A stretch of 62,732 bases of DNA. Origin: a virus. The position numbers and the translations under genes were made by a program. The notes under the pieces were generated by a model. That model was not told the DNA's origin, did no database searches, and saw only the letters and a program-made list of their open reading frames with translations. The DNA lies in the IMG/VR virus record IMGVR_UViG_3300047321_000416, positions 1-62,732 of that record. One strand, given 5' to 3'. Shown here in pieces: positions 1 to 62,732 of this stretch; within the stretch, counting starts at the first letter, position 1, and each line of letters opens with the position of its first letter.

Positions 1-2
1 CA

Positions 3-224
3 CCGAAAAGCAAAGTCAAGTTCTACGTCGGGAAGCAGGACGTGTGCGAAGGCACCGACGGTTACCACGGTGAACTCGAAGGCTGGGGCAAGGCGACGCT
101 CCAGGAAGCCATCGACCAGGCGAAGGAGCTCGTCGAGAAGACCGGCAAGCCCCAGTATATCGTCAAGGTCATCAAGGTGGTTCGCCGCAAGCCGCAGCCA
201 GTCATCGTCGAGGATGTGCGCTAG
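3..224 (+). CDS. Hypothetical protein, 5'-truncated by the contig edge
   Basis: The frame is open from base 3 with no start inside the window and ends at TAG 222-224, so only the last 73 codons are seen. The product is Lys/Glu-rich with a helix-forming centre and a basic stretch near the end; I do not recognise a family. Its stop overlaps the GTG of the next gene (TAGTG), a normal coupled arrangement. However, bases 1-210 are absent upstream of the second copy of the 71-bp repeat at the contig's 3' end, so this gene belongs to an alternative branch or strain variant rather than certainly to the circular genome. Confidence 0.55.
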   Translation, partial: PKSKVKFYVGKQDVCEGTDGYHGELEGWGKATLQEAIDQAKELVEKTGKPQYIVKVIKVVRRKPQPVIVEDVR

Positions 225-281
225 TGCATCCCGACCAAATCGGTTTAACGGGAAAAGGCACTGTGCCAATTGATATCGGCA
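211..281 (+). repeat. 71-bp direct repeat, left copy (contig-closure overlap)
   Basis: Bases 211-281 are identical to 62662-62732. The bases just before the two copies differ (g at 210, a at 62661), so identity is exactly 71 bp. The right copy stops at the contig end while the left copy continues into a gene. This is what an assembly graph overlap of a circular or circularly permuted genome looks like. It could also be a true terminal repeat, but a physical end would not normally leave 210 extra bases outside it. Confidence 0.9.
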
Positions 282-457
282 CGATGCGCGCTACAGTCAA
301 AGTTGATACAACCGATCTCGACCGCACGCTCGCATTGCTCTCGAGCATCGAAGCGAGATTGACGAAGCTCAAGCCCCAGTTCATCGAAGCGATGTTCTGG
401 ACGTTCGCGCTCGGACTCGCACTCGGCTTCCTCATCGGACAATCACTCCATGGCTAA
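224..457 (+). CDS. Small protein with C-terminal membrane anchor (5' part is at the contig's other end)
   Basis: As it stands this is 77 codons from a GTG at 224. A hydrophobic segment of about 18 residues lies near the C-terminus, starting FWTFALGLALG, so a C-terminal membrane anchor is likely, preceded by a helical stretch. If the window is circularised (62732 joined to 282), the same frame extends upstream to ATG 62528 and gives 126 residues with a beta-rich N-terminal part. I favour that longer form because the reading frame is continuous and the join is natural. No family recognised. Confidence 0.65.
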   Translation: MHPDQIGLTGKGTVPIDIGTMRATVKVDTTDLDRTLALLSSIEARLTKLKPQFIEAMFWTFALGLALGFLIGQSLHG

Positions 458-998
458 GAAAGCTAAGCAGTGGCAGTCGATGGGACTCCCGCCAGCGCCC
501 GAAGATACGAAGGGCGACTGGTGGGACAAGGTGTTCCAGCTCAAGGACGAGCGTGCGACGTGGAAGCTCCAGCAGCTCGCACAGGAATACAACGAGGTCG
601 AAGAAGAGCTGGCGATCATCGATGCGCGCCGTTCGGAGTTAACGGCGCTCAACGAAGCTCTCGATAGACGCATCCTCGAGGTGCTCGACCAGACGGGCGT
701 GGAGAAAGTGACCATTGAGGGTCACACGTTCAGTCAGCGCGTCGATGTCGAACCACAATGGGTGAGCCGTGCGGAGTTCATCGAGTGGGTGCTCCAGACT
801 CATCCTGAAATGATTACGGTGAACGCGGGTCACGTCAAGACTATCGTCAAGCAAGCTCTTGACCCGGACGAAGTCGAGACCGTGCCCATCGCGCATCGCA
901 ACGATATTCCCGCCGGCATGCCGGGTTCCGGGAAATGTCCGCCAGGAGTTGTGGCGACAACTCGGCGGACGCTCGGGTCGCCAAAGTCGAAGCGGTAA
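450..998 (+). CDS. Coiled-coil phage protein, unknown function
   Basis: 182 residues. Residues about 28-75 form a charged heptad-like helix (a long ATWKLQQL...ALDRRI stretch), followed by a small beta segment and a Pro/Gly/Ser-rich basic tail. It starts 8 bp inside the preceding gene. Position just before the SSB-like gene suggests a role in DNA metabolism; a coiled-coil followed by a small globular part is seen in Gp157/Gam-like nuclease-inhibitor families, but I do not see a diagnostic motif and offer this only as a possibility. Confidence 0.7.
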   Translation: MAKKAKQWQSMGLPPAPEDTKGDWWDKVFQLKDERATWKLQQLAQEYNEVEEELAIIDARRSELTALNEALDRRILEVLDQTGVEKVTIEGHTFSQRVDVEPQWVSRAEFIEWVLQTHPEMITVNAGHVKTIVKQALDPDEVETVPIAHRNDIPAGMPGSGKCPPGVVATTRRTLGSPKSKR

Positions 999-1041
999 GC
1001 GGGCCGCGTTTGACTCGTCAACATCCCGCAGGATAACATCA

Positions 1042-1785
1042 ATGGCCAAAACGGAAATCGCAAAGCGTGAAGTCGCGCAGGTCCCCGCCTACATCAAGGT
1101 GGACGACACGCGCGGAACCGAAAACATCAAGGGCAACGACGTTCGATTCCCCGCGCTCAAGCTCGCGCAGGACACGTCGCCGGAAACGAAGCGGAGCGAG
1201 TCGGCCTACATCGATGGCCTGCGCTCGGGCGAGTTCTTCAACAGCGTCACGAAGGAAATCCTCGGAGAAGATCCCGTGCGCTTCGTGGTCGTGCACTACA
1301 ACGGTCGCCGGAACGTCGAGTTCCACCCGACCGACCGCAAGATCGTAGTCGACGGCAATGTGCCGGACGACGATGCTCGCTGCGACTTCCGCGAGGTCGT
1401 GGAGAACGGCCAGAAGGTTCGGAAGCCGCCGATCGCCACCACGTTCAAGGACTTCATCGTGCTGGTCAGCATCGCGAAGCAGGAACCCCAGCTGATGACC
1501 CTCTCGTTCAAGAAGACCTCGCTGAAGCGTGCGACGGATATCCTGTCGCGCATCTCGGCGGGCAAGCGGCTGCCGTCGTTCGCGTTCGCGTTCACCGCAG
1601 CTCCGGTCGTGGACAAGAAGGGCGGCGACTCGTTCTACGGCTGGCAGATCCAGCCGGATGGATACGCGACCGAAGCGGAATACGTGCTCGCGAGCCAGTC
1701 CTACGACAAGCTCCAGGGCAAGACGCTCCATGTCGATGACGTGGACGCGACCGACGAAGAGCCGACCGACAAGGTTCCGTTCTAG
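1042..1785 (+). CDS. Phage ssDNA-binding-like protein
   Basis: 247 residues from ATG 1042, preceded by an AGGAT Shine-Dalgarno-like stretch; the longer frame open from 859 runs through the previous gene's end and is not believable as a start. The N-terminal half resembles the common phage replication-region protein with a pattern FPALKLAQ, then EFFNSVTKEILG, then a beta-rich stretch. The C-terminus is acidic and ends DEEPTDKVPF, closely matching the acidic tip of bacterial SSB proteins (ending DDxxPF) that recruits repair partners. I infer single-stranded DNA binding; the fold itself is not proven by the sequence. Confidence 0.7.
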   Translation: MAKTEIAKREVAQVPAYIKVDDTRGTENIKGNDVRFPALKLAQDTSPETKRSESAYIDGLRSGEFFNSVTKEILGEDPVRFVVVHYNGRRNVEFHPTDRKIVVDGNVPDDDARCDFREVVENGQKVRKPPIATTFKDFIVLVSIAKQEPQLMTLSFKKTSLKRATDILSRISAGKRLPSFAFAFTAAPVVDKKGGDSFYGWQIQPDGYATEAEYVLASQSYDKLQGKTLHVDDVDATDEEPTDKVPF

Positions 1786-1854
1786 GACGGGACAGGGCGG
1801 GCACGCCGGTGACTGGGAAGCCCGGCGGTCCGCCCGATTTCCATTGGAGTTGAC

Positions 1855-2520
1855 ATGCAAACCGATCTCTCGATACTCTGCGTCACGAAGAACGAGGAAC
1901 GGGCGCAAGTGTTTCTCGAGCACTTCCGCAACATCGCTATGAAGCTCGGCGCAGAGCTCGTCATCGCCGTTGACGGCATCGATGTGCACTCGCCCGGTTA
2001 TCTCGAGCCGGTGTTGGATGAAGCCATCGCGCTGACTCACGGCACCTACGTGCTTCGACTCGATGATGACGAAGCGATTTCGCCGGCCATGATGGCGTGG
2101 CTGGAAATGAAGTCCTACAAGACCCAGGACAACTGGGCATTCCCTCGCGTGCATCTCTGGAAAGATAGCAGCACCATCATCGACGAGTCGCCGTATTTCC
2201 CCGACTTCCAAGTGCGGCTGAGCAAGCGTGAGCTTGCCGGTCGTCCGGCTGTGCTGCACGCCGCGTCACCGCATCCCTGTTACATCGCGCAAGTCTGCAT
2301 CGAGCACTGGACATTCTTGGTTAAGAGTTACGAGGAACGGGCGGCGATCTCGAAGCAGTATCAGGACATCGCCAATGGTCTGGGCTCCGTCAACCGCGGC
2401 GGCTCCATTGAAGACGAACACGCCGGCCGTGAAACGGAACTCAAGGATTACGGCGGTGGCTGCACGCTGCGCGGCCAGATTCCCTGGAAGGCCCGCACAT
2501 GGAAGGAGAAGCTCCGATGA
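1855..2520 (+). CDS. GT2-like glycosyltransferase
   Basis: 221 residues. The start (SILCVTKNEE, residues 6-15) and the acidic motif RLDDDE at residues 68-73 fit the nucleotide-sugar and metal-binding elements of family 2 glycosyltransferases with a GT-A fold. It is shorter than most (250-330), so it may be a compact or partial member. The stop overlaps the next start (ATGA), placing it in a tightly coupled set with a methyltransferase and a radical-SAM enzyme. The acceptor is unknown: DNA, a virion protein or a host polymer are all possible. Confidence 0.75.
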   Translation: MQTDLSILCVTKNEERAQVFLEHFRNIAMKLGAELVIAVDGIDVHSPGYLEPVLDEAIALTHGTYVLRLDDDEAISPAMMAWLEMKSYKTQDNWAFPRVHLWKDSSTIIDESPYFPDFQVRLSKRELAGRPAVLHAASPHPCYIAQVCIEHWTFLVKSYEERAAISKQYQDIANGLGSVNRGGSIEDEHAGRETELKDYGGGCTLRGQIPWKARTWKEKLR

Positions 2521-3212
2521 ACCCGCGACAACTCGAAGCTGACGCCATCAAATGGTGGCACACGATGGAGCTGCCGGGAGACATCGTGACGAAGGGACAT
2601 CATCGGCCAGCGGACTTCCTGCCGATGCTTCAGCTCCCGGACCTGACAGGTAAGACGGTCTTAGACGTCGGCACCTGGGATGGCTTCTTCGCATTCGAAG
2701 CTGAACGTCGCGGCGCATCGCGTGTCATCGCGGCAGATTCTCACGTGTGGGAAGCGGGCTTCAAAGATGGGTTCGACTTCGCGCATCGTCAGCTCAACTC
2801 AAACGTTGAAGCTGTGTTCGCCGATCCGATGTTCCTCGAAGCTGAATTGCCGCTCGATAGCTTTCCATTCGATGTGGTGCTCTGCTTGGGCGTGCTCTAT
2901 CACATGCGTCACCCGTTCAAGCTCATCGAGAATCTCTACGACATCACGAAGGGCCTGCTCATTCTCGAGACGCACATCGATTGTGAAGACGTTAATCGGC
3001 CGATGATCGCGTTTTATCCGGACCGTGAGCTCGGCAATGACCCGACGAATTGGTGCGGCCCGAATGTGCTGGCTGTGCTTGGTATGCTCAAGGCGGTCGG
3101 CTTCGAGACGGTCAACGTTCACAAATACGCGAGCTCACGTGCCGTGTTCCACTGCTTCAAGACCGAATCGCCGGCGCTCGTGTTGCCGAACCTCGGTCAG
3201 GTCATGCTGTGA
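2517..3212 (+). CDS. SAM-dependent methyltransferase, CmoB/DUF1698-like
   Basis: 231 residues from ATG 2517, which overlaps the upstream stop as ATGA and has AAGGAG a few bases before it. Class I methyltransferase motif I is VLDVGTWDGF at residues 48-57, followed by an acidic strand end (IAADSH) and FDVVLCLGVLYH for motif IV/V. The layout, including a KWWHTMEL start, resembles the CmoB-type (tRNA uridine carboxymethyl/methyltransferase) family, which phages often borrow with altered substrates. Being sandwiched between a glycosyltransferase and a radical-SAM enzyme argues for a joint modification pathway. Confidence 0.8.
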   Translation: MNPRQLEADAIKWWHTMELPGDIVTKGHHRPADFLPMLQLPDLTGKTVLDVGTWDGFFAFEAERRGASRVIAADSHVWEAGFKDGFDFAHRQLNSNVEAVFADPMFLEAELPLDSFPFDVVLCLGVLYHMRHPFKLIENLYDITKGLLILETHIDCEDVNRPMIAFYPDRELGNDPTNWCGPNVLAVLGMLKAVGFETVNVHKYASSRAVFHCFKTESPALVLPNLGQVML

Positions 3213-4009
3213 TCACGTTCCCGCATCTCGAGACCGACGTGACTCAAGCGTGTCAGCTGAGTTGCGTTGGGTGCAATCACGCTGTGCCCTTGTGGAGAAA
3301 GAAAGGGCCGTGGACAGCATCGCGTCATCAGGTTGAGCGCGACCTGAAGCACCTGGCGACGTTCTCGCATGCACGGGTATGGGGCGCATTGGGCGGCGAA
3401 CCGCTCTTGAACAAGCGCATCGTTGACATCGTTCAGGTCGCTCGAGAGAGCGGCATCGCGGATGAATACGAGGTGTGGACGAACGGCTTGCTCGTTGCTC
3501 AAATGCCCCATGCGTTCTGGGATGTCATCGACCGACTCGTTGTCTCTCGATATGCGGGGAAGCTCAGCGACGAACAGGTTGAGCGAATGCAAGAGCTCGC
3601 CAATGTCTATCGCAAGTCGCTCGTTATTCGTGACGAACGAAGCTCACCCAACTTCATGACCTGGTTAGAAAAGGAACCGACCGATGCTGTCACGACACAA
3701 GCGAAATATCTTACGTGCGCGTTCCGCAAAGGGCACAACTACGCCGCGAGCTACGGCTATTTCTTTGCCTGCTGCTGCGGACCGCACCTCCCGCTCCTCG
3801 TCCAAGACCGGCCTTTCGGGTCTGACGGACTCCTCATTGAAAGCGCTACTGAAGAAACTCTCGGAGCATATCTCAGCAGCCAAGCTCCCTTCGGCGCCTG
3901 TCGTGACTGTGCCGGCCGAGACACGGCGGTCAAGATCCCGTGGCGTGAAGAGCGAGACCCAGTAATCTGGCTGAGTAAATCAGCAGGAAAGGATGGCGTG
4001 GTCAGATGA
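3209..4009 (+). CDS. Radical SAM enzyme
   Basis: 266 residues from GTG 3209 (GTGA overlap with the previous stop). The canonical CX3CX2C 4Fe-4S motif is present as C15, C19, C22 (ACQLSCVGC), then GALGGEPLLN, the usual glycine-rich SAM-binding GGEP strand. Further cysteines near residues 187-189 and 229-232 (CCCG, CRDC) may bind an auxiliary cluster, as in SPASM-like proteins. It is the last enzyme of the coupled trio starting at 1855. The product of the reaction cannot be told from sequence. Confidence 0.85.
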   Translation: MITFPHLETDVTQACQLSCVGCNHAVPLWRKKGPWTASRHQVERDLKHLATFSHARVWGALGGEPLLNKRIVDIVQVARESGIADEYEVWTNGLLVAQMPHAFWDVIDRLVVSRYAGKLSDEQVERMQELANVYRKSLVIRDERSSPNFMTWLEKEPTDAVTTQAKYLTCAFRKGHNYAASYGYFFACCCGPHLPLLVQDRPFGSDGLLIESATEETLGAYLSSQAPFGACRDCAGRDTAVKIPWREERDPVIWLSKSAGKDGVVR

Positions 4010-4200
4010 ATCGCAGTGATGTGTGGATTACGTTTGCAATGGGCGCAGCGGGACAGTTTCCGACGGGCCGTCAAGCTGCGGCCTACGCTGACGAGCTGCT
4101 CGAGGAGTTCGAAGCGCGGTTCTACGAAGAAAATGCCGCCGGCGCGCGGCACATCAAGGAGGAGCATCCGTCATGGAGAGCAAGAGCGGCAAGAGCCTGA
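4006..4200 (+). CDS. Small acidic hypothetical protein
   Basis: 64 residues, coupled to the radical-SAM gene by an ATGA overlap. It is helical and acidic in the middle (ELLEEFEARF) with a basic tail. It overlaps the next gene by 28 bp. No recognised family; perhaps a small partner of the neighbouring enzymes. Confidence 0.65.
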   Translation: MNRSDVWITFAMGAAGQFPTGRQAAAYADELLEEFEARFYEENAAGARHIKEEHPSWRARAARA

Positions 4201-4559
4201 TCACTCGCTTCGCCGACGCGGTCGACCGCAAGCTCGACGCGATCAGTCCGAAGTCACGCGAGGAACTCAGCAAGGAGTTGTTTGCGAAGCAACAGCCGTT
4301 GCGCTCGAAGAAGGCCCGGTATTACGAGCGCGATGCGAATACGAAGTTCAAGATGATTGACGGCACAGTGTATGGCTGGCTCGATCGGAATCACGACGGC
4401 AAACACCTCGAGCTGCGAGTGGCACCGGGCATGTTTCCGAAGGGTCACGCGGGCAAGGTGTTGAAGAAGAAGTTTCGCCGGCTCCATCGTCAGGGCCATC
4501 ACTCAACGGGACACGCACTTGCATTACTTGGTCTATCAACGGCATCGTCGTCGCTATAA
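4173..4559 (+). CDS. Basic hypothetical protein
   Basis: 128 residues, strongly basic in the N-terminal half and around residues 80-105 (KKKFRRLHRQGHH). An AAGGAGG-like site lies just upstream of ATG 4173. The composition suggests nucleic-acid contact but no motif is recognisable. It contains an in-frame copy of the recurrent GAGTGGCACC element (4417-4426). Confidence 0.65.
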   Translation: MESKSGKSLITRFADAVDRKLDAISPKSREELSKELFAKQQPLRSKKARYYERDANTKFKMIDGTVYGWLDRNHDGKHLELRVAPGMFPKGHAGKVLKKKFRRLHRQGHHSTGHALALLGLSTASSSL

Positions 4560-4671
4560 TTGGTGGTGGGTGCTGGCCGTCTTCTTAGGCATCGTGCTCG
4601 GGCTCTGGGCGTCCGAGTGGCACCGCGCTGTTCCGTGTAACCCGTTGCACCCAGCAACATGTGAGGAATAA
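4519..4671 (+). CDS. Small single-span membrane protein
   Basis: 50 codons from a TTG at 4519, overlapping the previous gene by 41 bp and ending in TAATG with the next start. After a basic head (QRHRRRYN) comes a hydrophobic segment beginning WWWVLAVFLGIVLGLW, then a polar tail with two cysteines. Positive-inside charge would place the N-terminus in the cytoplasm. The start codon choice is uncertain because no strong ribosome site is visible. A copy of GAGTGGCACC lies at 4615-4624, here in a different reading frame from other copies. Confidence 0.55.
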   Translation: MHYLVYQRHRRRYNWWWVLAVFLGIVLGLWASEWHRAVPCNPLHPATCEE

Positions 4672-5303
4672 TGGCAAAAGACAAGAACACAGGCGTCGTG
4701 CCGCCGGACGCGGGCGGCAGCACACCGGAGGAACCGCTCAAGGTCATCGAGCTTGAACGCAACGAGGAATGGCACGTGACGGTCGCAGCTCAGTCGCCGC
4801 TCGAATGGGCGAGGTTCTGCAATGAACAGGGTCGCACGCCGCTCTACCTCGAGCTCAACACACTCGCGGGTTCTCCTGGCCAGCTGCAGCTGATGACCAC
4901 GCTCGAGAGTCAATCGGACTTCGACGACTTCACGCGCGTGCTGGCTTCGCATCCGGAGTTCACGGTGCTGCGCATCAAGCACGAAGTGCAGACGCTCAAG
5001 GCCGGCGAAACGCCGCTCTATTACGAAGCTCACGTGAAGTTCGATGGCGGCTATCGCCCCGACCTGCGCGGAGCCTCGAGGGATCTCTTTCGACTGCTGC
5101 CCGATCGCTGGTATGTCACCCAGCGGCGTCAGCCGTTCGTGGATCCCAACCTGTTCGGCAAGGTTCCCTTCTCCGTCGATGCGTTCAAGGAGTCGGTGCA
5201 TCTTATCGCGGAACCCTACGTGCTGAACCGCCGCATCGATGGCGTCGAAGCTGAATGGGTGCTCACGGATACCAATCAGGACCTCGACAAAGGCTGGTTG
5301 TAA
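4671..5303 (+). CDS. Hypothetical protein
   Basis: 210 residues starting at ATG 4671 (TAATG junction). The product has a Pro/Gly-rich head (residues 1-25) and a mixed alpha/beta body with no catalytic motif I recognise. It is the last gene before an AT-rich patch with a TTGACA box, so it probably ends the operon that starts near the beginning of the window. Confidence 0.7.
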   Translation: MAKDKNTGVVPPDAGGSTPEEPLKVIELERNEEWHVTVAAQSPLEWARFCNEQGRTPLYLELNTLAGSPGQLQLMTTLESQSDFDDFTRVLASHPEFTVLRIKHEVQTLKAGETPLYYEAHVKFDGGYRPDLRGASRDLFRLLPDRWYVTQRRQPFVDPNLFGKVPFSVDAFKESVHLIAEPYVLNRRIDGVEAEWVLTDTNQDLDKGWL

Positions 5304-5308
5304 ACCTA

Positions 5309-5336
5309 TTGACACATGAGTTAACATCGTTACATG
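5309..5336 (+). promoter_or_regulatory. Weak sigma70-like promoter candidate
   Basis: TTGACA at 5309-5314 is followed 16 bases later by TACATG (5331-5336). The surrounding sequence is AT-rich compared with its neighbours and lies in the only gap between 4.6 and 7.8 kb. The -10 match is poor and it overlaps the next ATG, so a leaderless or slightly later start would be needed. Confidence 0.3.
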
Positions 5337-5531
5337 CTCACGAATGCGACGACATGTATACTCGTTGACGGTGTCGGGAGGTGCAGAGTTGTTGAGCGGC
5401 CATCGCAAGGCCGGCAAGTGATCGTATACCAAGGCAGGACGTTCATCTTGGATGAAAAGACCACGGTGAACGACCTGCCTGTTTTCCGTCTCGAGCATTA
5501 CTTACACGTGCAGATTAGGTGGGGGAAATAA
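5334..5531 (+). CDS. Small hypothetical protein
   Basis: 65 residues, beta-rich, lower in GC than flanking genes. It ends in TAATG shared with the next gene. No Shine-Dalgarno sequence is evident before ATG 5334. No family recognised. Confidence 0.55.
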   Translation: MLTNATTCILVDGVGRCRVVERPSQGRQVIVYQGRTFILDEKTTVNDLPVFRLEHYLHVQIRWGK

Positions 5532-5740
5532 TGAAGCTCATTCGGTGTGAACGCAACGTTTTTGTCAATCCAACGTTGATTGAGTCTGTGAGAATTGAAG
5601 AGAATCATCACCGAAAGTTTGTGGTGAAGCTCATGACGCCCGGGAAAGAAGACTTCACAACGTATACGCTCGAACAAACCTTTAAGACACACGGTGACGC
5701 CGTTGTTGAGCTGATAGACCTAGGATTCGAGTTGAGCTGA
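5531..5740 (+). CDS. Small hypothetical protein
   Basis: 69 residues from ATG 5531, preceded by a strong GGTGGGGG purine run; an in-frame GTG at 5519 is possible. It is beta-strand rich with a C-terminal helix and reads like a compact single-domain protein. The stop overlaps the primase start (TGATG), tying it to the replication gene. Confidence 0.65.
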   Translation: MKLIRCERNVFVNPTLIESVRIEENHHRKFVVKLMTPGKEDFTTYTLEQTFKTHGDAVVELIDLGFELS

Positions 5741-7803
5741 TGAGCGACATTCGGTTCACTGCGAAAGCCTACATCGATGCCGGCCGCGCCGTTGTGCCCA
5801 TCGAAGCGGGCAAGAAGAGCGCAAGCTCGTCGTGGACAAAGAAGACCTACGGCGTCAGCGACTTCAATCGTGATGACGGTATTGCTATCAAATGCGGTGA
5901 GCCGTCCGGTTGGCTCGTCGATGTCGATTGCGATACACCGGAAGCCATCGCGGCCGCGAAGCTCTTGTTGCCAACGACAGAGCTGATACACGGACGGCCG
6001 AGCAAATACGACTCGCACTATTGGTATACGTGTGAGGGCATCAAGACCTGGCAGCTCCGCGATGTCTCGGGCGACATGATCATTGAAATTCGCTCGACGA
6101 ATGGGTATACCGTCGCACCGCCGTCCACTCATCCATCTGGTGAGCTCCTCAGCTGGTCAGCGGACCGTAATCCCGCTATCATCGATCCACCGACTCTCCA
6201 GCGTGCGGTCGGCTCCGTCGCCATCGTCGCGTTCGTATTGCGGCATTGGTCTGAGCTCACGCACGAGTCGATGGGTCATCTTGCCGGCATGTTTACGAAG
6301 AGCGACTTCCCTGACTTCCTCGTCATGGAAATCTTCCGCGCCATCGGCACGTTAGCTCCCGGCAATGTGGGCGGCGAAATCATGGCCTTCGCTCGCACGA
6401 CACTCGACAAGGCGAAGGCTGGCGATCCGGTCACGGGCGGACTCAAGCTCCAAGAGTTCATCGGCAAGAAGGGCGTCGCGAAGCTCCGTCAATGGATGAA
6501 AGTCCAAGACGCAGAGGACCTCGAGAAGTTCAATGAGGACCACTTCATCGCCATGTTCGGCAAGGACGCTGTGTTCTGCACCGAGGAGCTTGACGGGCTG
6601 ACGATATCCACACCAGCCAAAGTGCGGGACTATTTCAAGAATCAGTTCGTCATCGGGCACAAGGACAACGGCGACCCCGTCCGTAAACCGCTGCTCGAAG
6701 CCTGGCTCGAATCATCTGACCGTCGGACGTTCACGAAGATCGTCAACAAGCCGACACCACTCTCAGCGAGGGATGGCGAGTATAATCTCTGGCAGGGTTT
6801 TGCGGTTGAGCCCGACGACACGAAGAGCTGTCAACTCTTTCTCGAGCACATCAAGGACAACATCTGCTCGGGCAATGAGGAGCACTACAACTTCACGATG
6901 AATTTGCTCGCGTTGACCGTGCAGGAGCCCGGGATTCCAACACGGATTGCGATGGTGCTCAGAGGCCGGCAAGGCACGGGCAAAGGGATTTTCGTGAATG
7001 CGATTGGGGCGCTCTTCGGTCGGCGGTATTATGTGCACTTGAACTCTGCGGACATGCTCACTGGGAGCTTCAATAATCATCTGAGCGGGAAGATTATTGT
7101 ATTCGCGGATGAGTCGTTCTTCGCCGGCGACAAGAGTCACGTGGGCGCATTGAAGCGCTTGATCACTGAACCGACGCTGCTCATTCAACCGAAGTTCGTG
7201 GATGCGACGATGCAAGACAACCACGTGCATCTGTTCATTGCCACGAATGAAGACCGCTCGTATCCGGTTGAGCCCGATGACCGCCGGGCCTTCATGCCGT
7301 GCGTCTCGCCCACCGTTCGCCCGACCGCCTATTACAAGGCGATACTCGAGGAGCTTGACAATGGCGGTCGTGAGGGCCTGCTCGCGTTGCTCCAGCAATG
7401 GCCTGTTGACCGAGAACTCCTCGAGAAGATTCCGATGACCGCAGAGAAACGCCTGCAAGCTCGGCATTCGATGCGGCCGGCTCATGAGTGGTGGATGACG
7501 GTGCTCTACACGGGTGTGCTCAGCACTCAGAGAAATTGGCCAACGAAGCCCTTGACCAAAGCTGAGATTCACGAGATCTTCTTGCAATGGTGTCGAACAG
7601 CAGGACGAAACTATCCGCCAAATATCGTGGTCTTTGGGCGCGAGATGTCGAAGTTCTTCGATCGCATTGAGAAACGAACGAGTAAGGCCCGTATGTTAGA
7701 CTTTGGATCACTGACCGACGCTCGAAAAGATTGGGACAAACAGATGGGTGAAACCAATTGGGATGGTGATTCCGAGGTGTTTGAGTTGAATCCGCCCTTT
7801 TGA
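5740..7803 (+). CDS. Bifunctional primase-polymerase / SF3 helicase
   Basis: 687 residues. The N-terminal part is a prim-pol (archaeo-eukaryotic primase) domain: AVVPIEAGKK near residue 17 and the metal-binding DVDCD at 61-65. The C-terminal part is a D5/DUF5906-type superfamily 3 helicase with Walker A GRQGTGKG near residue 409, Walker B VFADESF, and a sensor-like FIATNE. Such fusions prime and unwind at the replication origin in many phages and plasmids. The gene is followed by a strong hairpin and a tandem-repeat gap that could hold the origin. Confidence 0.9.
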   Translation: MSDIRFTAKAYIDAGRAVVPIEAGKKSASSSWTKKTYGVSDFNRDDGIAIKCGEPSGWLVDVDCDTPEAIAAAKLLLPTTELIHGRPSKYDSHYWYTCEGIKTWQLRDVSGDMIIEIRSTNGYTVAPPSTHPSGELLSWSADRNPAIIDPPTLQRAVGSVAIVAFVLRHWSELTHESMGHLAGMFTKSDFPDFLVMEIFRAIGTLAPGNVGGEIMAFARTTLDKAKAGDPVTGGLKLQEFIGKKGVAKLRQWMKVQDAEDLEKFNEDHFIAMFGKDAVFCTEELDGLTISTPAKVRDYFKNQFVIGHKDNGDPVRKPLLEAWLESSDRRTFTKIVNKPTPLSARDGEYNLWQGFAVEPDDTKSCQLFLEHIKDNICSGNEEHYNFTMNLLALTVQEPGIPTRIAMVLRGRQGTGKGIFVNAIGALFGRRYYVHLNSADMLTGSFNNHLSGKIIVFADESFFAGDKSHVGALKRLITEPTLLIQPKFVDATMQDNHVHLFIATNEDRSYPVEPDDRRAFMPCVSPTVRPTAYYKAILEELDNGGREGLLALLQQWPVDRELLEKIPMTAEKRLQARHSMRPAHEWWMTVLYTGVLSTQRNWPTKPLTKAEIHEIFLQWCRTAGRNYPPNIVVFGREMSKFFDRIEKRTSKARMLDFGSLTDARKDWDKQMGETNWDGDSEVFELNPPF

Positions 7804-7835
7804 TGTGGCATTCGCTGCATGTGACACTTGACCAT

Positions 7836-7866
7836 AATGCCCTGAGTCAATTCGACTTAGGGCATT
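7836..7866. terminator. Near-perfect 13-bp stem-loop after the primase gene
   Basis: AATGCCCTGAGTC (7836-7848) pairs with GACTTAGGGCATT (7854-7866) around a 5-base loop, with a single G-T wobble. Only a short T run follows, so termination strength is uncertain, and the symmetric A/T flanks would allow function in both directions. Confidence 0.7.
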
Positions 7867-8194
7867 TCAGTGTCGGATGCCACATGGTCTCGAAACTCTA
7901 TTGCCGGGACACACATCGTGAGCATGCGCAGTAAACTATGTCCCTTGTGTGATGAATGTATGTGTCATTTGTCATCTGTCATAAATAATATATAAGTAAT
8001 AGCAGGCATTCGACTTCGAGCTGTGTCAGATGAAGTTGCCCAATGACTGATATTTGTCATCACTCAATGTTTACCTCGATAATCGCACGACCGCGCACGA
8101 GCCGTTGCTCCACGACACGCCAGGCGCGTCTAATCGACACTCCAGGACGCAGTTCACCCTTGACTCGCCCAGGTTTCCGGCGCACCTTGTTCCT
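7867..8194. other. Gap with AT-rich core and TGTCAT repeats; candidate origin or packaging site
   Basis: I see no convincing gene here; the terminase frame is open from a TTG at 8054 but the first good start is ATG 8195. The segment 7975-8010 is unusually AT-rich for this genome. TGTCAT occurs three times at 7-bp intervals (7963, 7970, 7977) and again at 8055. Location between the primase and the terminase small subunit is typical for an origin, a pac/cos site, or a late promoter. Which of these is right is inference. Confidence 0.45.
7963..7982 (+). repeat. Three tandem TGTCAT units, 7-bp period
   Basis: TGTCAT starts at 7963, 7970 and 7977; the spacer base changes (T, C), giving a 7-bp iteron-like array. 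A fourth copy is at 8055-8060. Short arrays like this next to AT-rich DNA can be initiator or terminase-binding sites; the function here is inference. Confidence 0.6.
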
Positions 8195-8716
8195 ATGAAG
8201 TGCGGCGATCCATCGAATCCAGCTGGTCAGCTCCTCACCGTTCGCGGCACGCCGTGCGGGAACCCCATCGTTCCGGGGACCAATCGCTGCTACATGCACG
8301 GTGGGTCGGGCATCAGCTCGCTTATCAAAGCTCAGTTGGCTCTCGCCGCACTTCGACAGCCCGCCATCGACATCGCCTTTAACTCCTTGATCACTCTGGA
8401 CACCATGATGGAGCAGCTGCAGGCCGTCACTTGCGCGGCTTGCGGATTCCCGGAAGGCGATCTCAAGGAAAAAGAACAGCTCATCAAAGCGGCCATTGGC
8501 GCGGCGAAAGCCTGTGCGCTGATTTTGGATAGAACGGGCTTGGGCCCGAAGGCGACGCTCGAAGTCAAGCAGAGTGATGGCGATATGAACCTGCAGCTCT
8601 TCACTCTCGAGGAACGCGCAGAGTTGTCCGCGCTGATGGCGCAGTTCCGTGATCTCAAAGAACGCGTGCGCGTTCGGCTGATGGCGAGTGCAGGACAAGG
8701 GCGCACCAATCCATGA
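8195..8716 (+). CDS. terS: Terminase small subunit (candidate)
   Basis: 173 residues from ATG 8195. The N-terminus has a zinc-binding-like pattern (C3, C20, C33 and a CYMHGG motif) common in small terminase and HGG-type DNA-binding phage proteins, followed by helical regions and a leucine-rich C-terminal helix suitable for oligomerisation. The stop overlaps the large terminase start (ATGA). It would recognise the packaging site and hand DNA to the large subunit. The call rests on position and the HGG motif. Confidence 0.75.
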   Translation: MKCGDPSNPAGQLLTVRGTPCGNPIVPGTNRCYMHGGSGISSLIKAQLALAALRQPAIDIAFNSLITLDTMMEQLQAVTCAACGFPEGDLKEKEQLIKAAIGAAKACALILDRTGLGPKATLEVKQSDGDMNLQLFTLEERAELSALMAQFRDLKERVRVRLMASAGQGRTNP

Positions 8717-10308
8717 ACCAGATTGTCCCGCTCAGCTTCGACGACGAGCTCGACATGGGCTCAGCTGCTGATCTGATTAACTTCGCTCGCCGCGAAAACC
8801 AACTCAAGTGCGAAGCGTCGCTGCACGAGTTCGTCAAGCAAGCCTGGCTCATCGTTGAACCCAAGAATGCGTTCTTGGACAACTGGCACATCGCCGCGCT
8901 GTGCCATGAACTGGAGCTCATCGATCAGAGCACCGGGCGCTACAAAGTGCCGAGCCGTCGAGCGATCTTCAACGTCCCACCGGGAATGATGAAGTCGCTG
9001 ATAGTCATGGTCTTCTTTCCGGCGTGGGTGTGGGCCAAGAATCCGAGACGCCGCTTTCTCTGCGCGTCATATGGAAGCGTTCTGTCCAACAGAGACAACG
9101 TCCGATGCCGGCAGCTGATCGAGAGCGAGTGGTATCAGGAGCATTGGAACAACGTGCAACTGGCCGATGACCAGAACACCAAGACCCGCTACAATACGAC
9201 GCACAATGGCTGGCGCATCTCGACGAGCGTCGGCGGGCCTGGCACGGGCGAGCATCCGGACTACATCCTGATAGACGATCCGCACTCAGCCATGCAGGCG
9301 CGCTCGGACACAGAGCGACAGGCCGCGCTCGATTGGTTCGACAACACGGTCTCGACACGAACCGGAAGAATGCCGGCGTTCGTGCTCATCATGCAGCGAC
9401 TGCATGTGAGCGACTTGACCGGGCATTTGCTGAAGAAGGGCGGCTGGCATCATGTCCGTTGGCCGATGCGCTACGAAAAGTGCTCCTGCGCCACGGCGCC
9501 GAATTGCGATCCTGATGGCGAGCGTCGGTGCGCGCTGCACCAGACTGATCCGACTTGGCGGGCAGACCCATTGGATCCTCGCACTGTGGCTGGCGAGCTG
9601 TTGCACCCAACCTTCAAGACTGAAGAAGACGTCAAAAGGCTGGAGCTGGACTTGGGCCCGCTCGACGCGCCGGGACAACTGCAGCAACGGCCAGTGGCCG
9701 AAGGCGGTGGGCTCTTCAAGCGAGCGTGGTTCAAGATCATAGACCAATTGCCCGGGCACGCTATCAAGCAATCGTGCCGCGGCTGGGACACGGCGGCGAC
9801 ACAGGGCGGCGGCGACTACACGGTCGGTGTGAAGACGACACGCTTCTTCGGCTGGGAAGTGAAAGACGGCCGGCGCGAGTTCAAGTCCTATCCGGAGTTC
9901 TACATTGAAGACGTCATGCGCGACCAGCTCTCGCCGGCGAACGTGGACACTGTGATGTTGGCCATCGCCCGGCAAGACGGCAAAGCCGTGGTCATCCGGG
10001 AAGAGCGAGAGGGCGGCGGCTCGGGCAAAGCCGTCACGAACTCGCACGCCAACATGCTCGCCGGATTTGCCTACGATGAGATGTTGCTCGGCAGCGACAA
10101 GGTGACGCGGTCAAAACCTCTGAGAACACAAGTCGAGGCGGGCAACGTATATCTATTACGTGGGCCGTGGAACGAGGCGTTCATCAGCGAGTTGTGCGCC
10201 TTCAACGCCGGGGACCACGATGACCAGGTCGATGGAGCCTCGTGCAGCTTTAACGGTTTACTCGAAATGCCAACTCCGAAGCCGCGCAGCGTCACGCTGA
10301 TGCCATGA
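8713..10308 (+). CDS. terL: Terminase large subunit
   Basis: 531 residues, normal length. ATPase elements: NVPPGMMKS at 87-95 (deviant Walker A), YILIDDP at 184-190 (Walker B with catalytic acids). The nuclease domain starts with RGWDTA at 356-361 and ends with DHDDQVDG, which carries the last metal ligand of the RNase-H-like fold. It packages DNA into proheads and cuts concatemers. Coupled by ATGA overlaps to both neighbours. Confidence 0.95.
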   Translation: MNQIVPLSFDDELDMGSAADLINFARRENQLKCEASLHEFVKQAWLIVEPKNAFLDNWHIAALCHELELIDQSTGRYKVPSRRAIFNVPPGMMKSLIVMVFFPAWVWAKNPRRRFLCASYGSVLSNRDNVRCRQLIESEWYQEHWNNVQLADDQNTKTRYNTTHNGWRISTSVGGPGTGEHPDYILIDDPHSAMQARSDTERQAALDWFDNTVSTRTGRMPAFVLIMQRLHVSDLTGHLLKKGGWHHVRWPMRYEKCSCATAPNCDPDGERRCALHQTDPTWRADPLDPRTVAGELLHPTFKTEEDVKRLELDLGPLDAPGQLQQRPVAEGGGLFKRAWFKIIDQLPGHAIKQSCRGWDTAATQGGGDYTVGVKTTRFFGWEVKDGRREFKSYPEFYIEDVMRDQLSPANVDTVMLAIARQDGKAVVIREEREGGGSGKAVTNSHANMLAGFAYDEMLLGSDKVTRSKPLRTQVEAGNVYLLRGPWNEAFISELCAFNAGDHDDQVDGASCSFNGLLEMPTPKPRSVTLMP

Positions 10309-10748
10309 GGTCGCTCATGTATCTCATCATTGCCACGATCTTGGTCATTGTCGCCTGTGGAGCACTCGAGGAAGTCTGGGCTGTCCGGGAAACGAAGCCG
10401 CTCGTGACGATTGCCGTGCGGCCGACCATCATGGTGAACCGGGGCGACATCGTGGTCACCGTGCGCGTGCCCGCCGATGAGCAGAACAGCGGTCTGGTGA
10501 TCGCGTGGACCTCGGACGCCGGCTCAGCGGGCACGTCGTTCAAGAAAGTCGACGGCGAAAACGGCCCGGTACTCTTCAGCATGGAGCTGCCGTCCCAACA
10601 GCCGGCGAACTACGTATTCAGCGCAACGCTCTTTGATCTGCGCAGCAAGATTCGGGCTCACGCAGAGCAGCGGATCTATACACCGAATCCCAACACCGAT
10701 CGGCCGGCGAGCGGCACACCCGAGTCCATTCAGTTAGCGAGACGATAA
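10305..10748 (+). CDS. Predicted lipoprotein with Ig-like domain
   Basis: 147 residues. A hydrophobic start ends in the lipobox IVAC (cysteine at residue 18), so export and lipidation are likely; otherwise it is a signal anchor. The rest is beta-rich with alternating strands, resembling a single Ig-like fold. It lies between the terminase and portal genes with an ATGA overlap, an unusual place for an exported protein. A role in superinfection exclusion or host-surface change is possible but not shown. Confidence 0.65.
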   Translation: MRSLMYLIIATILVIVACGALEEVWAVRETKPLVTIAVRPTIMVNRGDIVVTVRVPADEQNSGLVIAWTSDAGSAGTSFKKVDGENGPVLFSMELPSQQPANYVFSATLFDLRSKIRAHAEQRIYTPNPNTDRPASGTPESIQLARR

Positions 10749-12353
10749 ATGCCCAGCCTCCGCGCAATGCTCGAAGGTCTTGCCGTCCGAGCACGGCTCG
10801 CCAATATCGCCGGCATCACATTCGGCGGCAAGCGCAATCTCTACGACGCGCTCGGCTACGAACGCGAGCCCACACAGCTGCAGTATCGCAGCCGGTATCG
10901 CCGGAACGAGATCGCCAATCGCATCGTCAAGTCAGCGCCCAAAGCGACGTGGCGCGGCGGTGCGCAGATCCTGGAAGACGAAGAGCTCGAGACCGTCACC
11001 GCGTTCGAGCAAGCGTGCATCGACCTCGAGCAGAAGCTGAAGTTCTGGTCGCAGCTCTACAAAGCCGATGTCCTGAGCCGCATCGGCCGATACGGCGTGC
11101 TGCTGATCGGCGGGCCCGGACGATTCCAAGACCCGATGCCGCCGCTCAAAGGGCTCGACGATATTCTCTACCTGACGCCGTTCGCCGAAGAAGAAGCGCG
11201 CATTCAGTTCTACGAGATCGATCCCTCGCAGCCGCGCTTTGGACTGCCCGTCATGTATCTGATCAAGCGGACCAATCTCGTTGATCCGACGGCCATCAAT
11301 CAGGCGAGCGTCGGCCGGCCCGTTCATTGGTCACGGGTCATCCACATCAGCGAGGGCTTGCTCGATGACCGCGTGCAGGGCGAGCCGGTGCTCGAATGCG
11401 TCTGGAACCGACTCGACGACTTGGAGAAAGTGGCGGGCGCTGGACCGGAAGCCTTCTGGCGTCGAGCTGACGGCGGGACGAAGCTGAGCATCGATCCGAC
11501 CCTGGAGTTGGACGAGCTGGCCATGAAAGACCTCCAGAAGCAGATCGACGAATACGAGCACCAGCAGCGCAAGTCGCTCGTGCTCCGCGGTGCGACGTTC
11601 GAGCCCGTCAACGCGACGGTGACGAGCATCAAAGCGGACGTCGACTCGCTGATCAGCTTGATCAGTGCCGGCTGCGGCATTCCACAGCGAGTGCTGATGG
11701 GCTCCGAGCAGGGCAAGCTCGCGGCCAAACAAGACCGCGCCGCGTGGGACAATCAGATCACCGACCGCCAGAACGACTACGCCGGTCCGCTCATCGTGCG
11801 GCCGTTCATCGATCGGCTGATCGGCATCGGCGCGCTGCCCGCTCCAACGAATGGACCCAACGAATACGAAGTGAAGTGGTCCGAGTTGCAGACGATGGAC
11901 GATGACCAGCGCGCTGTGGTCGCCAGTCAGTGGGCCGGACTCAACAAGCCCGGCGGTCCGATCGTCGTTACGCCCAACGAGATCCGAGAGAAAGTTCTGA
12001 AGCTGCCGCCACTCGAGGAAGTGACGCCGGACGGCAACGACCCGAACGCGCAATGGTTGAGCACGCCGACGCCGAGCAACGCCGTCAAGAGCGGTGCAGA
12101 GACGCCCGATCCAAATGAGCCGGGGCTCGCGTATGACCAAACAAAGCGCTCGACGGACGGCTCGCTCGCTGGGCCCGATGCGCCGGCGACCATGCCGGAT
12201 GACGCCAACCAGATCATCGCTGTGATGAAGGGAGGGCGGAACCGATACGCGCATGTGCATCAGGCTGCCGACCGATTTCGCCGGTCAACTAAGCAAGAGC
12301 GTATCCGACGCCTTCAAAAGCGGCGTGCAGTCCATCTCCCGAGCGGCTCTTGA
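10749..12353 (+). CDS. Portal protein (DUF1073 type)
   Basis: 534 residues, typical for the DUF1073 portal family. Recognisable features are the early YDALGYER segment, a FWRRADGG-like region, and SAGCGIPQRVLMGSEQGKLAA near residue 312, the usual stem/wing motif in this family. It forms the dodecameric DNA channel at one capsid vertex. The C-terminus beyond residue 500 overlaps the next gene by 101 bp in another frame, longer than normal, so the true end or the next start may differ. Confidence 0.88.
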   Translation: MPSLRAMLEGLAVRARLANIAGITFGGKRNLYDALGYEREPTQLQYRSRYRRNEIANRIVKSAPKATWRGGAQILEDEELETVTAFEQACIDLEQKLKFWSQLYKADVLSRIGRYGVLLIGGPGRFQDPMPPLKGLDDILYLTPFAEEEARIQFYEIDPSQPRFGLPVMYLIKRTNLVDPTAINQASVGRPVHWSRVIHISEGLLDDRVQGEPVLECVWNRLDDLEKVAGAGPEAFWRRADGGTKLSIDPTLELDELAMKDLQKQIDEYEHQQRKSLVLRGATFEPVNATVTSIKADVDSLISLISAGCGIPQRVLMGSEQGKLAAKQDRAAWDNQITDRQNDYAGPLIVRPFIDRLIGIGALPAPTNGPNEYEVKWSELQTMDDDQRAVVASQWAGLNKPGGPIVVTPNEIREKVLKLPPLEEVTPDGNDPNAQWLSTPTPSNAVKSGAETPDPNEPGLAYDQTKRSTDGSLAGPDAPATMPDDANQIIAVMKGGRNRYAHVHQAADRFRRSTKQERIRRLQKRRAVHLPSGS

Positions 12354-13002
12354 GTCGGCGATAAAGAACCGCGATGAGCATACGATCCTCGGAATTGGCA
12401 GCACGGCGATCGAAGCGACGCAAGCGCATCTCCGCGAGCACGTCAAAGACATCCTCGCGAAGGTCCGGGCAGAAAGCGGGCAGGCAGCTGCCGACCGTCT
12501 CGTCAAAGAGCTCAAGACAGCGCGCGGCAACGGCTCGAATCAATACGGCTCAAAGGGCGAGACGAAAGACGCCAACAAAGAGAGCCGCGCCAAGGCGTCG
12601 CACGTAGCCGTCACTTCGAGGACGCGAGCGATGGCCGCTGAGTCGGAGAAAATGGTTGCGAAGATGATTGGCGGGAAGCGCATGGAAGAGGAGCAGCACA
12701 ATCATCCGGTGGACGTCACCAAAGGCAAAGCGGCCATCGAGATGAAGACGATGACGACCAACTCGAACGACAAGATCACGATGCACCCGAAGTCGTTGGA
12801 CCGGAAGCAAGGCTGGGTCGACAAGAACGGCTTCAACGCGCATACGGTCATCATCGACAAGCGCGACGTGTACTCGAAGCAGAGTGCGAAGAACTACAGC
12901 GGACATCAGATGTATCATCGAGAGGGCTTCGGGTCATTCCGGCTTGCCGGTATGACACGAGTCAAGAATGCCGCGCATTTGCGTCGGCTGCTGAAAGGAT
13001 AG
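12253..13002 (+). CDS. Head-region protein with PD-(D/E)XK-like C-terminal domain
   Basis: 249 residues from ATG 12253. Residues 1-90 are helical; residues 94-103 are the linker GNGSNQYGSK; the C-terminal part has HPVDVTKGKAAIEMKTM, which matches the D-x(n)-E-x-K metal core of PD-(D/E)XK nucleases, and several conserved-looking His/Lys residues. The linker recurs in two later head proteins. I infer a virion or prohead-associated protein carrying a nuclease-like effector. The first 30 residues are in the portal overlap, so the start may be later. Confidence 0.6.
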   Translation: MCIRLPTDFAGQLSKSVSDAFKSGVQSISRAALESAIKNRDEHTILGIGSTAIEATQAHLREHVKDILAKVRAESGQAAADRLVKELKTARGNGSNQYGSKGETKDANKESRAKASHVAVTSRTRAMAAESEKMVAKMIGGKRMEEEQHNHPVDVTKGKAAIEMKTMTTNSNDKITMHPKSLDRKQGWVDKNGFNAHTVIIDKRDVYSKQSAKNYSGHQMYHREGFGSFRLAGMTRVKNAAHLRRLLKG

Positions 13003-13006
13003 TGAC

Positions 13007-13366
13007 ATGCTCGCAGAACTGGCACTCATCGCTACGCTGGCTGTGAAGTCGCAGGCCGCACCGCCGGCATCCGCCGCGGCAAAGTTCGAGTGGGATATCG
13101 TCGCGCCCGACCTCGCAACAGCTCAGGGCTACACGTATTTCCGTTACGATGACGGCGCGCTCAACGGCGTCGCCTTCGCCAACGTGACGTGCGCCGCGAG
13201 CGCAGCGGGCTTCACGTGCGACACGCCCGTGCCCGCGTATACGCCGGGAGCTCACACGATTCAAGTGAGCGCCAGCGATGCCGGCATCGAAGGACCGAAG
13301 AGCGCATCGTTCGCATTCCGTTTCGTGGTCGTGCCGGCAGCTCCGACGAGCGTGAGGATCAAGTAA
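13007..13366 (+). CDS. Secreted Ig/Fn3-like protein
   Basis: 119 residues. Residues 1-20 form a short hydrophobic signal with Ala-rich cleavage region (SQAAPPAS). The body is beta-rich with two cysteines (residues 63 and 72) that could form a disulfide, and a Fn3-like YTPGAHTIQVSASD segment. It may be exported to the periplasm or attached to virions. It ends TAATG with the next gene. Confidence 0.65.
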   Translation: MLAELALIATLAVKSQAAPPASAAAKFEWDIVAPDLATAQGYTYFRYDDGALNGVAFANVTCAASAAGFTCDTPVPAYTPGAHTIQVSASDAGIEGPKSASFAFRFVVVPAAPTSVRIK

Positions 13367-13503
13367 TGGATCCGCGAATCATTCTCATCGCGCTCGCTAT
13401 TTACGGCGTGGTCTGGATCGGCGGAGAATCGGTCAAGGGTCTCCGTTGGGTCAAGCATCACACAAAGTCGGCGATTCACCACATCGTGGACAAAGTCAAG
13501 TGA
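13366..13503 (+). CDS. Small membrane protein
   Basis: 45 residues starting MDPRIILIALAIYGVVWIGG, a single transmembrane helix, then a basic tail. The TAATG start and GTGA end show it is translated in line with its neighbours. Function unknown. Confidence 0.65.
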   Translation: MDPRIILIALAIYGVVWIGGESVKGLRWVKHHTKSAIHHIVDKVK

Positions 13504-13715
13504 AGCGCATCGTCTTCGAGGATCGTGAGACCGGGATCAATCACATCGTCGGCGTGTGGACGGAAGCCGACGGTCCGCACGCCGTGACGGCTGGGCCCGG
13601 CGAGCTCAATGGTCGCATTGTGCCCTTCGTGTCGCTCGTGCGCGTCACGCCGCGTGCGCTCTTCTACCGCGAGCCGCTGGTGCCACGCTCGTATGGCTCC
13701 ATGGATCCGAGGTAA
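13500..13715 (+). CDS. Small hypothetical protein
   Basis: 71 residues from GTG 13500, overlapping the previous stop as GTGA; the longer frame from 13446 would overlap the membrane protein. It has a beta-rich core (VFEDRETGINHIVGVWTE). No family recognised. Confidence 0.6.
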   Translation: MKRIVFEDRETGINHIVGVWTEADGPHAVTAGPGELNGRIVPFVSLVRVTPRALFYREPLVPRSYGSMDPR

Positions 13716-13717
13716 CG

Positions 13718-14491
13718 ATGAGCTATTTTCTCGCCGACGCTAACGGCTACATCGATGACTTCGGCTCGGGCGCGCAGGTCGAGCGGTTCTCGATCTGGGC
13801 GAACACCCAAGAGCTGATCATCAAGTCGTTCAGCGACAACGGGCAGACCGAACAGCCGCTGATCCTGGCTCAAGCTCTTGCGCGTGCGCCGAAGCCGTTC
13901 AACAAAGTCGTTTGGGCCATGCGTGAGGAGCTCATCGAGAAGTGCAAGCAAGCCACCGGCACCCTCGTCATCTCGGACGGCTGCGTCGATACGCTCAACC
14001 TGAAGACGATGGTCGGCAACGGCTCGAATCAATACAAGAGCGTCGGCACAAAGGCCGAGCAGAAGACGGCGATTCAGAAGTTGGTCCGCCTGCCCGCGTT
14101 GTCGAACGATCCGAACTTCAAAGCCACGCCGATCAAGCAAGCGACGGACAAAGAAGTGCAGGACGTCGAGTCGCGGGAAATCGTGACGGCGAAAGCGGAT
14201 CCAGCCTACGACCCGAGCGCGCACGATCTCCATTCGACACAGGACTTCGTTGAGCTCGACAAAGTCGCGCAGCTCATCAGAGAGGGCAACACCGACAAGA
14301 CGCCGAGTGGCACCGTGCTCGATGCACTCGTCAATGGCGGACACAGCCACGACGTTGGCGAGCCGGTGCTCATCGCACGAGTGGGTAGCAAGGACTACAT
14401 CGTGGACGGCCATCACCGTCTGAGCGCTGCGCTGTTGAGCGGACAGAAAATTCCCGTCGTGATTGCGACCGGAAGGAAGCGGTCCTACTAA
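13718..14491 (+). CDS. Head-region protein with ParB-like C-terminal domain
   Basis: 257 residues from ATG 13718. After an N-terminal domain of about 95 residues comes the linker GNGSNQYKSVGTK, then a C-terminal domain with GEPVLIARVGSKDYIVDGHH followed by RLSAALLSG. The DGHHR core and surrounding strands fit the ParB/sulfiredoxin-like fold, which acts as a nuclease or CTPase in diverse proteins and also occurs as a phage-borne effector domain. It directly precedes the MuF gene (ATGG overlap), so virion delivery is plausible. This is inference. Confidence 0.65.
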   Translation: MSYFLADANGYIDDFGSGAQVERFSIWANTQELIIKSFSDNGQTEQPLILAQALARAPKPFNKVVWAMREELIEKCKQATGTLVISDGCVDTLNLKTMVGNGSNQYKSVGTKAEQKTAIQKLVRLPALSNDPNFKATPIKQATDKEVQDVESREIVTAKADPAYDPSAHDLHSTQDFVELDKVAQLIREGNTDKTPSGTVLDALVNGGHSHDVGEPVLIARVGSKDYIVDGHHRLSAALLSGQKIPVVIATGRKRSY

Positions 14492-15120
14492 TGGCTCAGA
14501 CCTTCGGCGACGTGATGAAAGCGGCGAACCAGAAGCGAGTCGCGCAGATCATCAAAGCCAAGCTCACGCCGCCCAAGCCGAACTTCGAGGACTATTCCGG
14601 CAAGCCGGCGTCTCAGATGAACCCGATGCGGACGGGCGCAAAGTCCACGCCCGAAGTCGAGTTCGCCTTCGACGCGACGAACCCAGCGGCTGTCGAAGCG
14701 GTGCGCGACCATGCGGCGGACTTGATCACGGGCATCAGCAACACCACGCGGAATGAGATCAAAAATCTCGTCGAGCAAGCGTTCACCGATCCCGAAATGG
14801 ATGTCGCATCCCTCGCCGACGAGATTGAGAACATCATCAACGATCCTGACCGAGCTGATCTCATTGCGCGAACGGAAACGATGCAAGCGGCGAACGACGG
14901 CCAGCTCGACGCATGGGATCAGGCGCAGGAAGCGGGCCTACTGACCGGCGACGAGAAGAAAGAGTGGATCACGACACCCGATGACCGCATCTGCCCGATC
15001 TGTGACGACATGGACGGCGAACAGGTCGGCCTTGACGAAGAGTTCGACGTGGACGGCGACAGTCTCGATGGGCCACCGGCGCACCCGAATTGTCGATGCA
15101 CGGTCGGCCTGACTTCATGA
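14491..15120 (+). CDS. MuF-like head morphogenesis protein
   Basis: 209 residues. The C-terminus has the characteristic CPICDDMDG and PAHPNCRC motifs of the Mu gpF minor capsid family, with an RTET element before them. This family is a minor head component often injected with DNA. It is short compared with Mu gpF; the preceding ParB-like gene may be its split partner. Confidence 0.85.
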   Translation: MAQTFGDVMKAANQKRVAQIIKAKLTPPKPNFEDYSGKPASQMNPMRTGAKSTPEVEFAFDATNPAAVEAVRDHAADLITGISNTTRNEIKNLVEQAFTDPEMDVASLADEIENIINDPDRADLIARTETMQAANDGQLDAWDQAQEAGLLTGDEKKEWITTPDDRICPICDDMDGEQVGLDEEFDVDGDSLDGPPAHPNCRCTVGLTS

Positions 15121-15147
15121 AACTTTTCACTAACCTAGATACGTAAC

Positions 15148-15432
15148 ATGATTACGTGGGAGCCCATGGCAATGGATAACGATCAGTTCATCACGAACTT
15201 GATTGCGGAGCAAATGAAAATTGGCTTCGACCGGCTCGAACGCCGATTCGACTCGTTCGAGACAGAAGTTAGACCCGTTGTCAGAATCCACGGTGAGGAC
15301 ATTGCAGTTCTCAAGGACAATCTCGACACCGTGAATCGTCGGCGTTTCATCACTCCCACGATCTCATCGGCATCTGTGGTCGGCTTGATAGAGGGAATCA
15401 AAGGGCTGCTCACCTTTATGAGGCATCCGTAA
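15148..15432 (+). CDS. Small coiled-coil protein with hydrophobic C-terminus
   Basis: 94 residues from ATG 15148 (ATG 15166 is an alternative). Residues 10-60 form an amphipathic helix (FDRLERRFDSFETEV...) suited to a coiled coil; the last 20 residues are hydrophobic and might insert in a membrane. The stop overlaps the DUF2213 start (TAATG). Unknown function. Confidence 0.55.
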   Translation: MITWEPMAMDNDQFITNLIAEQMKIGFDRLERRFDSFETEVRPVVRIHGEDIAVLKDNLDTVNRRRFITPTISSASVVGLIEGIKGLLTFMRHP

Positions 15433-17759
15433 TGCCCTACAAAATTGTCAAGCGAGCAGAACAATACTGCGTCGTGAAAAAGACCACGGGCGAGAGCAAG
15501 GGCTGCTCGCGAACCGCCGCAGAAGCCGGCAAGCACATGGCCGCGCTCTACGCCAACGAGCCGAAGGCTGCGAAGAATCCGACCGAAGCTCAGCAAGAGT
15601 CGCTGCACATCTCCATGCGGCACATGGCGATGTCCGACTCGAGCGGCTACACGGTTCGCAAAGAAACGTTCGAAGGCCGGCCGCACCTTGTGGTGCCGGT
15701 CGTGATGCTCGTCGAAGGTGTCGTGCATGCCATCAATGCGGCGAACGCGGAGCTCGTGACGGCCAAGGAGTTCGGCAAGCAGCCGAAGACCTGGAACGGC
15801 CGGCCGATCTTCCACGGTCACCCGATGCGAAACGGCAAGCCGGTCTCGGGCAATCTGCCGGAGATTCTCGCGAAGGAAAAGATTGGCACGGTGTTCAACG
15901 CGACGGCCGACGACAAGCTCGCCGGCGAAGCGTGGATCGATGAGACCGCCTGCCGTGATCGAGCGCCGTCGTTGCTCAAGCGGATTGAAGCCCTCGAGTC
16001 CATCGAAATCAGCGTCGGCGCATTCGTGGACACCGACGATGAAGAAGCGGACTGGAACGGCACGCCCTACAAGGGCAAGTGGCGCGACATCATCAGCGAC
16101 CACCTTGCGTTGCTCCCAGCGGGCGACGAGGGCGCGTGCTCGATCAACATGGGCTGCGGGATTCGTGCAGCGATCGGCAACGGTTCGAATCAGTATGGCA
16201 GTAAGGGCACGGCGAACGCGCACAAGGAAGCGGCTGCAGCTCATCGAGCAGCGGGCAACGCGCACGTCGCCGCCGGCAGCCACAACACGGGCACGGTCGC
16301 CGGGAAGAACAACGAGATCAGCGCACACACGACCGCTCATGAAAAGAGTCTCGCCGCGCAGAACGCGACGAACAAAGCGAACGCGGGCTCACAGAAAGCG
16401 AACGTCAACACCTCGCACGGGTCGCACGCGACTCAAGCTGCCGGTCGTGCGAGCGCAGCATCGCGCGGTGGCAATCACAGCGAAGCGACGAGCGCGCATC
16501 GCGAAGCGGCTGACCATCACGAGGCGATTGCGAACTTGATTCACGGTGCCGAAGCCACTCGGGAACAAATGACGGCTGATTCAAACGGAAAGACAAAGAG
16601 GGTTGCGATGTCAGCAGAGAATGCGAGCGCCTTTGCGCGCTTGATGCAGCAAGCGCGGGATTTTTTCCGCATTCAGCAGTCGCCTGACGAGATGACGAGC
16701 TCGGACCTGTCGAAGCGATTGCTCGAAGCGATTCAGGAAGACGAGCCCAATGTCCTGGGCATCGAAGCCTTCTATCCGGTCTCGGACCCAAACACGGTCG
16801 TCTATCGTGTGTGGGAAAAGACGGACATGGGCGCGATGTCGATGGGACCGAACACGTGCTTGTATCAGTGCACGTTCTCGCTCAGCGCAGACGGTGTCGT
16901 GACGCTCAACGATGACGAAAAGGAAGTCGCCGTTGTGACGACCTACGAACCGGTCGAAGAATCGGAAGACGAAGTCAAAGCGGCAGCTGCCGCGAAGATC
17001 GCGAGTGCGGCGGCAGGTGCGCCGGCAAGCGAACCCACAAAGAAGCCCTGCGGGTGCGGCCCCAAAGCCGCGGAGAAAAAACCAATGAAGACTCGCGAAG
17101 AGCGCATCACGGCGCTCATGGCCTGCGAGCACAGCCCGGTCAAGGACAAGGCGATTCTCGAGTCCCTGACGGATGCACAGCTCAAGGTCATGTCGAAGAA
17201 CGGGAAGATCCTGACCGCACTCGGTCAGGGGTCGGAGTTCAAGGTGTGCGCCACGAAGGCGGACGCCGAAGAGGTCATCAAAAAGATGGCCGACGCGCAC
17301 ACGGCACTGCACGGCTACGCCGGGACGATGGCAGCGAAAGCGGCCAAGGACTCGACGCCGCCCGCAGGCGAAGACGGCACGGCCGGCAAGGGCTCGACCC
17401 AGAAGGTCGACCAGGCCAAGGGCAGCAAGGATCCGAAGGCGGCGCAGGCAGCGACGTTCGCGGAACTGCTCGAAGCGGCCGATCCGGACACCCGCACGGC
17501 GATCAACGCGGCCACTGCGGCGGCGAAGGCTCGCAAGGCGGAATCGATCAAGTCGCTGAAGGCGAATCCGAAGAGCAAGTTCACGGATGAGCAGCTCGAA
17601 GCGATGCCGGTCGATCAGCTCGAGAATCTGGTCGCCCTCACCGGCGGCGAGATCCGGGACTACAGCGGCGCGGGCACGACCCGCAAGGATGCGCCGGAAG
17701 GCATTCCGGCTCCGACCGACCTGGGCGAAGCGATTCGCGCAGCGAGGGCGAAGAAGTAA
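15432..17759 (+). CDS. DUF2213-type prohead protein with insert and scaffold-like tail
   Basis: 775 residues, much longer than usual. A small N-terminal domain (about 1-50, with YCVVKKTTGESKGCS) precedes the DUF2213 domain (about 60-250), a prohead protease/scaffold region ending GDEGACSINMGCG. The linker GNGSNQYGSKG follows near residue 254, then a His/Ala/Asn-rich, low-complexity stretch to about 375 with repeated A-H-x-x-A units. A second globular part and a long Ala/Lys/Glu helical tail resemble a scaffold. It likely drives prohead assembly; the insert looks like an acquired module. Confidence 0.8.
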   Translation: MPYKIVKRAEQYCVVKKTTGESKGCSRTAAEAGKHMAALYANEPKAAKNPTEAQQESLHISMRHMAMSDSSGYTVRKETFEGRPHLVVPVVMLVEGVVHAINAANAELVTAKEFGKQPKTWNGRPIFHGHPMRNGKPVSGNLPEILAKEKIGTVFNATADDKLAGEAWIDETACRDRAPSLLKRIEALESIEISVGAFVDTDDEEADWNGTPYKGKWRDIISDHLALLPAGDEGACSINMGCGIRAAIGNGSNQYGSKGTANAHKEAAAAHRAAGNAHVAAGSHNTGTVAGKNNEISAHTTAHEKSLAAQNATNKANAGSQKANVNTSHGSHATQAAGRASAASRGGNHSEATSAHREAADHHEAIANLIHGAEATREQMTADSNGKTKRVAMSAENASAFARLMQQARDFFRIQQSPDEMTSSDLSKRLLEAIQEDEPNVLGIEAFYPVSDPNTVVYRVWEKTDMGAMSMGPNTCLYQCTFSLSADGVVTLNDDEKEVAVVTTYEPVEESEDEVKAAAAAKIASAAAGAPASEPTKKPCGCGPKAAEKKPMKTREERITALMACEHSPVKDKAILESLTDAQLKVMSKNGKILTALGQGSEFKVCATKADAEEVIKKMADAHTALHGYAGTMAAKAAKDSTPPAGEDGTAGKGSTQKVDQAKGSKDPKAAQAATFAELLEAADPDTRTAINAATAAAKARKAESIKSLKANPKSKFTDEQLEAMPVDQLENLVALTGGEIRDYSGAGTTRKDAPEGIPAPTDLGEAIRAARAKK

Positions 17760-17777
17760 TTCTGCATCGCGCAGAAT
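17759..17777. terminator. 7-bp hairpin between DUF2213 and tail tube genes
   Basis: ATTCTGC (17759-17765) pairs with GCAGAAT (17771-17777) around five bases, starting in the stop codon. CTTCTCG follows rather than a T run, so it is more likely an attenuator or mRNA-end hairpin than a strong terminator. Confidence 0.45.
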
Positions 17778-17799
17778 CTTCTCGTAAAGGAGGGCACAC

Positions 17800-18228
17800 A
17801 TGCCTGTATTCCCGAATGGCGCTGAGAGCAACGGCATCTCAGCTCACGGAACGATCATCAAGCGGAATGGGACGCCGATCGCGGAGTTGAAAGATATCAC
17901 CGCGCCGGCGCTCACCCGCAAACCGATCGAGACGACGACGCACAATTCGGCGGATGACAGCTACGTGGTCGGCATTCGTCGTAAGGGCGAGCTCACGTTC
18001 AACGTGAACTTTCTCCCGAGCGGCGAGGTCACTCACGGAACCGTCAGCGGGCTTCTGGATGCCTGGGCGACCGGCTCGAAGGATCACTACGAGATCGACT
18101 TCGCGGACGGCGCAACCTGGCAGTTCAGCGGCTTCGTATCGAACATCGCAGCGAAGGCTCCGGTCGACGGCGCATTCGAAGCGGCGATTTCGATTCGTCC
18201 GAGCGGTTCACAGACGCTGCTCCCATAA
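17800..18228 (+). CDS. Tail tube protein (major tail protein)
   Basis: 142 residues with a clear AAGGAGG site. The pattern ELKDITAPALTRKPIETTTH, then IRRKGELTFNVNF, and a closing IRPSGSQTLLP matches lambda gpV-type tail tube proteins that stack as hexamers. It lies between the DUF2213 gene and the major capsid gene rather than with the tail genes, which is unusual. Confidence 0.8.
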   Translation: MPVFPNGAESNGISAHGTIIKRNGTPIAELKDITAPALTRKPIETTTHNSADDSYVVGIRRKGELTFNVNFLPSGEVTHGTVSGLLDAWATGSKDHYEIDFADGATWQFSGFVSNIAAKAPVDGAFEAAISIRPSGSQTLLP

Positions 18229-18271
18229 GGGCAGCACGGATCAACAGTAAGGTCAGAGGAGAAAAGAGACA

Positions 18272-18715
18272 ATGGCAACAAAGCGTTCCATCGTCCTGCG
18301 TGGCGACCCGGAGTTCAACGAATACGGGACCGCGCAGGAGAGCATCAAGCCCGGATATCTGGTCAAGGGCGTCAGTCTGCTGCTGAAGCAGACGGCCACG
18401 GCCGGATGCGTCCGTGCGCTGGCAGTCGAGCGAGACGAGCTCGGTGTCGGTATCGACGACAAGTATCGTGGCTCGGGCACCATCGCGGCGGCGTATGCCT
18501 CCGGCGATGTGGTCAAGGTCGCGACCTTCGACAGCGGCGACGAAGCGGTGGTCTACGTGCCGTCAGGCACGACCGTCAACGAAGACAGCTATCTGACTTC
18601 GGCGGGCGGCGGACTCTTCACGACCACTTCGACCCCGGCTGACTTCATGGCGCGTTCGCTCGAGAACCTCGGAGCTGTCTCCGTGGAAACGGCCGTCCGC
18701 GTTCAGTTCGTGTAA
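18272..18715 (+). CDS. Head decoration/stabilisation protein (candidate)
   Basis: 147 residues, beta-rich with many Gly/Thr/Val, starting after a strong GAGGAG site. The IKPGYLVKG and RALAVERDELGVGIDD segments are typical of small virion proteins encoded just before capsid genes. I infer a decoration role from position and composition. Confidence 0.6.
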   Translation: MATKRSIVLRGDPEFNEYGTAQESIKPGYLVKGVSLLLKQTATAGCVRALAVERDELGVGIDDKYRGSGTIAAAYASGDVVKVATFDSGDEAVVYVPSGTTVNEDSYLTSAGGGLFTTTSTPADFMARSLENLGAVSVETAVRVQFV

Positions 18716-18733
18716 CACTTGTAGACAAGTGTT
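18714..18733. promoter_or_regulatory. 20-bp palindrome upstream of the capsid gene
   Basis: AACACTTGTAGACAAGTGTT is a perfect inverted repeat, 9 + 9 bp around AG. It overlaps the stop of the previous gene and the -35 box of the next promoter candidate. It could be an operator for a repressor or a termination hairpin for the upstream transcript. Confidence 0.65.
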
Positions 18734-18759
18734 GACACATTCACACAACGGAAGATAAA
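18732..18759 (+). promoter_or_regulatory. Promoter candidate for the major capsid gene
   Basis: TTGACA (18732-18737), a 16-base spacer, and GATAAA (18754-18759, 4 of 6 matches to TATAAT) lie just before the AAAGGGAG ribosome site of the capsid gene. The first two bases of the -35 box are the end of the palindrome. Confidence 0.5.
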
Positions 18760-18773
18760 GGGAGACAAGTCAA

Positions 18774-19796
18774 ATGGAACAGAACGTCGCGGCTGCCGAG
18801 TCCCTGTTCGGAGCAAGCTCCGGACGCTGGGCGACGGCGGCCCTCAAGGCAGAGTTCGCGAAGACGGGGCGCATTGCGACCTCGGCTCTGCGGACCCTGG
18901 ATACCCTGCGCCACGAGGAATGGAAGTTCTTCGATGACGCGCTCGTCGCGGAAGCGGTCATCCGACTCGTCGGAGTCGGCGACCTCATCGCTGCGGGTCT
19001 CACGCGCAACGTCCCGAACGCGCTCGGCAAGACCGTGTTCGGCTACGAGCAGATCACCAACATGGACGCCGCGAGCATTTCGCTCGACGGTATTTCACGG
19101 ACGGCAAATGATCGTCAGGAGTTCAACCTGAATCAGCTGCCGCTGCCGATCACCCACAAGGACTTCTTCATCAACCTGCGACAGCTCACCACGTCGCGGG
19201 AGAAGGGCGAGCCGCTCGACACGACCGGCGCTCGTCAGGCGGGACGCCGCGTTGCGGAATCCCTCGAGTTCATGCTCTTCCAGGGTGGTCCGGTGTTCGG
19301 CGGTCTCCCGCTCTACGGCTACACGACGTTCCCCGACCGCAAGCAGGGGAATTTCGATGGCCACAAGCACTGGGGCGATCCCTCGAAAGCCGGCACGTCG
19401 TATCTCACGGACGTGCTCAACGCTTTCAAGACGCTCCAGGCTGTCACGAACCGCATGTATGGTCCCTACACCATCTACGTCCCCGCGGACGCTGGTGTCG
19501 TGATCAATAACGACTACAACCCGGGAACGGCGAACATTCAGTCGATTCGCAACCGTCTGCTCCAGATCGAGGGAGTCAACGGAATCCGAGTCGCTGACCA
19601 GCTGCCTTCCGGCAACGTCGTCATCAAGCAGGACACGGTGGACGTCGCCGCGTGGGTCCAGGGAGAACCGCTTCAGACCGTCCAGTGGGACGAATACGGC
19701 GGCTTCCAGATCAACTTCAAGGCGTTCGCCATCGGGATCCCGCTCATGCGCTCGGACGCGGCTCACCGCTGCGGCATCTACCACCTGAACGGCTAA
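18774..19796 (+). CDS. Major capsid protein
   Basis: 340 residues. An N-terminal arm is followed by a region with FFDDALVAEAVIRLVGVGDL and TRNVPNALGKTVFGYEQ, and the C-terminal half (DYNPGTANIQS, VAAWVQGEPLQ, IGIPLMRSDA) fits the HK97-fold capsid/encapsulin group by eye. It should build the icosahedral shell. It is flanked by its own promoter candidate and a terminator, consistent with very high expression. Confidence 0.88.
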   Translation: MEQNVAAAESLFGASSGRWATAALKAEFAKTGRIATSALRTLDTLRHEEWKFFDDALVAEAVIRLVGVGDLIAAGLTRNVPNALGKTVFGYEQITNMDAASISLDGISRTANDRQEFNLNQLPLPITHKDFFINLRQLTTSREKGEPLDTTGARQAGRRVAESLEFMLFQGGPVFGGLPLYGYTTFPDRKQGNFDGHKHWGDPSKAGTSYLTDVLNAFKTLQAVTNRMYGPYTIYVPADAGVVINNDYNPGTANIQSIRNRLLQIEGVNGIRVADQLPSGNVVIKQDTVDVAAWVQGEPLQTVQWDEYGGFQINFKAFAIGIPLMRSDAAHRCGIYHLNG

Positions 19797-19828
19797 TCGC
19801 CGTCGGAGGCTGAAGAGCTTAAACTAGT

Positions 19829-19886
19829 CCCGACGCTTAATCACTCGGCATAGGACCGAGAAACGATGGGCGTCGGGCAATTTTTC
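19829..19886 (+). terminator. Bipartite rho-independent terminator after the capsid gene
   Basis: CCCGACGC (19829-19836) pairs with GCGTCGGG (19870-19877); an inner stem CTCGG (19844-19848) / CCGAG (19856-19860) sits inside, and CAATTTTTC follows. The two-level stem with a U run is a strong intrinsic terminator signature. Confidence 0.8.
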
Positions 19887-19900
19887 TAACAGGAGCTCAC

Positions 19901-20533
19901 GTGCCATTCAACAGCACTCCCGGCGATCCACTCGCGAACTCGTATCCGAGTGTCGCTGAGTTCACCGACTACTGGTCACTATGGCCGAATCGGCAGCCAG
20001 CATGGATTGCGGGCTCGACGACGCAAGAGATTCAGTCGTCGCTCATGGCTGCAACGCTCCTGACCGACGAGTCGTTTCTCTGGACGGGCGGGTCGAATAC
20101 GCCGGTGACCGTGCCGCCGCAAGCGCTCATCTGGCCGCGCAACGGCATGCTCGACATCAACGGCAATCTGATCCCGAACGATCCGACGAACCCGTTGTGC
20201 ATTCCAATTCGGCTCAAGCAAGCGGTGTGCGAGTTCGCTGGTCAGTTGTTCGCAACGGATCGCCTCGCAGACAACGATGCGGACAAGTTCCAGGTTCAGA
20301 GCGTGCGAGCCGGCGACCTCGACCTCCGCATGCAGCGAGCGTCGCTCGAGACTATCGAGTCGGCGGACATCTGGGCTCGATTGCATTCGCCGGAGTTCAA
20401 CTGGATCAGCAACGCGGTGCCGGAAGTTGTTCGACGTATGCTGCTCCAGTCGTGGTATACGGCGCCGACGATCAAGCGTCCGCTCATCTTCAAGTCGTTC
20501 GGAGGTTCGCTCGGCAATCGAGGTAGACCGTAA
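19901..20533 (+). CDS. Head-tail connector, DnaT-like/gp6-type
   Basis: 210 residues. YPSVAEFTDYWSL at the start, then a repeated helix-turn pattern (SLMAATLLTDESFLW) and ALIWPRNGMLD, typical of the head-tail adaptor family annotated as DnaT-like in phage head modules. It would bridge portal and tail. Confidence 0.7.
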   Translation: MPFNSTPGDPLANSYPSVAEFTDYWSLWPNRQPAWIAGSTTQEIQSSLMAATLLTDESFLWTGGSNTPVTVPPQALIWPRNGMLDINGNLIPNDPTNPLCIPIRLKQAVCEFAGQLFATDRLADNDADKFQVQSVRAGDLDLRMQRASLETIESADIWARLHSPEFNWISNAVPEVVRRMLLQSWYTAPTIKRPLIFKSFGGSLGNRGRP

Positions 20534-20952
20534 TGGCATTCCCACGCGAACTGTTCTCCAACCTCGGAGTGCCGCTCATCTCGAAGCTGCTCGACGGTGT
20601 CAAGACCACCGTCACGTGGACGCCGTGGATTGGCGATGACGGTCGCGGCACGGATGCGTTCGGCACGCCGCAACTGCTCCGACCGTTCGTGAGCAAGAAG
20701 TCGAAGCTCATTCGCACGATGGGCGGGCGGCTCGCGACGGTGCTCGCGACGGTGCAGTTCGTTGAGCCGATTCCGAGCGTGACGCCGAATGTTGGAAAAG
20801 TCCGCGTCTCGCCGATTGACCCGCGAGACAAGATTGTTCTCGACGACGGACAGACGGCACCGATCGTGGATATCGGCGGCTTCAACGATCCCGTCACGAA
20901 GCAACCGTTCGCACCGAAGGTCATGCTGGGGAACATCACCAAGGGCAGCTAA
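20533..20952 (+). CDS. Head-closure/neck protein (candidate)
   Basis: 139 residues, beta-rich, in the position of a head-closure protein after the connector. It starts inside the previous stop (TAATGG). The start KTTVTWTPWIGDDGRG and mid FVEPIPSVTPNVGKVRVSP are consistent with a small virion barrel. Not recognised beyond position. Confidence 0.55.
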   Translation: MAFPRELFSNLGVPLISKLLDGVKTTVTWTPWIGDDGRGTDAFGTPQLLRPFVSKKSKLIRTMGGRLATVLATVQFVEPIPSVTPNVGKVRVSPIDPRDKIVLDDGQTAPIVDIGGFNDPVTKQPFAPKVMLGNITKGS

Positions 20953-21021
20953 CGTATATCATTGTATCGATTGGTCCGCGGCTTCGTCCTGAAGTCGTTT
21001 TCTTCACGTGGAGATTATTGA

Positions 21022-22305
21022 ATGAAGATCCTCTGGATCGGTGATGCCGTGGTGGCAAGCGGCTTTGGTCGCTGCACCTCGAAGATTCTCGAGCAGGTGA
21101 TAAAGTCCCACGATGCTGTCGTGCTGGGCGTCAATTACCACGGGGATCCTCATTCGGAACCCTACAAGGTGTATCCGGCGCAGCAACCAGGTTCGCATCC
21201 GCTCGGCCTAGGTCGACTCAGGTTCGTCCTGGAGCGTGAAGCCCCTGATATGATCGTCATCCAGACGAATCCTTGGCATGTGCCCGCATACACCGAGCGT
21301 ATCCGGAAATGGAGCACTGCTCCAATCGTCGGCATCATCGCGGTCGAAGGAAAGAATCCGGGCGGGCATTATCTCAAGAGTCTCGATCACGCGATTTTCT
21401 GGACGCAGTTTGGACTCGACGAAGCTCGCAAGGGCGGCTACACGGGAACGGCGAGCGTCATCCCATTGGGCGTCGACCTCGAAGCCTTTCAGCCGGGCAG
21501 CACGTCGGAAGCTCGGCGTCGATTGCAGCTGCCGAAGGACGTCGAGGCGGGCTTCATCGTCCTGAACGTCAATCGAAATCAGCACCGCAAGCGGCTCGAC
21601 CTGAGCATCATCGCGTTCGCGAAGTGGGTGAAGGATTACTACATCGATGATGCGTTCCTGTATCTCCACGCGATGGAGGGCAGCACCATCCAGCTCGATG
21701 TCGATGGGCTCACGCAATACTGCGGTATCCCGAAGCGCGTCGTGCATGCCGAACCGGTGGATGTCTATCAGGGAGCAAGCCACGCTTACCTCCTCGCAAC
21801 GATTCAAGCGAGCGACGTGGGACTCTCCACATCTCTTGGCGAGGGATGGGGATTAACCACAATGGAAAGCATGGCATGCGGGAAAGCGAATATCGCAACC
21901 GAATACTCGGCGATTCCCGAGTGGGCCGGCAATACCGTGAAGCTCGTTCCGGTGGCGAGTGAAGGCGTGATGCCCGACGTTTACGGGCAACTTGGTGGCA
22001 CGCCCAACGTAAATGATATTGTGGGGGCTTTGCACGAGCTCTACACCAACCGCACGTCTCGCGGGGTGCTCGCCCACCGTGGGCTTCAGCGTGTGAGCGA
22101 ACCGCAATTTCGGTGGGAAAATATCGGTCAGCGCTACGCCAAGACGCTCGAGAGAGTCCATGATCGCATTCTCGCTGAACGGAGCCGCCGAGTTCAAGAA
22201 GAACCTGAAGTCGCTCCGAACGGGAGCGCCGACGGAAGTGGGCCGAGCGCTGTATCAGGAGACGGAAGTCGAAGCGACGGAGTGCAAGAAGCTCTGTCCC
22301 GTTGA
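21022..22305 (+). CDS. GT4-type glycosyltransferase in the connector module
   Basis: 427 residues. GT-B fold, family 4: start MKILWIGDAVVASGFGR and the late GEGWGLTTMESMACGKANI, the E-x7-E donor-binding motif. A GT gene between head-closure and gp10-like genes is atypical. Its last 49 codons overlap the next gene by 146 bp in another frame and look disordered (EEPEVAPNGSADGSGPS), so the original stop was probably lost on insertion. It may glycosylate the virion or the host surface. Confidence 0.85.
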   Translation: MKILWIGDAVVASGFGRCTSKILEQVIKSHDAVVLGVNYHGDPHSEPYKVYPAQQPGSHPLGLGRLRFVLEREAPDMIVIQTNPWHVPAYTERIRKWSTAPIVGIIAVEGKNPGGHYLKSLDHAIFWTQFGLDEARKGGYTGTASVIPLGVDLEAFQPGSTSEARRRLQLPKDVEAGFIVLNVNRNQHRKRLDLSIIAFAKWVKDYYIDDAFLYLHAMEGSTIQLDVDGLTQYCGIPKRVVHAEPVDVYQGASHAYLLATIQASDVGLSTSLGEGWGLTTMESMACGKANIATEYSAIPEWAGNTVKLVPVASEGVMPDVYGQLGGTPNVNDIVGALHELYTNRTSRGVLAHRGLQRVSEPQFRWENIGQRYAKTLERVHDRILAERSRRVQEEPEVAPNGSADGSGPSAVSGDGSRSDGVQEALSR

Positions 22306-22555
22306 CACCGGCGCGCTGCGCGCGAGCATCTTCGTTGTCGGCCCGATCGTTGAAGGGAAGAAGACGAAGACGATGATTGTCTGCGGTGGACCCGCTGCGC
22401 CGTATGCGTTCTGGGTCCACGAGAACTTGGTTGCGATTCACCCAGTTGGGCAGGCGAAGTTCATCGAAGCTCCGTTGCTCGAGAGTCGGACATCCATCGC
22501 CGGTCGTGTTGCGGCGCGAGTCGACTTGAATCGAGCGATGAAAGGACAACCGTAA
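22160..22555 (+). CDS. HK97 gp10-like head-tail joining protein
   Basis: 131 residues. VDTGALRASI near residue 48 is the hallmark of HK97 gp10-like tail-completion proteins, followed by a beta-rich segment with AAPYAFWVHE. The start inside the preceding gene follows from the alignment of the family's N-terminus. Confidence 0.8.
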   Translation: MIAFSLNGAAEFKKNLKSLRTGAPTEVGRALYQETEVEATECKKLCPVDTGALRASIFVVGPIVEGKKTKTMIVCGGPAAPYAFWVHENLVAIHPVGQAKFIEAPLLESRTSIAGRVAARVDLNRAMKGQP

Positions 22556-23013
22556 TGGCGTGGCTCGACGATCTGATTCTCTTGCTGGAAGACTCAACGC
22601 TTCCGCTCGACGCGCCGACGCCTGGCTTCGCGCTCAATACCGATCTGTTTGCGACATCGAAGGGCACGGTTCCGCGGCTCGCGGGCAGTGGCACCGTCGC
22701 GTTGACCGAAACGTCGGCCGGTCCGCCCGAGCGCACACAGAACAGCGTCATTCGACCGGGCTACGTGCATGTCGGCGCACAGATCCGCGCTCGAGCTGAC
22801 ACGCCCGCCCTCGCGTATGCAACGGCTCGCAAAGCTTACGACAAGCTCGTCGGTATTCGCAATGTGAAAGTTGGCGCATCGAGTGGCACCGCGACGTTCT
22901 ACCGCGAGATCAACCCGTTGCAAGAGCCGCAGGACATGAACGCGGACTCGCACGACCAGACTTCGTTTGTATTCACCATCCACGCAATCAAGCGTTACTC
23001 AGCAGGAGACTAG
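22555..23013 (+). CDS. Tail terminator/minor capsid-type protein
   Basis: 152 residues beginning in the previous stop (TAATGG). Two helices flank a beta sheet (DDLILLLED; SFVFTIHAIKRY), typical of tail-terminator proteins encoded before the tail chaperones. Position-based call. Confidence 0.6.
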   Translation: MAWLDDLILLLEDSTLPLDAPTPGFALNTDLFATSKGTVPRLAGSGTVALTETSAGPPERTQNSVIRPGYVHVGAQIRARADTPALAYATARKAYDKLVGIRNVKVGASSGTATFYREINPLQEPQDMNADSHDQTSFVFTIHAIKRYSAGD

Positions 23014-23014
23014 A

Positions 23015-23398
23015 ATGAAGATTGAAGATCTGTTGGCCGTCGATGACACGGAATACGGCGAGTCCCAGGGCTTCCAGTTCGGCTCCGTTTCGGCCGGCGA
23101 CATCTACGATTACTTCGAGACGGTCGCGCAGTCGATCGGCACACCGGCTCGGCGACTCAACGGCATCAAGCTCGTCGTGCGCTCGCTGGTCAACGAGGAC
23201 AAGACACGGGCCGCGCAGACTGAAGAGCAGTTCAACGTGCTTGTCGAGCAGTTCAAGAAGCGGAACCCTCGCAACATCGCGAAGCTCATCGAGTTCGTGC
23301 TCGAACTCAACGGCATGAATCAGGACGACGCGAAGAAGACCGCAAAAAACGTCTCAAGCGGGGCTCAGTCCGCCGTTTCGCCTTCCGTCTTGCAGTAA
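23015..23398 (+). CDS. Tail assembly chaperone G (0-frame product)
   Basis: 127 residues from ATG 23015 with AGGAG upstream; the earlier frame start at 22967 is within the prior gene. Helical, acidic, with residues 30-100 typical for gpG-like proteins that coat the tape measure. Near its end the codons read GCA AAA AAC, a -1 slippery site, from which a minority of ribosomes would make the G-T fusion. Confidence 0.75.
   Translation: MKIEDLLAVDDTEYGESQGFQFGSVSAGDIYDYFETVAQSIGTPARRLNGIKLVVRSLVNEDKTRAAQTEEQFNVLVEQFKKRNPRNIAKLIEFVLELNGMNQDDAKKTAKNVSSGAQSAVSPSVLQ
23344..23350 (+). promoter_or_regulatory. Programmed -1 frameshift site A AAA AAC
   Basis: In the 0 frame of the chaperone gene the heptamer is split A AAA AAC, the canonical slippery sequence. 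The -1 frame downstream is open and reads RLKRGSVRRFAFRLAVKLGV before the next domain, exactly as expected for a gpG-T fusion. This arrangement is well known in lambda-like tail modules. Confidence 0.9.
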
Positions 23399-23742
23399 AG
23401 CTCGGCGTGTGGGACGTCGATCGGATGCTCCGGTCGATGTCGCACAAGCTGCTGATTGAATGGATGGCTTTTTCTGAGCTGGAGCCATTCGACGAAACCA
23501 GGGATGATATTCGGTCGGCGTCAATTCAAGCCACGCTCTGCGAGATCAAGCGTGATCGTGATCGACGCAAGCAACCGTATACCTGGATGGATTTCAAAGT
23601 TCCCTTTGGCGATGAGCCGAGGATGGAAACACCAAGCACCGTGAAGGATGCTCCGACGCCGGCTCGTTCGAGCGCAGAGCTGAAGTTCATGGCACAGATG
23701 ATCGTCGCGGACGCAAACGCGGCGATGAAGAGGAAACGATAA
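23350..23742 (+). CDS. Tail assembly chaperone T domain (made by -1 frameshift)
   Basis: 130 residues in the -1 frame from 23350, giving a fused product of about 242 residues with gpG. A GTG at 23407 exists (LGVWDVDRML) but conservation-like pattern upstream of it supports frameshift translation. The helical WMAFSELEPFDE segment is characteristic of second-frame tail chaperones. The stop overlaps the tape measure start (TAATG). Confidence 0.85.
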   Translation, partial: RLKRGSVRRFAFRLAVKLGVWDVDRMLRSMSHKLLIEWMAFSELEPFDETRDDIRSASIQATLCEIKRDRDRRKQPYTWMDFKVPFGDEPRMETPSTVKDAPTPARSSAELKFMAQMIVADANAAMKRKR

Positions 23743-26021
23743 TGGCCGGTGATGTCAGCGTCGGCATAATCTCAGGCACGTTCGAGCTCGACGATCGGTT
23801 CTCCGACCCGCTCGCGTCAATCGAAGCAAAGATTGAGGCGCTGGGGAACACGGTCGCGGGCTCGACCGCGTCAATGATCACGGGCTTCTTCGGCGTCGAA
23901 GCCGCAATCGCTGCAGTCAAAGCCGCTGGTGAGGTCATGCTCGACGTCCTCAAGGACATCGTCTTTGAGGGCAGCAAAGCTGAGGGCATCGAGACCACGT
24001 TCGAGAGCTTGGAGAAGGGCGCGAACCTCGGATACGATGCGCTCCAGAAATTGCGCGATGCCACGCGAGGTCAGGTGACTGACTTCGAGTTGATGAAGAT
24101 CGAGAACAAGGACATCGCCGCTGGATTGAAGTTCACGGCCGACCAAACGACGTTGCTCGGACAGGCTTCGCTTTCGCTCTCCAAAGCGCAGGGCATCGAT
24201 CTCGCTGATGCGATGGAGAAAGTCAATCAAGCGCTGCTCACCGGTCGCGCACGCTCGTTGCAGTCGCTCATCGGACGCATCGATCAGGTCGCAGCTGAAG
24301 AGAAGTTCGCAGCGAGCCTCGGCACGACGGTCAGTCAGCTGAGCGCTGAAGGCAAAGTCGAAGCGATTCGACTGGAGATCTTCAGCCGACTCGCGACGGT
24401 CACCGATCGCGTTGGCGAAGCTCATCTCACGCTCGCGGACCGCATTCAGCAGGCGCAAGTGTGGCTGAGCAACTTCGAGGAAAAGGTCGAGGTCGGAATC
24501 AATCGCTCGCCGGTTCTCGAGCAGGGGATCCGAGCGCTCGACATGATCCTCAAGCAGACGTTCGGCGGAGACAACTCCGCGCTCATCGACAAGACCATCA
24601 AGAAGATCGAAGACATCGCCATCAGCATCGTCGGCTTCGGGCAGACGGCGATCGGCGTTGTCAAGGGCTTCATCAGCGGCTGGATGCTGCTCGACAACCT
24701 GTGGAATCACATCGCCGCCGGTTGGGATGCGATTGTCTATTCGTTCGAAGCCGGCGCGCAGCTCGTCCTGATGGCGCTCGACAAGATTACGCCCGGAACG
24801 GCGTTCAAGGGCGCCATCGACGCGCTCGAGAAAGACATGGACGGTCTCTATAACAAGATGGCCGAGCGCGAGAAGCAGGTCGAGGACAACGCAAAGACCG
24901 AAGCGACGTGGGATGCTGCGCTCGACAAAGTCGGCAAGACGATCGGCATCGTTCAGAACGCGATGCAGACGGCGCGAGACGGCGAGAAAGATGCCATCGA
25001 TGTGCACCAGAAGAATGCCGACATCATCCAGAAAGTCGGCAAGGCGCTCGACGACAACTCGAAATATTTGAAGGACAACTCACTCAACGTCGCTGCGAAC
25101 AAGAAAGAGATCGAAGCAGCGGCTGCCGCGTGGGAAGCCTACGACACGCTCGTTGCGAAGCGCGCTGGCGACTCGTTCGATGCACAGCGACAGGCAATCA
25201 CGCAGTGGGAGCAGGATCAGATTTCCAAACTGGACCTGACTACAACCGCGTGGTCGAAGCATTATGCGGCTATCGAAGCGACGGCGAAAGAAAAGCTCGA
25301 TCAAATCGGGCTCGAAACATCGAAGCTCTACGACGGTTCGCGTCAGAAGTTGCAGGACAATCTCGACTCGGCTACGAAGACCTACGAGGAAGCGCTCTCG
25401 CACGCGAGCGACTACAACCGCGACTTCCTCGACAAGCTGCACGACGCGGTCTTCGCGGCGCGAGATGCGTTTATGGATTACGGCAACACGGCCGTGGCTG
25501 CGAACAAGAAGGCTGCGGACTCCGTTGACATGGTGACGCAGTCCCTCAAAGACGCGATTGCCGCGGAAGATAAGCTCAATGCGGAGATGTCGCACTCGGT
25601 CGAATACGATTTGAGCACGCCGGGCGGCATTGGCTTCTTCTTATCGAACAATACCGGTGCGGCCATTCACGCGACGGTGGAGCAGATCGAACAGCTCATC
25701 AAGGCTGGATACAACTTGCAGCAGCTGATTCAGAACGGCGTCGTCACGCTGCCCGGAACGCAGAGTTACGCGAACACCTCGGTGCAGGACCTGCTCAATA
25801 ACAAAGGCGCTGGTGGAACCGCGAGCTCGACAACGACCTCGCATCCTGTCGTGACAAACGGTGCATCGCCGCTCGCAACAAGCTCGAACAGCGTGAACAT
25901 TCAAGGCGGGTTGGCATTCAACATCAGCAATCCGGATCCGAGAGCTGTGGCAACGGAAGTTTCGAAAGTCCTGATGAACACGGCGTTCCTCGGTAGACAG
26001 TGGCCACAGGCTTCGAGGTAA
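23742..26021 (+). CDS. Tape measure protein
   Basis: 759 residues, overwhelmingly helical with long coiled-coil stretches, hydrophobic segments near residues 45-75 and 290-325, and a Gln/Ser-rich C-terminus. Its size sets tail length; at about 0.15 nm per residue the tail would be about 114 nm (rule of thumb, inference), typical of a siphovirus. Position after the frameshifted chaperones is diagnostic. Confidence 0.92.
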   Translation: MAGDVSVGIISGTFELDDRFSDPLASIEAKIEALGNTVAGSTASMITGFFGVEAAIAAVKAAGEVMLDVLKDIVFEGSKAEGIETTFESLEKGANLGYDALQKLRDATRGQVTDFELMKIENKDIAAGLKFTADQTTLLGQASLSLSKAQGIDLADAMEKVNQALLTGRARSLQSLIGRIDQVAAEEKFAASLGTTVSQLSAEGKVEAIRLEIFSRLATVTDRVGEAHLTLADRIQQAQVWLSNFEEKVEVGINRSPVLEQGIRALDMILKQTFGGDNSALIDKTIKKIEDIAISIVGFGQTAIGVVKGFISGWMLLDNLWNHIAAGWDAIVYSFEAGAQLVLMALDKITPGTAFKGAIDALEKDMDGLYNKMAEREKQVEDNAKTEATWDAALDKVGKTIGIVQNAMQTARDGEKDAIDVHQKNADIIQKVGKALDDNSKYLKDNSLNVAANKKEIEAAAAAWEAYDTLVAKRAGDSFDAQRQAITQWEQDQISKLDLTTTAWSKHYAAIEATAKEKLDQIGLETSKLYDGSRQKLQDNLDSATKTYEEALSHASDYNRDFLDKLHDAVFAARDAFMDYGNTAVAANKKAADSVDMVTQSLKDAIAAEDKLNAEMSHSVEYDLSTPGGIGFFLSNNTGAAIHATVEQIEQLIKAGYNLQQLIQNGVVTLPGTQSYANTSVQDLLNNKGAGGTASSTTTSHPVVTNGASPLATSSNSVNIQGGLAFNISNPDPRAVATEVSKVLMNTAFLGRQWPQASR

Positions 26022-26025
26022 AAAG

Positions 26026-27330
26026 ATGGCACTCGAACGCAACATGACCGGGTTTGAGATGGGGACGAGCGACGAGTTCGACCTCTTCGAAGCCGGTTGT
26101 GCAATCACGAATAACACGACGCTCGCGCGCACCGGAGATTGGTTTCTTCGATTGAACCCATCTGCGCAGGGAAGCGAAGCTCGTGTTGCTGGCGATGGCA
26201 TCATTCAGAATCAGTCAGCGCCTGGCGGAGCGTTCACACGAGCCCATACGCGCTTCTTCATGCGGATCAACACGCTGCCGGCGAGCGGTTCGGTGGTGCT
26301 TGCTCAGTGGGAAACACTGACAAACCTCTTCATCGACAACACCGGTCTGCTGATCATCAACTTCGTTGGCCATGCTGGCGTGAACGGACCGACGCTCGCA
26401 GTCGACGGTCTGTGGCATCAGATCGACTTGGTCTTCACGGGCGATGGCGGAACGCCGTCAACGAACACGTGGACCGTGCAGGTCGATGGCGGCTCAATCA
26501 CGAGCGTGACGCAAGTCAACGGTGGAGCGATCAGTCTTCCGGAGTTCGCATTCGGACAAAACACCAACGCGACGTTCTCTGCGGACTTCGATGACTTCGT
26601 CAACTGGTGCGCGAACGGTTCCGATGCGGCGAGCGCCATCACGATGCCCGTTGCGACTCATATCTTGCCGGCGCCGGTGACCGCGAACGGCTCATTCAAT
26701 CAGTGGACCAACACCTACGTGAACGTGCAAGACGTGCCGCCGAGCGTATCGCCCGACACGTTTCAAGCCGGCACCGCCGTCGGACAGAAAGTCACGTATC
26801 AGAAGGGCGATCTGAGTTGGTTCGACGTTCCGGGCAATGAAGTTGACGGCATCAAGATTTACGGCTGGCTCCGTCACAGCGGAAGTGGCACCAAGAACGT
26901 AGACGTCACCATCAACGGCAGCGTCGTCAACACCATCACGACGTATCCCGTGATTCCCGTTGGGTATCCGACGGCGCCGCTTTATCGAGCTGCCTACGAT
27001 TGGACAGTGCGAACCATCGCGCAGTTCGATGCGCTCGAATACGGCTTTACGCAGCAGGGCACCGTTCAGGTGAACGCCGGCGCCGTCTTCATGGAGTTCT
27101 TGGTCAAGAGCGTCGTGCCGATCGTCAACAGCATCACGCCGAATACCGGCACGTGGAAAGGCGGCACGGTCTTCACAGTCACGGGACTGTATTTCACGCC
27201 GACGACCCAGATCATTTTCGGTTCGGACGGTGCAGCGACCAGCATGGTGTGGACTGATTCGAAGCACATGAGCGGACAGACACCGCCGAATCCGAGCGGC
27301 GCCGGGCCCGTGAACGTGGTGGCTCAATAA
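26026..27330 (+). CDS. Tail protein with lectin-like and IPT/TIG domains
   Basis: 434 residues. The first 190 residues are a jelly-roll-like, concanavalin/LamG-type fold (repeated Trp/Asp-containing strands, DGLWHQIDLVFTGDGGT). The last 70 residues are an IPT/TIG domain (INSITPNTGTWKGG-type start, VPIVNSITPNTG). These modules usually bind carbohydrates or extend adhesins, so this is likely a distal tail or receptor-contact protein. Confidence 0.7.
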   Translation: MALERNMTGFEMGTSDEFDLFEAGCAITNNTTLARTGDWFLRLNPSAQGSEARVAGDGIIQNQSAPGGAFTRAHTRFFMRINTLPASGSVVLAQWETLTNLFIDNTGLLIINFVGHAGVNGPTLAVDGLWHQIDLVFTGDGGTPSTNTWTVQVDGGSITSVTQVNGGAISLPEFAFGQNTNATFSADFDDFVNWCANGSDAASAITMPVATHILPAPVTANGSFNQWTNTYVNVQDVPPSVSPDTFQAGTAVGQKVTYQKGDLSWFDVPGNEVDGIKIYGWLRHSGSGTKNVDVTINGSVVNTITTYPVIPVGYPTAPLYRAAYDWTVRTIAQFDALEYGFTQQGTVQVNAGAVFMEFLVKSVVPIVNSITPNTGTWKGGTVFTVTGLYFTPTTQIIFGSDGAATSMVWTDSKHMSGQTPPNPSGAGPVNVVAQ

Positions 27331-29795
27331 TGCCCGTCATCTTCACATACACCGTCCCGACCTCGTTGGTCATCGACCCGCGTCGAGATCCCGACGTGGC
27401 GGTGAGCACACAGCTGAACCCGGGTGGCAACTCGATTCAGCTCACTGAAAACGATGAGCCGCAGTTCAGCCAGTTCGAGCTTGACGATCCCATCACCTCG
27501 CGACCGATCTTCAAGGGCTCGATCGCTACGTTCGTAGACTCTTACGAGGAACAGCCAACGCAGCTCGTCCATCAGGTGACGGGCATCGACGGAAGCTGGA
27601 TCTTCAACAAGCATCGGCCGTTCGGATCGTTTTCTGCGATTGCGCTCGACACCGTCATCATCACGCTCGTCCACGGCTACGCGCCGGACTTCACGACGAA
27701 TCACGTGCAGACGGGATTGCCGCGCATCACCATCACGTTCACGGGTGAAGAGACGCTCGATCAAGCTGTGACGCGAGCTGTACAGCTCGCCGGCAACTGC
27801 CGCTGGTATAAGGACTTCAATAACGACGTTCACGTCTATCACATCGATCCGCCGACGCTGCCGACGGTTATCGGTCCTGGGGTTCCGACGCGAGCTGGTG
27901 CAGCTTCGCAAATGACGGTCACGCAGTCGTCGAGCATCATCGATCCTCCGCCTGGATTTGTGAGCGCATCGTTCACGCCCGGCGCGTATCTGTTCGCGTG
28001 TCAGTTTGTTTACGATGACGGCCAGCTGTCGAAGTATAGTGAGTGGACGGCACTCCGAGTCGACGGCGATCACAAAATCGACTTCAGCAGCATCCCAACG
28101 GGCTCGCCGGTTAGCGGCCATAACGTCGTCGCTCGCCGAATCTATGGTTGGTTTCAGGGACCGGAGTTCGACACTGGATCGGCCGGCAATCGGAACACCT
28201 CACCGTTCGGGTGGTTCAACATCCCTGACAACTCAACCACCTCGGTCACGGGCTCAAACTACGGTGGAGTTTGGGAAACGATCGGTGGTATCACGTATGT
28301 CTGGGGACGCGGTGCGTTCGAGCCGCTCTTTGGGTATATTCCGCCGCAAGCGTTGACGCCGGAACCGGGGCCCGTCTCTGCGCCCACTGTCTCAAATGGT
28401 GTCGACTATTCTCCGGCGTTCTCGTATTCGCCCTACAAGTTCGTCTTTGCGTATAGTTTTCTTTACGCAGACGGACAGGAAAGCGATGCGAGCCCGTCAT
28501 CGAGCGTCTTCAATGCAGACGGCAATCATGTGCCGCACGTCGTAATCACGACGGGTCTCGCTCGACCAAGCGACAGCATGCCGTGTATCGCGAGGAAAGT
28601 CTATTGGTGCACGGAGGGCCCGTCTACAACTCCGGACTTTGCGGACTTCACGGCGCCCGGACAGAACCTCGGCTACTTCTTCGTCGCCGACAACACCGCG
28701 ACATCTGCGGAGTGGGTGTTCTCTGGCGGCACGACGGGCAATCCGGTCTTCTCGGATCTTCCGTTGGGCTACGGCACGACGCCCGGACCGAACCCGGAGA
28801 ACGACGGGAACAATCCCGAGGATCTGACCGACTCGTCGGTGTTGCTGCTGAAAGACCCGCCGTTTCAAGTGCAATACGACAAGACGCAGATTCGCAATCG
28901 CGTCTTCGTGCGCGGCGCGACGGTCAGCGCGACGGCCGCAGCGAGTGCTGGCGGACACACGGTTCAGCTCCCGCTCAACCATCCGTTCATCGGAACGGCC
29001 GGACAGGTCTTCATCAAGGACCGAGCATATTCTTACGACTCCGTCACGACAACCTCGATTCACATCCTGACTCCGCTCGCGGTGAATATCGCCATCGGGG
29101 ACATCGTGGGACTCTGGGTGCAGCAGGACGATGCAGCTGCTCAAGCGTGGCTCGCCGAGCAAGAAGATGGTGACGGCGTCCACGAATACACCATCGTCGA
29201 TACGGCGTTGACGACGGCCTCACAGTGCGCGAACCGCGCGGTGGCCGAGCTCGCGCTCTTCTCTCGGCCCATCGTGACCGCGCAGTATGCGACTCGAGAC
29301 GTGAAAAGTTTTCCGGGCCGGCTCGTCAACATCAATTTGAGCAGTCCGCCGTATAGCGGCACGCTGCTCATTCAGACAGTGAAGATTGACCAATGGGACT
29401 ATACAAGCGACCACACGCTTCAACCTCGCTACACGGTCACGGCGAGCAATGTGATGTTCAGCTTGGACGATCTCATTCGGAACGTGGCGCTTGTCTCGCA
29501 AGGCGGAGCGGCCGGTTCGGGAAGCACAGGAGCGACTTCAGGAGGCGGTGGCGGAACGGGCGGCGGTGGATCGACATTCACACAAGCACCGAACGAAGTC
29601 CCAGCCGGCACGCTTAACGGAAGCAACACGATCTTTACGACGCTGCACTCCTACGTGTCGGGTTCGACACGGCTCTTTATCAACGGCGTTCGGCAGGAGC
29701 TCAGTATCAACTACACTGAGTCATCGCCCGCGACGTTGACGTTGGGAACGGCACCGCAACCGGGTGATGAGCTCGTTGTTGATTACGTTTACTAA
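27330..29795 (+). CDS. Tail tip/hub protein
   Basis: 821 residues starting TAATGC. The N-terminal third has an ELDDPITSRPIFKG-type beta domain and EETLDQAVTRAVQLAG helix of hub-like proteins. The middle has two related beta-rich repeats (QFVYDDGQLSKYSEW and YSFLYADGQESDA), suggesting internal Fn3-like duplication. Near the C-terminus a Gly/Ser/Thr linker (residues about 730-750) joins a small beta domain ending VVDYVY. It probably forms the central fibre or baseplate hub. Confidence 0.7.
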   Translation: MPVIFTYTVPTSLVIDPRRDPDVAVSTQLNPGGNSIQLTENDEPQFSQFELDDPITSRPIFKGSIATFVDSYEEQPTQLVHQVTGIDGSWIFNKHRPFGSFSAIALDTVIITLVHGYAPDFTTNHVQTGLPRITITFTGEETLDQAVTRAVQLAGNCRWYKDFNNDVHVYHIDPPTLPTVIGPGVPTRAGAASQMTVTQSSSIIDPPPGFVSASFTPGAYLFACQFVYDDGQLSKYSEWTALRVDGDHKIDFSSIPTGSPVSGHNVVARRIYGWFQGPEFDTGSAGNRNTSPFGWFNIPDNSTTSVTGSNYGGVWETIGGITYVWGRGAFEPLFGYIPPQALTPEPGPVSAPTVSNGVDYSPAFSYSPYKFVFAYSFLYADGQESDASPSSSVFNADGNHVPHVVITTGLARPSDSMPCIARKVYWCTEGPSTTPDFADFTAPGQNLGYFFVADNTATSAEWVFSGGTTGNPVFSDLPLGYGTTPGPNPENDGNNPEDLTDSSVLLLKDPPFQVQYDKTQIRNRVFVRGATVSATAAASAGGHTVQLPLNHPFIGTAGQVFIKDRAYSYDSVTTTSIHILTPLAVNIAIGDIVGLWVQQDDAAAQAWLAEQEDGDGVHEYTIVDTALTTASQCANRAVAELALFSRPIVTAQYATRDVKSFPGRLVNINLSSPPYSGTLLIQTVKIDQWDYTSDHTLQPRYTVTASNVMFSLDDLIRNVALVSQGGAAGSGSTGATSGGGGGTGGGGSTFTQAPNEVPAGTLNGSNTIFTTLHSYVSGSTRLFINGVRQELSINYTESSPATLTLGTAPQPGDELVVDYVY

Positions 29796-29803
29796 GGACC
29801 GAC

Positions 29804-30622
29804 ATGGAAGCAAAGATTCGTTGGTCGCAAATCAAAGACATCCCTGCTTGGCTCACGAGACGGCCAAGAGACGGTGAAGACGGTCGACCCGGGCCGCCCG
29901 GACGCATCGGTGTGGACGGAGCTGCGGGCGCGGCTGGAGCCGCCGGTTCAAATGGATCTCCTGGTCCTCCCGGACGGCAGGGTGACGAGGGACCTCAAGG
30001 ACGGCCGATTCCAGGACCGACGGGTGCAACCGGCGCGACGGGTGCAACCGGTGCAGCGGGCACTGGACTCGTTTTGCTCGAATCGCATTCGCCAAGCTCC
30101 GCGAATACCGTCGACTTCACAACGCGCAATGCGGCGGGCACGAGCGGCGCGACGATTCAGACGGACTTCGACGAATACCTGATTGAGATTCTGAATCTCA
30201 TTCCGGTCAATAACGCGGTCGACTTGTGGATGCGAATGAGCACGAACGGCGGCTCGTCGTTCGACTCGTCGAGCTTGTATGCCTGTGCAACGTTCGCGTG
30301 GGCGCATAACGGCAGCGCTGCGGCGGGACAAGCGCCGAGCTCACCCGTTGCGCAGATCGCTATGCGAAATAGTGCAGACTGTAGTAACGACGCCAATTAC
30401 GGCGTGTGCGGAACGATTCGTCTCTATTCGCCGGGTTCGGCGATCTACAAACGAGTGTTGATGAATCTCATGTATCTTGCGTCAACGGGGCCGCTCGAGC
30501 GCGCTGATACTGAAGGAGTTTACAAGTCGGCAACGGCCGTCAACGCTTTCCAATTTCTATTCTCAACAGGAACGCCGAGCATCACCTCGGGCATCGTTCG
30601 CTGTTACGGCATCGCAAAGTAA
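29804..30622 (+). CDS. Tail fibre with collagen-like repeats
   Basis: 272 residues. Residues about 26-90 are Gly-X-Y triplets (GRPGPPGRIG, GATGATGATGAAG), interrupted once by RPIPGP, giving a collagen-like triple helix. The C-terminal beta-rich domain (TDFDEYLIEILNL) likely trimerises and binds the receptor. Confidence 0.8.
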   Translation: MEAKIRWSQIKDIPAWLTRRPRDGEDGRPGPPGRIGVDGAAGAAGAAGSNGSPGPPGRQGDEGPQGRPIPGPTGATGATGATGAAGTGLVLLESHSPSSANTVDFTTRNAAGTSGATIQTDFDEYLIEILNLIPVNNAVDLWMRMSTNGGSSFDSSSLYACATFAWAHNGSAAAGQAPSSPVAQIAMRNSADCSNDANYGVCGTIRLYSPGSAIYKRVLMNLMYLASTGPLERADTEGVYKSATAVNAFQFLFSTGTPSITSGIVRCYGIAK

Positions 30623-30631
30623 GGAGCAGCA

Positions 30632-30964
30632 ATGGCAGGACTCATCAAGCGACTCGCGGGACCAGCGTATATCGCTAACTCAGCTACGAACATTTACAAC
30701 CCGAGCGCGAATACCTACGGGGTGATTTACCACATTCACGTGGTCAACACCGACACCTCGGCTCGCACGTTCACGCTCTACATCGGCGCGACGGGCGGCT
30801 CGGCGGCCGGCACCGAAATCTTCAAGGACCATTCACTGGCTGCGAAGGCCGAGTTCGATTTCTATTGTGAGCTGCGTATCGACGTGGCGGACTTCCTCTC
30901 GGGCATCGCCGACGCGGCGAGCAAGGTCGTCATCACGGTCGAAGGCCAGCTCTACCCGCTCTAA
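30632..30964 (+). CDS. Small virion structural protein (candidate)
   Basis: 110 residues, GGAGCAGCA upstream. Beta-rich with Asn/Thr/Ala, ends in VVITVEGQLYPL. Position after the fibre suggests a fibre cap or virion decoration. No domain recognised. Confidence 0.6.
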   Translation: MAGLIKRLAGPAYIANSATNIYNPSANTYGVIYHIHVVNTDTSARTFTLYIGATGGSAAGTEIFKDHSLAAKAEFDFYCELRIDVADFLSGIADAASKVVITVEGQLYPL

Positions 30965-30975
30965 AGGAGATTTAC

Positions 30976-31899
30976 ATGAAGCTCATCGCGCTCATTCTCT
31001 TACTCATCGCATCAACCGCACGGGCATCGACTCGTCAGGAGTTTCCTGGCGCGTTCTATGGCGATGCGGCACCGGATGGCGCGTATGCTGTGAACGTCCC
31101 CGGAGTCGGTGTCAAGACCCACCTCGGAACGTTTCCCGTCCCGGGCGGCGACAGCATCCTGTTCGTTCGCATGACCGAGGTGCCGGAGTTCAAGTTTGCG
31201 GGCCAGAGTCAGACAGGCAAGGGCACGTGGGAGTGGACAAAGTCCGGCGGCTATCACCTGCTTGGCGCCGCGTGCGGCGTGTCGCCGGTGATTTACGACA
31301 ATGACGGCGTGCTCCACATCAGCAACTGCTCCGTCGGTTCGCAAGGCTGGCGCTTTGTGACCGACGGAAATGTGCTCATGACGGGCGACCAGACGTATGC
31401 CAATCCCGCGTTGAACCTTTGGGAGTGGTCTGCGTATCTTGATGTAACGATTGGTCAGGGCGGGAACGGCGGCGCGATCGCCGTTCGGGGAAGCGACCGG
31501 CGCGTGCTTGAGCCGGGCGATTGCCGGTTCATTCGCGTCTCGCACGTCGGCACAAAGTTCAGCGCGGCGATCATGGAGTTTCCGCTGAATCGGGAAGTGA
31601 TTCTGTGGTTCGACGAGTCGGAGCTGCCGAAGTTCCCCATTGATCCGCCGAAGCCTGTGCCACCGCCTCCGACGCCCGGCACGAAGCAAGCTGCCGTGCA
31701 GGTGAACGTATTCACGTTGACAAAAGCGGCGAACTTGCCTGATGGAACGGTCTTCGACATCGTAGACCCGAACAATCCCCAGCTCGGCACGCGCATTCGA
31801 GCTTGGGTCCAGAACGGCTCGATCTTTTTCTCGATCGACTACCCGGGCGCGGGCCCGGGACTGGAAGGCGAAACTCACGCGCAGAGGCCCGTCAGATGA
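30976..31899 (+). CDS. Secreted protein with signal peptide
   Basis: 307 residues, AAGGAG start. Signal peptide MKLIALILLLIASTARAS with AXA-type cleavage. The body is beta-rich, with a Pro-rich linker (PPKPVPPPPTPG, residues about 225-237) before a C-terminal 70-residue domain. Virion or host-envelope location is inferred. Confidence 0.65.
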   Translation: MKLIALILLLIASTARASTRQEFPGAFYGDAAPDGAYAVNVPGVGVKTHLGTFPVPGGDSILFVRMTEVPEFKFAGQSQTGKGTWEWTKSGGYHLLGAACGVSPVIYDNDGVLHISNCSVGSQGWRFVTDGNVLMTGDQTYANPALNLWEWSAYLDVTIGQGGNGGAIAVRGSDRRVLEPGDCRFIRVSHVGTKFSAAIMEFPLNREVILWFDESELPKFPIDPPKPVPPPPTPGTKQAAVQVNVFTLTKAANLPDGTVFDIVDPNNPQLGTRIRAWVQNGSIFFSIDYPGAGPGLEGETHAQRPVR

Positions 31900-32156
31900 A
31901 AATCAACTTCACGCAAGTCATCGCACTGCTCGAGAGCAATCCAACACTCGCGACAAAACTGTTGTCGCCGGCGGCTATTCTCGGAGTGCTGAAGGTCTAC
32001 AACGATTTCACAGCTATCAAGTCGAGCGGCACACTCACGGTTGCGGATGAGTTCCGCATCGCTGATGAAGTGCTCGCGGTTCTCGAAGCGGCCGGCGTCA
32101 CGGTCGCCGATGTTCGTTCACTCGTCACGGCTGCAAAGTCGTTGTTCGTCAAGTAA
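31896..32156 (+). CDS. Small helical protein
   Basis: 86 residues from ATG 31896 (ATGA overlap). Entirely helical with an amphipathic, moderately hydrophobic profile. I considered a holin but there is no clear transmembrane span. Function unknown. Confidence 0.6.
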   Translation: MKINFTQVIALLESNPTLATKLLSPAAILGVLKVYNDFTAIKSSGTLTVADEFRIADEVLAVLEAAGVTVADVRSLVTAAKSLFVK

Positions 32157-32166
32157 AAGAGGATCC

Positions 32167-33402
32167 ATGAAGCGCCTGTCTGTTCTGTTCGCGATTCTTC
32201 TGAGCGCGTGCGCCGTCAACCTGAAGCCCAAGCCGACGCCGGTCAAGGACATCGCGTGGCAGCTCTTTACCCACGTCTGCTCGAGCGATCCGTGCGTCTC
32301 TGGAAACGAGCCGAACAAACTCCCGGGCGCGATTGTCAGCTTCAACCAGGGCGTGCCGAGTGGCGTGGCCGACGGAGCGGGCAACTACGTCAACATGCTC
32401 AGACCCGACACGTATCGGGTTTGCGCAGATTTCCCCGGCTATACGGAAGCGTGCGCCGACGTCACGCTGCCGCCTGGTCAAGACCTGTTCCTCAAGCTCA
32501 CGCAAGCCGTTCCCTCGAGGACTCGCGCGCAGGTCATCAATATCAAGACCGGCGGGATGCAGGGACTGACCATCGTCACTCATCAGTTCGGGCAGTTGCC
32601 TTGGTGGGATGCGGCCATCGCGTGGCTCGATGAGCCAGCCGATCGTCAGGCGGTGTATGCGCTCAAGCTCAGGAACGGTGATACGCATCAGCTCATTCAA
32701 CTGCCGTTCGGTCCGCCGCTCTATAACGAGGAGGGCAACGCCTACGCGCCTTCGAAGGGCTTCGGCGGTCGCGACTGGACGGGCGACTATTCGAAGCTCG
32801 TCGCACTCGTCGATGAAGTGAACGCGGCTGGGCTCGTGCCGGTCATCTTCCTGGGCGGCGACGGGACCGACGGATATCCAATCGCGCAGCGTCAGCTGCC
32901 GCAGGTCATCGCCGCGCTCGGCCACGACCGCATGATGTCGCTCATCCTGACTCAGGGATGGGACGGTGTGTTCTACGGTTGGGAGCCGGTCTCGAAGATC
33001 ACCGATTTCGGTGCGCAGTTCCGTTCGCTCTGCCCCGATTGCTATCTCGCGATCGAGATGGGCGCGGGCCACATCCCGCTTGGAGAGGGTCCGACCGATT
33101 GGTGTCCGACGTGCCGCATGAAAGACTACGATACGTTGCTCATCGAATACGACCCGGACAATCCTCACCAGGACTCGACGTGGCAAATCAACGGCCGGCT
33201 CTTCGGCCCGCGCTACATTCGGCCGAGCGACCAGCCGAAGAACGACGATCCGAATCCGCCGTTTTACCTGAGCGCCGGCACGTCGCGCGGCCCGGTCGCG
33301 GCGATTCCATTCGAGGTGACGACATATTACTGGGTGCGTGGACTGTCGCAAGCTCAGAACGATGCGCGGGTCAACTACGTGATGAGCACGGTGCGAAAAT
33401 GA
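32167..33402 (+). CDS. Lipoprotein, glycosidase-like (candidate)
   Basis: 411 residues from ATG 32167 after GAGGATCC. Signal ends in lipobox LLSAC (Cys at 15). Residues about 45-100 form a carboxypeptidase-regulatory-like beta domain. The C-terminal 270 residues have alternating strand/helix pattern of a TIM-barrel glycosidase (PVIFLGGDGTDGYP; GWDGVFYGWEPV; CYLAIEMGAGHIP). The catalytic pair cannot be assigned with certainty. Possibly virion-bound enzyme or an envelope-anchored host modifier. Confidence 0.6.
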   Translation: MKRLSVLFAILLSACAVNLKPKPTPVKDIAWQLFTHVCSSDPCVSGNEPNKLPGAIVSFNQGVPSGVADGAGNYVNMLRPDTYRVCADFPGYTEACADVTLPPGQDLFLKLTQAVPSRTRAQVINIKTGGMQGLTIVTHQFGQLPWWDAAIAWLDEPADRQAVYALKLRNGDTHQLIQLPFGPPLYNEEGNAYAPSKGFGGRDWTGDYSKLVALVDEVNAAGLVPVIFLGGDGTDGYPIAQRQLPQVIAALGHDRMMSLILTQGWDGVFYGWEPVSKITDFGAQFRSLCPDCYLAIEMGAGHIPLGEGPTDWCPTCRMKDYDTLLIEYDPDNPHQDSTWQINGRLFGPRYIRPSDQPKNDDPNPPFYLSAGTSRGPVAAIPFEVTTYYWVRGLSQAQNDARVNYVMSTVRK

Positions 33403-33779
33403 CCGAAAAGGAAATGTTCCCCGACGAGCTCGACATCGAATACCTCGACGGGAAGAACTACATCGTCAAGTCGAACTTCCGGTTCGTTTCGACGAGCGCA
33501 TTCTACCCGAGCGTGACAGTGCCGGCGGGATTCGGCACGGATTTTGCGAGCATCCCGCGGCCGTTGTGGAATTTGCTCGACCCGATGGACGAAGTGATTG
33601 GGCGCATCGCCGTCGTTCACGATTACTTCTACCGCACGGTGAGCGTGCGTATCACACGCGACCACGCCGACCAGGCACTCGAGGACGGCATGCGCGTGCT
33701 CGGCGCATCGTGGTTCAAACGCGCAACAGCGCACAAGCTCGTTCGCCTATTCGGTGGACTCGCATACAAGGAGAGATGA
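33399..33779 (+). CDS. DUF1353-like phage protein
   Basis: 126 residues from ATG 33399 (ATGA overlap). Pattern VPAGFGTDFASIPRPLWNLL, then AVVHDYFYRT is diagnostic for DUF1353, found beside lysis and tail genes in many phages; function undetermined. Confidence 0.75.
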   Translation: MTEKEMFPDELDIEYLDGKNYIVKSNFRFVSTSAFYPSVTVPAGFGTDFASIPRPLWNLLDPMDEVIGRIAVVHDYFYRTVSVRITRDHADQALEDGMRVLGASWFKRATAHKLVRLFGGLAYKER

Positions 33780-33781
33780 CA

Positions 33782-34078
33782 ATGGGACTGTTCGACTCGC
33801 TCTTTACGCCGCCGGCCATCTCCGTCACGAAGCCTGTGCTCGATTTGTCGAGCACGGCGGTCGACAAGGCACTCACGGAAGCGAAGGCCGATGCACCGAA
33901 GGTCGACCGTAACACCGTCAGCGGCGGCATCGTGGACGACAACGGCTCGATCGGTATGGACATCAAAGCGGACGAAGCGCTCGGCAAGAACTTCGACGCC
34001 ATCGAGGAAGCGTCCGACTCGGCGAGCACGGGTTGGAAGATCGGCGCGTGGATCAAAGGCAGCTGGGGCAAGAAGTAA
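33782..34078 (+). CDS. Small acidic protein
   Basis: 98 residues, strong AAGGAG site. Acidic, mostly helical, with Gly-rich C-terminus WKIGAWIKGSWGKK. No recognised family; lies just before the SPFH gene. Confidence 0.6.
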   Translation: MGLFDSLFTPPAISVTKPVLDLSSTAVDKALTEAKADAPKVDRNTVSGGIVDDNGSIGMDIKADEALGKNFDAIEEASDSASTGWKIGAWIKGSWGKK

Positions 34079-34615
34079 ATGTTCGAGTGGCTCAATCGAC
34101 TCTACGAGCTCGTCTCGTCGTTCTTCCCGAAGTGGGTCATCCTCGATCCCCGGGAAGGCGGCGTCAAGTTCGTTCGCGGCAAGAAAGTCGTCGAGATGGG
34201 TCCGGGCATTCACTTCTACTGGCCCATCACCACCACCATCGACACGTATCCGACGGTGCGCCAGAGCGACAACCTGGTGACGCAGACGCTCGAGAGCAAG
34301 GACGGCGTAACGTTCACCGTAGCCGGCGTGCTCATTTACGATGTGCCCGACATCGTGAAGCTCTTGACGTCTTGTCATTCGGCGGTGCAGCTCGCGTCGG
34401 ATATCGCACTCGGCGGCATTCACGAGGTGTGCTGCCGCATGGGATGGGAAGAGCTAAAGGAAGAGCAGCGCAAGGGCACACTCGACACGAAGTTGAAGAA
34501 CTCGATGAACAAGCAGCTTTCGCAATACGGCATCCGGCTGCACTCATGCATGTTGACCGATCTGGCGAAGACGCGGGTCCTCAAGGTGCATCAAGCGATC
34601 CAGAAGGAAGCATAA
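34079..34615 (+). CDS. SPFH/Band-7-like protein
   Basis: 178 residues. EGGVKFVRGKKVVEMGPGIHFYWP and the following IDTYPTVRQ, QTLESKDGVTFTV match SPFH (stomatin/prohibitin) domains that assemble in membrane microdomains. Short; lacks the long C-terminal coiled coil. A weak hydrophobic N-terminus (LVSSFFPKWV) may contact the membrane. In this place before the lysozyme it may help lysis or shield the membrane (inference). Confidence 0.75.
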   Translation: MFEWLNRLYELVSSFFPKWVILDPREGGVKFVRGKKVVEMGPGIHFYWPITTTIDTYPTVRQSDNLVTQTLESKDGVTFTVAGVLIYDVPDIVKLLTSCHSAVQLASDIALGGIHEVCCRMGWEELKEEQRKGTLDTKLKNSMNKQLSQYGIRLHSCMLTDLAKTRVLKVHQAIQKEA

Positions 34616-35101
34616 ATGGTGAACGTGCAGCGCATGGAGGACCAGCTCATCCTCCACGAGGGCTTCCGGGCCCGACCGTATCTTGACACGCTCGAGAACT
34701 GGACGATCGGCGTCGGCTACAATCTGACGTCTCGTGGCGTCGATGTCATCAACATCGTGCTCGGCCGTCGCTATGTCGAGTTCGATGAGATCGAGCTGAC
34801 GATGGACGAGGCTCGCGCTGTCCTGCGAGCTGATATCGACCGCGTGGAGCACGCGATCGAGCAGTTGTGGCCAGCATATTCAGGGTTGACAGAGGTTCGT
34901 CAGCGTGTCATCGTTGACCTCGTTTTCAACATGGGGACGCGAGCACAGACGTTTGTCAAGTGCAAGGCCGCGATTGAAGCGAACAACTGGTCGCGAGCCG
35001 TTCAAGAACTCTACAGCTCCAAGTGGGCGTCGCAAGTCGGGCTCACTCGCGCACATCGATTGGGTCAGATGCTGCTCACCGGCAACGACTACACCTCATA
35101 A
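34616..35101 (+). CDS. Lysozyme/endolysin (GH24, T4-like)
   Basis: 161 residues. HEGFRARPYLDTLENWTIGVGYN holds the T4-lysozyme catalytic triad as E15, D24 and T30. Cuts the peptidoglycan glycan strand. No signal peptide, so release requires a holin or other permeabilising protein, none of which is clearly identified next to it. Confidence 0.9.
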   Translation: MVNVQRMEDQLILHEGFRARPYLDTLENWTIGVGYNLTSRGVDVINIVLGRRYVEFDEIELTMDEARAVLRADIDRVEHAIEQLWPAYSGLTEVRQRVIVDLVFNMGTRAQTFVKCKAAIEANNWSRAVQELYSSKWASQVGLTRAHRLGQMLLTGNDYTS

Positions 35102-35110
35102 GGAGACTTC

Positions 35111-36241
35111 GTGCCATCACCCAAAAATCGAAAGTGTCGGCTGTGTCCAACGCTCATCAATCGTGAGAGCGCAAGCGGACTCTGTCAGGATTGCTGGAAG
35201 AAGGAGCGTGCGGCCGCTGTGCCGTCAGCTCGCGTCAAGGCCGACCGCGATGTGAAAATGTTGAGCGATCAGCTCAGCATGTTCAAGCTCAAATACGGCG
35301 CGTCGTTGGACCGCATCAAATCGCTCGAGCGTGAGCTCGGCGTCGTCACCGACATCGGACGGAATACGATCTGCCCGGTGGACATCAAGCCCGTTCAAGC
35401 ATCGGGCACAGCTGAAGGGACCGTGGTTCTCGTCGCATCGGACTGGCACGTGGAAGAGCGCGTCGAACCCAGCAAGGTCAGCTTCTTGAATCGCTTCGAC
35501 CCGGACATCGCGGAGAAACGCGCATCGAACTTCTTTGGCAGCGGACTGCGGCTGACGAAGCTCCTGCAACAGGACATCAAGGTCAAGACCATCGTCCTGG
35601 CTCTGCTCGGCGACTTCATCAGCAACGAATTGCACGACGCCGAATCGGCAGAAGCCAACGCGCTCCAGCCGATGCACGCCGTGGAGTTCGCCTCGAATCT
35701 CATCGCCGGCGGGATCAACCACCTGTTGGACGGCACCGACTTCAACCTCGAGATCGTGGCGCACTCAGGGAACCATGCGAGGACAACGAAGCGCACGCGA
35801 TTCGGCGCGGAGAACGGGCATTCACTCGAATACCTCATGTATCTCGGACTCCGGAAAGAGTTCAAGGGCGAGAAGCGCGTCAACTTCACCATCGCCGACG
35901 GCTATCACAGCTACGTGAACGTCTACGACCAGACGCTCCGCTTCCACCACGGGCACGCGATCAACTACGGCGGCGGCATCGGCGGCATCTTCATTCCGGC
36001 GTTCAAGGCGATCTCACAGTGGGACAAAGCTCGCCGCGCTGACCTCGACATCTTCGGGCATTTCCACCAGATGAAAGACGGCGGCAAGTTCATCTGCAAC
36101 GGTTCGCTCATCGGCTACAATGCGTTCGCGCTGAGCATCAAAGCCGATTACGAACGGCCGCAGCAAACCCTCTTCCTCGTAGACAAGAATCGTGGGCGCA
36201 CATGCACGTGGCCGATTCTGCTGGAGAAAACGAAAGCATGA
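35111..36241 (+). CDS. Calcineurin-like phosphoesterase with N-terminal zinc motif
   Basis: 376 residues. Zinc-ribbon CRLCPTLI..GLCQDCW at 9-29, then coiled coil to about 75, then metallophosphoesterase motifs SDWHVEE, GDFIS, GNHART, HGH and GHFH in order. Acts on phosphodiester bonds of an unknown nucleic acid or nucleotide. Coupled to the next gene by ATGA. Confidence 0.85.
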   Translation: MPSPKNRKCRLCPTLINRESASGLCQDCWKKERAAAVPSARVKADRDVKMLSDQLSMFKLKYGASLDRIKSLERELGVVTDIGRNTICPVDIKPVQASGTAEGTVVLVASDWHVEERVEPSKVSFLNRFDPDIAEKRASNFFGSGLRLTKLLQQDIKVKTIVLALLGDFISNELHDAESAEANALQPMHAVEFASNLIAGGINHLLDGTDFNLEIVAHSGNHARTTKRTRFGAENGHSLEYLMYLGLRKEFKGEKRVNFTIADGYHSYVNVYDQTLRFHHGHAINYGGGIGGIFIPAFKAISQWDKARRADLDIFGHFHQMKDGGKFICNGSLIGYNAFALSIKADYERPQQTLFLVDKNRGRTCTWPILLEKTKA

Positions 36242-36531
36242 AGCCAGGCGAAAACGAGATGGCCGAAGCTAATGCGCTCGTCAACGGCGAGCGTCAAGCG
36301 GATTACGGCACACCTCGCGACAACTACTCCGGTATCGCCAAGGTCTGGAGCGGGATCCTCTCGCCGATTCTGAAGCGTGACATCACGCCCGAGGAAGCGG
36401 CATTGCTGATGGTCGGGTTGAAGCTCCAACGCCAGGCCATGAAGCCGAAGCGCGACAACATGGTCGACGCGCACGGTTATTTGTTGGTGTATGCTCACAT
36501 TGCGGAGAGTGCAGATGGCTTCGAGGGTTGA
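36238..36531 (+). CDS. DUF6378-like phage protein
   Basis: 97 residues from ATG 36238. Patterns QADYGTPRDN and KLQRQAMKPKRDNMVDAHGY are typical of a widespread phage protein of unknown function, often beside nucleotide metabolism genes. Confidence 0.7.
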   Translation: MKPGENEMAEANALVNGERQADYGTPRDNYSGIAKVWSGILSPILKRDITPEEAALLMVGLKLQRQAMKPKRDNMVDAHGYLLVYAHIAESADGFEG

Positions 36532-36850
36532 CAAGAAAGAACCGGCGCCGCTCAAGAGCGAATCGCCGTTTGTGCAAGAGCAGGTGTTGCTCGACCTGGC
36601 GGTTCTGAGCGATCCGGTGCTGCGTTCGATGTCCTACGACCTCGGGGACAGAGCGGAGTTCGGGTTCAGGAAATACGGGACCTATCTGCAAGCGAACAAC
36701 GGCCGCAACGCCGTCATGGATGCGTATCAGGAGGCGCTGGACTTAGTCGTCTACTTGAAGCAGTGCTGCATGGAGGGCAAGTCCCTTGAACTCGAGTATC
36801 AGAGCGCGCTGGGCATCGCTCGGCAGCTCTGTCGCACCCTCATCGGTTGA
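36515..36850 (+). CDS. MazG-like nucleotide pyrophosphohydrolase-type protein
   Basis: 111 residues from ATG 36515, overlapping the previous gene by 17 bp. GFRKYGTYLQANNGRNAVMD followed by AYQEALDLVVYLKQ resembles MazG-like helical proteins whose EEx2-4 helices bind metal. Catalysis is unproven because the canonical E-E spacing is incomplete. It ends the late operon. Confidence 0.6.
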   Translation: MASRVDKKEPAPLKSESPFVQEQVLLDLAVLSDPVLRSMSYDLGDRAEFGFRKYGTYLQANNGRNAVMDAYQEALDLVVYLKQCCMEGKSLELEYQSALGIARQLCRTLIG

Positions 36851-36905
36851 ACGTTCGAAGCTCCCGGTGCGCGCCTAGAGCATTTGGTGACGCCAGAAAA
36901 GCGAT

Positions 36906-36935
36906 CCTCCGGGGCCAGTTGGGGTGCTCCGGAGG
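36906..36935. terminator. GC-rich stem-loop ending the late operon (candidate)
   Basis: CCTCCGG (36906-36912) pairs with CCGGAGG (36929-36935). No U run follows, so it may work as a pause or mRNA-end structure rather than a standard intrinsic terminator. Confidence 0.5.
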
Positions 36936-37194
36936 GTCGAAGCTCTACGAAACCCTTCGTATATCGAGGCTCAACTGGTCATACCAGTGCCCCACGTCGA
37001 AAGCCTCGAATCATCAATGAAATACGCATAAAAGCTCAATAGTGAGAAAACGTTAATGTTTTCCCAAATATGAGAAAAACCCTGTATTTACAAGGGTTAA
37101 ACGCGGTTTGTGATGCAAACTGTGCTGTTTTGACACACCAAAATAGTCTCTAAGGCCATGAAACTAAACGCCAAAATAAGTGGGCGCCCACACC

Positions 37195-37221
37195 TTGACA
37201 ACGCTCGAACCCTTGTATCAT
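37195..37221 (+). promoter_or_regulatory. Promoter candidate for the small-gene region
   Basis: TTGACA (37195-37200) and TATCAT (37216-37221) are separated by 15 bases, slightly short for sigma70, but both boxes match well and it follows the AT-rich gap. Confidence 0.45.
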
Positions 37222-37384
37222 TGCTTTACCGTTGGAGTGACGTGCATCGCGTCGCCCGTGCCCCAGAGCCGATTGCCAGAGGGCCAGTGCGTAAGACGTC
37301 GTGCCGCCCACGGGATTGAAACGTCACTCGAATGCGGAGCTGCTCAGCAGCGTTTGACAATTCATTGATGCATTGTTTGACGGG

Positions 37385-37415
37385 ACGTCATCACATCGCG
37401 TTCGCGTGATGACGT
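37385..37415. promoter_or_regulatory. Perfect 10-bp inverted repeat
   Basis: ACGTCATCAC (37385-37394) pairs with GTGATGACGT (37406-37415) around an 11-base loop. It could be a regulatory protein site or RNA structure; there is no U run for termination. Confidence 0.55.
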
Positions 37416-37880
37416 TGACCGCGGCCATGCTCCGCCCACTCATCGCGTCGAGTGGCACCGGACTTCGCCCGCGCACCGGAAAATGCATCGCATGCCCACA
37501 GCAAAAGTTTCCAGCAAACATCGCATCACATCGCACGTCGATTGCAATGCCCGTCGCAAGAGCGCTCAGCCGCCATCCGCGCAGTGCACAAGTCGCAATC
37601 GACAAACGATGAGCCCGCAAGGGGCTCGATGACACTGGAGCTGCCCAATCAGACCGGACCCGACCGGTGAGGACAGCACGCCGCGCAAGCGGCGTTGACC
37701 GATGCGACATCACGCTCAACACCGAAATCGACCCGCGCATGACACACCGTCGTGAACGACGCGAGTGGCACCGGGCCGAAGTCAGGGAAGAGCTCGATTG
37801 TGATGACGACGTGCTGCTGAGAACAGCGCGTCGTAAACACCCGCACTCATTCCGAGTGCGTGGGTTCAAAGGCCCAACAC

Positions 37881-38099
37881 ATGAAAACGACACGTCATGC
37901 ACGACTCGAACTTGCGTCGAAGCTCCGACGCTCGGCGCTCAAGGGGTTCACGGGTTCAGGGTATCGACTCGGACCGGCCATCGTGCAACAGCTGCTCGAC
38001 GCCGCGAACGACATTATGAAGAGCGTCGAGCGCGACGACTCGGCGTTCATCGACCGCGTCACTCAGTCAGCGTATCGTCACACCGCGTCACAGCGTTAA
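37881..38099 (+). CDS. Small basic hypothetical protein
   Basis: 72 residues from ATG 37881 with AAAGG nearby. Basic, helical (LASKLRRSALKGF). First clear gene of the dense small-gene region; no family recognised. Confidence 0.5.
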   Translation: MKTTRHARLELASKLRRSALKGFTGSGYRLGPAIVQQLLDAANDIMKSVERDDSAFIDRVTQSAYRHTASQR

Positions 38100-38149
38100 C
38101 CGCCACGCGAGTGGCACCGACCAACACGTCGTCAATTGGAGAGACCATC

Positions 38150-38470
38150 ATGCAAATCGACAAAGCGCGCCGCGTTCTTGACCAACAGCTCCGCAATGAA
38201 CTGAAAGCGCTCAAGACACATCGCTCCGACCTCGCGACGGCGAAGGACGACCTCAAGATTGCACAGGCTGAACTGGCCGATGCGAAGCGACTGCTCGGAC
38301 TCGCGAAAACAGAGGGCGTGAAATCGGCCCTGAAGGACTACATTTCGATGGAGTGCGACGTGGAATATTTCGAGGACGAAGTGAAAGAGCTCAAGAGCGA
38401 CATCGATGACTCCGAAGATAAAATCGACGAGCTCGAGGATGCCATCGACGCGAACGACGAACTCGACTGA
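38150..38470 (+). CDS. Coiled-coil protein
   Basis: 106 residues from ATG 38150 after TTGGAGAG. Nearly entirely an amphipathic, highly charged coiled coil with acidic C-terminal half. Likely a structural adaptor; no domain named. Confidence 0.7.
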   Translation: MQIDKARRVLDQQLRNELKALKTHRSDLATAKDDLKIAQAELADAKRLLGLAKTEGVKSALKDYISMECDVEYFEDEVKELKSDIDDSEDKIDELEDAIDANDELD

Positions 38471-38483
38471 CCAGCGCTGCACC

Positions 38484-38510
38484 GCCACCCGGGCATGTCG
38501 CTCGGGTGGC
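38484..38510. terminator. 10-bp hairpin that contains the recurrent element
   Basis: GCCACCCGGG (38484-38493) pairs with CTCGGGTGGC (38501-38510), one G-T wobble, 7-base loop. The right arm enters GGGTGGCACC at 38504-38513. No U run. Confidence 0.55.
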
Positions 38511-38539
38511 ACCGACCACTGACTTGATTGGAGCACGGC

Positions 38540-38779
38540 ATGCGATACTTGAACGTCACGCTCATCAGCACCTCGGGTTCACCGACGACGTGCCAAATCA
38601 TGGCGCACGAAAACGAAGGAGTGGCACCCGCCATCGACTGGATGGAAATGAAAATGGCGCAGAGCAAGAAGCAGTCGTGGGGTTACGTCGCGGCGTTCAT
38701 CTTCGACACGGGCAGTTGCAAGCTCATCACCTATAACATCAACCGCATGCGCGCTCGCATCGTGAAGGAGAGCAAATGA
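38540..38779 (+). CDS. Small hypothetical protein
   Basis: 79 residues from ATG 38540, TTGGAGCAC upstream. Mixed alpha/beta; contains an in-frame VAP version of the GAGTGGCACC element. Coupled by ATGA to the next gene. No family. Confidence 0.6.
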   Translation: MRYLNVTLISTSGSPTTCQIMAHENEGVAPAIDWMEMKMAQSKKQSWGYVAAFIFDTGSCKLITYNINRMRARIVKESK

Positions 38780-39042
38780 CACTCGAACGCATCATCGCCA
38801 TCGCCACGGCCTACGACCGACTCGGGAGCGCTGTGCAAGAGCAAGTGAAGGACGCGCTTCAGGGTCGACATGACGACTGCAACCCGAACGCGCTTCGACT
38901 TGTGCAGGGCTTTTTTCACCACGTGAAAGAGCACGCTGACGTGAACGGCGACGACGAGCTCATGGAGACGACGCAGGACGCGCTCGACGAGCTCACCGAC
39001 TACCTCGATGATGGCGGCGCACCGGCCGCACCCCGTCGTTAA
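38776..39042 (+). CDS. Small acidic helical protein
   Basis: 88 residues, ATGA-coupled. Acidic C-terminal half (DDELMETTQDALDELTDYLDDG). No recognised domain. Confidence 0.65.
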   Translation: MTLERIIAIATAYDRLGSAVQEQVKDALQGRHDDCNPNALRLVQGFFHHVKEHADVNGDDELMETTQDALDELTDYLDDGGAPAAPRR

Positions 39043-39068
39043 CCTCGTTTCAAGAATTGAGTGGCACC

Positions 39069-39512
39069 ATGAAAACGAATGAACTCCCGACCGGCGTGCT
39101 CAAGAGCGACCTCGCCCGACCCTCGTATGACTCGAGCGTGAAGCTCTACAAGGGCGAGAGCGGACACGATTACAATGAATCGCAGTTCGAGCTGTGGTTC
39201 ACGACCGGCTTTGGCTGGTGCATCCCGACGCTGAGCATCAGCCGCGCACGCCGCGCCAACACGACCGACCGGACGTATGCGGTGCGCGTCAAGGACGGCG
39301 CAGCGGTCCGCATCGGCAAGGGACCCCACGTCACCGAGTGTGTGACGGTCTACGTTCGCATGTCGAGGTTGAAGTCGCTCAAGCCGTTCCTCGAACTCCG
39401 GCTCAAGGGACAGGGCGACGCGGGACAGATTCGTGACCGCATCAGCAGCCGACGCGCTCAGGGTCAGGTGATGCGCGCTGAGGGTCGTTCGTCGTGGCGC
39501 TGGGACGTGTAA
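39069..39512 (+). CDS. Hypothetical protein
   Basis: 147 residues. The start codon comes immediately after GAGTGGCACC (39059-39068), showing this element may act in a leader. Body is beta-rich then basic at the C-terminus. Unknown function. Confidence 0.65.
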   Translation: MKTNELPTGVLKSDLARPSYDSSVKLYKGESGHDYNESQFELWFTTGFGWCIPTLSISRARRANTTDRTYAVRVKDGAAVRIGKGPHVTECVTVYVRMSRLKSLKPFLELRLKGQGDAGQIRDRISSRRAQGQVMRAEGRSSWRWDV

Positions 39513-39513
39513 C

Positions 39514-39744
39514 ATGGCTCGCATGAAAAGCATTCACGGTGAAGCTCACGGCTTTCAGGGTCACTCGATGCGCGTGAGTCGCAACGCGCTCCGAGCGAAT
39601 GGGCCGCTGTTCCCCAATCACACCGGCTTCAAAGAGCGCTGGAAGGACGTCAAGTGCAAGTGCGGTGCGCCAGCGACTCGGGTGGCACCGAGAGGACGGT
39701 TCGGAGCGTGGTGCACGAAGCATGCACCGGAAAGGTTAACATGA
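39514..39744 (+). CDS. Small zinc-binding-like protein
   Basis: 76 residues. KCKCGAPATRV and WCTKHAPERL give C-x-C and C-x-x-H ligands for one zinc. Basic N-terminus. One of many short zinc-ribbon genes here. Confidence 0.6.
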   Translation: MARMKSIHGEAHGFQGHSMRVSRNALRANGPLFPNHTGFKERWKDVKCKCGAPATRVAPRGRFGAWCTKHAPERLT

Positions 39745-39911
39745 CGCTCGCCGAGTTCACACGTCAACTCAATTTGCTCACTCACATCGTGGAGGCCAAC
39801 GGCAAAAGCACCGACGATATTCAAGTGGTGGTTCGCATCAATGACGACACGAGCTTTTACGTTGTGTCGCTCGGCACGGATGAAGATGGCGATGTCGCCA
39901 TCGATTACTGA
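39741..39911 (+). CDS. Small hypothetical protein
   Basis: 56 residues, ATGA overlap. Helix then beta hairpin (DIQVVVRINDDTSFYVVSL). No family. Confidence 0.6.
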   Translation: MTLAEFTRQLNLLTHIVEANGKSTDDIQVVVRINDDTSFYVVSLGTDEDGDVAIDY

Positions 39912-39923
39912 TTGGAGCATATC

Positions 39924-40181
39924 ATGTTGAAGAAAATCTGGACGCACATGACCGAGGGTTTCGCGGAACATTATTACAGCAACTGGTTCGGCTACAAACA
40001 CGAGCTCGGCGTGCGCTTCCCTCGCCTGCGCGCTCTGTGGGACACCATCGCAGTGCGAGTCGAAGCATTGCCTTGCACGATTCACGGGCATGCGCTCGAG
40101 AGCGTCGGAGCTGATGCGGAAAACGGGCGCGAGTTTCTCGAGTGCACGCGATGCGGCTGGTTCGAGCGCATCCAGTTCTGA
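39924..40181 (+). CDS. Small protein with zinc-ribbon end
   Basis: 85 residues from ATG 39924, TTGGAGCATATC upstream. Ends with CTRCGWFERIQF; an upstream CTIHGH could supply the other ligands. Function unknown. Confidence 0.6.
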   Translation: MLKKIWTHMTEGFAEHYYSNWFGYKHELGVRFPRLRALWDTIAVRVEALPCTIHGHALESVGADAENGREFLECTRCGWFERIQF

Positions 40182-40195
40182 AGGGTGAGGGGCGT

Positions 40196-40215
40196 CGAGT
40201 GGCACCGGCCACTCG
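40196..40215. terminator. 7-bp perfect hairpin formed by the recurrent element
   Basis: CGAGTGG (40196-40202), loop CACCGG, CCACTCG (40209-40215). GAGTGGCACC is the left arm plus most of the loop. Confidence 0.6.
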
Positions 40216-40294
40216 GCGTGAAACCCCGTGTTCGGTCCCAACGCCGGACGGGTCGATGCGCCATTCCGGTGCATCGCGTTAGGAGGTTATCACA

Positions 40295-40534
40295 ATGAAC
40301 GTCACCAAGGTGCTCGCGCTTCTCGACTCCGCCGTCAAGGAAATCGAAGTGGTCTACGACGGCGCCATCGCGGCTGGCAAGAAGGACCCCATTCAGCTGA
40401 ACGGGCTCCAGTCGCTCGGCAAGGCGAACCAGGCCATCGAGAAGGCGAAGGACCGCCTCGCCGCGGCCATCGACAAGACGACGCCGAAGGTCAAGGAGGC
40501 GAAGGCCGAGAAGACGGTCGCTGCCAAGAAGTAG
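40295..40534 (+). CDS. Ala/Lys-rich helical protein
   Basis: 79 residues with a strong AGGAGG site. Acidic first half, then Ala/Lys-rich tail (VKEAKAEKTVAAKK), resembling histone-like or DNA-binding tails. No recognised domain. Confidence 0.65.
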   Translation: MNVTKVLALLDSAVKEIEVVYDGAIAAGKKDPIQLNGLQSLGKANQAIEKAKDRLAAAIDKTTPKVKEAKAEKTVAAKK

Positions 40535-40550
40535 TTCGGTCGCACTCAAG

Positions 40551-40574
40551 CTCGGGTGGCACCGGCCACCCGGG
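40551..40574. terminator. Hairpin with GGGTGGCACC element
   Basis: CTCGGGTGG (40551-40559), loop CACCGG, CCACCCGGG (40566-40574), with one G-T wobble. Same loop as the hairpin at 40196 but different stem sequence, so the loop and core are kept while the stem co-varies. Confidence 0.6.
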
Positions 40575-40654
40575 CAACCCTCGCAAAGTCCGCGTATGCG
40601 GCCCGTTGGTCTGCCGGAAAGCAGACGACTATGGGTTGAAAGGACCCTGACACC

Positions 40655-41290
40655 ATGGCATACAATCGTTTTCGTCGGCGTCGATTCCACGCCGGCGGGA
40701 CAAGCTCACCAGTGAAGAAGAGCGAGGGCATTCAAGCGGGACGGCGGAGCAAGTGCGCCGGCTGCGGGTTGCACATCGACCTCGGTGACCCGTTCACTCG
40801 ACTGCGTCTGAAGAAGGCGTATCGATTCCCGTGTGTGACGTGCGCGGCCAAACCGAAAGGGTCGAAGCGCTTTCACGTCGCATGCTTGCCGAGCGACTGG
40901 AACAAAGCGATGGGGTATGACCCCGCCGCTCACGTGCATCAAACGGTGTCGTGTGTGAATTGCTCGTTCACACAGAGCACGCCGTTCGGGAAGCACTGCC
41001 CGAATTGCGGCGAGCGACCCGACACCCGCAAGTCGGCCGGTGGAGCAGTGGCACCGCCTCCGAAGCCGAAGAGCGCATCGGAACTGTCCGTCGCGGCGAT
41101 ACTCGCGCTCGAGGGTGCGCTCAACGCGCAACTCCGGGAGCGAAGCAAAGTGCGAACGCCTGAACTGGAGAGCGAGTTCAAGAAGCTCCAGGGCATCAAG
41201 GCGCGCATCGTTCGACCCGGAACTCAGGGTGAAGAGCAAGCCGCGACCGTCGTCGCCATTCAGCGCCTCGTGAAACTGGTCTGGTCGTAA
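40655..41290 (+). CDS. Multi-zinc-ribbon protein
   Basis: 211 residues. CAGCGLHI/CVTCAAKP and later CVNCSF/CPNCGERP make two zinc ribbons, the last a typical rubredoxin-like knuckle; a basic start and a helical C-terminus follow. DNA- or RNA-binding is likely, partner unknown. Confidence 0.75.
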   Translation: MAYNRFRRRRFHAGGTSSPVKKSEGIQAGRRSKCAGCGLHIDLGDPFTRLRLKKAYRFPCVTCAAKPKGSKRFHVACLPSDWNKAMGYDPAAHVHQTVSCVNCSFTQSTPFGKHCPNCGERPDTRKSAGGAVAPPPKPKSASELSVAAILALEGALNAQLRERSKVRTPELESEFKKLQGIKARIVRPGTQGEEQAATVVAIQRLVKLVWS

Positions 41291-41316
41291 ACAACCGATT
41301 GAGTGTGGAGCACATC

Positions 41317-42093
41317 ATGTCAAACGAACTTGTCCGCCGTCAGCTTGAATCGTCCCTCGAAGTCAAGTCGCTGTCCGAGCTCGAGCGTGCCTCCGAGATC
41401 ATCATGTTGCTCATCGACACGTCGGGGTCGATGGGGGAATATCTCGACAACGCATCGCACCAGCGCTACATGGACGCCGTGTTCGCTCGCAGCGTGACGA
41501 ACCCCGTCGCGCTGTCGCCCGCGCAGTTCGGCGGTCGTGCGATTGACAAGCTGCGCGAAGCGGTCAACCAGATTCAGTCATCGGCGACCGAAGCGATTCC
41601 GATGATTGCGTTCGGCGGACCCTACGACGCGCAGGTGCGGTTCGTCGATGTCGTCCCCGAGCCGGACGGTGGCACCCCGTTGCACCTCGCGATTCCGCTC
41701 GCGAAGGAATACGGCGCGACCCGACTCGTCGTCGTCTCGGACGGCTCGCCCGACCTGCGCGACCAGTCGATGAGTGAAGCTCGCGCGTTCGGCGGGCGCA
41801 TCGATGTCGTGTTCGTCGGCAAGCCGGGTGATGGCGGTGCGCTCTACTTGAAGGCGCTCGCCGCGGCGACGGGTGGCACCATGCTCCAGGGCGACCTAAG
41901 CGAGGTGAAGAAGATCGCGTCGGTCATCATTGGGCTGCTCGAGGGCGATGTCGCACCGAGCACCGGACGGGTCTTCGCGACCGACGCGAGCGGTGGTGCG
42001 ACGGCACAGGACGCACCGGAACCGGTCGAGCCGGAAGACGATGACGACGAGGACGACGATGACGAGGAGGACGACGATGACGACGACGAATAG
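41317..42093 (+). CDS. von Willebrand factor A (vWA) domain protein
   Basis: 258 residues from ATG 41317. MIDAS motif DTSGSMG at 34-40, distal acidic/Thr elements (GGTPLHLA, SDGSPD), typical vWA. An extremely acidic tail (DDDDEDDDDEE...) ends it. vWA proteins often act with an AAA ATPase, but none is next to it; here it precedes an HExxH peptidase. Possible complex-assembly or host-interaction role. Confidence 0.85.
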   Translation: MSNELVRRQLESSLEVKSLSELERASEIIMLLIDTSGSMGEYLDNASHQRYMDAVFARSVTNPVALSPAQFGGRAIDKLREAVNQIQSSATEAIPMIAFGGPYDAQVRFVDVVPEPDGGTPLHLAIPLAKEYGATRLVVVSDGSPDLRDQSMSEARAFGGRIDVVFVGKPGDGGALYLKALAAATGGTMLQGDLSEVKKIASVIIGLLEGDVAPSTGRVFATDASGGATAQDAPEPVEPEDDDDEDDDDEEDDDDDDE

Positions 42094-42194
42094 CGAGTGG
42101 CTGATGGACGACGCTGGTCGGCGCATTGCGCCGGCCAGCTCGAATCGAGTGGCACCGGCCCCAACCATGTTTGACCAATTGATGGAGCGTAAAC

Positions 42195-42695
42195 ATGACG
42201 GACAACTCACACGAAAGCACGGCGCGTATCGCTCGCTACGCACAGCATATCACACAGCTCGCGCGAGCATTCAACGTCAAGCTCGTCGTCGAGCCGCAAC
42301 TGCGGCCTGACCAAGCCGGCGCTGGCTTTATGATGACGAAGGACGGCGTGCTCCTCAAGAACAAGCCGTTCATTCGCGTCCTGCCGGTGACCGACGAGAC
42401 ATCGTATGCCGCACCGCTCCATGAAATGGGGCACATGCTGCATCCGACTGGACACCTGACCGACCAAGCGAGCAAGACGTTTCGCGACTCGGTGCAAACG
42501 GCCGGCATTCACCATGCGGTATTTGCCGACTTTCGTGATGTGCGACTGCTGCTCGAGAGCGAACGCAGCGCCTGGGAATGGGCGAAGCAATACGCGCTCG
42601 AGTGGACGCCGACGATGGACGCCGTGCGCGTGATGTGCATGAAGTCCTACATTCACATCGCGAAGCGCGTCGGACTCAAAGGAGAGTGGCTATGA
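42195..42695 (+). CDS. HExxH metallopeptidase, ImmA/IrrE-like
   Basis: 166 residues. HEMGH at 76-80 is the zinc-binding active site, preceded by a beta strand as in ImmA/IrrE proteins, which cleave repressors or inhibitors in other phage-host systems. No HTH domain is attached. The target is unknown. Confidence 0.75.
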   Translation: MTDNSHESTARIARYAQHITQLARAFNVKLVVEPQLRPDQAGAGFMMTKDGVLLKNKPFIRVLPVTDETSYAAPLHEMGHMLHPTGHLTDQASKTFRDSVQTAGIHHAVFADFRDVRLLLESERSAWEWAKQYALEWTPTMDAVRVMCMKSYIHIAKRVGLKGEWL

Positions 42696-42946
42696 TTGTG
42701 AGCATTACGTTCGAGCCGCGGAACATCGCGGACGTCGTGCGCGAGGACACCGGTGAAGTCATTTTCACCGCGGCGAGCATCACTCGCCGTCATCACTTGC
42801 TGGGGCTGCGTGGCACCCGGCTCAAGGGCATCTTGCTCTACTCAGGCGACGAGCTGCTCGAGAGGGCGGTTCAGTGGTGCGCTCAGCGCGGGTTCACCGT
42901 GGAAGTCGTGAACGTCATGGACGAAGGAGAGGACTATGGACACTAG
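42692..42946 (+). CDS. Small hypothetical protein
   Basis: 84 residues, ATGA-type overlap and AAGGAGAG site. Mixed strands and one helix. No family. Confidence 0.6.
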   Translation: MIVSITFEPRNIADVVREDTGEVIFTAASITRRHHLLGLRGTRLKGILLYSGDELLERAVQWCAQRGFTVEVVNVMDEGEDYGH

Positions 42947-43859
42947 AAAATATCGACCGATGCTTGCGGAGAAGATGGACGTGCTCATCAAGCGACCCGT
43001 CAGCGATTGGAACGAATGGGTCGCCGAAGAAAAGTACGACGGCCATCGCTCTATCATCGAAGTGAGTGGTGAGGGCGCATTTCGTGCTATCGCGGCCTAC
43101 AATCGTCCGCGCAAGGCGAGCAAGGACACGATGACGTTCCGAGCGTTGCCGCATCACCTCGTGGAGTCGCTCGCACTGCTGCCCGCCGGCATTTACGATG
43201 GCGAGCTCATGGCTGGCGATACGGCGACCGACGTCAAGCGCCTGGACCTCGAGTCCGAGCGCTTCATCACGCTGTTCGATGTGCTCCGCGTGAACGAGGA
43301 AGACGTGATGACCATGACGACGGAGCAGCGGCGCGATGCACTCGATATGTGTCACGCCATCATGCTCGCGCAAGGCGGGAACGGTGCACACGTCAAGCTG
43401 TCGCAGCGATTCCGGCTGCTCAGCGAACAGACCATCATGCAGCTCGCGAAGAAAGTGTGGGCGCGTGGTGGGGAGGGACTGATTCTGAAGCGGCGTGCTG
43501 CGACGTATCAGTCGAACAAGCGCTCGAACGATTGGGTGAAAATCAAACGTCTCGAGCACTTCACACTCACGGTGACCGGGTTCGAAGCGACTCGTGGCAC
43601 CGTGCTCAAGCGTGGGCCGTTCGCCATCGTGCATCTCATCGATGACGACGGGAAAGAGACGCGCTGCAAGACGAAGGACGACTTCGAGCTCGCACGCCTG
43701 GAGAGGGCGTGGGACAACCGGTTGGCTACGCATAAGAACAACGATCCGCAGACGGGTCACCCCTGGGTCGGTCGGAAGCTCGTCATCGAGTGCGGCGGTC
43801 GCACACGCGACGGCGGTTACAAAGGTCCCGTGATTTGGGACCGCTGGGAGAACGAGTAA
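42936..43859 (+). CDS. ATP-dependent DNA ligase
   Basis: 307 residues. Nucleotidyltransferase motif I is EKYDGHR with catalytic Lys33; IYDGELM is motif III and GGEGLILKRR motif IV, then a small OB-like end (KIKRLEHFTLTVTG, motif V). A compact phage-type ligase sealing nicks during replication or repair. Confidence 0.9.
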   Translation: MDTRKYRPMLAEKMDVLIKRPVSDWNEWVAEEKYDGHRSIIEVSGEGAFRAIAAYNRPRKASKDTMTFRALPHHLVESLALLPAGIYDGELMAGDTATDVKRLDLESERFITLFDVLRVNEEDVMTMTTEQRRDALDMCHAIMLAQGGNGAHVKLSQRFRLLSEQTIMQLAKKVWARGGEGLILKRRAATYQSNKRSNDWVKIKRLEHFTLTVTGFEATRGTVLKRGPFAIVHLIDDDGKETRCKTKDDFELARLERAWDNRLATHKNNDPQTGHPWVGRKLVIECGGRTRDGGYKGPVIWDRWENE

Positions 43860-44116
43860 TGAAGCACATCCTGTTTACGACGACGCGCTCACGTGCGCGT
43901 GCCTTCGCTGACTCGATGCAGCATGAGCACGTGTCATACACACCCGAGGGCCAGTTAGTGCTGGCCTTCCTCAAAGACCTCGAGCGTGCGCTGGCGCGCT
44001 GCCCCGAGGAACCCGAAGTGCTGGAAGGCGAACTTGTCTGCGAGCATGAGTGGCAGGAACAGCCTGGCGAACCGCCAGTCGACACATGCTCGCGATGCGG
44101 TGAGGTGAGAGAATGA
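43859..44116 (+). CDS. Small zinc-ribbon protein
   Basis: 85 residues, TAATG start. C-terminal CEHEW...CSRCGEVRE suggests one zinc site. Acidic middle (CPEEPEVLEGELV). Unknown function. Confidence 0.6.
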   Translation: MKHILFTTTRSRARAFADSMQHEHVSYTPEGQLVLAFLKDLERALARCPEEPEVLEGELVCEHEWQEQPGEPPVDTCSRCGEVRE

Positions 44117-44271
44117 CTCCGAGAGAGCGTGACGCAATTGAGCGCGTCGAAGACCCGGACGAATGGGAAATCGACGCTATGATGGCCGAGCGTGAACGCG
44201 ATGAAGACGACGGCCGCACTTATTCGGACCCGCGTGATGAACGCGATGAGAGGCTGTATGACTCAGACTGA
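44113..44271 (+). CDS. Small acidic/arginine-rich protein
   Basis: 52 residues, ATGA overlap and end overlapping the next ATG by 14 bp. Alternating Asp/Glu/Arg composition, predicted disordered/helical. Too short to assign. Confidence 0.55.
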   Translation: MTPRERDAIERVEDPDEWEIDAMMAERERDEDDGRTYSDPRDERDERLYDSD

Positions 44272-44500
44272 AGCGATTCGTGCGTTGACGATTATCATGG
44301 GCGGGCGGCGACCGGCATCGGCCGACAGCTGCACCGGCGTAGCAACCACATGCGACAACGATGAGTGCCTCGTCTGCGGGACCCGCGACTGTCCCGACCA
44401 CGAGCCGCTGCACTACCATCACGACGGCTGCCCGGCGTGTGACGCCGGCATCGATGTCCGCGTGAGCGGACGCGGCAACGACGACACGACTGACCGTTAA
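44258..44500 (+). CDS. Small zinc-binding protein
   Basis: 80 residues from ATG 44258. CLVCGTRDCPDHEP and DGCPACDAG motifs with multiple Cys/His. Possibly two metal sites. No known family. Confidence 0.6.
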   Translation: MTQTEAIRALTIIMGGRRPASADSCTGVATTCDNDECLVCGTRDCPDHEPLHYHHDGCPACDAGIDVRVSGRGNDDTTDR

Positions 44501-44526
44501 CTCGTTTTTGATTGAGGAGTGGCACC

Positions 44527-45123
44527 ATGGCACAAGACAAATACTACGAAGACATGATTGCTCGTCACGCCTACCCCGCGACTATCGCACCGGCCATCAA
44601 GCGCGTGATGGCTGTCAAGCTGCACGAGCTCTATCAAGTGCACCGCGACGAACAGGAAGTGCTCATGAACCAGCATCGCACGGGTCCCTGGGTGACCAAC
44701 GACGGCTCGACAATGGTCGAGGTGAAAATCGAAGACCTGCCGGCGGACATCGCGTCCAAAATCGCTCGCGTGCAAGTGATGACGACGCACATCGACCAGC
44801 TGCTCGGTGAAGTGCGGGACGCTGGCTTCAAGTATACCGGCGGACAGCCGGTTTACAAGAAGGGCACGGTCGAGGACGGGCTCAAGCTGAAGGCGCACCA
44901 GCAAGCGGAGATGAACGCGCTCAACGTTCGTCACAAGGCTGAAACCGCCGAGTTCTTCGACCTCGTGCTCGAACTCGGCAAGGTCCAGATCAAGAAAGTC
45001 ATCGAGGCGATTCCGGAAGAGCTCCGGGCGCGTATCGAGAGCATCGGCACACCGCTGCTCGCGAGTGGCACCGAGGCGCCGGCGCTCGAGTCCGCTCACG
45101 ATGAATACGGGTCTCGCACGTGA
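44527..45123 (+). CDS. Helical hypothetical protein
   Basis: 198 residues; ATG directly after GAGTGGCACC (44517-44526) with GAGG just upstream. Two long helices. Ends with the same SGTE peptide made by another copy of the element (45063). Unknown function. Confidence 0.65.
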   Translation: MAQDKYYEDMIARHAYPATIAPAIKRVMAVKLHELYQVHRDEQEVLMNQHRTGPWVTNDGSTMVEVKIEDLPADIASKIARVQVMTTHIDQLLGEVRDAGFKYTGGQPVYKKGTVEDGLKLKAHQQAEMNALNVRHKAETAEFFDLVLELGKVQIKKVIEAIPEELRARIESIGTPLLASGTEAPALESAHDEYGSRT

Positions 45124-45356
45124 GATGGCTGCTCACGTGTGGCATACTCGGAACATTCGGCGACGCGCTGGCCCACGTGGTGGGTCGGCGCGCTTGCTGG
45201 CCCAAGGAACAGCACATGTCCAAGGGCGCAGCTGAAGCTCAGATGCGGAGCATCACGCGACGTGAGCTCGAGAAAGACATCTCGCGTATTCACGTCTATC
45301 CATGCCCAGAGTGTTCGCGGCATTACCAGCGAAAAGTCTGGCACGTCGGCCATTGA
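45120..45356 (+). CDS. Small zinc-binding-like protein
   Basis: 78 residues from GTG 45120, or 46 from ATG 45216, which has AAGGAAC upstream. CPECSRHYQRKVWHVGH gives a C-x-x-C/H-type site. The start is undecided. Confidence 0.5.
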   Translation: MRWLLTCGILGTFGDALAHVVGRRACWPKEQHMSKGAAEAQMRSITRRELEKDISRIHVYPCPECSRHYQRKVWHVGH

Positions 45357-45379
45357 AACGTCAACCAAGAGGTGATACG

Positions 45380-45631
45380 ATGCACAATTCCATGGTCATA
45401 TGCCCCCGATGCGGGGAACCGATGCACGTCGGACCTGTGAAAGTTGAGCAGCGTATCACCTTCGCTGTGACGTGTTTTTCTTGCCCTCTCATATCCGAGC
45501 TCGAGACTTCGTATCCCGCGAAGCTTCGTGACCTCGGACGCATGACGTATCGTGAGGCCGAGGAATACGGCGTGTCGATGACGCCGCTCACTCGGACAGC
45601 AACTCCACTCTCACTCAAAGGAGAATCGTAA
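45380..45631 (+). CDS. Small zinc-ribbon protein
   Basis: 83 residues, AAGAGGTGAT site. CPRCGEPM and CFSCPL motifs, one zinc ribbon. Ends in TAATGG with the next gene. Confidence 0.65.
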   Translation: MHNSMVICPRCGEPMHVGPVKVEQRITFAVTCFSCPLISELETSYPAKLRDLGRMTYREAEEYGVSMTPLTRTATPLSLKGES

Positions 45632-45963
45632 TGGGTCGAATGACGCTCATCTGCAAGGATTGTGGCGACCAGTATGGACGCTGGCGTCCGCGCTGCCCCG
45701 CGTGCGGCACAGTGAACCCGGAGCCGGAACAAGAGGCGCTCGAGGTGATGTCGAGGCAAGAGCGTTCGAAGGTCCGCAAGTTTCCGGTGGCACCGAAGGC
45801 ACCCAAGCTCGTCAAGAAACCCTGTCACGTCTGCGGACTCGGCGGGGCGAAGAACCTGTGTCTCGTCTGCGGCTTCGTGATGCACAAGAGCTGCCGGTCG
45901 ATACACGAACTCCGATGCAAGTTCACCGTGACTGGAGGGCATGATGGCGCTGCTCACGTGTAA
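45631..45963 (+). CDS. Double zinc-ribbon protein
   Basis: 110 residues. CKDCGDQ/CPACGTV and CHVCGLG/CLVCGF/CRSIHELRC. At least two zinc sites, B-box-like second part. Nucleic-acid or protein adaptor role inferred. Confidence 0.7.
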   Translation: MGRMTLICKDCGDQYGRWRPRCPACGTVNPEPEQEALEVMSRQERSKVRKFPVAPKAPKLVKKPCHVCGLGGAKNLCLVCGFVMHKSCRSIHELRCKFTVTGGHDGAAHV

Positions 45964-46243
45964 GTGCTCCGCAACGGTCCGCGTGCCATCGCTGCCCACA
46001 TCGCGTTTGCGGTGTGGGTCGTGCAAGCATGTCTTCACAATTCCGGAGCTCGTCAAAGCGCGGCCTGAACCGCCGCCTGCGAAGCCGGAACCTGGCGCCT
46101 TCAACCTCGAACGTCAACTCGACCTTCAAGGAGAAATCAACAGTGGAAAATGTCCCGATTGTCACGGTGCGCTTCGCGACGACGGTTACTGCGTCAAGTG
46201 CGGTGAGTTCTGGGAAGCGAACGAAGAGGAAGACGTTGAGTGA
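45944..46243 (+). CDS. Double zinc-ribbon protein
   Basis: 99 residues from ATG 45944 (GGAGGG site); ATG 45941 also possible. MALLTCKCSATVRVPS...CGSCKHVF and CPDCHGALRDDGYCVKCG. Overlaps the previous gene by 20 bp. Unknown function. Confidence 0.65.
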   Translation: MALLTCKCSATVRVPSLPTSRLRCGSCKHVFTIPELVKARPEPPPAKPEPGAFNLERQLDLQGEINSGKCPDCHGALRDDGYCVKCGEFWEANEEEDVE

Positions 46244-46364
46244 GCGGTGGCACCGGCTTGAACAGCTGTTCTGTCGTCACGACTATCTCCGAGCCTTCGA
46301 CAACCGCTGGATGGGCCTGCGCTGTGCGAAGTGTGAGAAGAGAACGGCTGGCTTCACCGTATGA
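46236..46364 (+). CDS. Tiny zinc-ribbon protein
   Basis: 42 codons from TTG 46236, overlapping the previous stop. ERWHRLEQLFCRHDY, then MGLRCAKCEKRTAG: Cys/His pattern of a mini zinc ribbon. GTGGCACC here reads WH. The TTG start is inferred; ends in ATGA-like overlap with the glycosyltransferase. Confidence 0.5.
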   Translation: MSERWHRLEQLFCRHDYLRAFDNRWMGLRCAKCEKRTAGFTV

Positions 46365-47371
46365 AGGCCTGCTTCATCATTCCGGCATTCAACGAAGCAA
46401 AGCACATTCAGCGCACGGTCCTCTCAGCGAGACGCGCTGGCGCCGGTGGCCACATTTATGTGGTCGACGACGGGTCAACGGACCGCACGGCTGAACTAGC
46501 AACGGGTGCGTTCGCGCAGGTGCTCTCGATTGGCAATCAGGGCAAAGCGAGGGCACTCCAAGCGGGCATCAAGCACTTCAACCTGCTCGAGCGATACGAT
46601 TGGATCGGCGTGCTTGACGCCGACAGTCAACTCGACCAACATTACCTCATGGCGATGGACTGCGGCGCGAAGAGGTATCCGGACGCGAGCATACTGTGCG
46701 GCGCTCCGCGCAGCGCACCGGCGAACTGGCTGACGGCGTATCGAGCCGTCGAGTATGCCATGTCGCTCGGCATTTATCGGGAAGCTCAGCATATGATCGG
46801 CACCATCAATGTCGCACCCGGGTGCGCGTCGATGTATCGCTCCGAACTCATGCAGCTGCTCGACTTCTCGGAGGACACGCTCGTCGAGGACATGGATTTG
46901 ACGATTCAAGCTCAGCGCATGGGTCGTCAGATTGTCTTCTTGCCCGATGCGCGTGTCGTCACACAAGACCCGCGCACGATGCGCGGTTACATCGGACAAG
47001 TGGCGCGATGGTATCGTGGAACGTTTCAAGTGATTCGCAAGCACAAGATTGGCCGCAAACCGCGGCTCATCGACTTGGAAATCATTTCATTGATGACCGA
47101 CGCGCTGCTCTTTGTCGTCACACTGCTTGCGCTACCGTGGCTCGGGTGGCACCATCCACTCGCGCTTGCAGTCGGCGTGCTGCTCGACCAAACCGTGATG
47201 TTCGTCTTCACGGTCCTCGTCGCTCGACGTGAGAGACGGCTCGACGTCCTCTGGGCGTTCCCGCTATTTCTCATCCCTCGCTTGGCCAGCGCTGCGGTAT
47301 TCGGCTGGGCCTTCGTGACCACACGGCGACAGTCACGAGTCGGCTCTTGGTATCATGTCGCCCGTTATTAG
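46361..47371 (+). CDS. Membrane GT2 glycosyltransferase, processive type
   Basis: 336 residues. VVDDGST (34-40), DADS (86-89), EDMD (176-179) and QVARW (213-217, the Q/R-x-x-R-W motif) are the set found in processive polysaccharide synthases of GT2. Three hydrophobic helices after residue 240 would anchor it in the inner membrane. A phage making or altering a surface polysaccharide could use it to alter the host coat. Confidence 0.85.
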   Translation: MKACFIIPAFNEAKHIQRTVLSARRAGAGGHIYVVDDGSTDRTAELATGAFAQVLSIGNQGKARALQAGIKHFNLLERYDWIGVLDADSQLDQHYLMAMDCGAKRYPDASILCGAPRSAPANWLTAYRAVEYAMSLGIYREAQHMIGTINVAPGCASMYRSELMQLLDFSEDTLVEDMDLTIQAQRMGRQIVFLPDARVVTQDPRTMRGYIGQVARWYRGTFQVIRKHKIGRKPRLIDLEIISLMTDALLFVVTLLALPWLGWHHPLALAVGVLLDQTVMFVFTVLVARRERRLDVLWAFPLFLIPRLASAAVFGWAFVTTRRQSRVGSWYHVARY

Positions 47372-47382
47372 TGGAGAGTGAA

Positions 47383-47817
47383 ATGAAGCTCAATCGTTTG
47401 GTCATCGTCGCATTCGTGCTCGCCGTGGTCTGCACTGCTCGCTTTGCGAGCGCTCAGAGCGGCGTCTACTATCCCGGTTCTGCGTGGACCGCGAACGGCA
47501 CACTGTCCCCGGTGGAGAAGGGCAACGTCATCTCGCTGACTCATGCGGAACAGGGCATCGCGCTGCGCGGTGTCGAGGTGTTCGGACAAACCACGTTCAG
47601 CATCGATTCGAAGCACTTCGACTGGGACCGTCGCTTCCTGAACGGCGGCGGAATCCGGTTTACGCAGACGGTGCCGCACGGCATGGTTCGAGTGTCGGAG
47701 TCGTTCGTTCGTGAGCGGCGTTACAATGGTGATGTGACGCACCAGGGCTTCGTGTTCGCCGCGGAAGCGTGGTTCGGGTGGAATCACGCTCCACAGCCCC
47801 GTTCAATCACCAAGTAG
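47383..47817 (+). CDS. Exported protein
   Basis: 144 residues, strong TGGAGAG site. Signal peptide ending FASA-QS (Ala-x-Ala). The mature part is beta-rich with many aromatic residues. Periplasmic or outer membrane; function unknown. Confidence 0.65.
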   Translation: MKLNRLVIVAFVLAVVCTARFASAQSGVYYPGSAWTANGTLSPVEKGNVISLTHAEQGIALRGVEVFGQTTFSIDSKHFDWDRRFLNGGGIRFTQTVPHGMVRVSESFVRERRYNGDVTHQGFVFAAEAWFGWNHAPQPRSITK

Positions 47818-47840
47818 TTCATTCAAGAAAGAGAAGCATC

Positions 47841-47927
47841 ATGTATCTTCCTCCGTTTGGTCTCGGACAGGCGGCGCGACTCGCGCTCGCCGGTCTCTCA
47901 CAGCTCGGTCGTCTCTTCGGTCGTTAG
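47841..47927 (+). CDS. 28-residue small peptide
   Basis: Starts ATG 47841 with AAAGAGAAG. Sequence opens MYLPPFGLGQAARLALAG, then LSQLGRLFGR: amphipathic helix with Pro at start. Too short for tracks; could be a small membrane-active peptide or leader. A terminator follows. Confidence 0.45.
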   Translation: MYLPPFGLGQAARLALAGLSQLGRLFGR

Positions 47928-47936
47928 GCGTTAACC

Positions 47937-47966
47937 GGCCCGGTGTCGAGTGGCACCGGGCCTTTT
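47937..47966 (+). terminator. Rho-independent terminator incorporating GAGTGGCACC
   Basis: GGCCCGGTG (47937-47945) pairs with CACCGGGCC (47954-47962) followed by TTTT. The element GAGTGGCACC spans the loop and right stem. Best example showing that some copies sit in a terminator. Confidence 0.8.
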
Positions 47967-47980
47967 CAGGAGAAGAAAGA

Positions 47981-48290
47981 ATGAGAACACTCTACGGTCT
48001 ACTCGTCGCGTTCGCGCTCATGTTCGTGATGCTGCTGATTCCCTCGATTGCCAGCGCAAAAGATCAGTGCACCGATTCGTGGTCGTGGTATTTCAGAGAC
48101 AGTCAGAGCGCCGCGATGTATGGTGATCTGATTCAGGGTGCTGCGGACCGAATCGCGGCTGATCAGGCGAATGGAGACCTGATGCTCATCGATGGCGAGC
48201 AAGCGAACATGGCCTTTCTATCAGGAAAACTTGGACTACGTGAACGGCCTCATCAGCATGGACGTCGCTGCGATTCAGGCCTACTGCTAG
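47981..48290 (+). pseudogene. Exported protein with apparent frameshift
   Basis: ATG 47981, AGGAGAAG site. Signal peptide with IASAK-type cleavage, then CTDSWSWYFRD. The 0 frame runs to 48349 but loses sense after codon 79. Skipping one base at about 48218 gives YQENLDYVNGLISMDVAA, ending at TAG 48288 with YC, which would pair with the N-terminal Cys. So one inserted base (real or sequencing error) probably broke a 102-residue gene. Confidence 0.6.
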
Positions 48291-48300
48291 TGCTCAACAT

Positions 48301-48326
48301 CGCCCACGATCTTCGGGTCGTGGGCG
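48301..48326 (+). terminator. 9-bp hairpin terminator (candidate)
   Basis: CGCCCACGA (48301-48309), loop TCTTCGGG, TCGTGGGCG (48318-48326). Followed by ACCCTT, a poor U run. Placed between the exported-protein gene and the next promoter. Confidence 0.6.
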
Positions 48327-48345
48327 ACCCTTCCCAACATTACCC

Positions 48346-48375
48346 TTGACACGACCTTCCCACCTGTCGTATCGT
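48346..48375 (+). promoter_or_regulatory. Sigma70-like promoter for the replication/modification operon
   Basis: TTGACA (48346-48351), 18-base spacer, TATCGT (48370-48375). It follows a terminator and leads into the AGAGGT ribosome site of the gene at 48416. Confidence 0.6.
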
Positions 48376-48415
48376 CCCTCATTCACCTTTCCCAAACAAT
48401 CATCTCAGAGGTCTC

Positions 48416-49294
48416 ATGACGCTCAAAGGTATCAGCATCAAAGAGGGCCAAGCAGGTGTCCTCGAGCTCGACGGCACACTTGTCTACGTCGAGTCCATCA
48501 CTCCGGTTTGCGCGTGCGTCGTCGCACTGCCCGACCAGCCCACCACTCGAAACGTCACGCCGAGCTTCACGCCCGGCCGTGTCGGCACCAAGAAGATCTC
48601 GCCGTTCATGAAGTTCGCCGTCGAGGTTGCGCCCGCCGATCTCACCGAGCGTAATCAGAACTTCGTCAAGAACTACCAGACATGGCGAGTCGAGAAGCCC
48701 GAAGGCATCAACTTCATCGAACGCACGCCCGAGGAACAGGCAGCTGCCGAAGCCGCGGCGAACGTGCCCTCGAAGGAAGCTCAGAAGGCCCAGAAGAAGC
48801 GCGAGAAAGAGGAGTTCAAGGAGAAGCGCAAGGCGCTCAAGGTCACGCCGCGATACCTCCAGCGCTGCGTCACCTGCAAGGAGCAGCCGGGACATCCGGA
48901 CCACGGCACTGGGGACGGTAAACACGAGTTCGTGTCGCCGCCGGTCGAAGCGGTCGAGGCGAGTGGCACCGAACCGAAAGCGCCGAAGCCCGAACGGGTC
49001 AAGATCAAAAACGGAGCTCGGACGGCTGGCGTCACGGGCGGTCCCTACAAGTGGGTCGGCACAGCGGACCAGCTCGTCGTGCTCGCCGGCGCGAACCCGA
49101 AATACGGCGAGGGCAACTCGGGGCGCTTCATGGTCGACTTCATCGGCGAGTGCGGAGAGGCCGGCGCAACGCCCGACCAAATCGTGACGGAGCTCGCGCA
49201 GCATCCGCGCTGGGGCAAGATTTCCCGCGAACGCATCGAACTCGCGATCAAGCAGCTCGTCTCGAGCGGACTCATCGTGACGGTGACGCCGTAA
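48416..49294 (+). CDS. Hypothetical DNA-metabolism protein with C-terminal winged-helix-like end
   Basis: 292 residues. An N-terminal beta domain, a charged coiled coil (residues about 105-140), a CVTCKEQPGHPDH zinc-like motif, and a C-terminal helix-turn-helix-like segment (ATPDQIVTELAQHP...RERIELAIKQLVSSG). First gene of the operon. Might be a regulator or replication factor. Confidence 0.6.
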   Translation: MTLKGISIKEGQAGVLELDGTLVYVESITPVCACVVALPDQPTTRNVTPSFTPGRVGTKKISPFMKFAVEVAPADLTERNQNFVKNYQTWRVEKPEGINFIERTPEEQAAAEAAANVPSKEAQKAQKKREKEEFKEKRKALKVTPRYLQRCVTCKEQPGHPDHGTGDGKHEFVSPPVEAVEASGTEPKAPKPERVKIKNGARTAGVTGGPYKWVGTADQLVVLAGANPKYGEGNSGRFMVDFIGECGEAGATPDQIVTELAQHPRWGKISRERIELAIKQLVSSGLIVTVTP

Positions 49295-49815
49295 TGATGA
49301 TTCACCATCATGTCATTCTGGAAGGGCCAGACGGGTCGGGCAAAACCGTGCTCGCCCGTCGGCTCGAAGCACTCGGCTACGAGTATCGTCACGAAGGCCC
49401 GCCGCCGGCTGATACACCGGCTTTCGAACACTACGCCCGGCTGTTCGTGGACGCCGAGCGCCCCACCGTGTTCGACCGCTTCCACCTCGGTGAACTGGTC
49501 TACGGTCCACTGCTGCGAGGAATATCTGGTCTCGACCACTCGGACATGGTCCGCCTGACCTCGCTCATCCAAGGCGCGGGCACGCCGATCGTGTTCTGCT
49601 ATCCGCCGTGGTCGGTGTGCTTGCTCAACACGCTCAATCGTAAGGAGCTCATCACCAACAAGAACACCCTCGCCTCGGCATACTTGCAGTGGGCGACGGT
49701 CGTGGAGCGGTATCCGGCGAACGTGCAAGCTTACGACTACACCCAAGACCGATTCCACATGGCGCAGTATCCACGAACACTGCCGAGATTCAGGAGCGAA
49801 TATGTTGGACACTGA
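49294..49815 (+). CDS. P-loop nucleotide kinase (thymidylate/dNMP kinase-like)
   Basis: 173 residues. Walker A GPDGSGKT at 11-18, VFDRFHLGE as the DR(Y/F)HxGE signature of dNMP/thymidylate kinase-like enzymes. Overlaps the thymidylate-synthase-family gene by 14 bp. Pairing of a hydroxymethylase-like enzyme and a dNMP kinase is seen in T4 (gp42 and gp1), where it supplies a modified dNTP. Confidence 0.8.
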   Translation: MMIHHHVILEGPDGSGKTVLARRLEALGYEYRHEGPPPADTPAFEHYARLFVDAERPTVFDRFHLGELVYGPLLRGISGLDHSDMVRLTSLIQGAGTPIVFCYPPWSVCLLNTLNRKELITNKNTLASAYLQWATVVERYPANVQAYDYTQDRFHMAQYPRTLPRFRSEYVGH

Positions 49816-50716
49816 GTATCGTCGTCAACTCCAGTCGCTGCTCGCGTATGGCAATCGCGTCGGACCGCGAGGTTTGGGCACGCGCGAGCTGCTTGACCAG
49901 AAGTTCATGCTCGCTGACAGCCGGCAGAACATTCTGGACATTCCGGCGCGCCACTTGAACTTCAAATACCTGGTCGCCGAATGGCTCTGGGTGCAGTTCG
50001 GTCACAGCGATCTCGCTTCGCTCGTGCAATACAATTCGCAGATGAAGCGGTTCAGCGATGACGGTATCTACTTGACCGGAGCGTATGGGCCGCATATCGG
50101 CGGCGGGTGGAACCGCTGCGTCGAGAAGCTCCGCAAAGACCCCGCATCACGTCAGGGCGTGATTCAAATCCCGCGGCCACAAATCGAGACCATCGACGAG
50201 CCCTGCACGCTCTCGCTTCAGTTCATCATTCGCTCGAGCGCACTCCATTGCTTGGCGACGATGCGAAGCTCAGACATGTGGCTCGGCATGCCTTACGACG
50301 TTTTCACGTTCACTCAGATTCAGAACGTGATGGCCGGCGAGCTCGGCGTGGGGCGAGGAACGTTCGTGCTGAATGCGGGAAGCTCGCACATCTACGAATC
50401 GGACGTGCCGAAAATCCTGGCGGTCGTGAACGCGGTGGAAGCTCGCACCCAGCACACCCGTGATCTGCCCGGTCGGCCGCCCGCCTGGTTGGACGATGTC
50501 TTCGTCACCCAGTCGCGTGAGCCAATCCCATCATCTGTGGATCGCCACAATGACCCGTGGGTGAGATTCGCCAACGTTCTCACATCGCCCAACTGGTCAA
50601 CGGCGCTCTACGAACTCAGCACATCCGGGTCGTTCATGCGACCCCCGAATGACCCACGGGTCACGTTCACGGCGTTCGACCTAGAGTCGCCTAGCGAACC
50701 GGAATCGCATGTCTAA
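49802..50716 (+). CDS. Thymidylate synthase family, dCMP hydroxymethylase-like
   Basis: 304 residues. EPCTLSLQF holds catalytic Cys135; RSSD at 155-158; GMPYDVFTF at 162-170; SSHIYES near 194-200. True thymidylate synthases have Asn in the (F/Y)N position that reads dUMP; here it is Asp166, the change that switches specificity to dCMP in T4-type hydroxymethylases. I infer dCMP hydroxymethylase activity, making 5-hydroxymethyl-dCMP for modified phage DNA. A dUMP-acting variant is the alternative. Confidence 0.85.
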   Translation: MLDTEYRRQLQSLLAYGNRVGPRGLGTRELLDQKFMLADSRQNILDIPARHLNFKYLVAEWLWVQFGHSDLASLVQYNSQMKRFSDDGIYLTGAYGPHIGGGWNRCVEKLRKDPASRQGVIQIPRPQIETIDEPCTLSLQFIIRSSALHCLATMRSSDMWLGMPYDVFTFTQIQNVMAGELGVGRGTFVLNAGSSHIYESDVPKILAVVNAVEARTQHTRDLPGRPPAWLDDVFVTQSREPIPSSVDRHNDPWVRFANVLTSPNWSTALYELSTSGSFMRPPNDPRVTFTAFDLESPSEPESHV

Positions 50717-52724
50717 CGACCTGTTCGACGTGGGGCGCACGGGTCAAAAGCTGGTTCGCGCATCGGAGACGCGGCAGCGCGAGTATGCTCAGAAGGCTCA
50801 GAAGCTGAGACTTGCTCGCGTTGCCCCAGATGCCGAACATCTGAAATTACTCAGCCCTCTCCCGGAGCTCAACGGTGAAAAAGAGATCATCATCAACTTC
50901 GAGACGACGGGACTCCGGTGGTGGGAAGACGACCGTCCCATCGGATTCTCTTACTGCCTTCCGGAAAGCGGTCGACAGGGATATTGCCCGCTGCGTCATG
51001 AGCATGGAGAAAATATTCCAGTCCACCAATATCGAGACTGGTCGCGGGCTCTTCGGAACCTCCGCATCAAGAACGTCAACACCAAGTTCGACATCCACAT
51101 GTCCGAAGCGGACGAGTGCGAGTGGCGCGAACAGGAAGGCGTCACGTTCGCAGACGTCGCACACGAAGCGGCGCTCCTAGACGACTCGCGCATCCGCTTC
51201 AACCTCGATCAGCTTGCCGACGATTATCTCAACTGGAACGTGTTGACCGATGGACTCGGCAAGAAGCCGGACTGCATCGAGCACGAAGGGCAGTTCAAGC
51301 ACTTGCATCCAGGTGTGGTCGCGCCGTATGCGCTCCGCAATGCGATGCAAGTGCAAGCGCTTGACGAATACTTCGCGCCGCGCATCCTCGAAGAAGACCT
51401 AACTCGCGTGCAGAGTCTCGAGCGCGACGTGATACCAGTCGTCGTCGAGTTCGAGCGCAACGGGATGTATTTGGACGTAGACCTGCTTGAGCAGTGGCAC
51501 CGCGAAGTGCGCGAGAAGATCGACGCCATCAAGTTCCGCATTTACAAGGATACTGGGCTCGATGTGACATCGTTTGATTCGCCCAAGCAGACGGCCGAGC
51601 TCTTCAGGAAACGCGGGATCAAATCGCCGCTGCTCACTGAGGGCGGCGCAGAGTCGTTCACTGACTCGGTGCTCCGCGGGTTCACCGGCGATCCCGTCAT
51701 CAATGCGTTCCGCGAGGGCGGCCAGCTCGCCGACTTGCACTCCAAATACCTCGACAAGTATAGCAAGACCGTCCGGCGCGACGGCTGGATTCGGTCGAAC
51801 CTCCATCAGTTGCGAACCTCGAGGGAAGAGGGTGGCAAGCAAGGGACCGTCTCTGGGCGCTTCAGCGCAGCCGGTGACCGTCAGGGCGGTTACAATCCGC
51901 AGCAAGTCGTCGCGGTCGAAAAGCAACTCGAGCGCGGCTGGTGTCCCGATTACGTCGCCCGCAAGCTCTTCATCGCGGCTCCTGGTTGGGAATACCTCAT
52001 AGCCAGCGACATGATGCAGGTCGAGTATCGGCTGTTCGCGTGCTACGCCGATGACCCGCAGATTAACGCCGCGTATGCCGCCGACCCGCTGGCCGACTTC
52101 CACGCCGTCGTCATGAAGCTGCTCCATAAGCTCAACCCGACGCTCAACCGCAAGCTCGTCAAGAACGTCAACTTCGCACTCATCTACGGCGCGGCGATTG
52201 TCAAATTCGCGCTGATGCTCGGCGTCATCGACCAAGCCACGTTCGATGAATTGACCGAACTGTTGCTGCGCGCTCGAGCCTGCCACGACCGAGAGATGTC
52301 ACGGGCTGTTTATCAGGACGCTCGTCTGAGGCCGGCGCAGGACATCCTCGACCAGTATCACGAGATGTTCCCAAAGGTCAAGCCGCTCATGAACCGCACG
52401 AAGAAGACGGCGGAGACCCGTGGCTACGTGATGGACTTGGTCGGACGACGCGCACGTCTGAGCAATCGATTCCACTCCGCGCTCAATCGCATCATTCAAG
52501 GCGGCGCGGCGAGCATCAACAAGCGCGTCATCACCGAGGTGTATAAGCAGCGCAAGTCGCTCGACTTCTTGATGCAAGCTACGGTCCATGACGAAATCGT
52601 GGGCAGCGGTCGACTGGGCACGAAAGAACGCCTTGACAAAGTTTTGAATACGCAGTATTTTGACCTTCGCGTCCCCATTTTGTGGGACACCAAATCCGGT
52701 AACAACTGGGCGGCATGCAAATGA
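50709..52724 (+). CDS. DNA polymerase I-like (family A)
   Basis: 671 residues. N-terminal exonuclease-like domain with INFETTG (63-68) where a metal-binding Asp is usual; this one has Asn63. Polymerase motifs: SDMMQVEYR with Asp434 (motif A), a basic O-helix region with KLVKNVNFALIYG (motif B), VHDEIVG near 628 (motif C). Replicates phage DNA; proofreading is doubtful because of N63. Confidence 0.92.
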   Translation: MSNDLFDVGRTGQKLVRASETRQREYAQKAQKLRLARVAPDAEHLKLLSPLPELNGEKEIIINFETTGLRWWEDDRPIGFSYCLPESGRQGYCPLRHEHGENIPVHQYRDWSRALRNLRIKNVNTKFDIHMSEADECEWREQEGVTFADVAHEAALLDDSRIRFNLDQLADDYLNWNVLTDGLGKKPDCIEHEGQFKHLHPGVVAPYALRNAMQVQALDEYFAPRILEEDLTRVQSLERDVIPVVVEFERNGMYLDVDLLEQWHREVREKIDAIKFRIYKDTGLDVTSFDSPKQTAELFRKRGIKSPLLTEGGAESFTDSVLRGFTGDPVINAFREGGQLADLHSKYLDKYSKTVRRDGWIRSNLHQLRTSREEGGKQGTVSGRFSAAGDRQGGYNPQQVVAVEKQLERGWCPDYVARKLFIAAPGWEYLIASDMMQVEYRLFACYADDPQINAAYAADPLADFHAVVMKLLHKLNPTLNRKLVKNVNFALIYGAAIVKFALMLGVIDQATFDELTELLLRARACHDREMSRAVYQDARLRPAQDILDQYHEMFPKVKPLMNRTKKTAETRGYVMDLVGRRARLSNRFHSALNRIIQGGAASINKRVITEVYKQRKSLDFLMQATVHDEIVGSGRLGTKERLDKVLNTQYFDLRVPILWDTKSGNNWAACK

Positions 52725-52963
52725 GCAAACTCAAACGAACACTCATCAGTCCTGTTCCTGACATCGACAAGTGCTGTCCCTGTTGCTTCCGTGGCCATGT
52801 GGTCGATTCGCTCTGCACGCGATGCGGCGTGGCGATCGGGCGCGGCGCCGATTACAAGACCACGTGGACGGCTCGCGGGCATAGCGGCCCGCGTCGTCAA
52901 GACCAAGATCGCGTCGGGCCGAACACCGAGCTGGCGCGCTACAAAGAGGACCATCAGGAATGA
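52721..52963 (+). CDS. Small zinc-ribbon protein
   Basis: 80 residues from ATG 52721 (ATGA overlap). CCPCCFRGHVVDSLCTRCG is a zinc ribbon; basic C-terminal tail. Confidence 0.65.
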   Translation: MSKLKRTLISPVPDIDKCCPCCFRGHVVDSLCTRCGVAIGRGADYKTTWTARGHSGPRRQDQDRVGPNTELARYKEDHQE

Positions 52964-53121
52964 AGCTCTTTCAAGACCCGCGGGTCTTCAACTACGTCAT
53001 CATGGTGCTCTACGCGCTGAACGCCGGCCGTTGGGCCGTCGCTCGTAAACCGGCCGATGTCTGCTACTGGCTGTCGGCCCTCGCCATCACGGCAACCGTC
53101 ACCTTTCTTTACAAGCACTGA
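52960..53121 (+). CDS. Small two-span membrane protein
   Basis: 53 residues, ATGA overlap. Two hydrophobic segments (VFNYVIMVLYALNAG and YWLSALAITATVTFLY) with a positively charged turn. Could be a holin-like protein, but location is in the replication region. Confidence 0.6.
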   Translation: MKLFQDPRVFNYVIMVLYALNAGRWAVARKPADVCYWLSALAITATVTFLYKH

Positions 53122-53122
53122 C

Positions 53123-53572
53123 ATGAACGAGCGTCAACTCGAGAAGGCGTGTCACGATGTGCTGCGGGCGAAGCTCACGCCGATGCCGCTGCTCTGGCAC
53201 ATCAACGACCAAATCACCGGCGGACAGCCCGACACTGAGGTGGTCTGGAACGGCCACACGACGAAGATCGAGTTCAAGAAGCTTCGCGGTTCGCAGAACA
53301 TCCATCACGTCTGGGAGGACGGCCGACAGCTCATCACTTGTGTGAAGTATGAGCGTGCATCCGGCGGCCGTTGCTGGATTGTCGCGTATAGCGAAAAGGC
53401 GAAGCTCACGCTGATTTATCGGCCGAGCGCGCTGCTCGACAAAAAGATTCCCGTGCCGGCCAACAAGACGATGAACTTCGAACTGTTGTGGAATCGCGGC
53501 GCGCTTCAGATTGATGGAATTAGCGAGGGTCATATCGCCGTCGCTGAGCTCATTCGGGAGACGCACAAGTGA
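53123..53572 (+). CDS. VRR-NUC/PD-(D/E)XK nuclease-like
   Basis: 149 residues. GGQPDTEVVWNG...KIEFKKLRG provides G-x-P-D and E-x-K: the PD-(D/E)XK core of VRR-NUC-type resolvase/nucleases. Coupled by ATGA-like overlap to the methyltransferase. Confidence 0.75.
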   Translation: MNERQLEKACHDVLRAKLTPMPLLWHINDQITGGQPDTEVVWNGHTTKIEFKKLRGSQNIHHVWEDGRQLITCVKYERASGGRCWIVAYSEKAKLTLIYRPSALLDKKIPVPANKTMNFELLWNRGALQIDGISEGHIAVAELIRETHK

Positions 53573-54861
53573 AGACGCTCATTCTCAACACGTATGCCGG
53601 CTCGCTGCTCCTTGGCGCGAACGCCATCAAGGGCAGTCAGGTGACGGGCAGCTATGAAGACTGCGGGTTCGGCGCGCAGATTACGCGAGCGAACCTCGCA
53701 CGCTTCAACGAGCTCGATCCGGACTTCAAGTTCATCGACCAGATCAAGCAATGGCCCGACCAGGACTTATCCGACACGGTTGTCCTCGCGCATCCGCCGT
53801 GCTCGGCATTCTCGCAGCAGAACACCTCGGCCGCCAAGCGAGGGACGGGCAGTGCTGCGTTCGATTGCACGAGGAAAGTCATTCGCTACGCGTTTGCCAA
53901 CAACGCGGCGGCACTCGCGGTCGAGAGCGTCATGGGCGCACTCGGCGGAGCTTGGGATGAGCACAACGACCTCGCTGACGCCGGCGGGTATCACATCTAC
54001 CGCGTGCTGAAGAACTCGATTCTGTTCGGCGTGCCGCAGTATCGTGAGCGATTCTGGTGTCTGTTCGTGCGAAAGGGTCTCGCCAATCCCTCGCTGCAAC
54101 TGAAGCTCTCGCCGCGCTTTGTCACAATTGGCGCCGTGTTGGACCCGGTGACACCGGGCGATTGCATTCCGGGCGATCCGAATCGGACCGTCTCGCGCTT
54201 CGTGAAATACCTGACGACGGGACCGTGCCGCTGCGGCGAAAAGATGGACCCGCCTCAGGACATCGTGCATGGCTTTGATGAAGCGGAGGTGCGACGTGTC
54301 GGTCTCGAAGCGTCGGAAACCGAACTCAAGTTCAAACGAATCGGGTTCGCGAAGCTCATTCAACCGAGGTTCTTCCCGACGGAAGACTCCAAGAGCGTTA
54401 TCAAGCGACATGTCTCGCCATTTACATCAGCGCAACCATCCGTGCTCGCTCCCTTTGGATATGCACCCGTCCTTCTGGGAACCTCCCTGTGGGTTTACAA
54501 GGGCGCCGTGGTCACCGCTGCTGGCTACAAAGCAATCATGGGATTCCCCACGGATTATATTTTCCCGCACGATCCCGCTCACGGAGTCCGCACTTTCCTC
54601 AGTAAGGGCGTTTGTCCGCCGGTCGCCGAATGGATTCTTGACTCGCTCCGTCAGCACCTTGGAGAGGCGCAGGGTTCGCCCTTGACAAACACCAACGGGT
54701 ATCATAAGGTGGTTGAACCAGGGAAGATCGCTTCGTTCCGGCCGAGCAAGACCGACATCCTACGGAAATACGAAACCATGTGGCAGCTCGGGTCGCCCGA
54801 AGACGACGAGCCGATTCCGCTGCGCTCCGATGACGAAGGCGACGAAGACCAGGAGGATTGA
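53569..54861 (+). CDS. DNA cytosine-5 methyltransferase-like
   Basis: 430 residues. PPCSAFS (76-82, catalytic Cys78), AVESV (motif VI), QYRERFW (157-163, motif VIII) in the order of C5-methyltransferases. Motif I is degenerate. Might methylate host-type sites or, given its neighbours, modify or protect phage cytosines. Confidence 0.82.
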   Translation: MKTLILNTYAGSLLLGANAIKGSQVTGSYEDCGFGAQITRANLARFNELDPDFKFIDQIKQWPDQDLSDTVVLAHPPCSAFSQQNTSAAKRGTGSAAFDCTRKVIRYAFANNAAALAVESVMGALGGAWDEHNDLADAGGYHIYRVLKNSILFGVPQYRERFWCLFVRKGLANPSLQLKLSPRFVTIGAVLDPVTPGDCIPGDPNRTVSRFVKYLTTGPCRCGEKMDPPQDIVHGFDEAEVRRVGLEASETELKFKRIGFAKLIQPRFFPTEDSKSVIKRHVSPFTSAQPSVLAPFGYAPVLLGTSLWVYKGAVVTAAGYKAIMGFPTDYIFPHDPAHGVRTFLSKGVCPPVAEWILDSLRQHLGEAQGSPLTNTNGYHKVVEPGKIASFRPSKTDILRKYETMWQLGSPEDDEPIPLRSDDEGDEDQED

Positions 54862-55109
54862 TGGCACACGATACACTCGACAAGAATAGCCCACTCGCCC
54901 ATTTTCAACAGTCGCAGGTTGACCACGCCACGATTCGAAGCCGTGTCACCGGCGAGTTTGGAAATCTCATTTTCGAGCCAACGACCAATTGGGCTGGCAT
55001 CACGCTCAAACGGGTTCAGGATGACCGCTCATCGATCGGTTACGTGCAGCTCAATGTGAAAGAGCTGAACTGGCTCTATGACCAGCTCGGAAGGCTGTTG
55101 GGTCGATGA
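54861..55109 (+). CDS. Small hypothetical protein
   Basis: 82 residues, strong AGGAGG site, TGATG start. Beta-rich; no family. Ends in ATGA-type overlap with the next gene. Confidence 0.65.
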   Translation: MAHDTLDKNSPLAHFQQSQVDHATIRSRVTGEFGNLIFEPTTNWAGITLKRVQDDRSSIGYVQLNVKELNWLYDQLGRLLGR

Positions 55110-56230
55110 AAATCCTCTTTACCGGTTTCACCTCGCGCACGGTCGGCTCAGAGAAGAACACCTACGACTACATGTCAAACGTGTTCGTCCTCGAGCAGGC
55201 ACTCAAGCTCGCAGGTCACGATGTGACCACGCGTCAAGTCAGTCTCATGGAGGACCCAGCCATTGAAGAAGACTTTGATGTCGCCATCGTCGGCGTCGCC
55301 GCGTGCCAAGGGTTCTCATCGAGGTTCAAGCTCGGTGCGCTGTGGGCTCTGCACCGCTTCGGATCCCGCGCTGCGATATTTCCATCGGACGGGAAAAACG
55401 TTGCGGTCTTCCCGAACTCTGTCCGCACGTGCATGGTCGGCAATCACGGAGAGCGATCGCCGTATGAATACTTCTTGTATGGCCAGCTCGAATCGACCAA
55501 CGTCATCGATGCCGATCTCGCCGCGCAAGCGGAGTTCGCGGAAATCTTCCAAGCGACGTTGAACCGATTGCCGTGGAAAGAGGGCGCGGCGCACTGCGAC
55601 TGGCCGGTCCTGATGCCGTTGCACTCATGGGGCAATCCGCTCGTGTATCAGCGGCTCTTCGGCGCGCCGGTCACGATGTGGGATCCCACGAATGTGGCGA
55701 TTCCGATGCAGTTCCCAACAACCGCGCTCACCTGTCTCGACAACAGCGGACGGTTGCCGTTCGCCGATGCGTTCAACTCGCGCGAGCGGAAATGGATCGT
55801 TTCCTCGCTTCAAGACCAGAGCGCGTGGCTCAAGAAGATGAAAACGACCTGGCCCATCGTCACGGTCGGGAACAAGCGCGCCGCTCGCAAGGGCGAGGGA
55901 TTGGAATACGTGCCCGAGCTCGAAATGATCTCGGATTACTACGCGCACAACTGGGGCCATCTCGCATTCGGGTATCCACTCGCCGATGGCGGCTGGTGGC
56001 GAATGCGCTATGTCCACGCGGCACTCGCGGGCATCGTGACCTACGCTGACGAGCTCGATCAGATTCGCATGCCCGACCCCTATCGCTTCGCTCGAAGTCA
56101 AATCGAGCGGATGGAAGACAATCGCCTTGCATTGCTCGCGCATGAGCAATACAATGCACTCATGGCGACCGCGTGGTCGAAGGACAGAGCCGTCGCAACG
56201 GTCGATAGCTTTGTGAAGTCGCTTGTCTGA
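55106..56230 (+). CDS. GT-B-like candidate glycosyltransferase
   Basis: 374 residues. MKILFTGFTSRTVGSEKNTY resembles the N-terminus of GT-B fold enzymes, and LAFGYPLADGGWWRMRY an acceptor/donor cleft. No classic E-x7-E motif, so the family is not clear; T4-type DNA glucosyltransferases also lack recognisable sequence motifs. Near the hydroxymethylase it is a candidate for DNA glycosylation (inference). Confidence 0.55.
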   Translation: MKILFTGFTSRTVGSEKNTYDYMSNVFVLEQALKLAGHDVTTRQVSLMEDPAIEEDFDVAIVGVAACQGFSSRFKLGALWALHRFGSRAAIFPSDGKNVAVFPNSVRTCMVGNHGERSPYEYFLYGQLESTNVIDADLAAQAEFAEIFQATLNRLPWKEGAAHCDWPVLMPLHSWGNPLVYQRLFGAPVTMWDPTNVAIPMQFPTTALTCLDNSGRLPFADAFNSRERKWIVSSLQDQSAWLKKMKTTWPIVTVGNKRAARKGEGLEYVPELEMISDYYAHNWGHLAFGYPLADGGWWRMRYVHAALAGIVTYADELDQIRMPDPYRFARSQIERMEDNRLALLAHEQYNALMATAWSKDRAVATVDSFVKSLV

Positions 56231-56609
56231 TATTCCTCTCGGCCTTAAGCCGCTCGGACCGATCTCATTTGTAGTGAATTACGGGAAATCGCCGACGCAA
56301 ACAATTCAAGAGTTGATTGAGGAGTCGATGCCAAATCCATGGAGCGTTGAAGACCTGTATGGAAACCAAGTCACGCGGTTCTCATACGACATAACCGCAC
56401 ATCAGCTGCGTCTGATGACGCAAGATCTGCACAAGCATGTCGCACAGCAAATTGCAGATCACGTTGAATCGAAGATTCAAGAAATGCTATTCAACGGTTC
56501 GATGGAGCAGTTCGTGAAGGACGCCGTCGAGAAAGAAATTCGGTCGCAGGTGAAAGCGGCCGTCGCGGCACGACTCGATGATTTTCTGGAGGACTTTCTT
56601 GCCGACTAA
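56223..56609 (+). CDS. Helical hypothetical protein
   Basis: 128 residues from TTG 56223, overlapping the previous stop. Long amphipathic helices in the C-terminal half (KSKIQEML, VKDAVEKEIRSQVKAAVAARLDD). Perhaps an oligomeric adaptor. Start uncertain. Confidence 0.5.
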   Translation: MSDIPLGLKPLGPISFVVNYGKSPTQTIQELIEESMPNPWSVEDLYGNQVTRFSYDITAHQLRLMTQDLHKHVAQQIADHVESKIQEMLFNGSMEQFVKDAVEKEIRSQVKAAVAARLDDFLEDFLAD

Positions 56610-57429
56610 ATACGAATGGGTCTATCTGTGCAGCGACCCGCGTCGGCTCAAGCTGACGCTGAAGTTGCTGCCGCCGACAATGGACGGTCTCTGGAAGATG
56701 AACGTCTGTTACCTCGGTCACAGAGATCCGCCCGATCATGCGCTCAAGCTCATCGAGACGATGCGCGAACACGCGCCGCGGGACATCGTTGCGAGGTGGG
56801 AAGTCAAGAACCTCGACAACGCGGCGGGCTTCGTGCCGAAGGGACTGCGCGATTACTGGACGACGAAGAAGCCGCGATGGGCGCTCGCATCGAAGCTCAT
56901 GGTGCCGCATCTGTTCAGCGCGCCGTTCCTCTACACCGATGACGACGTGATTATCGGGCAGGACATCGCGCCGCTCACCGATACGAGTTTCGTCTCGGGC
57001 GGCTCATTCAAGTTCTTCAAGGGCCTGCTCAGCCGGCGTTACCTCGTGCAGCAAATCAGCGAAGCGCTGAAGCACAACGTCTCGATGGCCGAATACGACA
57101 ACGCGATTTCGGACGCGGGCTTCTTCTTCATCAAGACAGACCGTGAGCGAACCGACTGGATGTCCAGACTGGCCGCATTCGCAGCCATGCCGTATCTCGA
57201 AGGCCTCGATCGAGACTCGCATGAGTTCCGGCGGCTCGACCAACGGTTCCTCACGGTCTTCGCGCTCAAACACGGCATGCGCCGGCTCAAGGGCGCGAAG
57301 GAGCGCCGCAATTTTCTCTCGCCGCCGCCCAAGAACGTGCGCGCCGCGATCTCGAACACCTACTTCGTTCACTACATGTCACGGGACTACAAAGCCCCGT
57401 GGATGGATGCGCTGGAGGCGCTGCTCTAA
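56599..57429 (+). CDS. GT-A-like glycosyltransferase
   Basis: 276 residues from TTG 56599, GGAGG upstream. YTDDDV at 112-117 is the metal-binding DxD; FVHYMSRDYKAPWMDALEAL near the end. Fold GT-A, family not assigned. Second glycosyltransferase in the cluster. Confidence 0.7.
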   Translation: MPTKYEWVYLCSDPRRLKLTLKLLPPTMDGLWKMNVCYLGHRDPPDHALKLIETMREHAPRDIVARWEVKNLDNAAGFVPKGLRDYWTTKKPRWALASKLMVPHLFSAPFLYTDDDVIIGQDIAPLTDTSFVSGGSFKFFKGLLSRRYLVQQISEALKHNVSMAEYDNAISDAGFFFIKTDRERTDWMSRLAAFAAMPYLEGLDRDSHEFRRLDQRFLTVFALKHGMRRLKGAKERRNFLSPPPKNVRAAISNTYFVHYMSRDYKAPWMDALEALL

Positions 57430-58415
57430 TGGCCGGATTCTTCGACATCCTCAAGGAACCACCCGTCGTTTATCCGGGCGAGTCGTTCCCGCTCTTCAAC
57501 CGTATCAGCATCGAGACGATTTCGTTCTGCAATCGAAGCTGTCACTTCTGCCCGGTCGCGTGGAATGACCGCGGCAAGACGCACATGACCGACGTGCTGT
57601 TCGACAAGATCGGCGTCGAACTCGGTGAGCTCGGCTTCGATGGCGTCGCGCAGCTCTTCCTGCTGAGCGAGCCATTCATCGACCTCACGCTCGTCGAGAA
57701 GACGAAGCGATTGAAGGCGTGGACGCCGCAGGCATCGACCTATATCAGCACAAATGGTGATGTCCTCGACAAGATCGCGCAGAGCAAAGGGCTTGAAGCG
57801 ATGCTCGAGGTGCTCGAGAAGCATTACCTCGCGGGCATCAACGTCATCAACGTCAACAGCTACGACAGCGGCAACGAGCAGCTCGATCGTTACGGCTATT
57901 ACTTCCAGCAGGCGATGGACAAGCTCGGTGTGAAGCCGACCGAGCACAAGTATCGGCACCACAATCCGAAGGGCCGCTACATGACCGTCACCGACATGCG
58001 CTTTGGAGACAGAGATGAAACGGAGCAGAAAACGAAAGGCACCGACATATTTTATATTCGGAACAAGCAAGACCGCGATGCGTTCGCGGCGAAAGGGAAC
58101 ACGGCGCCGCAAATCCACTGCATGCGAACTCAACGGCATATTGTGGCGCTCTTCGACGGCCGCGTTCCAATCTGTTGCGCGATTGACCCCAACGACAGTT
58201 CACTGATGGCCGGCGATCTGAACAAGCAGTCGCTGATGGACATCTGGAACTCGGAGATGTTCTTCAAGTATCGTTACTTCACCCAGCAGGCCAAGCGCGT
58301 GCTGCCGGGCTGCGATACGTGCACTCACAAGATGGCCTTCCCGCACGTCGTCCGGAAGATCACGACCGATGAGCCGACGATCCAGCGCTGGAAAGAAGAC
58401 GCGGGGCTCATCTGA
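57429..58415 (+). CDS. Radical SAM/SPASM enzyme
   Basis: 328 residues from ATG 57429 (TAATG). CNRSCHFC gives C34, C38, C41. C-terminal cysteines (CMRTQ, PICCAID, LPGCDTCTHK) form a SPASM-like auxiliary cluster region. It could modify a peptide, sugar or nucleotide; the neighbours are glycosyltransferases. Confidence 0.85.
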   Translation: MAGFFDILKEPPVVYPGESFPLFNRISIETISFCNRSCHFCPVAWNDRGKTHMTDVLFDKIGVELGELGFDGVAQLFLLSEPFIDLTLVEKTKRLKAWTPQASTYISTNGDVLDKIAQSKGLEAMLEVLEKHYLAGINVINVNSYDSGNEQLDRYGYYFQQAMDKLGVKPTEHKYRHHNPKGRYMTVTDMRFGDRDETEQKTKGTDIFYIRNKQDRDAFAAKGNTAPQIHCMRTQRHIVALFDGRVPICCAIDPNDSSLMAGDLNKQSLMDIWNSEMFFKYRYFTQQAKRVLPGCDTCTHKMAFPHVVRKITTDEPTIQRWKEDAGLI

Positions 58416-58631
58416 GTGGTCGTGGTCAATCTCACGGGCGGGCCCAAGCGGCTCGTGTTCGAGAACACGACGCACAAACCCAGCTTCGTCGACCTCGAGC
58501 GGAGCGATGGCGTCAACAAGCGCATCATCATCGATCCAGGTCGGCGCACGATTGAAGTCCGTGAGCTCTGTAAATACGTCACGCTCATCACGACAGCCTA
58601 CGTCAAGTTGATTGCAGTGGAGGAGTTATGA
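58416..58631 (+). CDS. Small beta-rich protein
   Basis: 71 residues from GTG 58416 immediately after the previous stop. Basic beta strands; no family. Confidence 0.6.
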   Translation: MVVVNLTGGPKRLVFENTTHKPSFVDLERSDGVNKRIIIDPGRRTIEVRELCKYVTLITTAYVKLIAVEEL

Positions 58632-59023
58632 GAGTCGAGCAAGAAAAGGTCCGGGCGTTCATGGAGCACATCGCGGATACCGTGAACGAGACCGCTGTCA
58701 TTGTGGACGCTGATGTAGCGCACCGACGCTACGATCTCATCGCGGAGGAACTCCATGAATACGTGGCTGCTAACGACGCTGGCGATCTCGTCGGCGTGGC
58801 TGATGCGCTTGGTGATGTGCTCTACACGGTGCTCGGTGCGTTCAACCTGCACGGTATGGACGCGCGAGCGATCTTCGAGGAAATCCACCGATCGAACATG
58901 ACGAAGGATCCGGCGCCGACCAATACGTTCAAGAAAGCTGTGAAGGGCGAGCGCTTCACGAAGCCTGACCTCGCCGCTGTGCTGCTCGTCGCCAAGCTCG
59001 ATTTGGATGTTGACATACGCTAA
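58628..59023 (+). CDS. MazG-like nucleotide pyrophosphohydrolase
   Basis: 131 residues. EELHEYVAA (40-48) and VADALGDVLYTVLGAF (57-72) are the E-x2-3-E and D-x3-D metal-binding helices of MazG-type enzymes; HRSNMTK is a family signature. Likely cleans (d)NTP pools. Confidence 0.85.
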   Translation: MRVEQEKVRAFMEHIADTVNETAVIVDADVAHRRYDLIAEELHEYVAANDAGDLVGVADALGDVLYTVLGAFNLHGMDARAIFEEIHRSNMTKDPAPTNTFKKAVKGERFTKPDLAAVLLVAKLDLDVDIR

Positions 59024-59047
59024 TCACGATGTGACAATGAGGGTGCG

Positions 59048-59362
59048 ATGGAATGGTTCCTGTGGGCGCTCAGTTTGGTGATGACCCAGTTCTTCGGGAC
59101 GCTCACTTCACGAGCCCGTAATACAAGCTCATACGCTTACCATGGTGTGTGCGCGGCTTTGAATCACGGCTCTTGGCTGGTTGCTCAGACCTTCCTCGTA
59201 ACGGTCGCGGTCAAGAACCTTCACGATCCGCGGCAATTCGTTCAAGCTCTTATCTTCTATACCGGCGTGTCTACAGCGAGCTCAATATTCGCCCACGTCG
59301 TATCCATCAACTACTTCGAAAAAGGCAAACGGCGCGTCGGCGCATACGGAGACTCAAAATGA
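59048..59362 (+). CDS. Membrane protein
   Basis: 104 residues. Three or four hydrophobic segments (FLWALSLVMTQFFG, SWLVAQTFLVTVAVK, VQALIFYTGVSTASSIFA). Has SRARNTSSYAYHG, reminiscent of a widespread phage membrane protein of unknown function. Holin role cannot be excluded. Confidence 0.65.
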   Translation: MEWFLWALSLVMTQFFGTLTSRARNTSSYAYHGVCAALNHGSWLVAQTFLVTVAVKNLHDPRQFVQALIFYTGVSTASSIFAHVVSINYFEKGKRRVGAYGDSK

Positions 59363-59634
59363 GAGGCGTAATCACGACCGTCAAGGTCAAGCGGACCGCC
59401 GAAGTCAAAGGCGGATTCGGTTTCATCCGGGACGAGCACGGTCAAGACCGCTTCTTCCATGCTCGTGACCTCGTTACCGATGGCAACGTCGCGGAGGAGT
59501 TCAACGCGCTCGAGGGACGGTTGCGTTCGGGCGAAGTCTTGAAGGTAGAGTTCGAGCCCGTGGCTGTGACGCCGCCGGCCAGCTCCACCAACGGCTCCAA
59601 TGGTTTGCGCGCCGCGCGAGTCGAGCTCCTGTGA
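59359..59634 (+). CDS. Cold-shock domain protein
   Basis: 91 residues. KGGFGFIRD (RNP1) and FFHARD (RNP2) are the nucleic-acid-binding motifs of cold-shock proteins. ATGA-type overlap with the membrane gene. Confidence 0.85.
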   Translation: MRGVITTVKVKRTAEVKGGFGFIRDEHGQDRFFHARDLVTDGNVAEEFNALEGRLRSGEVLKVEFEPVAVTPPASSTNGSNGLRAARVELL

Positions 59635-60416
59635 AGCTCGATCACGCGCTGACGCTGCATCGACCGATGGTCGGTGTCGACTTGGAAACCACCGGTGTGG
59701 GCAAGCGTGACGCCATTTGTCAGCTCGCCCTCGAAATCTTTGTGCCGGGACTCGAGACGGCGGAATACAAGACGCTCGTCAACCCGATCATCCCGATTCC
59801 CGCTGAAGCGACGGCGATTCACGGCATCACCAACGAAATGGTTGCCGATGCACCGACGTTCCGGATGCTCGCGAAGAATCTCCACGACTCGTTGACGAAC
59901 TGTGACTTCTGCGGCAAGAACATCAAGCGGTTCGATTTGCCGATGCTCAGAGAGGAGTTCAATCGTGCCGGATATGACTGGGACTATGAAGGAGCTGCAC
60001 TCATCGAGGTCGAACGCCTTTGGCAATTGGCTGAGCCACGAAGACTTTCGGACGCAGCTGTTCGTTGGGGAACTCCTGAGGACGTTGCAGACATCGGTCC
60101 CCTTGACGCTCACGATGCGCTTGCCGATGTCCGTTGGTCGACTCGAGTTGCGGCTAACCAGATCGCGCACCTCGGGATGCACGGCTGGTCTCCAGACCAA
60201 GTGCACCAGCAGCTATATCCTGACTCGTTCGACGCGGAAGGGAAGCTCCGCCGGCTCCCGAGTGGACAGCTCGCACTCACATTCAGCGAGCACAAAGACA
60301 TCCCGCTCATCAACGTCAACCTCGGTTTCCTCCGGTGGATCCTCACGAAGGACTTCTCGCCGAAAGTAAAGGGCGCCGTGCTCGAGACGATTCAAGCTCG
60401 AGGGTTCAAGAAGTGA
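59631..60416 (+). CDS. DEDDh 3'-5' exonuclease (DnaQ/RNase T-like)
   Basis: 261 residues from GTG 59631. VDLETTG (D17, E19), a later D, and DAHDALADV with H161, D166 make the DEDDh set. May provide proofreading for the polymerase, whose own exonuclease site has an Asn substitution. Confidence 0.88.
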   Translation: MKLDHALTLHRPMVGVDLETTGVGKRDAICQLALEIFVPGLETAEYKTLVNPIIPIPAEATAIHGITNEMVADAPTFRMLAKNLHDSLTNCDFCGKNIKRFDLPMLREEFNRAGYDWDYEGAALIEVERLWQLAEPRRLSDAAVRWGTPEDVADIGPLDAHDALADVRWSTRVAANQIAHLGMHGWSPDQVHQQLYPDSFDAEGKLRRLPSGQLALTFSEHKDIPLINVNLGFLRWILTKDFSPKVKGAVLETIQARGFKK

Positions 60417-62128
60417 CGCTCGAGGAAATCCTCGTCAAGAACGAGAACGTGCCGCACAAGGCACATCAGTTAGAGGGCGTGGAGATTCTCACAGGCCCCG
60501 CCGATGGCTCACGCGTGGCGACCTACAACGGCGTGACGTATCGCCGCGATATCCCGGGCGTCTTCGCACTCGGCGACCAGGTCGGCGCGGGAAAGACCAA
60601 GCAAATCATCGACTCGGCGCAGGTGTTATTCTTGCGCGGTGAGATCGACACGATGCTCGTGCTCGTGCCCGGATATGCGAGGTCAACATGGGCCGACCCC
60701 GACCCTGTTCTTGGTGAAGTCGCCAAGCACGCCTGGCACAACGTCCTGAACGTCATTCATGAGTATCATGGACGTCGAACGGAGCTGGACCTGAGCGCGA
60801 AGGGTCTCCATTGGGTCGTGACGAACTACGAGTTCATTCGCGCCGACGAACGCTGCGACGATCTCATTCGTCAGCTGCGCGGTCGCCGCACGTGGATCGT
60901 GGCCGACGAATCGTGGATGATTAAGAACGCGAGCCAGCAGACACGGGCTGCGACGAGGTTACGGCGCAAGCGCGCTGAGATGGCTACGCTGCTCAACGGC
61001 ACGCTGATGGCCGACGGCAAGGCGACTGATCTTTACTATCAGATGGCGTTCCTCGACCCGAGCATCACTGGCGCGCATAACAAGTCCCACTTCCGCCAGA
61101 AGTATTGCATCATGGGCGGCTGGAACGGCAAGAACGTCGTCGGATACCAGAACCTTGACGAGCTCAACGCGCGAGTGGCACCGTATGTGCGCTGCAAGAA
61201 GACACGCGAGTGCTTTGACCTCCCGCCGATGCTCGACCCGATTATCATCGAAGCTCGCTTGACCGACTCGACGTGGAAACTCTATCGGGACATGCGCGAT
61301 GATATGGTGTCGTGGTTCGATGGGCAAGCGAGCGTGTCAAAGCAAGCCATCACGAAGCTCTTACGGCTCACGCAAATCACCTCGGGTTACCTCGGAGGAC
61401 TCGAGGATATTGAAGACGACTTCTCGTTAACGTCCGACGCTGATGCGCCGGCCTGGATGAAGAAAAGGTTGGGACTCGATGAATCGACGACGCCGGCGAC
61501 TGGCCAAGGACAGAGCAACCAAGCTCAAGTGGATTCGACACACGCTGCACGCCAGCCGCAAGGAAGCTCTGCAAGTGCTCCAGACGCAGCTCGACCACCT
61601 CGCGTCACAAAGGAAATCGGCTGCGAAAAGACCAACGCACTCATGGGGTGGCTTCAGCAGAATGCACCTGACCGGTTCATCGTCTGGTGCAAGTTCAGAG
61701 CTGAGCTCGAACGGGCCGGCCGATTACTTCAAGGAACGGTCCCGCGTGTCGAATATCTCCGAGGCGGACAAACGCCGGACCAACGAACTGCAGCGAAGAA
61801 GCTCCTTGCTCCAGGATCAAAGGCACATGGAGCGGTTGTCGGAAATCCAGCGGCTGGTGGAGCCTCGCTGAATTACGCCGGCGCTCCGCTCATGGTCTTT
61901 CTGTCCTACGGTCCACGATTGATTGAGCGAACTCAATCGATCGGGCGCATCGAACGCCCGGGTGCGGTCGAACCGATGCTCGTCGCGGACGTGGTCGCCG
62001 TCGGCCCGAAGGGACAGAAGACTATCGACCACAAAGTGCTGAAGGCTCTGCGAAGCAAAGACGACATGGCGAGCTGGACCTACGCTCGCTGGCGAGAACT
62101 CATGCGCGAACTGAAAAATGACGATTGA
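60413..62128 (+). CDS. SNF2-like DNA helicase/translocase
   Basis: 571 residues from GTG 60413. Walker A GAGKT (58-62), WIVADESW for the DEAD-like box, and QSIGRIERPG for motif VI. A disordered Ser/Thr/Gln-rich linker (about residues 360-400) divides the domains. Used in replication or repair. A 130-codon alternative frame overlaps the linker region. Confidence 0.88.
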   Translation: MTLEEILVKNENVPHKAHQLEGVEILTGPADGSRVATYNGVTYRRDIPGVFALGDQVGAGKTKQIIDSAQVLFLRGEIDTMLVLVPGYARSTWADPDPVLGEVAKHAWHNVLNVIHEYHGRRTELDLSAKGLHWVVTNYEFIRADERCDDLIRQLRGRRTWIVADESWMIKNASQQTRAATRLRRKRAEMATLLNGTLMADGKATDLYYQMAFLDPSITGAHNKSHFRQKYCIMGGWNGKNVVGYQNLDELNARVAPYVRCKKTRECFDLPPMLDPIIIEARLTDSTWKLYRDMRDDMVSWFDGQASVSKQAITKLLRLTQITSGYLGGLEDIEDDFSLTSDADAPAWMKKRLGLDESTTPATGQGQSNQAQVDSTHAARQPQGSSASAPDAARPPRVTKEIGCEKTNALMGWLQQNAPDRFIVWCKFRAELERAGRLLQGTVPRVEYLRGGQTPDQRTAAKKLLAPGSKAHGAVVGNPAAGGASLNYAGAPLMVFLSYGPRLIERTQSIGRIERPGAVEPMLVADVVAVGPKGQKTIDHKVLKALRSKDDMASWTYARWRELMRELKNDD

Positions 62129-62153
62129 CTTTTGATTGACTGGGAGGTATGAT
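62125..62153 (+). promoter_or_regulatory. Promoter candidate overlapping the last gene's leader
   Basis: TTGACT (62125-62130), 17-base spacer, TATGAT (62148-62153): a very good match. But the next gene starts at GTG 62154 with GGGAGG just before, so transcription from it would be leaderless; it may serve the next genes instead. Confidence 0.4.
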
Positions 62154-62531
62154 GTGGCCATCAAGGACACAACGGTTAAGAAATGCGGGTGCGTCTACTT
62201 CGAGCTCGGCGACCCCGTGCTCTGTCTCAAGCACCGCGTCAAGGTCGAGAAGAAAGAGCGCAAGGAGAAACGCGACGAAGAGCGCGGACTCCGTCGGGCC
62301 GCCGCCGAACAGGCCGCGACACTCGGCCATGAGCTCAATCGATTCACGGAATACGGCGCGGCCGACCAGCCAGGCAAATGGACGGCATTCTGCGAGCGAT
62401 GCGGGAACATCGTCATCGTGTATGACCGCATGGAGCAAGCTCCCGGCGACCAGGTCGTCGGCAAGCCGCTCACACAAGAGTGCCGACGCTCCTCGCTGAT
62501 GAAGCTCGACGCGGTCAAGGAGGTTGAATGA
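62154..62531 (+). CDS. Zinc-ribbon-containing hypothetical protein
   Basis: 125 residues from GTG 62154 with SD GGGAGG. CGCVYFELGDPVLCLKH and CERCGNIV motifs with basic coiled coil between (KVEKKERKEKRDEERG). Unknown function. Confidence 0.65.
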   Translation: MAIKDTTVKKCGCVYFELGDPVLCLKHRVKVEKKERKEKRDEERGLRRAAAEQAATLGHELNRFTEYGAADQPGKWTAFCERCGNIVIVYDRMEQAPGDQVVGKPLTQECRRSSLMKLDAVKEVE

Positions 62532-62732
62532 ACATGAGCTTCGGCGCTGGTGAAATCAACGGCATCGAGCAGAAGGTGATTGATGTGACGGCCTGCGCTG
62601 ATGCGAACCAAAAGTTCATCAGCGGTCACAAAGTCATCACGCTGACCGTCACGAACCTCGAAGGATGTGCGCTAGTGCATCCCGACCAAATCGGTTTAAC
62701 GGGAAAAGGCACTGTGCCAATTGATATCGGCA
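62528..62732 (+). CDS. 5' part of the gene split across the contig ends
   Basis: ATG 62528 starts in an ATGA overlap with the previous stop, and the frame runs to the end of the window. Joined to base 282 it continues into the gene annotated at 224-457, giving 126 residues. The N-terminal part (VIDVTACADANQKFISGHKV) is beta-rich. Confidence 0.75.
   Translation, partial: MNMSFGAGEINGIEQKVIDVTACADANQKFISGHKVITLTVTNLEGCALVHPDQIGLTGKGTVPIDIG
62662..62732 (+). repeat. 71-bp direct repeat, right copy
   Basis: Identical to 211-281. Its stop-like TAG is out of frame here, so the gene reads through, while in the left copy the preceding gene ends at it. Confidence 0.9.

What the first reader, a model, noticed from the sequence alone, without database searches (positions are those of the whole stretch)
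37450..48970. GAGTGGCACC: a strongly overrepresented, strand-specific 10-bp element
Seen: 16 exact copies on the + strand (4417, 4615, 14305, 22881, 37450, 37763, 38109, 38619, 39059, 40197, 42147, 44517, 45063, 47948, 48961, 61173), 11 of them in 11.5 kb. GTGGCACC occurs about 30 times where chance on one strand gives about 1. I found no exact reverse-complement copy by eye. Copies encode SGT, VAP or EWH in different frames, lie between genes, or directly precede an ATG (39059, 44517), so selection acts on DNA or RNA, not protein. Known parallels: mycobacteriophage L5 stoperators, Chi sites, phage intergenic boxes. It lacks the -12 TTGC of sigma54 promoters. Inference: a regulator or recombination signal unique to this phage group.
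Basis: partly seen in the sequence, partly recalled or inferred. Interest (0 to 1): 0.9.

Follow-up and report, generated by a model that had tools for sequence, protein, structure and literature searches.

The report
One-strand GTGGCACC sites, likely phage nicks
A complete but otherwise unknown phage genome carries 30 identical copies of an 8-letter DNA word on one strand, about one per gene in its presumed early gene block, a pattern that most resembles the programmed single-strand cuts known from a few other phages, whose purpose has been a puzzle for fifty years.

Summary
GAGTGGCACC occurs 16 times on the + strand, at every listed coordinate, and never on the other. The true unit is the octamer GTGGCACC: 30 copies on +, 1 on −, about 1–2 expected. 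It is the most over-represented 8-mer in the window. It is sharp: its 24 one-base variants total 20 copies. Shuffling synonymous codons gives about 3 coding copies, against 17 observed. Twenty-two copies lie in 11.5 kb directly after a 1-kb non-coding leader, about one per gene, thinning out downstream and enriched between genes (8 of 20 against 7% expected).

No close relative, host clade or known motif shares it. Host Chi, sigma54 and the known L5-type stoperator motif and repressor are not supported.

The best match is the single-strand-interruption (nick) sites of phages tf and LUZ24. The same scan recovers those as the top one-strand word, with similar sharpness, even spacing and thinning from the early end. 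The motif differs and no nick has been shown.

The main rival is an early-operon regulatory element, stoperator-like or read in RNA, favoured by the intergenic enrichment. Verdict: a real, unusual element; probably a new variant of a known but unexplained kind.

The parts
37452..48970 (+). Dense array: 22 of the 30 GTGGCACC copies, at 37452, 37765, 38111, 38506, 38621, 39061, 39682, 40199, 40556, 41048, 41669, 41873, 42149, 42810, 43594, 44519, 45065, 45787, 46247, 47146, 47950, 48963
4419..4426 (+). Outlying copy in coding sequence; others outside the array at 4617, 14307, 22688, 22883, 26885, 51494, 61175
39059..39071 (+). Decamer copy abutting the ATG of ORF 39069-39512
44517..44529 (+). 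Decamer copy abutting the ATG of ORF 44527-45123
36851..37880 (+). Non-coding leader between the last late gene and the first small early gene; holds the first two copies; presumed early control region. A TTGACA/TATCAT pair near 37197 was seen by eye only; its spacer is 15 nt and the promoter scan did not report it
37881..49294 (+). About 24 mostly small ORFs, nearly all without family matches; presumed early operon; 17 of 24 gene units hold exactly one copy
42936..43859 (+). ATP-dependent DNA ligase (phrog_114), which could reseal nicks; itself holds a copy at 43594
53159..53572 (+). Small PD-(D/E)XK-like nuclease candidate (phrog_2165); the only endonuclease-like protein noticed; its homologues occur in phages without the octamer, so a weak nickase candidate
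53569..54861 (+). C5-type DNA methyltransferase next to the nuclease candidate

Best explanation
GTGGCACC (preferred context CGA-GTGGCACC-G) is the recognition site of a strand-specific nicking activity. It would produce programmed, ligatable single-strand interruptions in the + strand of the virion DNA, concentrated in the first-transcribed part of the genome, as in Pseudomonas phages tf and LUZ24. The phage's own DNA ligase would reseal them after infection. Shown: the number, strand, sharpness and layout of the sites, and the presence of a ligase gene. Inferred: that the sites are cut, the enzyme (unidentified) and the biological use. For the known nicked phages the use is itself unknown; packaging, recombination and defence evasion have been proposed.
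For: 30:1 strand ratio. The octamer is as sharp as an enzyme site: 30 copies against 20 for all 24 one-base variants together. Positive control: the same blind scan of tf and LUZ24 returns their nick motif as the top one-strand word, all copies on one strand. Copies per one-base variant: window 1.43, tf 0.92-1.33, LUZ24 0.54-0.78, top words of the other phages scanned 0.16-0.64. Even spacing: local variation Lv 0.22 here; 0.30, 0.20, 0.19 and 0.31 in tf, LUZ24, PaP3 and phiMR299-2; 0.75-1.23 for Trixie stoperators. Spacing grows with distance from the early end: rho 0.75 here, 0.78 in tf, 0.67 in LUZ24. In tf, 10 of 14 nicks lie in the first 16 kb, behind a ~1.1-kb non-coding leader, and three touch a start codon; here the leader is 1.03 kb and two copies abut an ATG. 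Nick motifs lie inside and outside genes (PMC11780129). An ATP-dependent DNA ligase is encoded, as in phiKMV.
Against: No nick has been observed; this is argument by resemblance. The motif is unrelated to the known nick motifs. No clear nickase gene was found. Copies are enriched between genes (8 of 20 against 7.2%, P = 4e-5), whereas in 61 related nicked Pseudomonas phages 12% of motifs are non-coding, no enrichment (PMC11780129). Even spacing is weak evidence, because gene starts in the same region are equally regular (Lv 0.25). With all genes on +, strand bias relative to the genome and relative to transcription cannot be separated.
Confidence: 0.44

Rival explanations
1. A regulatory element of the early operon acting on transcription or RNA, about one per gene: an orientation-dependent roadblock bound by a protein (stoperator-like), or an RNA signal for antitermination, processing or stability.
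For: 22 of 30 copies lie in the presumed early operon, thinning downstream of the leader. 17 of 24 gene units hold exactly one copy, against 7.9 expected at random and 12.5 when the observed spacing is slid along the region. Copies are enriched in gene gaps. About 30 sites is also the number of stoperators in cluster A phages, which likewise follow the direction of transcription (PMC6550527). Four intergenic copies lie in local hairpins, 47950 in a terminator-like one.
Against: More than half of the copies lie inside genes, while Trixie stoperators lie mostly in gene gaps and are degenerate. No repressor, integrase or ParA family was found. Structure is not general: mean folding z is -0.5 for intergenic and -0.1 for coding copies. 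Complete absence of degenerate copies is unusual for a protein-binding or RNA site. No -10-like or other element lies at a fixed distance.
Confidence: 0.36
2. A Chi-like or other polar recombination or replication signal of the host or phage.
For: Non-palindromic, exact, one-strand octamer, as for E. coli Chi (established knowledge).
Against: A scan of one genome for each of 84,980 species for decamer pairs gave 27 scattered hits and no enriched clade. Copies cluster in 11.5 kb instead of covering the replicon. With E. coli polarity (established knowledge), RecBCD entering from the leader side would read the other strand.
Confidence: 0.06
3. By-product of codon usage, protein repeats or tandem duplication.
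For: Coding copies fall mostly in two frames (VAP, xGT).
Against: 11 copies are intergenic, the codon shuffle gives about 3, and flanks are not conserved beyond a few bases. Other phages with strand-biased words found in the same scans had tandem arrays; this is not one.
Confidence: 0.02

Closest known systems
Localized single-strand interruptions of Pseudomonas phages tf, LUZ24, PaP3 and Rembedalsseter (TACT/RTGMC, WACTRTGAC)
   Same: Short exact non-palindromic word on one strand only, in and between genes, at some start codons, densest at the early end, evenly spaced and thinning.
   Different: Different sequence; 30 instead of 8-14 sites; denser (one per ~0.5 kb); enriched in gene gaps; different phage lineage; nicks not demonstrated.
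Nicks of phiKMV-like phages (CGACN5CCTACTCCGG) and T5 (RGCGCRGG)
   Same: Strand-specific site-directed nicks; phiKMV also encodes an ATP-dependent DNA ligase.
   Different: Few sites (3 motif copies in phiKMV; five major nicks in T5) and unrelated motifs.
Stoperators of cluster A mycobacteriophages (L5, Trixie)
   Same: Asymmetric, about 30 copies, oriented with transcription.
   Different: 13 bp, degenerate, mostly in gene gaps, spread over the genome, with a dedicated repressor and lysogeny genes.
Chi sites
   Same: Exact, polar octamer.
   Different: No host clade enriched; clustered in one operon.

Membership tests
Phage localized single-strand interruption (nick) sites | A nick with 3'-OH and 5'-P at the motif in virion DNA | not testable with these tools
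   Needs native DNA or strand-specific reads.
Phage localized single-strand interruption (nick) sites | Exact short motif confined to one strand of the genome | tested here: met
   30:1 and sharp.
Phage localized single-strand interruption (nick) sites | Uneven distribution, densest at the early end | tested here: met
   22 of 30 in 11.5 kb after the leader; spacing gradient as in tf and LUZ24.
Phage localized single-strand interruption (nick) sites | One of the published nick motifs | tested here: not met
   TACTRTGMC 0/0, CGACN5CCTACTCCGG 0/0, RGCGCRGG 13/8 without strand bias. Motifs differ between known groups, so this excludes membership in those groups only.
Phage localized single-strand interruption (nick) sites | A phage nickase gene | tested here: inconclusive
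   No HNH or GIY-YIG pattern or family; one PD-(D/E)XK-like candidate. The enzyme is not named for tf in PMC3517423 either.
L5-type stoperators | 13-bp GGTGGMTGTCAAG-like site | tested here: not met
   0/0 for the consensus.
L5-type stoperators | Dedicated repressor and lysogeny genes | tested here: not met
   No repressor, integrase or ParA family among the proteins scanned.
L5-type stoperators | Sites in short intergenic gaps | tested here: inconclusive
   11 of 30 intergenic: enriched, but most copies are coding.
Host Chi site | Over-representation in the host genome | tested here: inconclusive
   No species group enriched in decamer pairs, but the host itself is unknown.
Sigma54 promoter | TTGC 5 nt after TGGCAC | tested here: not met
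   1 of 30.

The most novel reading that the evidence does not exclude
A new class of per-gene, orientation-dependent control element that tiles the early operon of a lytic phage with one invariant octamer per gene, read by an unknown phage protein either on DNA (as a roadblock) or on the nascent transcript.
Probability: 0.3. Interest if true: 0.75.

Novelty: new variant of a known kind. Interest (0 to 1): 0.58.

Why it matters
If these are nick sites, programmed nicking has arisen with a new motif in another phage lineage, at twice the known number of sites, and in a layout shared with tf and LUZ24: one strand, evenly spaced, thinning from the early end. That layout constrains why phages nick their DNA, a question open for fifty years, and offers a purely computational way to find more nicked phages. 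If they are regulatory instead, an invariant octamer in most early gene units would be a new control device.

Tried and rejected
Co-varying motif in relatives: apparent strand-biased words in G007 and G010 were tandem repeats; other relatives showed none as strong or as sharp. Viral-contig scans for motif pairs found only a 100% identical fragment of the same phage; the other hits were repeats or chance. Protein searches found no relative above about 45% identity. Rfam: none. Common RNA hairpin: not general. Structure prediction of two orphan proteins without an alignment was uninformative. Even spacing, first taken as strong evidence, was downgraded because gene starts are just as regular. 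The octamer and its decamer forms are not in the held papers except for one unrelated plant paper. Records for L5 and Bxb1 were not held, so Trixie served as the stoperator control.

Full report
1. Observation. The decamer GAGTGGCACC occurs 16 times on + and never on −. The invariant unit is the octamer GTGGCACC: 30 on +, 1 on −. Markov models of order 1 to 4 expect 0.9 to 2.4 copies; it is the most over-represented 8-mer in the window. All 30 occurrences of TGGCACC are preceded by G. One-base variants are at background (20 in all for 24 variants), and flanks contribute only a weak C-G-A before and G after. Shuffling synonymous codons leaves a mean of 2.9 coding copies, maximum 9 in 300 trials, against 17. 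A contig filed under another IMG/VR sample number is 100% identical over 4,769 bases and contains three of the copies.

2. Setting. The window is a virus record. Its last 71 bases equal 211-281, and joining them keeps an ORF open, so it is in effect a complete circular map of about 62,451 bp. Genes called here are all on +. They include terminase, portal, primase, family A DNA polymerase, thymidylate synthase, helicase, an ATP-dependent DNA ligase and glycosyltransferases. The gene set recalls Mesyanzhinovviridae, but the matches found stay below about 45% identity, so it is an orphan lineage; its host is unknown. The late genes end at 36850. A 1.03-kb non-coding leader follows, then about 24 mostly small orphan ORFs to 49.3 kb, presumed early genes by position. 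Twenty-two copies lie in 37452-48963, starting inside the leader.

3. Layout. The copies are evenly spaced (Lv 0.22 against 1 for random, P < 5e-5) and the spacing grows downstream (rho 0.75). Of 24 gene units 17 hold exactly one copy; random placement gives 7.9, and sliding the observed pattern gives 12.5, with 17 reached or exceeded in 1.4% of slides. In 37881-49000, 8 of 20 copies are intergenic where 7.2% is non-coding (P = 4e-5). Coding copies are scattered along genes in more than one frame. Two copies abut an ATG. Caution: gene starts in the same stretch are equally regular (Lv 0.25), so even spacing may only mean one site per gene.

4. Comparison with known systems by the same scan. 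In phage tf and in LUZ24 the top one-strand 8-mers are those of the published nick motif, with zero copies on the other strand (PMC3517423). Sharpness, spacing regularity and the thinning gradient match the window. tf also has an about 1.1-kb leader, its densest sites at the early end, and three sites touching start codons. A 2025 nanopore study found 13 such nicks in phage Rembedalsseter, and 60 related phages enriched in the motif (PMC11780129). Trixie stoperators, in contrast, are degenerate, lie mostly in gene gaps, occur over the whole genome and are not evenly spaced. No repressor, integrase or ParA was found. The 27 genome hits for the decamer pair are scattered, against a host Chi site. 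Sigma54 spacing fails.

5. Mechanism. The best-supported reading is a strand-specific nickase site, giving programmed interruptions in the + strand of packaged DNA that the phage ligase could reseal. The layout and the ligase gene are shown; cutting, enzyme and purpose are inferred. The only endonuclease-like gene noticed, 53159-53572, carries a conserved G-x-PD...(E)xK pattern, but its homologues occur in phages without the octamer, so it is a weak candidate. The chief rival is a regulatory element of the early operon. It is favoured by the intergenic enrichment, which the nicked Pseudomonas phages do not show, and by the near one-per-gene count. The two cannot be separated here because all genes are on one strand and no relative shares the motif.

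6. Verdict. The element is real, is shared by nothing else found here, and most resembles a known but unexplained phenomenon.

Noticed in passing
window 62662-62732 and 211-281: The last 71 bases repeat bases 211-281, and an ORF reads through the join: the map closes to a circle of about 62,451 bp, and bases 1-210 are an alternative branch, perhaps a strain variant.
   Followed up: yes
window 53159-54861: A small PD-(D/E)XK-like nuclease (phrog_2165, filed as helicase) directly precedes a C5 DNA methyltransferase.
   Followed up: partly
L029 (Bordetella phage CN1), e.g. 2794-2825, 8693-8723, 29173-29203; also L030 (Sphaerotilus phage SN1): Tandem elements TTTACTTCTTCGG...CTATACTTCTTC, 23-24 bases apart, often just upstream of genes: probably phage-specific promoters of Mesyanzhinovviridae.
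   Followed up: no
L001 4109, 4625, 5033, 11841: Four copies of a ~50-bp element AAAAATAATTGAAAATAAACCTTGCTTTCTTTCT... in a distant relative of the window phage, promoter-like.
   Followed up: no
window 59359-59634: Small protein with a weak cold-shock-domain match (PF00313, E 7e-4, below the curated cut-off), a possible single-strand nucleic-acid binder.
   Followed up: no
window 40199 and 40556: Two intergenic copies sit in perfect hairpins CGAGTGG-CACCGG-CCACTCG and CGGGTGG-CACCGG-CCACCCG that differ by a compensated base pair; 47950 sits in a terminator-like hairpin.
   Followed up: partly
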